Shown here: positions 1 to 45,006 of the stretch, one piece after another
How the letters are laid out: the number at the start of each line of letters is the position of its first letter
Position numbering within the stretch: position 1 is the first letter of the stretch
Source of the DNA: Chromera velia
Taxonomy: Eukaryota > Sar > Chromeraceae
DNA length: 45,006 nucleotides
Reading direction: 5' to 3'
Assembly (NCBI GenBank): GCA_018398765.1
Contig: JAHBMJ010000070.1
Span: 12,501-57,506 of the forward strand
Notes under the pieces: model-generated
Told to the model about the DNA's origin: nothing
Seen by the model: the letters and a program-made list of their open reading frames with translations, nothing else
Databases searched by the model: none
Program-made: the position numbers and the translations under genes

Positions 1-1150
1 CGACTAGAGTTAACTGTAGGCGCCGCACATCATCATTATCATACGCCATCGCCATCCGCTCATATGCTTAGTGTGTAGCGTTTGGCAGGTCACAACATGC
101 AAGGCAGAGTGTTAAATGGCATAATAATTATAATAATTAACCGCCGGTTATGACCGGTTATCATAACTCGAGGGCCAATAACCTTTAACCTAACCTCATA
201 ATCTACCTTTTTCCCTATCCTCTTAAATGCATATTTTCTTTTTCTTTTCGTATGCGTTCATGCAAGTAGAACAGTTTTTAGCACAAGAGAGGGGAAAAGA
301 TCCTTCACAGCTGCTGCTTCAATGGTACGGTGGCACCTTAGATGTCTTTAGAAAGCTCAGTACTACAAAATATGCATCCAGAAGAGGAAAATCGAAACTG
401 TGGAAGGATTTTAGCCCATAGATAACATCATTTGCTGGGGTTTTTCTTTGACAGAGAGGGGCAACAAGTTGCTTTTTGCGCTGCTTAACAAAATGAAAGA
501 GTGATACCCTGACTTCCCATGGGAAGAATGTGCAAAAACTCACAAGGGAAAAACCTGGTTGGGGAGACATTCTAACTGAAATGATCTCAGACTCATTGCA
601 AGGTCATCAATATAGAAAAATCGCATCCGGTATGTGTTTAAGCTTTCATGTAATAGAGTTGTATCTACTTTTCGATCATATTTATTGCATCATGCATAGA
701 TATGCCAATTATACAGCTACTATTATGGTTACTAAAATATAGCTATGATCTAACATTGATACAGCTAGCTTCAATTCTTTGTTTTATCTTTTGTTTTAAA
801 AGAATCACGTTTTAAAGAATGTTTATCAAATTTAAAAGCTTATAAACAACGATTAAATACAATAGAACACCCTATGTTATTCCTATATTTCAAAGTCCGA
901 AATGATGTTAAAGTCTGGTAGGTCTCATTATGTCATCTTAGTGAAACGGCGACAGTGTAACAGTGCCCTAGGGCACCACTAAATCATTTATCACTTACAT
1001 TTTGGCTTAAACTAGCACTTAGGTCAAGACTCAAGAACGCGGCGAAGCCTAGAAAGCGAAAGAAAAGGCCGCGCTGCACGCACTTATAAACCATTGGTTT
1101 ACGTTTTGGTTATGAGCTGCCAAAAATTCATTTATAGGCAAAAAGTCTTC
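1..1150. other. AT-rich stretch with no supportable gene
   Basis: Only short open frames occur here (for example 227-421 and 530-742), with no recognisable domain and a base composition like the surrounding non-coding DNA. Two small structures are visible. A perfect 14-bp palindrome, GTGCCCTAGGGCAC, lies at 963-976. A 14-bp direct repeat, CTGCCAAAAATTCA, occurs at 1117-1130 and 1229-1242, just before the start of the degenerate LINE. Nothing else could be supported. Confidence 0.6.
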
Positions 1151-1229
1151 TTTTGAGGGGCAAAAACCCCCCTAAAAGTACGCTAAAACCCCCTTTAAAA
1201 ACCATAAAATTCACTTTTCAAAGAGGCTC

Positions 1230-3930
1230 TGCCAAAAATTCAGGAGTGTGTGCAGCGTGGAAAAGGCAGGCCTCAGCCAGACAACCATGGTGGGACGACG
1301 ACTATGCGGTGATGAAGTTAAGGGTAAGAGAGGCAGAAAGGCAGGCAAAAGACGTACCAAACCGCTCGTATCTGGCTTATAAAGAACTGCTCAAGGTAAG
1401 AAGACAGCAAAAGCGCCTCTTTGCATCAAAATAAAGGAAACATTAGCAAGCTCTGGCAGCATGGCTAGCAAAAGAGGCAGCATATGGACCAGCAAAGATC
1501 TGGCAATGGTGCAGGAAGTCCAAAAGCGAGGGAAATAGGGGGGTGAAACCATCTACTGATTCTTTCTCTCGTTTTTGGGCCCGTGTGTTTAAGAGAGACG
1601 GTCTCCCCCCTGCCTCTGCTGGCCCTGTGTTCCCCCCTCCTTCTTCCCCCACTTTTTTTCTGCACATGGTAGAAGAAACCCTGAAAAGAATAGACATGAA
1701 TAAGGCTGCCGGTCTTAATAGAATCGCCCCTGAACATCTCGTTCTTTGCTTCAAACACTCAACCTTTTCTTGCTTTTTCCTCTTTGTCTTCTTTAATTTG
1801 TTTCATTCTTTTTCCTTTTGGCTATATAGATAGAACGTCCTGAGGATTGTTCCAATACCGAAGGGTCCCCCTTCCTTTGATTGCAATGAATGGAGGCCCA
1901 TTCACATTGTTGGTCTTCTGGGTAAGGTTTTTGCTCTTCTTATGGACGTCTGCCTTCGTAAAGAGACGAGGATCGATGAGAGACACTTAAGCTTCAAGAG
2001 AGGCATGGGGATACGGGAAGCGTTCGCGTCCCTCTCTTCTCTCATTCTTTAGTCTAAACACAAAAAAGAATCCCTCATCACAGCATTTATAGACTTTTCC
2101 AAAGCCTTTGATACAGTGCCCAGAGAGAAAATGTTAGAGAGACTGAAGGATGAAGGGGTCAGTCAGGCAGTCTGAGACATCCATATGATTCATTCCATGT
2201 ACTGTAATGTTGCTGTAAGGGTTGATGGGGGGGACAAGTGCTTGTCAGAGGGAGCGGGTGTCAAGCAGGGTGATCCTCTTTCTCCTCTTCTTTTTCTCCT
2301 ATTTATAAATAATTTATACAAAGCCCTCAGCTCTGAAAACTAACAGCCGAGTGGTAATGAAGGAAAGAGCGCTTTGAAACCTGTCAAGCTTTCCACAACT
2401 CTAATAGAAAGTATTGGTTATGCTGATGACCTTGTGTTATTTGCCCACAGCGCCACAGACCTGCAAGAGAGACTCCGGCGCCTCGAGGTATACTGCAATG
2501 AACACGGACTCACGGTAAACTTAAAGAAAACAAAGATCTTTTGTCTATCCTCCCCTGATCCTCTCATTGATCCTGCTTCCCCTTTTGTTTTTAATGGAAG
2601 GCTGGTTGAGCATGTTGATAATTTAATATTTAAAATACAAATACCTCGGCAACTGGATCTTTGAGGGGGGGGATCTATCTAAAACTGTGAACACAAGAAT
2701 TGAATCAGCAGAAAGGGCACTAGAGGGTATGTTTGGAACTCTTTCTTCAATTGGTTTCGTTTCTTCTTTTTCTCAAATTCAACTGTTCAAAGCTCTTTGC
2801 GTGCCCGTTGTAATGTTTGGTCTTGAAGCCCTTCCTCTCATACAGGCAGTCAGATGTTCAATACCTTGATACATTGCAACTTTGTTTTGTTCGCTGGTCA
2901 TTTGGTTTATCTTATAACTCTTTTGTCTTGCCATCTCTTCATTCCTTTGGTTTCTTTAGCTGTCTGCTTGTGAAACAGGTAGCCAGCTTCTTTCAGTCTC
3001 TCAAATCTATAGAACACGCCTTGCCCACGGCTGTATGGCAGGCATGCATCGCTAGTTCTAATACCCCCTTTGTGTCCTCCATCAAACGTCTGGCTATACC
3101 CCTTGACAATTCTCTCCAGGAAGACACGAATGAGCCATACCAAGAAAAACTAAAAAAGAAGGGGAAATATAAACGGAAAGAGACGTGCCGCAAGATGTAG
3201 ACGAACCAATGGCTTAGGAAATGGGCTAGAAGGCAGGAAGGCAGCAGGAATAGAGATAGAATCTTCCATCTCCGTACTGCCCTCACTGATTTCCAAAGAG
3301 AGAACCTTTCTAGACAGAGGCTCTCCATGCTCCTCCTAGCAGAAAAGAAATGGTAGTCACGTTCGTCAGTCACAAGAAACGTTGATCTACACATACCCAC
3401 GCTGTCCTCTTGTCTTCTTAAATCCTCTACGAACATCCGCCCTCTCCTGAGAGCGGTAACGGGTGGTTATGTGCAGCGGGGGGAGCTAGAGAAGACTTGG
3501 CAGTGCTCAGCTTGCTCTGACAGAAAAGTTTATGATGAGATCCACTTGCTCACGGAATGTGCGGACACAGAGAGGAAAAGACAGAAGCTTAACAAAATCA
3601 TCAGCAGAATAAAGCAGCGCACACCCATTGAAAAACGGATGGAAATTATGCAATGGGTGGCTGCCTCAGCTGGTAGAGGAGTGGGGGAGAATGAAAAGAA
3701 AGTCCGAGAGATGATCGCTCTTATTTCTTTGTTCCAGCCTCTGGTGGGCATGAGGGCGGTTAAGGAGTGTATAGCCAAATTAGAGAGAGTTCTTGTTAAC
3801 ATGTGTTAGTCAATCAATATGTTAGGTCAACAAATTAACATTACATGTCATGCCGTGTGGTTGGCCAGAACCTAAGTGGTGGCTCACCAGCTTTAACCGC
3901 CTCAATTCAATTCAATTCATCAAACAGTTC
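1230..3930 (+). pseudogene. Degenerate non-LTR (LINE) retrotransposon, reverse transcriptase region
   Basis: This is the decayed second ORF of a LINE, an element that would copy its RNA by target-primed reverse transcription. Frame 1 carries the pre-RT linker (PWWDDDYAVMKLR, about 1280), an N-terminal RT motif (MNKAAGLNRIAPEHL, about 1696), the fingers/palm motif (FIDFSKAFDTVPREK, about 2090), GVKQGDPLSPLLF (about 2257) and the catalytic YADD box (GYADDLVLFA, about 2419). The frame shifts near 2630, where the KYLGNW thumb-type motif continues in frame 2, and again near 2845. A CX2CX9HX4C knuckle (about 3504-3560) sits near the 3' end. Frame 1 has stops at 1432, 1444, 1831, 2050, 2173 and 2341. 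No endonuclease domain is seen, so the copy is 5'-truncated. A short AATTC-type tandem tail at 3903-3920 may mark the 3' end. The element is clearly inactive; its clade cannot be told by eye. Confidence 0.9.
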
Positions 3931-4539
3931 AACTACCTAAAAAACCCAGGGTCTATGAAGACTGATGCCCAACTAAAATATTTGTTAGAGCGTTTTCTAC
4001 TTAAGGGCGGCTAAGGGGCCACTAGGCCACTTCAAAGCATAAAAAAGAATTTGGGAGCTAGCTCGGAAGAGGAACTTACTAATATATGCTAGACTATATA
4101 CTAGTATATATATATATATATATATATATATGTCACGGTGAGTGTATATATGTGTATGTGTGTGTATGTATGTATATGTGTGTGTAACCAAATATATAAT
4201 TTTCTTTTTTAAGAAATCAATCACTACAGTCAATCACTAGGTCAATCAATTAACTAGTCAATCAATCAATCAAAAAATAAACCACTCTCAAGATGTCATG
4301 AGTCAAACAGTACAGAATGACAAAGTGATAAAGTCCTGCATGCGCTAAACAAGATCGACCTAGTAATTATTGAGGACATTAAATCCCCTCCTCCCTCCTC
4401 AGTGGGAACCCTGTTCTGAATCACTGAGGAAGAGAACATACAGACAGAGAGCCCTGCTATTCCCCCTCATTCTTCCTCTCACGGACAATAGTCAAAATGA
4501 TACACAGTCCCTGCCCTAGATCCTCTAATCATGCCACCT
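3931..4539. repeat. Microsatellite-rich spacer between LINE and satellite
   Basis: This spacer holds an (AT)n run at about 4104-4131, a mixed GT/AT run at about 4140-4185, and CAAT-type repeats at about 4227-4272. The rest is unique AT-rich DNA. No coding potential is seen; the long open stretches come from the simple repeats. Confidence 0.7.
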
Positions 4540-7500
4540 CCAATTTTCTGTTCCCCTCACCCAAGCCAGTGCACAAACATACACATAATGAAGCATCGAC
4601 AAAGAGGACAAAAAGAAAAACACCAACAAAAAAACAAAGAAAAAAAGAAAAAACAACAAAACAAAACAAAATAATAAGCAAAGAGTAATGCCAGTGACTT
4701 GCCCCATCCTCGCAAGTCCACTGTATGTTCAAGTGATCCTCAACACCATGATACGCACACTTCGGAACTCCTACTGATGGAACAACGCTCTTTGTTTGAC
4801 ATATTATGCCAGTGTATCATCAAATCAATTCACACTCTGGCCTGACCCCCGACTTGTCGCACTTCCCCATCGAAGCGGCGTCCTAATTAGAGTCCCCTAA
4901 CCAAAGCACCAGAATCGAACCACTCTCGCCTTCTCCCCATGTGCATACAGTCTCATCTGCATGCATATACAAAGCATGTCGGGGGTCAGGCCAGGCTATA
5001 CTCCATTCCTTCTCGACGACCGCATATCTTTCTTTTCAGAGTTCTGTATGCCAGCTTGCTAGATTGATTTCCCATGCGTGCTACGCAGTCTTTTTTCTTC
5101 TTTTTTCTCTTTTCTCTGATTGTCGTTCTTCTCTCTCGATCACACCCGCCTCTGTGCTGATTGAGCCCAACGTAAAAAGGCCGTACCTCTAATAAGTGTC
5201 TTGCCTCCTTTCTTATCTTCTATTCCCCTCACCCAAGCCCACGCATACGCATATACACAACGAAGTATAGACAAAGAGGACCAAAAGATAAACACCAACA
5301 AGAAAACAAAAGACACAAGAAAACACAGCAACAAAACAAAACAAAATAATAAGCAAAGAGCGATGCCGGCGACTTGCCCCATCCTTACAAGTCCACTGTA
5401 CTTTCAGGTGATCTTCAACACCGTGACAGGCATACGTCAGAACTCCTACTGATGGAACAACGCTCTTTGTTTGACACACCATGCCTAGCAGCATACCAGT
5501 GCATCATTAAAACAATCCACACTCTGGCCTGACCCCCGACCTGTCGCACTTCCCCATTAAAGCGGCATCCCAATCAGAGTTCCCCGGCTGAAGCCCCAAA
5601 ATTGAACCACTCTCGCCTTCTCCCCATGCATACATAGTCTCATCTGCATGCACACACAAAGCATGTCGGGGGTCAGGCCAGGCTATACTCCGTTCCTTCT
5701 CGACGACCGCATGTCTTTCTTTTCAGAGTTCTCTATGCCAGCTTGCTAGATTGATTTCCCATGCGCGCTACGTATGCAGTCTTTCTTCTTCCCTTTTCTC
5801 TTTTCTCTGATCGTCGCTCTTCTCTCTCGATCACACCTGCCTCTGTGCTGATTGAGCCCAACATAAAAAGGCACCTCTAATAAGTGTCTTGCCTCCTTTC
5901 TCATCTAAGACTTCCGTTCCCCTTACCCAAGCCAGTGCACACGCATAACAAAGAGGACCAAAAGACAAACACCGACAAGAAAACAAAAGACACAAGAAAA
6001 CACAGCAACAAAACAAAACAAAACAACAAGCAAAGAGCGATGTCAGCAACTTGCCCCATCCTCACAAGTCCACTGTATATTCAGATGATCCTCAACACCG
6101 TGATAAGCATACGTCAGAACTCCTATTGATGGAACAACGCTCTTTGTTTGACACACCATGCCAGTGCATCATCAAATCAATTCACACTCTGGCCTGACCC
6201 CCGACCTGTCGTACTTTCCCATCGAAGCGGCGTCCCAATCAGAGTCCCCCGGCCGAAGCAACAGAATCGAACCACTCTCGCCTTCCCCTCATGCGCACAC
6301 AGTCTCATCTGCATACACACACAAAGCATGTCGGGGGTCAGGCCAGGCTATACTCCATTCTTTCTCGACGATCGGAGGTCTTTCTTTTTAGAGTTCTCTA
6401 TGCAAGCTTGCTAGATTGATTTCCCATACGCGCTACGTATGCAGTCTTTCTTCTTCTCTTTTCTCTTTTCTCTGATCGTCGCTCTTCTCTCTTGATCACA
6501 CCCGCCTCTGTGCTGATTGAGCCCGACATAAAAAGGCACCTCTAATAAGTGTCTTGCCTCTTTTCTCATCTTCCATTCCCCTCACCCAAGCCAGTGCATA
6601 CACATACACATAACGGAGCATAAACAAAGAGGACAAAAAAAAAAATACCAACCAGAAACCAAAACACACAAGAAAACACAGTAATAAAACAAAACAAAAC
6701 AAGCAAAGAGCAATGCCAGCGACTTACCCCATCCTCGTAAGTCCACTATATGTTTAAGTGATCCTCAACACCGTGACACGCACACGTCGGAACTCTTACT
6801 GATGGAACAACGCTCTTTGCTTGACACACCATGCCAGTGCATCATCAAAACAATTCATACTCTGGCCTGACCCCCGACCTGTCGCACTTCCCTATCGAAG
6901 CGGCGTCCCAATCTGATTCAAAGTCCCCCAGCCGAAGCGTCAGAATTGAACCACTCTCGCCTTCCTCCGTGTGCACACAGTCTCACCTGCATGCACACAC
7001 AAAGCATGTCGGGGGTCAGGCCAAGCTACACTCCATTCTTTCTCGACGACCGCAGGTCTTTCTTTTCAGAGTTCTTTATGCCAGCTTGCTAGATTGATTT
7101 CCCATGTACGCTACGCAGTCTTTCTTTTTCTCTTTTCTCTTTTCTCTGATCGTCGCTCTTCTCTCTCGATCACACCCGCCTCTGTGCTGATTGAGCCCAA
7201 CATAAAAAAGCACCTCTAATAAGTGTCTTGCCTCTTTTCTCATCTTCCGTTCCCCTTATTCAAGCCAGTGCACACGCATACATACAACGAAGCATAGACA
7301 AAGAGGACCAAAAGAGAAACACCAACAAGAAAACAAAGAAAACAAGAAAAACCAACAAACCAAAACAAAACAAAATAACAAGCAAAAAGCGATGCCAGTG
7401 ACTTGCCCTATCCTCGCAAGTCCACTGTAGCTTCAGCTGATCCTCAACACCGTGATAAGCATACGTCAGAACTCCTACTGATGGAACAACGCTCTTTGCT

Positions 7501-10500
7501 TGACATACCATGCCAGTGCATCATCAAATCAATTCACACTCTGGCTTGACCCCTGACCTGTCGCACTTCCCCATCGAAGTGGCGTCCCAATTAGAGTCCC
7601 CCGGCCGAAGCGTCAGAATCGAACCACTCTCGCCTTCCCCCTAAGCGCACATAGTCTCACCTGCATGCACACACAAAGCATATCGGGGGTCAGGCCAGGC
7701 TATACTCCATTCCTTCTCGACGACCGCATGTCTTTCTTTTCAGAGTTCTCTATGCAAGCTTACTAGATTGATTTCCCATGCGTGTTACGCAGTCTTTCTT
7801 CTTCTTTTTTCTCTTTTCTCTGATCGTCGCTCTTCTCTCTCGATCACACCCGCCTCTATGCTGATTGAGCCCGAGGTAAAAAGGCACCTCTAATAAGTGT
7901 CTTGCCTCTTTTCTCATCTTCCGTTCCCCTTATTCAAGCCAGTGCACACGCATACATACAACGAAGCATAGACAAAGAGGACCAAAAGAGAAACACCAAC
8001 AAGAAAACAAAGAAAACAAAAAAAACTAACAAACCAAAACAAAACAAAACAACAAGCAAAAAGCGATGCCAGTGACTTGCCCCATCCTCGCAAGTCCACT
8101 GTACCTTCAGGTGATCCTCAACACCATGACATGCACACATCGGAACTCTTACTGATGGAACAACACTCTTTGCTTGACATACCATGCCAGTGCATCATCA
8201 AATCAATTCACACTCTGGCCTGACCCCCGACCTGTCGCACTTCCCTATCGAAGCTGCGTCCCAATCAGAGTCCCCTGGCCAAAGCACCAGAATTGAACCA
8301 CTCTCGCCTTCCCCCCATACGCACACAGTCTCACCTGCATGCACACACAAAGCATGTCGGGGGTCAGGCCAAGCTATACTCCATTCCTTCTCGACGACCG
8401 CATGTCTTTCTTTTTAGAGTTCTCTATGCAAGCTTGCTAGATTGATTTCCTATGCGTGCTACGTATGCAGTCTTTTTTCTTCTCTTTTCTCTTTTTTCTG
8501 ATCGTTGCTCTTCTTTCTCGATCACACCCGCCTCTATGTTGATTGAGCCCGACGTAAAAAGGCCGTACCTCCAATAAGTATCTTGCCTCTTTTCTTATCT
8601 TCCGTTCCCCTCACCCAAGCCTACGTATATGCATACATACAACGAAGCATAGACAAAGAGGACGAAAAGAGAAACACCAACACGAAACCAAAACATACAA
8701 GAAAACACAGCAACAAAACAAAACAAAATAATAAGCAAAGAGCGATGCCAGCGACTTGCCCCATCCTTACAAGTCCACTGTACCTTCAGGTGATCCTCAA
8801 CACTGTGACAGGCATACGTCAGAACTTCTACTGATGGAACAACGCTCTTTGTTTGACACACCATGCCTAGCACCATACCAGTGCATCATCAAAACAATTC
8901 ACACTCTGGCCTGACCCCTGACCTGTCGCACTTCCCCATTAAAGCGGCATCCCAATCAGAGTCCCCTGGCTGAAGCGTCAGAATCGAACCACTCTTGCCT
9001 TCCCCCCATGTGCACACAGTCTCACCTGCATGCACACACAAAGCATGTCGGGGGTCAGGCCAAGCTACACTCCATTCTTTCTCGACGACCGCATGTCTTT
9101 CTTTTCAGAGTTCTCTATGCAAGCTTACTAGATTGATTTCCCATGTGCGCTACGCAGTCTTTCTTTTTCTCTTTTCTCTTTTCTCTGATCGTCGCTCTTC
9201 TCTCTCGATCACACCCGCCTCTGTGCTGATTGAGCCCAACGTAAAAAAGCACCTCTAATAAGTGTCTTGCCTCTTTTCTCATCTTCCGTTCCCCTTATTC
9301 AAGCCAGTGCACACGCATACATACAACGAAGCATAGACAAAGAGGACCAAAAGAGAAACACCAACAAGAAAACAAAGAAAACAAGAAAAACCAACAAACC
9401 AAAACAAAACAAAACAACAAGCAAAACGCGATGCCAGTGACTTGCCCCATCCTCGCAAGTCTACTGTAGCTTCAGGTGATTCTTAACACCATGACATGCA
9501 CACATCGGAACTCTTACTGATGGAACAACACTCTTTGCTTGACATACCATGCCAGTGCATCATCAAATCAATTCACACTCTGGCCTGACCCCCGACCTGT
9601 CGCACTTCCCTATCGAAGCTGCGTCCCAATCAGAGTCCCCCGGCCGAAGCGCCAGAATCGAACCACTCTCGCCTTCCCCCCATGCGCACATAGTCTCACC
9701 TGCATGCACACACAAAGCATGTCGGGGGTCAGGCCAGGCTATACTCCATTCCTTCTCGACGACCGCATGTCTTTCTTTTCAGAGTTCTCTATACAAGCTT
9801 GCTAGATTGATTTCCCATGCGCGCTACGTATGCAGTCTTTTTTCTTCTCTTTTCTCTTTTTTCTGATCGTTGCTCTTCTCTCTCGATCACACCCGCCTCT
9901 GTGTTGATTGAGCCCGACGTAAAAAGGCCGTACCTCTAATAAGTGTCTTGCCTCTTTTCTCATCTTCCGTTCCCCTCACCCAAGCCTACACATATGCATA
10001 CACACAACAAAGCATAGACAAAGAGGACGAAAAGAGAAACACCAACATGAAACCAAAACATACAAGAAAACACAGCAACAAAACAAAACAAAATAATAAG
10101 CAAAGAGCGATGCCAGCGACTTGCCCCATCCTCGCAAGTCCACTGTACCTTCAGGTGATCCTCAACACTATGACATGCACAGTCACGTCAGAACTCCTAC
10201 TGATGGAACAATGCTCTTTGCTTGACACACCATACCAGTGCATCATCAAAACAATTCACACTCTGGCCTGACCCCTGACCTGTCGCACTTCCCCATCAAA
10301 GCGGCGTCCCAATCAGAGTCCCCCGGCTGAAGCGTCAGAATCGAACCACTCTTGCCTTCCCCCCATGTGCACACAGTCTCACCTGCATGCACACATAAAG
10401 CATGTCGGGGGTCAGGCCAAGCTACACTCCATTCTTTCTCGATGACCGCATGTCTTTCTTTTCAGAGTTCTCTATGCAAGCTTACTAGATTGATCTTCCA

Positions 10501-13500
10501 TGCGTGCTACGCAGTCTTTCTTCTTCCCTTTTCTCTTTTCTTTGATCGTCGCGCTTCTCTCTCGATCACACCCGCCTCTGTGCTGATTGAGCCCAACGTA
10601 AAAAAGCACCTCTAATAAGTGTCTTGCCTCTTTTCTCATCTTCCGTTCCCCTTATTCAAGCCAGTACACATGCATACATACAACGAAGCATAGACAAAGA
10701 GGACCAAAAGAGAAACACCAATAAGAAAATAAAGAAAACAAGAAAAACCAACAAACCAAAACAAAATAAAACAACAAGCAAAAAGCGATGCCAGTGACTT
10801 GCCCCATCCTCGCAAGTCCACTGTACCTTCAGGTGATCCTCAACACCGTGACACGCACACATCGGAACTCCTACTGATCGAACAACGCTCTTTGCTTGAC
10901 ATACCATGCCAGTGCATTATCAAATCAATTCACACTCTGGCCTGACCCCCGACCTGTCGCACTTCCCCATCAAAGCGGCGTCCCAATCAGAGTCCCCCGG
11001 CTGAAGCGTCAGAATCGAACCACTCTTGCCTTCCCCCCATGTGCACATAGTCTCACCTGCATGCACACACAAAGCATGTCGGGGGTCAGGCCAAGCTACA
11101 CTCCATTCTTTTTCGACGACCGCATGTCTTTCTTTTCAGAGTTCTTTATGCAAGCTTACTAGATTGATCTTCCATGCGTGCTACGCAGTCTTTCTTCTTC
11201 CCTTTTCTCTTTTCTCTGATCGTCGCTCTTCTCTCTCGATCACACCCGCCTCTGTGCTGATTGAGCCCAACGTAAAAAAGCACCTCTAATAAGTGTCTTG
11301 CCTCTTTTCTCATCTTCCGTTCCCCTTATTCAAGCCAGTACACATGCATACATACAACGAAGCATAGACAAAGAGGACCAAAAGAGAAACACCAATAAGA
11401 AAACAAAGAAAACAAGAAAAACCAACAAACCAAAACAAAATAAAACAACAAGCAAAAAGCGATGCCAGTGACTTGCCCCATCCTCGCAAGTCCACTGTAG
11501 CTTCAGGTGATCCTCAACACCGTGACACGCACACATCGGAACTCTTACTGATCGAACAACGCTCTTTGCTTGACATACCATGCCAGTGCATCATCAAATC
11601 AATTCACACTCTGGCCTGACCCCCGACCTGTCGCACTTCCTCATCGAAGCGGCGTTCCAATCAGAGTCCCCTGGCCAAAGCACCAGAATTGAACCACTCT
11701 CGCCTTCCCCCCATGCGCACATAGTCTCACCTGCATGCACACACAAAGCATGTCGGGGGTCAGGCCAGGCTATACTCCATTCCTTCTCGACGACCGCATA
11801 TCTTTCTTTTCAGAGTTCTCTATGCAAGCTTGCTAGATTGATTTCCTATACGCGCTACGTATGCAGTCTTTTTTCTTCTCTTTTCTCTTTTCTCTGATCG
11901 TCGCTCTTCTTTTTCGATCACACCCGCCTCTGTGCTGATTGAGCCCGACGTAAAAAGGCCGTACCTTTAATAAGTGTCTTGCCTCTTTTCTTATCTTCCG
12001 TTCCCCTCACCCAAGCCTACGCATATACATATACACAACGAAGCATAGACAAAGAGGACCAAAAGAGAAACACCAACAAGAAAATAAAATATACAAGAAA
12101 ACACAGCAACAAAACAAAACAAAATAATAAGTAAAGAGCGATGCCAGCGACTTGCCCCATCCTCGCAAGTCCACTGACAGTGTACATTTAGGTGATCCTC
12201 AACACTGTGACACACATATGTCGGAACTCCTACTGATGAAACAATGCTCTTTGCTTGACACACCATACCAGTACATTATCAAATCAATTCACACTCTGGC
12301 CTGACCCGCGATCTGTCATACTTCCCCATCGAAGCTGCGTCCCAATCAGAGTTCCCCGGCTGAAGCAACAGAATCGAACCACTCTCGCCTTCCTCCCATG
12401 CGCACACAGTCTCACCTGCATGCATATACAAAGCATGTCGGAGGTCAAGCCAGGCTACACTCCATTCCTTCTCGATAACCGCATGTCTTTCTTTTCAGAG
12501 TTCTCTATGCAAGCTTGCTAGATTGATCTTCTATGTGCGCTACGCAGTCTTTCTTCTTCTTTTTTCTCTTTTTTCTGATCATTGCTCTTCTCTCTTGATC
12601 ACACCCGCCTCTATGCTGATTGAGCCCAACGTAAAAAAGCACCTCTAATAAGTGTCTTGCCTCCTTTCTTATCTTCTATTCCCCTCACCCAAGCCTACGC
12701 ATATGCATACACACAACGAAGCATAAACAAAGAGGACGAAAAGAGAAACACCAACAAGAAACCAAAACATACAAGAAAACATAGCAATAAAACAAAACAA
12801 AACAAAAAGTAAAGAGCGATGCCAGCAACTTGCCTCATCCTCGCAAGTCCACTGTACCTTCAGGTGATCCTCAACACCGTGACACGCACACATCGGAACT
12901 TCTACTGATGGAACAACGCTCTTTGTTTGACACACTATGCCTAGCACCATACCAGTGCATCATCAAAACAATTCACACTCTGGCCTGACCCCTGACCTGT
13001 CGCACTTCCCCATCAAAGCGGCATCCCAATCAGAGTCCCCCGGCTGAAGCGTCAGAATCGAACCACTCTTGCCTTCCCCCCATGTGCACACAGTCTCACC
13101 TGCATGCACACACAAAGCATGTCGGGGGTCAGGCCAAGCTACACTCTATTCTTTCTCGACGACCGCATGTCTTTCTTTTCAGAGTTCTCTATGCAAGCTT
13201 ACTAGATTAATCTTCCATGCGTGCTACGCAGTCTTTCTTCTTCCCTTTTCTCTTTTCTCTGATCGTCGCTCTTCTCTCTCGATCACACCCGCCTCTGTGC
13301 TGATTAAGCCCAACGTAAAAAAGCACCTCTAATAAGTGTCTTGCCTCTTTTCTCATCTTCCGTTCCCCTTATTCAAGCCAGTACACATGCATACATACAA
13401 CGAAGCATAGACAAAGAGGACCAAAAGAGAAACACCAATAAGAAAATAAAGAAAACAAGAAAAACCAACAAACCAAAACAAAATAAAACAACAAGCAAAA

Positions 13501-16035
13501 AGCAATGCCAGTGACTTGCCCTATCCTCGCAAGTCCACTGTACATTCAGATGATCCTGAACTCCTACTGATGGAACAACGCTCTTTGCTTGACATACCAT
13601 GCCAGTGCATCATCAAATCAATTCACACTCTGGCTTGACCCCTGACCTGTCGTACTTCCCCATCGAAGTGGCGTCCCAATCAGAGTCCCCCGGCCGAAGC
13701 GCCAGAATCGAACCACTCTCGCCTTCCCCCCATGCGCACATAGTCTCACCTGCATGCACACACAAAGCATGTCGGGGGTCAGGCCAGGCTACACTCCGTT
13801 CCTTCTCGACGACCGCATGTCTTTCTTTTCAGAGTTCTCTATGCCAGCTTGCTAGATTGATTTCCCATGCGTGCTACGTATGCAGTCTTTCTTCTTCTTT
13901 TTTCTCTTTTCTCTGATCGTCGCTCTTCTCTTTCGATCACACCTGCCTCTGTGCTGATTGAGCCCAACATAAAAAGGCACCTCTAATAAGTGTCTTGCCT
14001 CCTTTCTCATCTAAGACTTCCGTTCCCCTCACCCAAGCCAGTGCACACGCATAACAAAGAGGACCAAAAGACAAACACCAACAAGAAAACAAAAGACACA
14101 AGAAAACACAGCAACAAAACAAAACAAAACAACAAGCAAAGAGCGATGCCAGCAACTTGCCCCATCCTCGCAAGTCCACTGTATATTCAGATGATCCTCA
14201 ACACCGTGATAAGCATACGTCAGAACTCCTATTGATGGAACAACGCTCTTTGCTTGACACACCATGCTAGTACATCATCAAAACAATTCAGTGATACACT
14301 CTGGCCTGACTTCCGACCTGTCGCACTTCCCCATTGAAGCGGCATCCCAATCAGAGTCCCCCGGCCGAAGCACCAGAATTGAACCACTCTCTAGACCACT
14401 CTCACCTTCCCCCCATGCACATACAGTCTTATCTGCATGCACACACAGAGCATGTCAAGGGTCAGGCCAGGCTACACTCCATTCCTTCTCGACGACCGCA
14501 GGTCTTTCTTTTCAGAGTTCTTTATGCCAGCTTGCTAGATTGATTTCCCATGTGCGCTACGCAGTCTTTCTTCTTCTTTTTTCTCTTTTCTCTGATTGTC
14601 GCTTTTCTCTCTCGATCACACCCGCCTCTGTGCTGATTGAGCCCGATGTAAAAAGGCACCTCTAATAAGTGTCTTACCTCCTTTCTCATCTTCCATTCCC
14701 CTCACCCAAGCCCATGCATACGCATATACACAACGAAGCATCGACAAAGAGGACCAAAAGAGAAACACGAACAAGAAAACAAAAGACATAAGAAAACACA
14801 GCAACAAAACAAAACAAAACAACAAGCAAAGAGCAATGCCAGCAACTTGCCCCATCCTCGCAAGTCCACTGTATCTTCAGGTGATCTTCAACACCGTGAC
14901 ATGCATAGTCACGTCGGAACTCCTACTGATAGAACAACGCTCTTTGCTTAACACACCATGCCCGTACATCATCAAAACAATTCACACTCTGGCCTGACTC
15001 CCGACCTGTCGCACTTCCCCATTGAAGCGGCATCCTAATCAGAGTCTCCCGGCCGAAGCACCAGAATTGAACCACTCTCTAGACCACTCTCACCTTCCCC
15101 CCATGCGCATACAGTCTCATCTGCATGCACACACAGAGCATGTCAAGGGTCAAGCCAGGCTACACTCCATTCCTTCTCGACGACCGCAGGTCTTTCTTTT
15201 CAGAGTTCTTTATGCCAGCTTGCTATATTGATTTCCCATGTGCGCTACGCAGTCTTTCTTTTTCTCTTTTCTCTTTTCTCTGATCATCGCTCTTCTCTCT
15301 CGATCACACCCGCCTCTGTGTTGATTGAGCCCGATGTAAAAAGGCACCTCTAATAAGTGTCTTACCTCCTTTCTCATCTTCCATTCCCCTCACCCAAGCC
15401 CATGCACACGCATACACACAACGAAGCATCGACAAAGAGGACCAAAAGAGAAACACGAACAAGAAAACAAAAGACATAAGAGAACACAGCAACAAAACAA
15501 AACAAAAAGTAAAGAGCGATGCTAGCAACTTGCCCCATCCTCGCAAGTCTACTGTATCTTCAGGTGATCCTCAACACCGTGATATGCATAGTCACGTCGG
15601 AACTCCTACTGATAGAACAATGCTCTTTGCTTGACACACCATGCCAGTGCATCATCAAATTAATTCATACTCTGGCCTAACACCTAACCTGTCGCACTTC
15701 CTCATCGAAGCGGCGTCCCAATCTGATTTAGAGTTCCCCGGCTGAAGCGCCAGAATCGAACCACTCTCGCCTTCCCCCCTATGCGCACACAGTCTCACCT
15801 GCATGCACACACAAAGCATGTCGGGGGTCAGGTTAGGCTATACTTCATTCCTTCTCAACGACTGCATATCTTTCTTTTCAGAGTTCTCTATACCGGCTTG
15901 CTAAGCCTTTATTGATTTCCCATGCGCACTGCATAGTCTTTCTTCTTCTCTTTTCTCTTTTCTCTGATCGTCGCTCTTCTCTCTCGATTACACCCGCCTC
16001 TGTACTAATATACTGATTGAGCCCGACGGAAAGAG
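4540..16035. repeat. Satellite array, 17 tandem units of about 677 bp
   Basis: One motif (ATGCCAGCGACTTGCCCCAT and close variants) recurs at 4688, 5363, 6040, 6713, 7392, 8066, 8745, 9431, 10110, 10788, 11462, 12141, 12819, 13505, 14146, 14836 and 15519. Spacings are 641-690 bp, mostly 673-686. Each unit has a pyrimidine-rich tract of about 50 nt, an A-rich tract of about 110 nt built on AAAAC, and a conserved GC-richer core with an inverted repeat. Many 60-105-codon open frames recur on both strands, but the frames of neighbouring units are not continuous (677 is not a multiple of 3) and they resemble no protein, so I read the array as non-coding. The first unit is partial at its left end, and the last degenerates near 16020. 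Role unknown: it could be centromeric, subtelomeric or simply expanded DNA. Confidence 0.95.
6189..6346. repeat. Conserved inverted repeat inside a satellite unit (example copy)
   Basis: CTGGCCTGACCCCCGAC at 6189-6205 is the exact reverse complement of 6330-6346. The two 17-nt arms enclose 124 nt. The same pair occurs in every satellite unit at the same place, with point changes in some copies (for example about 7543 and 14305-14470). The segment could form a hairpin or cruciform, or be a small TIR element that was present before the array amplified. Unit-to-unit changes in one arm are not regularly compensated in the other, which argues against strong selection for pairing. Confidence 0.85.
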
Positions 16036-17194
16036 CGCGTTGACTTGGTGTCTTGTCTTCCTGGCCAACTCGTTGCTTACAGTGACACTGTCTGTTGGAA
16101 TTGGTTGGCATGAGAGCCTCCAGAAAGGCGAGAAAGAAGGCATTGAGAAAATAAGTTAGAAATTGAAAGAGTGAAAGTAAGGAGAAGAAAGGGTGACTTG
16201 TAGTTCTACAGGAAATCCGGTTATAAGGAGCAAAGGAACAGGTGAAGATGGTGGGCTGGAAACGAAGAAAAGGGGATGGAAAGGGATCAATCAACCTTAT
16301 TCTTTCGTTGTTCAGTGCCCAAACAATATTTGGAAGGTCGCTAAATCACGTTTCAAGGATGTCCAGGCCCTTCAGTGAGGCATTTCTCTGCAGAGGAAGA
16401 TAAAAAAGTAGGGGTGAATAAACTTCAGGGGAAGAATTCACTGGGAGAAACATCGCTGAAACAAATAGAATCCAGCGTATCTATAAAACAGAATGACTAT
16501 ATAGCAAAGAGAAGCAAAGACATCCGATAAGGAGGCGTGTGCAAGAGAATGCCTACACTTTTCTGCCTTGCTGCTGGCCAGGAGCAAAGGAGAAAAGTCA
16601 CACAAATACCCTTACCAAACACTGTCAGACTGAGCTTTAGGGCGAAAATGTGTTGTTAGCCCTCACATATCAATATCACGATCCGAGTCAGCAAAACCGC
16701 CTGATCCTCATATATCTCTGTAATCGATTTCTTGTCCATTATACGCAGAGGTTGTGTCACTTTCAATGATCGAGCTTAGTATACTTGTGATGATCATGTG
16801 AATTCATGTGATGATCTTATATTGATCTTATGATCGTGAAGTCATGCGCCCAACTGCTAAAAACGATACGCTTGCATGCAAATAACCCCGGAAAGAAAAA
16901 AACGGACGGTTGTATATGGTTGTATGACTGGCGTCAAGTCTTATATCGATAATTTGTGGGCCAAATCGATTCTATTTATATAAGTGCCCCCTTCCCATGG
17001 GCGGCGCGCATCGGGGGTGGATCCGGCTGCCGGCGGCCGCGCAGGCCGGGGTCGCTCTTTTCAAAAGAGTCTTTAACTCAAAAGTTTTGAGCTGAATCTT
17101 AAAACACGCGTATCACTTCTAAAGGCCTCTACTAGGCAAAACATCACTAGAAACATTAACATAACATAAAGAATAATATGTAACACTACATATG
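16036..17194. other. Spacer without a recognisable gene
   Basis: This is unique sequence after the satellite. It has a 60-codon open frame (16193-16378) with no domain, a cluster of overlapping TGATC/ATGATC words at about 16790-16840, and a short GC-rich island at about 16995-17055 inside AT-rich DNA. No RNA gene was recognised by eye. Confidence 0.5.
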
Positions 17195-17456
17195 ATTTTT
17201 AATACCTCCCTAAACCTAAGTGCCACTTGAAAAAATATAATCAAGATGATCTCTATCTGCAGCATCGTTTCTCAAGACACCGTTCATACCTGCGGCGTAG
17301 ATGTTTAAGACACCGTCCAGATATGCAGCTTTGGTAGGCTTTGGCTTTCAAGATACCGTAAATGATCCGCGTCTGCAGCGCAGACTTTCAAGCTTATCCA
17401 AAAATGCGGCTTAAACTTTCAAGTGGTAGTTAAGTTCAGGGAGGTCATTTTTAATA
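17195..17456. mobile_element. Small MITE-like element with imperfect TIRs and 10-bp flanking repeats
   Basis: The ends form imperfect terminal inverted repeats of about 30 bp. The left side begins CCTCCCTAAACC and reads into CCACTTGAAA. The right side is the complement of CCTCCCTGAACT and likewise contains the complement of CCACTTGAAA. Identical 10-bp direct repeats ATTTTTAATA lie at 17195-17204 and 17447-17456 and look like a target-site duplication. The interior has loosely repeated AGACACCGT words and no ORF. A 9-10-bp duplication would fit a Mutator-like family; that assignment is inference. Confidence 0.7.
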
Positions 17457-17883
17457 TACCAAGACCAACTTAATTTAGCAAACCCATACAGCTAATTACG
17501 ATTATGATTTATTATGATTGCAAATATGAAAAATATTTTTATTACGCAAACAGTCTTTTGAGACTTACAACATGTTTTTGATAATATTCGTGAAATCTGT
17601 GCAAATTTTCAAGTTCGTACGCACGACCGATTACGTTTGCAAAAAATATGAAAATTCAAAATCAGGACTCAATTTTTTGGGTTTCCGGGGCCGCCCGGCT
17701 TTAAATTTTCATACTGTTGGCAAACATAATCGGTCGCGCGTACGAACTTAAAAATTTGTACAGACTTTACGAATATTATCAAAAACATGTTGCAAGTCTC
17801 AAAAGACTGTTTGCGCGATAAAAATATTGTTCATATTTGCAATCGCAATCGTAATCGTGCCAAATTGAGTTGGTCTTGGTATA
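17455..17883. mobile_element. Foldback (long-TIR) MITE-like element
   Basis: Left arm 17455-17660 and right arm 17699-17883 are near-complementary over about 185-205 bp, with a spacer of about 38 bp. Both outer ends read TATACCAAGACCAAC inward and both inner ends carry the ATGAAAATT word. A TA dinucleotide at each end would fit a TA target duplication, as made by Tc1/mariner-type transposases. There is no ORF, so any mobility would depend on another element. It starts within the direct repeat flanking the preceding element. Confidence 0.85.
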
Positions 17884-18344
17884 GCATATAGCCCCAGTGG
17901 TATTTTACGTTAAAAAAACGAAAAAATATTTGTTCGGTTTTTTCTAGGGTTTTTTTTGTGAGGTTTACACAGTGTACTACCAGATATGCTTAAGCAACCG
18001 CCTTTTAAAACCATTTTTTCCAATTAATATTTAATAGTTATAAACATTTTGTGTAACAATTTTGTGTTTAACTTTTTTTTTTATTTCTTCATCTTGTTTT
18101 GATGTCCTACGCTTAAAAGTATACAAACTATGTAGAGCAAAAAAACTGTGTATATACATTTAAAGCAAGCTCACTCTGCATGCTTCAAACTTGAAACATA
18201 CACTACCTTTTCAAGCCTCAATCAATCACTTGTGCGTACTGCATGCTGGTCTAGGTACTGGTCTGCACTGACTGTGCAGTTACAAACATTTGGTGCGTCC
18301 TCAGCTAGTGCATTCATCGTAAAAAACCTAGGTAAAGACTGCTT
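17884..18344. other. AT-rich spacer downstream of the RAP gene
   Basis: AT-rich DNA with T-runs at about 17945-17960 and 18068-18080. It lies past the 3' end of the minus-strand RAP gene and probably holds its 3' untranslated region. No gene is seen. Confidence 0.5.
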
Positions 18345-21300
18345 TCAAGAATCGGGATTGGCTCTTTCGTGGCTCTCAGTCGAATTTTCCCACGATCTGA
18401 CGGAAGCTTTCAAGGATTCTTCCACCACGACATCTAGCTCCCTCTTGTCGGCCCGTGTGTCCAATAAGTACGAAGGCAGGTGCAGACTAACGACCCTCCA
18501 GCCGTCCCTCTGAAGGAACCAATGCTTGAATACAGAACGCCCGTGGAGACGGAGACGCTGCTTCAGAGGCCCACCCAGGGACGGAGTCGGAATGGCTTCA
18601 TCTACTCCGTGCGCAGGAATCCTTCGAGGAGTCTGGGGGGAATTGACTGTCTGTTTCTGCGCCCCTTCAACGACCTTTTGAGGCACACGACTTGGACGGG
18701 GGGACTGCCGAGGGGGGAGGGGGGGGGTTCCCACACGAGAGGACGCAGGAGGGGCTGGGGGAAGAGGAGAGACGGAAGAGGGCGTCGGAGGCAGATGTGC
18801 AAGTACAGGACGGCCTTGCATTTTTGCTCTTCCCTCTCTTCTGAAATAACTTGGGTTTTGGGGGTGTGCATCGTGAAGGGGCGTGCTGCACATGGAGGTG
18901 TGGGAATGTCTTTGTGCTTCGTTTGTATCCTGGTGCGGAATGGTAGGGGGGTTCTGTGGGAGATTGCCTCTCTCTGAAATTGGCCTCCTGGGGGATAGAG
19001 GAGGGGGCAGGGGGGCATTGAAAGGCTCGGCCGGCATCTCCAAGACTTCCGTGTCTCGGCCGGGGCCCTTTTCCAGAAGGGACCTGCCGGGGCCGTCTCT
19101 TACAGATGTAGTTAGGAGGCGGCAGGCGGTCTCGACATGAGGTGCGTTTTGGACAGCAACTTCCTTTCGAGAACGGGTAGGGACAGGGGAAGGCACTTGA
19201 AAGGGTTTCCGTGTGTGCACAGGGGGCCGTCCCTCTCCAGGTCGGCCGCTTCTACTTTTGTGCTGCAGGCTCATCATCTGATGGGTTTCTGTGTGGGCCA
19301 TCTCATCTGACACTCCGGCAAGGCTCTGTACTTCGCCACTTCCTATCGGACCCCCTACATTTCTTGATGTTAGAGAGGGGTCCCCAAAATACGCATCATG
19401 CGAGTATTTATTCTCTGCAGCTGCGTCTGCCCGGACAAGAAAATGCGAAGCACCGTCCACCTCCACAGCCAGCCGGAGAGAGGGGACAGCAATATCCACC
19501 AACATCCCCGCGCCCCCAACCGGTTCCTCCATCCTCCAATCCACACACTCAGATGGCAAAGGCGCAGAGGAGGTCTGTTCTTGGAGCTCAGGACAGACAG
19601 AGTAGAGGTCCGCGTAAGTTGGGAACCGCTCGCGAAGGTGTCCAGCAACCTGCAGAGTCAGAAGAGGAGGTGCGAGGAAGCAGAGATGCTTCAGAATTGA
19701 GCAACCGACCATGAAAAAAAGAAACCTGACGATCATCTCGAGGGGGTATTTGAGTTGAGAGGAGGAAGGGAAGACAAGTAAGCAACATGCTTCCTGGTAT
19801 AGTGGATATTGAAAGTTTTTCCTCCTCCTTCCGATCTGACGGTCAAGTGAACTTCTTGTCTTTGAAACTTCAATAAATTGTCAGGAAGTGAAAAGGAGTT
19901 GAGAGAATTGGTTCTCCTCTGTACCTCTTTTTCTCCGGTCGGACTGGCTGAGTGAGGGAAGAAAAAAGAAAACGAAATCTTGTGAATGCAGATCATTCTG
20001 AGCGCACTCTTCCAACAATCGATTGGCGGAAAGGGAAAGAGAATTTGTTGAAAGACTGTCCACTGTACGTGAGGGGGGAAGGAAGAGACGAGGGAGTGAG
20101 GCGGTCTCTTCTCAACGCGAAAGAGAAGAGAAGAGAGGAACACAAAGATAAGGAGGGCGCAGGATTGTCTTCCCTTCTCACACAGAGACTGCAGTTGCCT
20201 GCTTCATGCGCAAACAAGTACAACAAAGTGCTTAAGCAAAGCATGTATGGGTTACGATGAACAGGAGAGCAGGAACGAACATAGAAAGGAAGCCAGCAGC
20301 CACGGAAGCAAATGAAGGGAAGAAAGCGAAGAGAAGAGAGGGGACGGTGGAAAGGAACGAAGAACAGGGAACGGGTGGAAGAAAAGAAGGCAAGGAAGGA
20401 TGATGACAGAAAAAAAAGGGGGGAAATAAACAAGAGACAACCCACCCACCATCACATGCAACCTGGATGTTGAGGCTCGAAAGTCGTGTGCACTCATCGA
20501 CCTCTCATGTCTCGAGAGCACAGACAGACTCTCAAGCCAGCCTCCAGACGTAGAGCCAGACTCTTCACTTTCATTAGTCAAATCTCTTCTCTCAGAAAGA
20601 CTTTCCCCCTCTTCTTCCTCTTGTCTTTGTCCTTCTCCCTCAATTCTCTGAAAGGACTCCCTCTTCCCTTCAGCAACTCCCCCCACACGCTCCCGTCTGA
20701 CTGTCTTCAATCCATGGAGAGCCCACGTGATTTTCTGTGCCGCCTGCACATGTCCTGCAATTCTGTCAGGCGGCAGAGTCATCACCAGCGCCTCCGCGCG
20801 TTCACACACAGACAGGCCTTCAGGATTCCTCACCCCCCCCGACACCACTGCTGCCCAAAAGGGCCCACTCAGAAGGTGCAGGGAGCCCTCCGTCAGTGCC
20901 AGGGAGAGACGAGACACCCCTCCTGACCGAGCTATCGACTCGAAACACTCCACACTTGCACGGAGACAGAGAACAGCAAGTCTTCTTGCTTCTCTTACTA
21001 CCTCGATCTCGTCTGGTAACATCGTTGAAGCGTCCCGTCTTTTTGCTTCCTTCCCGATTTCCCCTCCTCTCTCTTCAAGCAGTTCTAAGTCAATGTGACC
21101 AAGAGAAGCAACTGCAGCAACACAGGGTGTGAATCTGGCGAGGTCTGTGTTGCTGATTCCCAGGCCTCTCCCTCTGTGCCCCCCCCCCTCTACCGGTTGA
21201 GAACAAAGACCCGAGAGATGAACTGAAAGAAGCCGCATCAACGGAAGCTGGGCGGAGGGAGACAGGACTCCCACATAATTCAAACCCATCAACGCAGCAG

Positions 21301-22864
21301 CCGCCCTCTGTGCGAGAGAGGCAGACACAGCGCTAGAGTGCGCTGTTCTTGCAAGGGATACTTCTGCAGCGACGGAAAGTGCACGGATGCAGCAGGACAA
21401 AAGACGAGGGGGGGGAAGTGAGTGTTGATGACATCCATACGCTTCCAGAATTCTCTGAGCTGCCCTCATCGTCTCCTCAATCTTCTCCTCATGCTCCTCC
21501 TCCCCCTTACCAACAGACGAGGACGCAGGAAGCGCAACGTCACAATCCCGCAACCGCTCTTTACTCCTCCGATCTCTCTCAGACAGAACATCAGCAGCTT
21601 CATCTAAGAGAATTGCGAGACGCGATGTTGTCTCTGTGTCCCTCCCCCCTCTTCCTGTCTGTGCAGAAGTCTGCACGCGTCCTACTGAAAGACAGAGAAA
21701 CAGTTTGGCCGCTTCGTCTAATCCCACCCGCCCCCTACCCCCCTCTATGCCAAACCTTCCATGCAACCCCAACTGAGCCCTCTCAGACGCAGCACGAAAC
21801 AGCGCGTTCCAACGACTGGGGGGGGGAGAGCTCGCTGGGGCCGTGCTGCTGCTGCGTGACAATGGAGAGAAAAGACCAGGCACAGAGGCCGACTCTGTTC
21901 TGTCTTTCTCTGTCTCCCTCTCCCTCTCATGTACCCACATATCGCTGTACCCCCACTCTCCCTGCTCCCTCTCTCTCTGAGACTCCGCAGCCGCCCGTGC
22001 ACTGATGTAGGACGCCCCCGTCACGTCCCCCGGGGCCACGGGGACCTGTCCGAACGCGTCGAGGGCGTTAGCCAGCTGTGACAAAGAGAGGCTCTCGAGA
22101 GCTTCCTGCCGAGCTAAGCTCTCTGCAATCACGTCAAACAGTTCCACGAAGTCCCCCCGTCTCCCCAAATTCGCAATGGACAAGGCAATCATGCCGAGTT
22201 GGTTCGCACTGAATGCAGAGGTTCGGCGCATGACTGTGCGGGAGACGGCAGAAAAGGCCCCGGCATGAAAGAAACCGAACTTGCCGAGGGCCCAGACGGT
22301 CAGGGCCACGTTGTTTGGTTCAAACTCGTCTGCAAAGTCTGCCAGCTGAGCGCAGGCAGCGTTCAGCAGCATTCTGTGGTAGAAGCGCATCCGGTGGAAG
22401 CACCACAAAACGCAGGCCATCTCCTTGGGTTTGACGGCGTCCCGTCTCTGCACGACGGCATCAGCGAGACGGGAGAAGGCGACTGGGTCGTTGACTCCAA
22501 AAACCGTCAGGGCCCAGAAGGCATTTGCAAGCGTTTTCGGCTGTGCGACTGTGTAGTTGAGACGCTTGACGTCATTGACGAGAGACCTGAAGACCCGCTC
22601 CCGCCCCCCCGAGAGACTCCTCCACCGCCTCAACGCAGACTCACTTCCCCTTTCATCTGGGTGCTCTTGGAGGAACAACTTCCCGAGACGGAAAAGAGCA
22701 GTCACCCGGTTCACCGTGTTCAGCCGCATCTCTCTCTCTGCGACCAGGTCCAGGAGCGTCTCTGCAGAAGAGCATCTTGACAGCTCGCTGTTCCATGCAC
22801 ACAGCTTCCGAAGAACCTCTTGTGGCCTGCGGACGTCTGAAGACACCAATTTTGTCACTACCAT
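18345..22864 (-). CDS. RAP-domain protein with degenerate helical repeats, likely organellar RNA-binding
   Basis: Two long minus-strand frames join through a phase-0 GT-AG intron, 20449-19650 (800 nt), giving about 1,239 residues. Residues about 60-290 are degenerate alpha-helical repeats of the kind found before RAP domains (ALTVFGVNDPVAFSRLADAV, VALTVWALGKFGFFHAGAFS, ALSIANLGRRGDFVELFDVI). The C-terminal exon starts with a typical RAP first half (VDIAVPSLRLAVEVDGASHF, about 855-874). The second half (RSVFKHWFLQRDGWRVVSLH, about 1175-1194) follows only after roughly 285 Pro/Ser/Arg-rich residues. RAP proteins bind organellar RNA and act in mitochondrial or plastid RNA processing and translation; that role is family knowledge. 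No targeting peptide is obvious, so the true N-terminus may lie in an unseen exon. The start at 22864 is the first in-frame Met and is uncertain. Part of the proline-rich stretch could be an unspliced in-frame intron. Confidence 0.8.
19650..20449 (-). other. Predicted intron in the RAP gene
   Basis: On the minus strand the donor reads ATG|GTGGGTGG and the acceptor CTCTGCAG|GTTGCTGG. Both are phase 0, so the helical-repeat exon joins the RAP exon in frame. The interior is strongly pyrimidine-rich on the coding strand. Alternative donors lie within 10 nt, so the exact 5' boundary is uncertain. Confidence 0.6.
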
Positions 22865-23430
22865 TTCATTTCCACTTACATTTTCTTCAAAAAAGAAGCA
22901 AAAGCAACAGAGAAAGGCCGCTCCACGGCTACATACATCTTGTAACTACGCCCTCGTGGCTCGTGTTACTGTTAGCATGTTGCACTGCAGCTGCAGTGTT
23001 AGCGGCACGTTCACAGCTAGATGGTCTGACGAGAGCCGACGAGACAGAGTCATACGAGACATTACGAGACGCAATACGTCGGATATACGTCGGAGACATT
23101 CGGAGACCGTCGAGACGTGGAGACGCCGCGAACGAGTCTTGCGCGTTCACGCGCGTAGACGGAGTCGGTCGCGAGATGTCGCAGGTCGCGTGGAGTAAGT
23201 GCCCCCCGGGCGCGGAGAGCTCCGTGCGAACATGATTCAAGCCTCCGGGGCCATCGATCTCCGCGAAGTTAATTAATTCTCAAGAAAAATTCTCTCTCGA
23301 TCTCTTCGTCTCTGTCATTATTAGGGAAATAATATGTCAGATATTTCTGCAGGTCGCAAAGAGCAGTCTAGTGCAGCTTGGCCCGTCGAATTCGATGATA
23401 ATTTCGGATCGTGAATAACCTGCTCTTGAA
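22865..23430. promoter_or_regulatory. Divergent intergenic region between the RAP gene and the RING gene
   Basis: About 570 bp separate two genes that point away from each other, so the promoters of both probably lie here. The stretch 23030-23170 is unusually CpG-rich and carries CGAGAC at 23040, 23055, 23065 and 23111, plus related CGTCGGA words. A weak potential donor (GTAAGTGG on the minus strand, about 22875) did not give a phase-consistent extra exon for the RAP gene. No further element is claimed. Confidence 0.45.
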
Positions 23431-25592
23431 ATGACAGACCAGCAAGAGCTACCGATGCCTTTTCCTTTTCCCGTTCCGTTGGAAGACGGTGTGGAAATTC
23501 GGGAGATCATCAGAGCTCTCGGATACGGCCCATCGACCTGCACCCAGACTCCTCCCCAGCAACATGTGGCCGCTCGGCTGAACTTTTTGATGACAACCGT
23601 TGACCTGCAGAGCACCGACGTAAAAGGGCTCTTCCGGGGGTGGGTGATCAATTTGATGCATCTTGCTGATCACTTCCCGAATGAGAAGATGCGCCATCTC
23701 TGCCAGTGCTATCTCCTTTATTTTATTGGTTCTGCGTCTGGCTGCCGCTGCTTGCACTCTTTTTCAGGAGGACTTCATCAATGGGGAGGAGAAGAACACG
23801 ATTCTTCTGCACTTCGTCGAAAGGTCTCTGACAGAGGGGCTATCAGCAGAAAAGACAGCACATGGGCTTTTTGTGGGAGGGGCGGGTATGTGCATCACCG
23901 ACCAGATGAAGCGAATTACCTTTTGCGCAGACTGCGTGCAGGACATGATCTTGTCGCACAGCGCTTTTCTTACTGAGGTCGCTGGCTCCATTCTCTCTGG
24001 TACACTGACGCCAGAGACAGCCCTGCAGAGACTAGAGCATTTGGGTTTAAACCCCCGAAAGTTTTATATCCTATCCAATGCGGCAGATGTAGACCAAACC
24101 TTCCATGCGGCCCAAGTCGCTGCGCAGAAAACAGACATCCCGATGCTCTCGTGGGTCCTCCAGACTTACGGAAAGTTCATTCGAACCCGTATCTCTGAAC
24201 GCAGTAATTCTGCCTCTGTTCCGTTGGGTGCCCGTGCTCTGATGGGAGCAGACACGGATGGTCTCTGTTGGGGTGGGACAGCGAACAGACGCGCCATGAG
24301 CAGAATCCGGGATGCAGTCCGGTTGTGGGATGGAAAGGTGGGGCTAATGTTTGGTACTTTTTTGTTTTCTCGTCCGCAGGGGAAGTCTGACAAGGGGAAT
24401 TTGACTGGCAGGGAGTTGGTTGCATGAACAGGCACTCTTCTGGAATGTCGCTTTTTTTTGGTTCTTCTGCCTGCTCAGCCGATGTGTACGTTGATGCTTT
24501 GGTTTGTGCGTGCATGAGCGTTGATGCTTTGGTTTGTGCGTGCATGGGCGTTGATGCTTTGGTTTGTGTGTGCATGAGCGTTGATGCTTTGGTTTGTGCG
24601 TGCATGAGCGTTGATGCTTTGGTTTGTGCGTGCATGAGCGTTGATGCTTTGGTTTGTGCATGAGCGTTGATGCTTTGGTTTGTGCGTGAGCATTGACGCT
24701 GCGTGTATTCGCATGATGTTTCTCTCTGCATGAACAAGCTGTCCGTCTGCATGCTTGGGCAAGGATGCAGGGTGCGTTTGCGGACTTTGTCGAATCGGAA
24801 TTCCTAAGTGGGGATTCGTCTGCGTCCTCTGTTATTCTGGATGAGGAGGAGAAACGGGCAATAGAGAGAGAGGTGAAGCGACAGAGGGGAACGGGTTGGG
24901 GGCTCAAACCCGCAAAGTCTCTTCCCCCCGTGTCTGCTGGTGGTGTGAACATGCAGCTTGAGGAGAAACAAAAGGAAGAAGAAGGGGAGGGGGAGATGGG
25001 GACGTTGTATGAGTCTCGTGTTCTTGCTTTTGAGAGACTGGTGGAGCACTTTGGCACAGGTGTATTCCCTGCCCTGGACTCCCTTGTTGACTTGGGGAGG
25101 GTGGATGCGGTGGATTTTCTTCTTCGAGCGTACACCATCGATTTGTCAACTCCTCTGACTGACAATCTGGAGGACATTTTAGAAGCGGAGAGAGCGGAAG
25201 GGAAAGAAGGACAGGAAGGGGGGGAAAAAGAAGTGTGCGGCATTTGCCATGCTGCTATCGTCCACCCCGTGACTTTAGAGTGCAACGGCCGACACACTTT
25301 CTGCAGTGTGTGTCTGCGGAGAGTCCGGTATCCCAGTGCAGATCGGCCATACGTCCCGTGTCCGATGTGTCGGGAAGAGGTCTGGTTCCCCTACGGATAT
25401 AAATCGATGTCGGACAGACAGGCCAAATCGCTCCGTGAATGGATCACTAGAGAGGGGGGGGCTAGTACGAATCCGGCAGATGAACAGTCAGACGAAGAAG
25501 AGTGTGACCCGTCAACCAGACACCAGAGCAAGGCAGAGAGACCCCCTCTGTGGTGGGCCCGCAAGTGGTGGGAGGAGAAGGGGAGGCTCTAG
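23431..25592 (+). CDS. RING-finger protein with ankyrin-like segments, putative E3 ubiquitin ligase
   Basis: The model has exons 23431-23643, 23768-24337 and 24771-25592, joined in phase 0 with acceptors TTTTCAG|GAGGAC and GATGCAG|GGTGCG, giving about 534 residues. The first donor (GTGATC at 23644) is weak and may be wrong; the second (AAG|GTGGGG at 24338) is better. Exon 2 has an ankyrin-like helix pair (TFHAAQVAAQKTDIPMLSWV) and exon 3 another (ALDSLVDLGRVDAVDFLLRA). Residues about 417-461 form a C3HC4 RING: CGIC, then CNGRHTFCSVC, then CPMC, with spacings CX2CX11CX3HX2CX2CX15CX2C. RING domains recruit E2 enzymes for ubiquitin transfer, so an E3 ligase role is likely; the substrate is unknown. 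The stop at 25592 may be the true end, or splicing may continue to the ankyrin exon at 26184. Confidence 0.7.
24491..24692 (+). repeat. 30-bp minisatellite, about 7 copies, in a RING-gene intron
   Basis: Units start at 24491, 24521, 24551, 24581, 24611, 24641 and 24667. Each reads TTGATGCTTTGGTTTGTGCG followed by TGCATGAGCG, and the last two are shortened to 26 bp. The 30-bp period keeps every frame open, giving decapeptide repeats on both strands. The tract lies between a donor and an acceptor that join the flanking exons in phase, so I read it as intronic. A coding role cannot be excluded. Confidence 0.85.
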
Positions 25593-26086
25593 GACAAGGC
25601 GGACACTTTAGGGTCGTGTCTGTTTGCGGTTTCGGTTGCCGCCTGTTCCATTGGAGTGATGGAGATGCTCTGCAGGGACTTTGGGGTGGATCCCTCGACG
25701 GTCGGTCGGTCGAATTGGTGTATGTCAACATGATCTGGAGTTTGCTTAATTCTTTTTTGAATTTGTGTATGGAAGCTCAAACCAACAAGCTTGGCATCGG
25801 AGCGGCGGAGAAAGAGGGTCGCTCTGTAACCAGTAAGGCTTCTTGCCTCTGCTGCTTTACGGAAAAGTCTCTTCGTGTCTGCATGCGCAACATGCTTGGA
25901 TTGCAAACGTTTGACGACTGTAACCGAATGTTTGCCTCATGCAGGCTAGATTGAATACAACTATCGTATGTTTTCTTGACATGCAGCTAGTCTAAGATTG
26001 ATGGATCTTTGCTTCTCATGCAGATGTCACAGATCACCTCCCTTGTCCCCCCATGCATGGTCTGTCTCTTCTTTGCTCTGTTTCTC

Positions 26087-26124
<38 letters not shown>

Positions 26125-26183
26125 TTCTCTGTGCGTGGGTGCTTGCGGTGTGTTCATGTGTTCGTGCGATGATATGTATGCAG
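25593..26183. other. Spacer or intron with a CT microsatellite
   Basis: This stretch lies between the RING exon stop and the ankyrin exon. It has a (CT)15 run at 26091-26120 and no domain-bearing frame. It is either the RING gene's 3' region or an intron leading to the ankyrin exon, whose acceptor is at about 26183. Confidence 0.5.
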
Positions 26184-26402
26184 GCATCGTTCCTTGGCAG
26201 ATCGATGCTCCGGGTTGCCGTGACGTGCGACCAGATGGTCTCTGCGCAGTGGCTTCTCTCTCGTGCCCCCTCGTTGGTGAGTCAGGTCTGTCGGGAGGAC
26301 AGGAAGACCCCCGTGGACGCGGCGATTCTTTCGGGCCAATCCCAGATGGTCTTCTTGCTAGAGTTGCACATGCATCTCTCATGCGCAGCTAGCTGCCTTT
26401 GA
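26184..26402 (+). CDS. Ankyrin-repeat exon (partial gene)
   Basis: After the acceptor TATGCAG|GCATCG the frame encodes 72 residues with about two ankyrin-type helix pairs (LRVAVTCDQMVSAQWLLSRA and DRKTPVDAAILSGQSQMVFL), then a stop. Ankyrin repeats are protein-binding scaffolds. The exon may be the 3' end of the RING gene (a RING-ankyrin ligase) or a leftover piece of another gene. No donor in the RING exon joins it convincingly without cutting conserved-looking sequence. Confidence 0.5.
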   Translation, partial: ASFLGRSMLRVAVTCDQMVSAQWLLSRAPSLVSQVCREDRKTPVDAAILSGQSQMVFLLELHMHLSCAASCL

Positions 26403-28701
26403 AGACTGCTGAAGAGTCGTTTTGGAAAGACGTGGTTTTGGGGAGTGAGGATGAAGAGGTAGGGGGGAGAAGCGAANGGGGGGGAAGGACAAGGAGGAAG
26501 AGACAAAGAAAAAGAACTGCGAGCGATTGAGAGCGATCCGGATACGGGAAGCAAAGAACGTCAAAGTTCGTTCTCGATGGTCTTGAAGGAAGACTTCCCC
26601 CCCCTCTCTGCTTGCACCTAACTGTCCTGTAGGGGGGGAAATTGAGAAGAAGCAAGATTTTTTCTTCCGGATAAAGAGGGAGAGCGACTTCTTCCCTTTC
26701 TTCCTCCCTGCCTTCTGGGGGGAACGCTTTTGGTTTCGTTTCTTAGCATCGCGCTTTGTCTCTTGTCCTGCTTTCTGTGTTGTCTTCGCACCCCCCCTTG
26801 TGTTCTGTCGATCATTTCTACGGCTCGCTTCTTGTCTGGATTTGTTTGGCCAGAATGATAAACAAAAACTTACATTGATCACGTCGCGGGTCTCGCTTGA
26901 GTCTACTTGGTCCAACCCACGCAATGGTCCACTGCAGCACATATCGTTCATTCAACAGAAAACAGATTCAACAGCGCCGAGTTATCTCTTTCTCCCTTCC
27001 CTCCCCTGGGACCTTCTTCCTTTGCGTTTGCCTTTTTGGCTCTTCCTTCTGTCCTGCTGTCCAACCGTTGTTTTATTTTTCTGTACATCGATCTCCGTTC
27101 TTTCTTTATCAAAGACAGGATATTCCATCACGAGAAGCACTTCATCTTCGACTATCTGAATCCCTAACCATCCTTCACAGAACTGGCACGTCCTCTTTTC
27201 TAATTGTATCTTTTTCTCCCCTCTTGCCAGAATTTTCCCCCGTGTCGCAGCAACGCAGCCAAGCCTAGAGCCAAACAGCTGTCCCCCAGTCTGCACGCCG
27301 CTCTTCTTTTGTGTTCCGACCTGGGCGCTACTCTCGTGTAACAGAAAGGGCCTTCAAAGGGGCCTTTCCTATTCTTTGTCTATCTATTCGCATTTTTGTG
27401 CCCGCCTTCCTGCCAGTTCTGTCTTTGAAGAAAGATCGAGAGATGGAGACAATTTCCATTTGAGAACTGTCTGTGCACATCGTCCTGCCAGCCCCGTCTT
27501 TTCGTTTGAATCGTTTCTGCTCCTTTCTTCTAGTTTTTTATTTCTCTCTATTCTTTCTCCGAATGCATCTTTCTTCTTCTCGCGATCGTCTAACTCGTTT
27601 TTTGTTATCTTCCGCAGCCATCTTTCCATCCAGTCGACTCTTTCCGGAACTACTCTCGTAAGCGGGGCCAGAGTCCTATATATGTGTGTAAGCGCCCCCT
27701 GCAGACAGGACTCCTCTAGGGACTCCTGCTGCCAGTGTGGGTTACTACAATTCCATGGTTGAGATTGGTACTATCATAACAAATATAAATATCACACATT
27801 AAAATTTAATTATGTTTTGGCTCGTATTAGCAGCATGATTAGCTACTATAACACCGATAACCGTTATTTGGGGGTCAAATACCGAATTTATAGGTATATT
27901 GATTAATTGATTGATTGATAAGTTCCATATATAAGCTGGGGTATAAGGTATTTATTTAGGTATTTGTAATTAACTCTCAAGGAGTTCAGGGAATCGTTCA
28001 GGGTCAACGATCTAAAATCGGGTATGTGTTACAGAATATGTTGTTCCAGATCGAGAGTTTAGGGAGAGTTCATGAAGCAATTTTATTCGTGTATATATAT
28101 TACGACCAAATCACCTAAATATAGGTAGTGTCCTAGATAGTGTCAGCGACAAACACCCTAGCAAACACCGCAAGTTATTAAACCACAATTAAAGTTTTTT
28201 TTACCCAGTTTTCCTAGGCATGTCACAGTAAAAAAAAGAAAAGAAAAAAAGTCTCTAGAAAAACGAGTTATCTACTTTTTTTTTTTTTTTTTTTTTTTTT
28301 TTGCCTGCAACACTTGTGCACACACCGATGCAATAGCTAAACAACAGTTGTTTTAGACAAAAAAAAAAGAAGAAAAAAAAAGTATCTGACAAAGAGAATT
28401 ATTTACTTTTTTTTTTCTTTGTGATAACCCTAGTAGTTTTCAAGTTATACTAATCATTTCATATTTTAATTTTCATACATAATTGCTTAAATATACTGAA
28501 AACGGTAAGTTTAAATATTATTGCAGAGTACCGCTAGGAGTACCGTTATTTACTAGGTTATATTTAAGTCATAACCGGTATGCGGTATTCAACAACTCTA
28601 TTACTATGAAAAAATAATATTTTGTAGCCCAATAATGTCATCATCTAAAAGGAGTGCAACTTTGTGCAAGTAAAATTGTTTTTCTAGTTGTCTTTCACAT
28701 T
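26403..28701. other. Long stretch with no supportable gene
   Basis: 26403-27760 is GC-moderate with long T- or A-rich open frames on both strands (for example minus 26379-26951, Lys/Arg/Ser-rich) that look like low-complexity artefacts. One undetermined base is at 26477. 27760-28640 is AT-rich. It contains two related segments about 130 bp apart (about 28228-28302 and 28358-28417), each an A/G-run, a unique piece and a T-run; the first T-run is about 27 nt long. The 3' untranslated region of the following minus-strand gene probably ends near 28650. Confidence 0.5.
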
Positions 28702-31700
28702 TTACCATGCAAACTTAATCACAAAAGCAGGAAGCGTACGGCGAGACTCCCTGACAACAAAAAATCCAGTGGTGTGGTCACTTTTCTTGCAGACACGGGC
28801 TCGGACGAGAAGCATTTTGCTGCCTCCTCTACAATAACTATGGGAAGTGTTCGGGTCGCATCCCAAATAAACGCCCCTCCCATGTGCATCTCCACTCGAA
28901 ATCCGCACACCGTCTTCCCCCCCCGCTTTGAGACCGTTCTCTGCGATGCTCATCATGTTCTGTTCCGGCGTGCCGTGCACACAGATGTGCTCTTCAAGGC
29001 GACAGCCGCACTTCTGTTCGTGCGCCTTGCTTGCCGCCTCGAACTCCTTCAAAAGCTGAGGGTTGTTCACCACCTCCACTCCCTGGACCTTCCATGTGGA
29101 GTGGGCCCTTAGGCGAAGAAAACCTGCCTCCGCAATGCACCACTGCTGGGCGTTCCGTTCCAGTCAGGCACGCTCAGCGCGGAGGGAGGAGGTCGGGTCA
29201 GGTCAACCAGCGGCCTCCTGGAGGAAAGAACGCGTGGAGGTGCAACGGCAGCCTGCGTAGAGGTGTCAAAGCGCACAACGAATTTGGGGAGGGCGAGGGC
29301 CTCATCGTAGATGATCAACTCGTCGTTCCGCACCCCCCCGTGCCGAGTCGTCTCTCTAGGGGCCATGACAGAATCAAATCCTGCCATTTGCATCTTCGAA
29401 AGATCCACATCGAACCATCTTCCCTGACTGTTCTTCTTGACGGCATCACTCAATGACTTCGGCATCTTCGTGTTGAAGCCCGCACTCAAATTCAGAACGC
29501 GACCCTTCACGACCTCACAGACGATCAGAAGACCGCTGCCCTTCGTGTACAGTCGCTGCGCGGACTTCGTGGAGTTTCTCGCGAAGTACACACCCTGCCC
29601 GAACATGTTTGTGTCCTTCCTCTCAGGCAGCCGGAAACCAGTCTTGCAAATGGCATCCGTCGCCTCGGCAGTGGTCCCATGAAAGAGCAACTCTGGGTCG
29701 AGCTGGTGGGGTCGTGTGTGTCTGCATTCACGCAGCCGTCTCTTCGCTTCGTGAAACCGTTTGGTTAGGGATGCGTTGACGACGACTTCGATGTCCACTA
29801 CGACGAGGGCACCGTGGTGCGCTTGCAGCGCGGAGTGCTCGGTGAGGTCCTTGATTCGGAGGTACTGGTCGCCCCAGTCGGGGTCCTCGTGGGTGATGCG
29901 GCGTCTGACTATGTTAGTGCGCTCGAGCTTCCGGAGTTCTTGCTGGCCCTCTTCGTGAATCATGCGGAGGACATCTCTGTTCATCTCCTCCAACTTCCTT
30001 TCCTCTACCTCTCGGAGCCTCTCACACTGACGGCACTTGTCGGGGTCCAGACAGGGGTCTGAACACTTCTGCGTGCACGGGTGACTGTATGCACACGCAA
30101 GGGGGCGGTTGCAGATGGAGTGACAAACGACACGGTCCACCTGCTGATTGCAGTGCTTCTTCAACTCCTTGTGGGAGGGGTCGCGGGGGCAGGGGATGAG
30201 CTGCTCTACAGAGCACTCAGATGCCTCCAAACACCTCTCGCCACAGCGATTCGGACAAACATGACCACAAGAAAGGGTGCGCAGACAGGGTCTCTGACAG
30301 TCGAGCGGTTCATTGCGCAGAGAGCACTGCGTCTTACCGGGACGATGACACTTCTGGCACGTAACGGAGACGGGAAACTTGCATGCACGGCTCCCGTCCT
30401 CTTCCCGCACTCTGCACTGCACAGTCCACTTGTGCTTGTCGGGCTCTATTTCACAAACCATCTGCACACTGTCCGTGCAGAGGTCCGCCTTGTGGAAACT
30501 CTCATTGTCCCCGTGACAGGTCAGACGGCACTCATGCAGACGGCATTCTTTCACACAACCGCACAGCTCTCCGCAGAGAGACAACTCAGCAGACGGGTCT
30601 AAACTGTCGGGGGTGCTGCTGGAGAGCTGTCTCGCTTTTCCCTTGTGCTTGTCACAGGAGAGCTGCAGAGTTGAGGTAGGACTGAGGGAGTTGACAAGAG
30701 CGCCCCATACAGGGGCGGGTCGGAAGGTGGCAGCGTTTCCGACAAACACCACCAGGCTGCGGGCACGGGACTGTGCGACGCACCTTCTGTTTCTTTTGGA
30801 AAGGAACCCGATCCCTTTCTTCTGGTTGTTTCGGGTCATCGACACAATCACAACGTCATCCTCGTCCCCCTGGAACTCGTCAACTGTCACCACATTCACA
30901 CGCCGGTCCTCCCGACGGAGGGGCCCCGGCATGCCTTGCCCCTCGCCCTTGCCCATTCCCCCCTCCTGGGGCCTCTTGTGGGCCCTGTGGGGGTCCACGT
31001 AGACTACTCAGGCAAGCCTGGAGTCACTCCGTGCGAAGTCCTCAACCCTGCGACGGATGAGAATCTTCTGCCCAACATAGGCAGCAAGGATGGTGACTGT
31101 CATACCGCAGTTGCCTGCGATCAGCAGGGCCAAACGCACGCACAGCTCTGCCTCGTTAGAGTTGCTCTTGGAGGTCGACGAAGGCCCCCCTCCTCCTTCA
31201 GACAGGTCCCCTAACTCGGGGTGTGCGTGGTCCCACCAGATGGCGTGTCTGGCACTGGGGGAGGATCTGAGGCAGAAGGGAAGGGGGATCTCGGATACTC
31301 GCGAGTGGTTGTCCCTCAGATGCGGATAAATATCCAAAAGAAGCCGGGAAATCTCCGGATGCATCCTGTTCTGCATGGACAGTTGGCAATTGCCCCTCAA
31401 GCCTGCCTGCAACAGTCTCTCGAACATGGAAACATCAAAGCGGTTGTGAAGGACAAGATCGTAGCTGTTCACAGGCGGTCTCAGCTGTTCGTGGTCGCCT
31501 ATGAGAATGAGGTGTTTGACGGAAGGGGGGAGCGCTGCTCTAAGGGCGGGCTCGCTGATTTCTGCTGCCTCTTCGACGATGCAGACGGTGGGCTGGAGCT
31601 CTCTGAGCAGATCCATCTGGATGCATGCGTTGGTGATCGTCATCGCAACAACGCGGGCATGGGTCTTCAATGCGTCTGCATCTGAACGGCACTGGGCACC

Positions 31701-34700
31701 TCTTAGCTGGCGCTGGACGCTCAGGAGCGTGCGTGAGTGCTCTCGGAGGTGTTTGATTTGGGGAGAAATCCTGCGGAGGATCAGACCGAGAGCCAGCGGC
31801 TATGCGTCAGTGAGGGGGTCGAGAGCCTCTAGCTCGGCATCGCTCTGAGAGGATGACGCAGAAAGGGGCAGGGAGGGAATGAAACGATTGTTTTGGGACT
31901 CCAACTGGAGGGCAAAATGGAGGAGACGGGTGGGAGAGAAGTCAATGGGGAAGAACTTGCTTCTCTCTTCATCGTCCTTCTTTCCATCCTTTCCCTTCTT
32001 CCCTCCCCTATCCCCCCCTGTCCAAAGAAGATTCTCTAGTTCTCTCCTCTCCCGCGTCTCCTCTATCACCGCCTCCTCATCCTCCTCTATCTCCCCCCCC
32101 TCCTCCCCCTCGTCTGATGACCCGTCCTCCTCCACATGTCCCTTCTCAGAACCTCTCCCTTGAGCCCCCCCTGTGTGTTGCTGCGTCTTCTGTGACGGAC
32201 CACTCGAGACTTTCTCGCCCGCTTTCTTCCACACCGCAACCCTGCCTCCAGTCCCCCCCAAAGCAACAGAGGTCGAATTGGAGGGAGAGGGCACAGGCAA
32301 AACAGCAGGCACCCACGTGGACCGCGTGGGACCAGAGGAGGACAAGGAGGAAGTGGAGGGTCCTTCCTGGACGACTCTCTCTGTGTGGCTGGCTGCTTTG
32401 GGGTTCTTCGAGGATTGTTGGGTTTGGGGAAGAGGCTTGTGAGGCGGAAACGGGTCGGTACGGAGCGAATCGGGTGCGCGCTCATTTTTGAGGTGGGAAG
32501 ACTTCCACCCCTCTACCGCGAGAGCGAGAAGACGCCACTCATCCCTGTCGGAGAAGACCGACGAGATGGCCTTCCCACTTGCCAATCTCCCAATTACAAC
32601 CTTCTTCAAACCCTCCCAGTACCTCCGGTTGTCCTCATCGACAGCCTTGTCCTTCCTTCTCCGCGCAAGCTCGCGCACGTCTGCGAGCGCAACGATTTTC
32701 TGTACGGCTTCTACCCCCATCCCATCACGAACATCCTCCGGACCGAGAAGGGAAACCACGAGGTCTGCGGGGGTCTGCCGATGCCCGCTGGTCTGGGAGG
32801 ACAGAGACGGGTCCTGAGAAACGTACAGAAATAGGGGGAGAAAGTAGAAAGTTATTCCTTCTGTTGTCACACTGGAAAAAAACATTGTCATGTCCTGCTC
32901 CTGCCACTTTTGTTGTTTTCAAAGCGCTGTATGCTTTGTGTGCAGACAAACTTCTAATGCAAAAAAGTACTGAGTCTGCAAACGCTTCGATTCGTATTTT
33001 TGTGAGACAAATTAGAGCGTCCCTCTAGGATTCAACGAGGGTCGGTCGGCAGAGAGCAGGCCGGGGAGAAATTGAGGAGTCTGATACTACTGGAACTTCT
33101 TAATCAAACAAGCTGGCTGACCTCTGTGTCGCCATCACCCTTCTTTCTGGCGTTGCCAAACATTCCCTCGAGTGCACTACACAGACGCCGAAGCTCAGTC
33201 TCCAAATCTTTCCTTTTCTCGAAAAGCGATTCTCCCTCTCCCTTTGCCGCCTTCCCCTTCCGCTTCCTCCCCCCCCCCAACAAATCCTCATCCTCCTCCA
33301 TCTGTTGCCGTCTCGAGTCATTCCTGACCCGGAAAGATGCCAACGAACACGCCTCGAGCTCCTCATCCTGACTCCGGCTGCCAAGCCGCGCCACCACAGA
33401 GAAGCCCATCGCCCGACCGCAATGTTTGGAGAACTCATCTAGTGCATGATTCTTGTAGGTCAGCACTAGCACGGGACTCGCACGCCCTCTAGAGAAGGAG
33501 GCTGAACCTCTGAGTCCAAATTGATCTGCTTCAAAGTGCTGGTGTAAAGTGTCCCACAGCATCTCTGCAACCATTGAGCCTACAAATGTCTTTCCCGTCC
33601 CCGGGGGACCCTGCACGAGGGCCAGGCGATGGGACAACGTCGCCATCACCGCTTTCTTCTGCTTCTCGTCAAGAGAGACCTCTTGCTTCATCTGTATGCT
33701 CTTGCGCCTCTCCACCTCCCTCACCCTCTCTTCCAGAGGCACACAGTCGTGCTGGAGATACTCAGGGGGTCCGTTCTCCCCCCGCACCTGCACAATCAAA
33801 TCAGACACCGAGGGACCTCTCAAGGGGCCTGGGGGAGGTTCCACGTCTTCCCCTCCCTTACATCGCTGAAGGGACCGAAGGACTGGCTCCACGCTGTTGT
33901 AGTACACAGGGGACCGGAGGGCACACAGCTCCCTTTTGTCCCCCAAAACTGCAAGCGCACGCAGGCCCGCGTCTGCCGTGCGGCTCTGTTCCCCCGCCCT
34001 CAAATTCCCGCTTTCCCCCCCCGCGTCGATCTGCTGAAGAGACCTAGGCTGTAAATCGAGCACCAGAGCTCCACTCGCCCCTCCCTCCATAACGTCCTCA
34101 ACAGTACAAAAGAGAAGCTCGGAAAATCCGTCTCCCAGACAGAGACAGAGAAGCTCACCAAATTTGACCTGCACCCGTCCCCCCCCCCTCCCCTTTCCCT
34201 TCACCGGGGCCCTCCACGGTCTCAAACTGACGCACAGATTGAAAGGCGATTCGAGGGGCCGAGCCGCGGCACTCACGCGGAGAGTCCGCACGCCCTCAAC
34301 CCGGCAGCGGCAGAGGAATCGCTCCTCAATCCTGCTGGGTGCAGACCCACCCCTCAGCTTCTGCACTAACTGCCTCAATTCACCATGCATGTCCTCTCTC
34401 AACAACTTCGCGTACGTAGAGAAGTACTCTGACGCAGACGCGTACGTGTTTTGGACCACTGGGAGTGCCGTTTTCCCCCCTCCCCCTTTCCCGACCGACG
34501 GGTCGCTTCCCCCTCGAACAAGAAAGTCCAATGCGCAGGGGAGTGCAGGAAGCGAATGCCACGGCATGTGCTGCACGCTCCCCGTGTGGAGCGCCAGCCC
34601 CTCCTCCATTGCATCTGACACAGTCTGTGCAAGTGCCGCAAGAACCCCACCCGCTGGACCCACGGAGAGCGCACGGAACAGCGCAAAGCAGTCGTTCAGC

Positions 34701-35794
34701 CCACGGGGAGTCAACGCAGACCAGCAGCCAAGAAGGGAAATTGCCTTGACAGCACACGAGCTGCTGAGCCCCCTCATTCCTCCCCTTGCAGCGGAGATCA
34801 ACTTCCCACTGCACTGCATCAGGAGTTTCTGCACTACTGCAGCCACAGCCCCGTTCGCATCAGTCAGACCGCACAAAGCCCTGAAGTCTCTCCTCCCCAA
34901 CCGCTGTGAGGCTTCACTGAACTTCCAGAGAAGCTCGAAAGACTCCTCAGTCAATCTCACACTGTCCCCCCTCCCTCCCGATTCCTCCTCTTCCGTTGAC
35001 AAGGCAGAGACGGAATAACGGAGACAGCAGAGAACGAAGGCACACCACGCCGCAGAGTTCCATGCCTTGTCGTCTCCGTGCGAGAGGATGCGCTCCGCCC
35101 CCTTCTTTTCCTCCCACGCCTTTGCCTGCTCGACCATCAGTCTGAACTCATTCACACGCGGCCCCCCACCCAAGTGCCCCCGTCTCCCCTGCCCCCCGGC
35201 TTCGCTCAACGTCATGTGCTGGACAATCACTGTCGGACCCTTTCCGAAGTCTTTCACCACCGCCTTCACAGACACAGAGTCACCCACTCGGAGCATGATG
35301 GGTCCGGTTCGCAGAAGATCTTCCCTTTCTCCATGCGCGGAGGTGCAAGAGAGAAAGGGAATTGAGTCACGAGAACCCTGACCGGTCATCCGCCACCTAC
35401 CCAGCCAGCGAGAAATTTATGTGCTATCGATCGAGATATTTGGATGTTGGAGCTAGCAGTGGGACGAAATGCAGAGAAACGAGGAACGTCAAACAGAGAT
35501 GGGACAGAGGCGGAGACGTGAATGAAGCAAGTCTTGCGTGGAGAACGGGTATACTCGAGCACCCGTCTGCCATGCAGCACCGCGATCAGAATTCGCCCCT
35601 TCTAACTCACTTTTTGGTATGGCCAGCTCCATCGGCAGGGTCGTCGCCTCTTCACAGGTGTTTCTTTGAAGTGTGTCTTCGGATAGACGAAGTCTGATCG
35701 AGTCCCCAACTTCACGCGTGACGGTAGCCAGGCCCTCCAGGCGCCCAAGGACGGGGACAGCCGGATTCGCAGGCCTCTTGTCCTTGCCTTTCAT
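28702..35794 (-). CDS. ZNFX1-like SF1 helicase with NFX1 zinc fingers and two PARP domains
   Basis: Six minus-strand exons (35794-35611, 35328-33122, 32813-31858, 31770-31047, 30965-29124, 29082-28702) join in phase through GT-AG introns, giving about 2,097 residues. UPF1-type SF1 helicase: Walker A GPPGTGKT about 635-642; motif Ia VLTYKNHALDE about 682; motif II VEEAAE about 1181; motif III GDHEQLRP about 1207; motif V VDEFQGDEDD about 1385; motif VI RCVAQSRAR about 1418. Residues about 1460-1670 are Cys/His-rich NFX1-type zinc fingers (CGELCGCVKECRLHEC, CLRTLSCGHVCPNRC). PARP domain 1 (about 1740-1925) has H1786 (LFHGT), Y1817 (GVYFA) and E1906 (NDELIIYD), an intact H-Y-E triad. PARP domain 2 (about 1990-2097) has H2007 and Y2043, but Phe 2078 stands where the Glu is expected. 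An Asp/Glu/Ser-rich insertion fills helicase domain 1B (about 900-1060). ZNFX1-type helicases act in RNA surveillance and antiviral sensing, and PARPs use NAD+ to ADP-ribosylate targets. The fusion suggests RNA-triggered ADP-ribosylation, which is inference. Start chosen: ATG 35794. Confidence 0.85.
29083..29123 (-). other. Very short intron (41 nt) between the two PARP domains
   Basis: The donor GGCAG|GTTTTC and the acceptor AGGTCCAG|GGAGTGG, both phase 0, join the end of PARP domain 1 to the VEVVNNPQLLKEF start of PARP domain 2, which lies in another reading frame. Without this intron the second domain could not be translated with the first. A frameshift or a separate gene are the alternatives. 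Confidence 0.55.
30966..31046 (-). other. Short intron (81 nt) in the helicase-PARP gene, containing an in-frame TGA
   Basis: A TGA at about 31008-31006 interrupts an otherwise continuous frame between helicase motifs IV and V. An 81-nt intron (donor CGCAGG|GTTGAG, acceptor GGCCCCAG|GAGGGG, phase 0) removes it and leaves a linker of plausible length before VNVVTVDEFQG. The donor is weak. Confidence 0.4.
31771..31857 (-). other. Short intron (87 nt) in the helicase-PARP gene, containing an in-frame TAG
   Basis: The frame is otherwise continuous through a TAG at about 31802-31800. Removing 31857-31771 (donor CTGC|GTCATC, acceptor CCTCCGCAG|GATT, both phase 2) eliminates the stop and restores the frame to helicase motif II. 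The donor is weak; a nonsense mutation cannot be excluded. Confidence 0.45.
32814..33121 (-). other. Predicted second intron of the helicase-PARP gene
   Basis: The donor ACAGAG|GTCAGC and the acceptor GTTTCTCAG|GACCCG are both phase 0, with a pyrimidine-rich end. Length 308 nt. It separates the Walker A/Ia exon from the acidic-insert exon. Confidence 0.65.
35329..35610 (-). other. Predicted first intron of the helicase-PARP gene
   Basis: The donor AAAAA|GTGAGTTAG is strong and the acceptor GCATGGAG|AAAGGG follows a CT-rich tract. Both are phase 1 and join ELAIPK to the REDLLRTG segment. If instead translation began at the ATG at 35389, the N-terminus would differ. The splice model is preferred because the upstream frame stays open and has sensible composition. 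Confidence 0.55.
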
Positions 35795-36443
35795 TCTCCC
35801 AGCTCTGAGTTGAGGAGGAAGGTAAAGATACCTCGCAGAACTTCTCTGCCCCTTTACGGAGACGGGAGACGATTTGCACCACAAAGCTTCTCAGATTTGG
35901 TGAGTGCTACAGGATGAAAGTAAACGCCTGCATGCGAGGACACTTCAAAGACGAAGGGAGCCAAGTTCAGCACACTGAGAGACTCGAAATGATCAGCGTA
36001 TTGAACCACGCCGGGCTGTGCAGACCGTCTGTCACCAGCCGAGTCATTTCGGCCTTTTGGGGCGTCCATTTTGGTCGGTCCCCAAAAAACTGGACCATGC
36101 AGCCGCCAATCCCGGCTATGCCCCGGGGGCCTTTTGGGGCGTCCATTTTGGTCGGTCCCGACCAGATTCAGACAGCTATATATAGCATGCAGTCAGCTAG
36201 TACGTGAATTGAGGCAATGATGAGGGATGAAAGAGATGGAGCTGCATCGCAGACATCTGTGCTGCACTGAGAAGAATGTGCAGGCAAAATCGTGTCAACC
36301 ACTCTCGCTAGATCGCAATCCAATTGTGGACCTACTAATACGAGACGCTCCCCATACGCACAGCTACCTTTTTGTACCTGTAGAGAAAACTGACTGACCT
36401 TCGTTGTCTGTTTACAGACCCACATCATCGATCTGCTTCACAG
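35795..36443. promoter_or_regulatory. Divergent promoter region between the helicase-PARP and NB-ARC genes
   Basis: About 650 bp lie between two start codons pointing away from each other. A perfect 32-bp direct repeat (GGCCTTTTGGGGCGTCCATT and the following TTGGTCGGTCCC) lies at 36051-36082 and 36128-36159, 77 bp apart. The first copy also forms a TTTTGGGG/CCCCAAAA inverted repeat. Shared control of the two genes is plausible but unproven. Confidence 0.5.
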
Positions 36444-39400
36444 ATGGAAATCCCTCCACGGCTGCAGCAGCTGTTCAAGGAGGTGCCTGCAGAATGGCAC
36501 GCAACTGCTCTGAGGGCCTTGAAGGTCGCAGAGGCGTACGCAGGGACGGGCAACAGTGAAGGACGCCAAGGGACACGTCTGGTTGTGTGCAAGGTTGATG
36601 ACTTCCTTCCCAAGGGTGACGACGCTCAGACTGGGGTGGACGCAGCATCTCAGATAACAACCTCATATGGAGGTGTGAGCAAGGACAACATTCGGAAATT
36701 CCCCAAAGACATCAAGACTGAAGAGGGGAGGAGTGACTTGTGCGAACGGATGAACGACGACGGGGCACTCATCATTGACGGTCCAACCGGTGAGTTTGGG
36801 GCCTAGCTCTTGCTTCCCTCTAAAGTATCGGGTCTTACTGTCGTCTCACTGGCATTCATTCTGCCCTCTTCTCTGTGTCTCCCTTGTTCTCTCAGGTGAG
36901 TTTCGGGCCTCCGGTTTCCGTCTGAAGTACGAAGGGACAGCACCCTCCACTGGGGGGGGGCTAGGTGCAGCAGCTTCCCAGGAGTGTGCAAAGAATGTGC
37001 CCGCCTTCGTGGTGATGGTTTCAAAGGACGGTGCTATAAAGGTCTATGCAGGAAAAGCAGATCCTGTAGTCTGGAAGGGGGACAGAAAAGTAACGCCTCC
37101 CCAAATTCGTAAAAGATATCCCCCCAGCCTGAAACCGCGTAGAGGACAGGGAGGGGACGACTTTTTCTTTGGCAGAAAAGGACCCTTGGAGCAGCTGCTA
37201 GGATGGGTGGGCAGTGACAGAGAAGAGGGGGGGGGGCAGGGTGTCAGCGAAAGTTTTGTGCAGGGAGAGCCGTTCATCCTCATCTCGGGAATTGGGGGGG
37301 TGGGCAAGAGTCAGTTGGCCTGCGAGGTGCTCCACCGTTGCGAGTTGCCTCTGACAAAGATTTGGATCAACGCAGCCTCGCCTGAGCGTTTGCAGAGAGA
37401 GTTAGAGCAGCTTTGCGAAGACTTCAAGGAGGTGGGGGTAGCAGTCTCCAGTAGTTCTCAGCTGCGTGGGTGGTTGGAGAGAAACCGTCACTGGATTCTG
37501 GTGGTGGACAATTTAGAAGACCCAGAGCTTCTATGGGATTTCATTCCGAAAAACCATAACGGCACAGTGGTGATCACCTCTCGTGATGATTCCAATCCCA
37601 TGACACCCCCTCCCAAAACGATGAGACTCGACACACTGCAACTCCCAGATGCCCAGATACTTCTTCAGACACTCGGAAAGAGGCCCGATGACGTCAGTGG
37701 TTCCGAAAAGCTTGCAAAGGTTCTCGGTTGTCTGCCTCTAGGCCTCGTGATGGCTTCCTCCCTTGTCGCACAGAAGAGAGGGATGCTGTCTTTCTCTGCT
37801 CTGGCAGAAAGAGTCGAATCAGAGAGGGAAGAGGTGGTGGCGTTCCTGGAGAGCATAGGGGAAGTGCAGGAATGGACTGGGTATCAGCACAGCATCATTA
37901 GTCTGTGGAGACAGCAGAGGGAATTCCTTTGTGAAAATGGGCTGAAGAGGGCAGCCGTGGTGATGGAGTGTCTCTCCTTCGCAGACAGAACCGAAATCTC
38001 TCACGAGATCTGTCAAATGGTCAGCCGGCGTATAGCGCGGCGTCGAATGAAGGAATTGACTCCATGAAGACGAAAGCGCTTGTCCAAACTGCAGCACTTT
38101 GTTTGAGCATTCATTTATTTATGCATCCATTCATTCATTCATTCATTCATTTACCCATTCTCTCAATCACTTAATCAATCATTCGATCAATCCAGTCGAC
38201 CATCAATCGCCCGTGAATTTATTTCTTCATTCATCCATGCGCTCATCATTCTTCTTCATGGTTCTTCGTGATGCACGTAGACTGGGAGTCCTCGAACGAC
38301 AACCCAGCGCTGATGGTTTCCCACTGAGCGAACGTTTGTATCTTGACATTTTACTTTCCCTGCCTGTCTCGCTCGCAGATATTTGAGACGTGCAAAGCCA
38401 AGGACGGCAACACGGGTTATGGCGTGCAGTCCGGAAATTTCTCTTCCTGTGTCAACGCTCTTCCTGCGCAGTCTCTCTGTACAAGACTGTCAGAGGAACA
38501 GAAAGCAGAAAACAAACGAGGAGGTTTGGGGGGGTCAATTGTGCCTACCGGGTTTCAGAGAGAGGAGTTTGCAGTGAAACAGTGGTACACCATTCATGAG
38601 CTCACGCAGCTTGCCGTCCGTATGGAAATGCGAAGAAAATTGGGNNGGGGGGGGCACAGCTTCAGAGGAGAAAGAGCGTTTCAATCTAATGGCATGGGCG
38701 ATGTTTGTGGGCAGACGCACGAGCAGGTGGGAGCCCGAAGATCTCGAATGCAGATTTCCCACACCGTCAGGCAGGCACACCCACCAGCTGCAACTGTTGA
38801 AAAGATGGGCCCACGCGGTTGAGAAGAAAGAGGCGTGGGCAGAGGTGGAGGTTGGGGAGGTGAGGGCGCTGATGCTGTTGTGTCTCTGGTTTGAGAGACT
38901 GTTCTTCCAAGTCCACTGGAGTCAGCGTATCCTGCGTCCGTGGCTATTGAACGAAATCGAGAAGCACTGGTCTAAAAGTCGATCTCAGTCTGGTTCTGTG
39001 CTTGTTGCAGAAATTGTCAGAGAGTGCCTCCTCGAAGTCGTGTACGATGAGAAAGTGCACCTCGGAAAGGCGGTTGCCGTTCTTGCGCACATTCTTCGGA
39101 GTTTCATATGGGGCGATGTCGAGTGGCAGGGGACTTTGTTTGCACACATCGCGAGGGACAGACAAGACTCTGTCTCTCTACCCTACCGATCTCTCATCAG
39201 AATGCTGTCTCTGAAGATCCCCCACCTTTCTATCAGACCCAGAATCCCCCTTCTGCTAATCAGCGCTCGTCATCACCTCCAAGAGGGGGATGGCGAGGGG
39301 GCTGCTCGGCTCCTTCTCCTGTTGACCGACGATGTGAGCAAAAGAGGAGTCTCAGAGTTAAAGGGATTCATTCAAGAGATTAAGCCGTCTCTTCAAGATG

Positions 39401-41055
39401 CCCTCTCCCTTCTCCAGAATACCCAAGACGCAGCATGGCACTCTGCCCCTCGAGTCTCTGCTTCCCGCTCCTATGTTGTCAAACAGATCACAAAGGAACC
39501 CCCCAATAGTGATCTCATCTCACGGCGTCACCTCTTCGCCTCTCTTGTATGCAAGGCCGGACTTGAGCGGCTCCTCGGGTACCGCGCTCGCTCTGCAGAG
39601 ACTCTGGGCATGGCCTCCGCGCTGTTGCCCGACCGTTTCTCTGACGGCTTCCGCGGTCAGTTAAGCGCTGTCCTTCCGACCCTTGCGAGTGGCAGCGGTA
39701 TCCGTATCGAGTCTGCCAGTGCAGCCGCGGACCGTTTCTCCCCCGACACTTCCCCAGTGGACTGTGAAGATCTCTCTGCATTCTTCAGAGCAAGAAACGC
39801 GATGTGGACAGAGGTCGGAAACAAGAAACCCACGCAGACCCCCACCGCAAGAGCGATGGGAAGGGGCTGCCTCGAAGTAGCAGCATCGATAGACCAGGCA
39901 GTACAGCAGAGTCGGAAAGTTGCCGAAAAGAGGTTTGAGGAGGACCGCCGTCTTGCGAGGCTATTTGATTTTTTGGACCTCATGGTCGTGGGTGAGTATG
40001 CAGAGGCACACGCACGTCTTGTGCCTGTCTTTCTCAGCACTCTGACCGCAGAGGGGGAGAACAGTCCCTGGGACTGGAAAGCACGGTTCCAACTCTTCGT
40101 GCTCCTCGCATACATCCAGCTTATCCCTCAGCTCTCACAGCAGCAGTTGGAGAGTGGGGGGATCTCCTTACCTAACCCAGAGCTAGCACTTCAGACGTTC
40201 AGCCACAAGGTCTCTCGAGGCTTCCCAGGAAGGTCAAACAAGTTAGCAAGTCTCCAGAGGATGTTCAGTGAGGCCCCCTCTCTGTATCGCTACGAGCTCT
40301 TTGAGTTTCTTGTGTGGCGCGCAGTCGACAAATTCGTTTCCGAGGTGTGTGGAGAGGGGGACGGGAGTCTTGAGGGAAGCTGCCTAGAGGCACTCGAGCT
40401 CGATTTGCAGGAGGCAGTGGGGGGGGAAGACACATTGGGGTGGACGGGGTGGGAGAGAGAGACAGCTCGAAGCGTTTCGTTCTATCCAGAATTCGAAAAG
40501 TGGAGACTTTTGCATCCAACGAATAGAGGAATTCTCTACTGGCTGCTCCCTGCTTCAGTCCGTCTCCTGCAGGAGAGGGGGCAAGTCGAGAGAGTCTCGG
40601 AGTTCGAGAGAATGGGAGAGATTTGCATGGTGATGGAATCTGATTCAGAGCCTTTGGAGGTTCACCGAGAGTCGGTAGAGAGAGAGGAAAGTCCGCCTGT
40701 TGCAGCACTTGAGAGAAGGAAGAGTGTTGTGTGGGCAGAGGTCAAGGCAGCGTTAAAGGAACGAAACAAAAAAAGAAAAGGGGGAGAACCGCCGCTTTTG
40801 CTGGAGCTTCCCAGAAAATTCAAAGAGCTCTCTTTTCTGGAGGATAAATTCCACATTGAAGGAGCTCGTTTCATCTCTTCCGTATCACAGGAGAGTCTCT
40901 CTAGGAAGTCTGTATTCTTCTCAACGATCATGACGATGAACTTCAGGCAGATGTCCCACGACGATTGTATGGAGTCGAAAAAGCTGAAAGACCTCTCACC
41001 GGACGAGCCCATTCACAACAGACTCTTTCTCCGGGTGGTGTGGAATGAAGATTGA
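36444..41055 (+). CDS. NLR-like STAND protein: DisA_N/DAC-like domain, NB-ARC ATPase, helical C-terminus
   Basis: Exons 36444-36789, 36896-38019 and 38379-41055 join by phase-consistent GT-AG introns, giving about 1,380 residues. Residues 20-170 resemble DisA_N (DAC-type) nucleotide-binding domains. There is an N-terminal helix with ALRALKVAEAYA, a strand TRLVVCKVDD, the DGA signature in DDGALIID (106-108), then GGGLGAAAS and FVVMVSKDGAIKVYAGK. The RHR motif needed for diadenylate synthesis is not seen; GGLGAAAS stands in its place, so sensing is likelier than synthesis. NB-ARC: FFFGRKGPLEQL (about 205), P-loop GIGGVGKS 247-254, Walker B ILVVDNLED about 316, RNBS-B TVVITSRD about 339, GLPL-type LGCLPLGL about 392, and after the winged helix YTIHELTQLAVR. 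The remaining 800 residues are mostly helical, TPR-like in look but without clear repeats. STAND ATPases switch by oligomerising on ligand binding. Undetermined bases at 38645-38646 break the frame inside a G-run. Confidence 0.8.
36790..36895 (+). other. First intron of the NB-ARC gene (106 nt)
   Basis: Donor ACCG|GTGAGT and acceptor TTCTCTCAG|GTGAGT, phase 1, join DGPTG to EFRASGF. The intron's first bases (GTGAGTTTGGGGCC) nearly duplicate the first bases of exon 2 (GTGAGTTTCGGGCC). Confidence 0.85.
38020..38378 (+). other. Second intron of the NB-ARC gene, with CATT microsatellite
   Basis: Donor CAAATG|GTCAGC and acceptor GCTCGCAG|ATATTT, phase 0, length 359 nt. The interior has a (CATT)n run at about 38105-38150 and related CAAT words, and stops in the coding frame. 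Splicing joins EICQM to IFETCKAKDG inside the predicted winged-helix region. Confidence 0.65.
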
Positions 41056-41350
41056 TTGACTGATTGCATGAAGGCTGTGAGGAAAAAGCCAGCTGTAGAA
41101 AATCACAAGCCTTTTCCTCGCCTCAACACCCTCGCTTGTGAAAAACTCCGATCGGGAAGCCAAAAATAGCCAAAATTCTTGTGTTTCCCGTTTTGTCTTT
41201 TTCTCTTTCTATCTTTCTGTCTTTCTTCGTTCGATCGTTTGTTCTTTGGTTCTTTCGTTCTTTTTTTTGTTTCATTCTTTTTTTATTTTCTTCTTCTTCT
41301 TCTTCTTCTTCTTCTTCTTCCTCCTCCTTCCTTCCTTCCTTCCTTCCTTC

Positions 41351-41385
<35 letters not shown>

Positions 41386-42545
41386 TAACTTCTTTCTTTC
41401 CTTTCCTTCCTTCCTTCCTTCCTTCCTTTTTTCTTTCTTTCTTTGTTTGTTTGTTTGTTTGTTTAATTTTTTGTTTGTTTGTTTGTTTGTTTGTCTGTTT
41501 TGCGTGTTCTTCATTTATTTGTTTGATGATGATGGCAACTTTTCTGATTCTTTTGAAAGCCGCTTTTTTTTAAAAAAAAGAATCATGATGCATGTAAATT
41601 ACTTAAGGGTTAAAAGAAGGGAGTTTATTTATATTACATACTATGGCACAGTTTTTCAGTTATCAATTGCCAGTAAACTTGTTGTTGTTTTCAAACAGAA
41701 CTTGAAAAATGTGTTGTTCAATTAATTGTTGTTGATATGTTAGATATATAATTAATTTATTGATGTCAATTAAATTCTAGAGTAAATTTTAATTTCCTAA
41801 ATGGAGCTTTAATGAATGAACAACTGCTAGAACAACTGTTGTTTTAACTTCTTTAAATGTTACTTTACTATTGTTCTATTCTCCGAGTCGATATCTTATA
41901 ATAATAAACAATTGTTCTTGGCTACGATATTGCATTGATAATTCGATTGAATTGTACACTTGTTGTTTCACTGCTGTACGGTGTTGAACTATGTTAACAC
42001 AGTACTAATAGCTGTTGATGGCACTGCACATGTTGTTACATCTCTATTTCGTTTAATTTCATTAATTTAAAAAAATGTATACCTAGATGTATACCCTTTT
42101 TTCCGTGTAATTCTAATTTAAAAATTGGTTCCAAACTATTAGCTCCTTATATATTTTTAGCGTGCTAGTTAGCGTCTTTACTTATAACTTGATTGATTAA
42201 TAAATCATGTAGCATTGAAATTAGAAGTCTTTTTTATTGACTTGAACTGACTGAGAATTTGAAAAATAAAGGGAAACGTTACCCTTTGGTGATCGAATCG
42301 GTCATGCTAGGCACACCCGTTACTAGAATGCAATCTTTTTTTCAGAGTTATCAATGATGATTTCAAATTAGTATCGATCATTTCTTAGTTGTCTGCTAGG
42401 TTGTCTACTTGCATTTACTGTCTCAACATTGAAACTCCAAGCTTAACAAGCTTAAACATGCCTAAACTTTAAAGCGCGCTTGGGCCCGGCATCGTCAAAC
42501 ATAATAATCTGCCCGCATTGGCATGAGGAGGCAAGGAGTAGGGCG
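41056..42545. repeat. Polypyrimidine microsatellite block, then AT-rich spacer
   Basis: 41190-41515 is almost purely pyrimidine or T/G on this strand: (CTT)n at 41290-41320, (CCTT)n at 41326-41352, (CTTT)n at about 41353-41387, further CCTT units, then (GTTT)n at about 41440-41495. The long open frames there are artefacts. 41570-42500 is AT-rich, with several ACAACTG/CAATTGTT words and no gene. It is the shared 3' space of two convergent genes. Confidence 0.8.
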
Positions 42546-42774
42546 CTAGTATTGGAGCCCTGTCTTCTTTCCCTCGTGGCATACGACTGAGTCTGCCCCG
42601 AAGTTTCCCTTGAGGATCTGCCTGAGGCGGGCCTCGTCGACGTCCCTCATGACGCGGTTGTCTTTTTTGAAGACATTCGAGTACTTTTCGTTGGCATTCG
42701 TGTCTGAATACTCAAAGTACCTGTGGAGGAGAGGGAATGAAACAAGATCAGGAGGAAGGAAAGAGGCAAACACG

Positions 42775-42826
<52 letters not shown>

Positions 42827-44455
42827 CCTACAATCACATACTTTGAAGATGTTAGATCATGGGAGGTGCTGAGAGGGGAGGCGGGAAACAGCGAAGAAGG
42901 AAGCGAGCACAATGCGGCAAATTCTTCTCTCAGCCAGGACAGATGGCCTGACTATCATGCGCCCAGAGGCGGGGCCCTCCACATCCCTCGCCTCTCTTTT
43001 GTGATTCCTTCTGCCAGTGTCAACTACTTCGATCGGTACCCTTCGGTTGAAAAGACGTCCATGTGTTTTCGCTTCAGATTTTTCATTAATCATTTCCTTC
43101 GCGAATTGTTTCTGTCTTGCATAATTTGAGCTTCTTTTCTCCCCGCCTCTGTCCTTTTCTCTCTTTCCTCTCTTCCTCTTCTTATCTCGCCCCTCTGTTC
43201 TTTCCTCTTCTCTTCTCTCTTCTTGTCTGGCCTTTCTTCTCTTCTTTCCAGGATCTGTCAAATGCGGAGAGTCGACGTACCCATACATGAACATAGTCTA
43301 AATCTTCTTTCCTTCTTTTACTCCCTTTTACTTTGAAATTCTTCCACAGATGTTTCAAATGCATCCCCACATTTTCCGAAAGAGGCAGTGCAAGGTTTGC
43401 CGGCAGAACCGAAAGAGGCCAAGGAGAGATCGCAGGGCGGGAAGGCGGTGTCGCAGGGGAATTTGCGAAATTAAAAAAAGAGTGTCGATGAAAAAAAGGT
43501 TCTAGCTGCTGACGTACCAGCTATCAGGTCCTGTTCTGAAGACTGCAGTGAGTCGGACCCAGTGGGCCATGAAGGACATGGCGTCAGGAGGGTCGGGGCC
43601 GTACATCCATGCGTTCAGGTAGAACGGCTCTGTGAGAAGGATGATGGGCGTTTTGTCAAGTGCCGCTCTCGAGGCCTTCTTTGCTGCGATTCTCTCTCTG
43701 GGAGTGCGTACGGTCGGGAGCTGCTTCAACTTTTCGATGATGTCGCCCTCGTCCATCTTCTCTGCTTCTGAGCACCCTTCTGGCAGGACTGTTGAGAGAA
43801 TGTCCATCAGGGCGCCGCTCGTGGACCCTCCCTTCATTGCGCTGGGGCCTGCAGACATCAGAAGGTTGGTCTCCTCGTTCAGGGCGTAGGCCAGAATCGC
43901 GTCTGGCGCCCTCATGTTACCCAGGTCGTCTTCCTTGACTCTCAGTTTTCCGGTCTTCATATTTATGATGGTTTCTGGAGCATCGTCAAATCCGTTGTCC
44001 TCTTGGTACCATTTGGAGGTATCCTGCATCCTTTTTGGCCATTTGCCGTGGCAGTAGATCTGTCGGAACAGACGCACGTAGATCTCGGGGTGCACTGCTG
44101 CGAGCATGCGAACGATGCTCATGAAACCGCACCAATTCGCACGTCCTTGCGTGATCTTTTCCCAGTAGTCCCCTTGCACGACGCGTTTGATGCTTCTCGT
44201 GACTGCGGCATGACTCCATCTCCCTGTGGTGCCCCACTTGTCTGCATTCGGACACTGCGCCTTCTGGTCCAGAAGGTCCAGTTCAGTCTGGAGCTCTGCG
44301 GAGGATCTGGACTTTTTCTCCAATTGGAAGAAGGAGGAGGAGGAGGAGGAAGCGGACAAGGACTGGGTGCTGTACAAACAGAGGCAGACAAAAAGAGCCA
44401 CAAGGACGGTCAATGACGACCACCTCGCTTCTCCGCGTCCCGCTCCGATTGGCAT
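42546..44455 (-). CDS. Signal-anchored or secreted papain-fold cysteine protease-like protein
   Basis: Two exons, 44455-43518 and 42720-42546, join in phase 2 through a 797-nt intron (donor CTG|GTACGTC, acceptor CTCCACAG|GTACTTT), giving 370 residues. Residues 12-34 are a hydrophobic signal peptide or anchor (LTVLVALFVCLCLYS), then a Ser-run. A papain-like set is visible. Gln 103 and Cys 109 in TQGRANWCGFMS have the six-residue Gln-to-Cys spacing of papain-type enzymes. His 298 lies in AHWVRLTAV, and Asp 319 in YFEYSD is created only by splicing. A Cys-His-Asp thiol protease or related acyltransferase entering the secretory pathway is inferred. I do not recognise the family and overall similarity to known proteases cannot be judged by eye. 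The start at 44455 is the first Met before the hydrophobic segment. Confidence 0.65.
42721..43517 (-). other. Intron of the protease-like gene, with CA/GA microsatellite
   Basis: Strong donor (GTACGTCA) and CT-rich acceptor (CCTCTCCTCCACAG). On the plus strand it contains (CA)n at about 42779-42807 followed by (GA)n at 42808-42826. The short frames inside have no domain. Confidence 0.7.
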
Positions 44456-45006
44456 GATTCTGATCAGTGCACCTTCACTCTCAGTGACGCAATCCGCGGT
44501 TCAAAGTCACTCGGAGTCTTCAATTCTGGGGGGATTGGCCAAGAGTCACCTCAACTGACAGATACAGAAAAAAAAGTCGAACAATCAATTCGAAAGATGA
44601 TGTCTCCTTTCAAGGATTGATCCCCTGTCAGACTGAAAAATGTATATAAGGATGAAGCCTTGCGTGCAGTGGGTTGTGTCTCGTGCATACATTCCAGGAT
44701 ATACAGGACGCTCTCACTTCGTTGTGAGGCATTTGAGTTGTTATGCGGAGAGCTCCAGTTCCAATTATATAAATTGCGAATTCTATAACGATCGCGAGGA
44801 ATCCGAAGTTTACACAATTATAATGATCGACACTGAAAATCCTCATATGTAATGCGTATACATGCAGTATCGGTACTGTATCGGTCTGCAGTCACCATGC
44901 GTGGAGCCGGTTGGGGACACGTATACGCATGCGGGCTTGCATGGCACGGGACCCGCGGCGGGCGGGGGTCCGAGGCAGTATAGGGCCGGCGCCCGGGGAG
45001 GCAAGG
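44456..45006. other. Region upstream of the protease-like gene; GC-rich window end
   Basis: It probably holds the promoter and 5' untranslated region of the minus-strand protease-like gene. The last 90 bp turn strongly GC-rich (GGGACCCGCGGCGGGCGGGG). No gene is supported. Confidence 0.4.

Follow-up and report, generated by a model that had tools for sequence, protein, structure and literature searches.

A diadenylate cyclase-like head fused to NB-ARC in a eukaryotic gene family and its possible role as a coupling module

The gene at positions 36444-41055 of the window (the whole 45-kb stretch of DNA analysed here, 45,006 nt) places a domain from a family of probable diadenylate cyclase (DAC) homologues in front of an NB-ARC module and a long C-terminal region. 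Our preferred reading, to which we assign a probability of roughly 0.45, is that the product is a STAND receptor of the NLR-like kind and that its N-terminal module (hereafter the head), descended from a diadenylate cyclase of prokaryotic type, has given up c-di-AMP synthesis and serves as a coupling adaptor; the loss of synthesis and the adaptor role are both predictions from sequence. It is chiefly the N-terminal module that distinguishes the NLRs of plants, animals, fungi, and bacteria from one another, and a DAC-derived head would be a module other than CARD, TIR, or coiled coil on the known NLR plan. If true, this would tie the enzyme world of c-di-AMP to NLR signalling: a domain of enzymatic origin would have been taken over as the head of an NLR, and this in a near relative of the apicomplexan parasites if the organism is a chromerid.

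Gene structure, NB-ARC, and paralogues

The gene runs from its ATG through the stop of the last exon and reads as three exons, which account for the head, the NB-ARC, and the C-terminal region. Intron positions were inferred from paralogues. The features are as follows.

36444..36789, + strand: exon 1, with the ATG and the first two thirds of the DAC-like head, to DGALIIDGPT; homologues lack the intron
36790..36895, + strand: intron 1, 106 nt, GT...AG, within the head; paralogues are continuous there
36896..38019 (3' end approximate, placed from paralogues), + strand: exon 2, with the last third of the head, a linker, and the NB-ARC
about 38020..38378, + strand: intron 2, predicted; the start of exon 3 is conserved in three paralogous loci
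38379..41055, + strand: exon 3, with the end of the ARC part including IHEL (38592), the long C-terminal region, and a 2-N gap
36495..37065 including the intron, + strand: DAC-like head, approximately residues 18-172, from profile-profile alignment to prokaryotic DACs
36759..36767, + strand: DGA motif, residues 106-108
36955..36978, + strand: GGLGAAAS, where DACs carry the RHR loop, residues 136-143
37273..37833, + strand: NB-ARC match, 23.2 bits (cut-off 23.5), E 4.8e-5; P-loop at 37294

Intron 1, at whose position the coding sequence of the paralogues is uninterrupted, matched only itself when searched in the genome; its opening 14 nt and those of exon 2 agree at 13 of 14 positions. Among the eight gene loci compared, the start of exon 3 was matched by C1771, C637, and C2219, and parts of the exon by C357 (18 residues) and C34. 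Two N at 38645-38646, inside a run of G, shift the reading frame; C1771 matches both flanks, and residues 28-773 of the frame starting at 38596 match it at 36%.

Read by eye, the NB-ARC motifs of the window gene are GGVGKSQ at residue 249 (37294), WILVVDN, TVVITSRDD, and CLPL, with IHEL in the MHD place in exon 3; we take these to be the P-loop, Walker B, sensor, GLPL, and MHD-type motifs. The first-pass annotation had described a complete NB-ARC, which fits this set by eye, the P-loop, VVDN, ITSRDD, CLPL, and IHEL all being present. Against Pfam the match fell just below the cut-off, and a Pfam NB-ARC search of the genome listed seven places (30.4-47.4 bits), the window not among them; the NB-ARC of paralogues, at 47-70% identity or remoter, spans these same scores, above the cut-off of 23.5. 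The C-terminal region (819 aa) had no match in Pfam, including LRR, TPR, and WD40. The succession of N-terminal module, NB-ARC, and long C-terminal region, together with the motif set read by eye, resembles that of NLRs and AP-ATPases (Apaf-1, plant R proteins), from which the gene differs in its putatively DAC-derived N-terminal module, in place of CARD, TIR, or coiled coil, and in having no C-terminal repeat recognised by Pfam. An LRR_6 match lies 3' of another head (L025), but in a separate open frame.

The last third of the head shares exon 2 with the NB-ARC, and in the paralogues C637 and C357 head and NB-ARC lie in one stop-free open frame, so the fusion is no artefact of exon assignment; transcripts splitting the two, named at first pass as what would refute the proposal, are thereby made unlikely. 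The paralogue search suggested at the same time returned 22 hits in the genome, of which the window's own exons account for two, and a head was present at ten of the 12 NB-ARC loci found, in two diverged groups. The gene family is under purifying selection: dN/dS was 0.12-0.30 in the seven of ten pairs whose dS was not saturated, one pair (with L018) covering the head region almost alone. Both this selection and the recurrence of the fusion at ten loci, in two diverged groups, argue against the head being a decayed relic or an accidental fusion that does nothing by itself, a reading we consider very improbable despite the stops in several copies (C247, C1771, C34, and C2219). Bacterial contamination was rejected by inference from the introns, the simple repeats, and the spread of the family across many contigs of the 177.8 Mb assembly.

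Relationship of the head to diadenylate cyclases

Profiles were built from 14 related heads (A1) and from 13 GLGARH-type DACs of prokaryotes (A5), and a joint profile (A4) was also used. With hhalign, A1 aligned to A5 over 135 columns, nearly the whole domain, at a score of 68.2, more than three times the best score (20.2) of 100 column shuffles, and a chance resemblance to DACs was rejected on this ground. The DisA_N/DAC-like domain that had been claimed for the window gene was supported in this way at the level of the family (68 vs. at most 20 when shuffled); in the proposed comparison with DisA_N (PF02457), the window head alone had no match in Pfam.

Searched against the PDB, A4 returned diadenylate cyclases as the first seven of 12 matches (best E 1.1e-5; DisA twelfth), in a list that also held four unrelated chains (E 0.31-0.35). 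A1 alone reached the cyclases at E 0.48, where unrelated dehydrogenases scored about equally (0.67), and A2 alone did not reach them. In prokaryote genomes, A4 gave domain-spanning matches at 20 of 35 places (best candidates). Four of the 14 A1 members matched Pfam DAC when E values of up to 5 were admitted, the best being 3.9e-4, and no other Pfam family recurred among the members. A genome-wide search with Pfam DAC listed three places, with the window not among them; a group-2 head (L009) scored 29.0 bits against PF02457, above the cut-off of 27, and L001 and L005 scored 23.7 and 20.0 bits, both below it. In the tree, the 20 heads used formed one clade (99/99) beside the GLGARH-type DACs. 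We regard homology of the head family to DACs as supported, in a statistical sense and as a property of the family. A convergent resemblance on a different fold would accord with the missing Pfam match of the window head and the weak PDB results of A1 and A2 alone, yet it is the least probable reading considered here, given the shuffle control, the DACs at the head of the A4 list, and the single Pfam family recurring among A1 members.

The likeness to the GLGARH DACs, which we take to be DacZ-like, is near full-length and includes the N-terminal helix, the GT..VV.D strand, DGA, and the VS..G.I..F strands; the heads differ in lacking RHR, in being fused to NB-ARC or other modules, and in being eukaryotic. 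CdaA-type DACs belong to the same superfamily, but the heads do not group with them in the tree. A protein of the same genome (L008) does so, on a very long branch, and both L008 and L010 are DAC-like sequences of other types. The Pfam scans carried out here matched neither DACNV nor similarly named families of DAC-like sensors.

The DGA signature and the GGLGAAAS in place of RHR, both noted at first pass, are present in the window head at residues 106-108 and 136-143, respectively. Across the family, exact DGA occurs in 14 of the 22 aligned heads (L008 has DGV), a glycine-rich loop that differs between groups in most, and RHR in none, nor in L008. Because RHR, which DAC catalysis requires, is absent, the heads are treated as DAC homologues and not filed as diadenylate cyclases.

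Coupling, sensing, or catalysis

One 700-aa frame (L019) carries both the head and Peptidase_C14 (caspase), the second half of the caspase also being found. The presence of the same domain on a caspase suggests that the head has become a link or a sensing element in a pathway of cell death or defence, and points to an output or coupling role, as N-terminal domains of NLRs usually have. Under the adaptor reading, the C-terminal region would sense a trigger, the NB-ARC would exchange nucleotide and oligomerise, and the clustered heads, pairing face to face as DAC domains naturally do, could recruit head-bearing effectors, e.g., the caspase, much as CARD does in Apaf-1 or as is predicted for the EADs of bacterial conflict systems. 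Homotypic coupling is predicted where one domain occurs on an NTPase core and on effectors in lineage-specific paralogues, and EADs are presented as small and non-enzymatic, a second copy often lying in an adjacent gene (PMC7159879). The family described here likewise has lineage-specific paralogues and puts one domain both on its NTPase core and on an effector of caspase type; relative to that description, it differs in that the head descends from an enzyme and that a second copy in an adjacent gene was not seen, the 45-kb window containing only the one head.

Several observations count against the adaptor reading. The head occurs at only one of the seven caspase places in the genome, on a contig (C3747) other than that of the window gene (C70); EADs are small and lack enzymatic features, whereas the head descends from an enzyme; and the conservation of DGA and the glycine-rich loop in many heads equally fits ligand binding. 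Ligand sensing is a close rival, if a doubtful one: the head would bind ATP, c-di-AMP, or another cyclic dinucleotide without turnover, and the ligand would open or lock the NB-ARC. The frequency of exact DGA and of the loop, the purifying selection, and the derivation of the head from a nucleotide-binding enzyme are consistent with this, and L008 and L010 might make the ligand; the loss of RHR from all 22 heads, the absence of exact DGA from eight, and an N-terminal position that in NLRs is more often output than input weigh on the other side. Of the NLR-like receptor with a possible nucleotide-sensing head originally proposed, the fusion of a DAC-type head to NB-ARC in a eukaryote is supported, and nucleotide sensing is a candidate role.

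Plant TIR domains in NLRs make a nucleotide signal on activation, and a head with an altered active site might act likewise. Its TIR-like N-terminal position and the conservation of DGA and the loop in many heads would suit such an enzyme, which the absence of RHR (0 of 22 heads) and a loop that differs between groups nevertheless make unlikely. We tentatively propose, as a possibility, a eukaryotic NLR/caspase network, probably of an alveolate alga, in which a horizontally acquired diadenylate cyclase would have lost catalysis and become a homotypic "death-domain" or an NLR-wired cyclic-dinucleotide receptor, a STING-independent path leading from nucleotide signals to regulated cell death. 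Alveolin-type matches occur at 11 places in the genome, but the same model also gives matches in the Caulobacter control. The NB-ARC receptors and the one caspase, all with the same head, are candidate partners for testing.

Searches for further fusions

A kinase in L020, recognised from motifs read by eye alone and with no Pfam or PDB support, is not claimed, and the one NACHT place in the genome had no head in the stretch examined around it. In other genome contigs, 14 stretches fit the peptide pattern for relatives of the group-2 head and none was confirmed; plasmids held no relative of L001. The titles and abstracts searched, which covered few subscription papers, contained no DAC-NB-ARC or DAC-caspase fusion in a eukaryote. 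A search with A4 of 149 genomes from a single phylum, centred on a genome recorded as Planctomycetota and limited to the best candidates, gave no bacterial DAC-STAND fusion, no STAND part being seen in the two long frames examined. Among the four frames of at least 690 aa from that search, two (G071 and G024) are CdaA-type proteins with RHR or RHA.

Gene structure and paralogues

We read 36444–41055 on the + strand as a single gene of three exons, in which a diadenylate cyclase (DAC)-like N-terminal domain, here called the head, precedes an NB-ARC and a long C-terminal region:

36444–36789, + strand: exon 1, which joins exon 2 in frame
36896–about 38019, + strand: exon 2, joined in frame to exon 1 over a 106-nt GT-AG intron
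38379–41055, + strand: exon 3, which matches paralogous loci

Paralogues run through the exon 1/exon 2 junction without a break, and those compared lack an intron there. The opening 14 nt of the intron (36790–36909 region) are an almost exact repeat of the start of exon 2 (13 of 14 positions identical), and the intron found no match besides itself in the genome (177.8 Mb, 4040 contigs); a recent intron gain by way of a short duplication seems likely. Among eight loci compared with exon 3, its first part is 41–52% identical to those on contigs C1771, C637, and C2219. Two N within a G run (38645–38646), taken as an assembly gap, upset the frame. In the frame that follows the gap, residues 28–773 match C1771 at 36%, and shorter parts also match C637, C2219, and C34.

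The first-pass annotation had suggested a search for paralogues. The first 204 residues of the protein found 22 places in its own genome at E up to 0.1, including two exons of the window gene; several others are pieces of one gene. The fusion of head and NB-ARC that it had described recurs among these paralogues, as one open frame holds both in C637, C357, C371, C1207, C2930, and C2089. C247 likewise has the two in a common frame, where a pair of stops interrupts the NB-ARC towards its end. The frame of the C2219 head extends into the beginning of the NB-ARC; what remains of that domain is found in other frames and includes a stop. The C1771 head is divided between two frames and contains a stop, its second half being in frame with the NB-ARC. 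Among the matches listed, the Pfam NB-ARC search gave seven places, all headed; the window was not one of them, its NB-ARC scoring just below the cut-off. Searching with the window NB-ARC added, among the matches listed, the window itself, C357, C2219, C3595, and a decayed copy on C34. No head was found within 1.5 kb upstream in C3595, which runs into N, and the head match near the C34 copy is only a 27-residue fragment. Altogether 10 of the 12 NB-ARC loci among the matches listed from both searches are headed. Between paralogues, dN/dS was 0.12–0.30 in seven of ten pairs, a rough estimate given high dS (1.2–2.2); dS was saturated in the other three. At about 21.6–31.2 kb of C34, loci L022 and L009 form a cluster of three heads plus the decayed NB-ARC; between two of the heads lies a remnant of the common C-terminal region.

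Ancestry of the head

The DAC evidence is carried by the head family rather than by the window head alone. The comparison with Pfam DAC (PF02457) proposed in the first-pass annotation put L009 above the cut-off (29.0 vs. 27) and failed for the window head, which alone matched nothing in Pfam. L001 (23.7) and L005 (20.0) fell below the cut-off. We aligned 14 close heads (A1), four heads of a distant group (A2; three followed by NB-ARC, L009 without one in its frame), and two heads located after an RRM-like stretch (A3), and combined 15 heads in a joint profile (A4). With E up to 5 allowed, Pfam DAC matched four of the 14 A1 members, the best at 3.9e-4. Against PDB, A4 returned 12 sequences, the first seven being diadenylate cyclases (best E 1.1e-5) and the twelfth DisA, with four unrelated chains between (E 0.31–0.35). 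For A1 by itself the best cyclase E was 0.48, on a par with unrelated dehydrogenases; A2 by itself found no cyclases in PDB.

For a prokaryotic DAC set, a DNA pattern for a GLGARH..AAA loop yielded 89 stretches, 19 with a DAC-like frame by eye, of which 13 were used; by construction, the GLGARH loop does not vary among these. Three of the 13 were checked against Pfam DAC and scored 73–86 bits. Aligned to this set with hhalign, all four profiles exceeded the best of 100 column shuffles: A1 68.2 over 135 columns (20.2), A2 69.7 (26.2), A3 41.5 over 83 columns, first half only (22.4), and A4 96.1 (19.8). Among the matches listed for A4 in 149 prokaryote genomes of one phylum, 33 genomes were represented and the domain was spanned at 20 of 35 places. 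A tree was built from 37 rows: 20 heads, L008, the 13 GLGARH-type DACs, and three CdaA (L007 and L028, half or frame-broken, were left out). Its heads formed one clade on a long stem (support 99/99), which grouped with the GLGARH-type DACs and not with CdaA; L008 joined CdaA on a very long branch. That the heads descend from a single GLGARH-type DAC is the preferred reading, short of proof, because GLGARH-type DACs and CdaA were the sole DAC classes in the tree.

Searched with Pfam DAC, the genome listed three places (L008, L009, and L010), the window being absent. L008 (contig C508; positions 1333–2280 of the L008 stretch, − strand) is a CdaA-type homologue (59 bits to PF02457) with DGV in place of DGA and RHL in place of RHR. 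L010 (contig C2260) is a further DAC-like sequence that matches the family over its last third only and reads, by eye, GHRHSS where RHR is expected and TSA where DGA is expected.

Motif loss, partners, and proposed role

No RHR stands at the expected place in any of 23 aligned rows (22 heads and L008; the frame of L028 breaks near its end, and the alignment omits the L030 and L031 fragments as well as the detached N-terminal piece of C1771). The window head has GGLG there, as the first-pass annotation had read it; in the distant group three heads have GTGH and one has GTGY. Fourteen of the 22 heads keep DGA exactly. Judging from the motif, synthesis of c-di-AMP has probably been lost in the heads. 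According to PMC6741144, the DGA Asp contacts an ATP that a second DAC molecule holds, and DacZ is inferred there to be a dimer or a higher oligomer.

The head also occurs with a caspase. In L019 (contig C3747) a single 700-aa frame combines a head with the first half of a caspase (PF00656, 33.1 bits), and the second half (28.9 bits) follows on that strand some 0.7 kb further downstream; the halves presumably belong to one gene, and the His-Cys pair can be recognized by eye in AGHG and DCC motifs. This is one of seven caspase places in the genome; the stretches examined at the other six contain no head. In L029 and L032 the head is C-terminal to another stretch, which in L032 is just over the RRM cut-off (20.9 vs. 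20.7) and in L029 passes no Pfam cut-off. L018 and L024 have, by eye, an unnamed C-terminal segment in common. An LRR_6 in a separate downstream frame of L025 and a P-loop ATPase fragment below cut-offs in L024 are candidate parts of the same genes. A kinase-like stretch at L020, noted by eye, gained no support from Pfam or PDB.

During catalysis, two DAC domains pair with their faces opposed. Given this pairing, and the head's presence on both an NTPase core and a caspase in the pattern of effector-associated domains, we favor a coupling adaptor as its role, with a probability of roughly 0.45. In passages of PMC7159879, a domain common to an NTPase core and an effector, with lineage-specific paralogues, is predicted to act in homotypic coupling, for which CARD and Death domains are the precedent; the window-type head likewise has lineage-specific paralogues. 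The head would then be catalytically inactive, the receptor would oligomerize, recruitment would proceed through the head, and a role in defense or death could follow. A ligand-sensing head, as the first-pass annotation had proposed, is a tentative possibility not far behind, and an altered enzyme is less likely. Homology of the head family, motif loss, fusion, and spread are established at the level of sequence. NLR-like receptors are already known; among the titles and abstracts listed by our literature searches, none reports an N-terminal module derived from DAC.

Other features of the window

No tandem array (period up to 500, score threshold 300) was found at about 5000–16000, where GC skew is strikingly constant over eleven kb (−0.31 to −0.34 in 2-kb windows). 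Further matches are listed below; the two frames of the first entry are perhaps one helicase-PARP gene:

29112–30998 and 33107–35389, − strand: neighboring frames that hold parts of a superfamily-1 helicase (AAA_11, AAA_12) together with a PARP catalytic domain
18348–19736, − strand: 463-aa frame with a weak RAP domain match (19.8 bits, cut-off 24.2)
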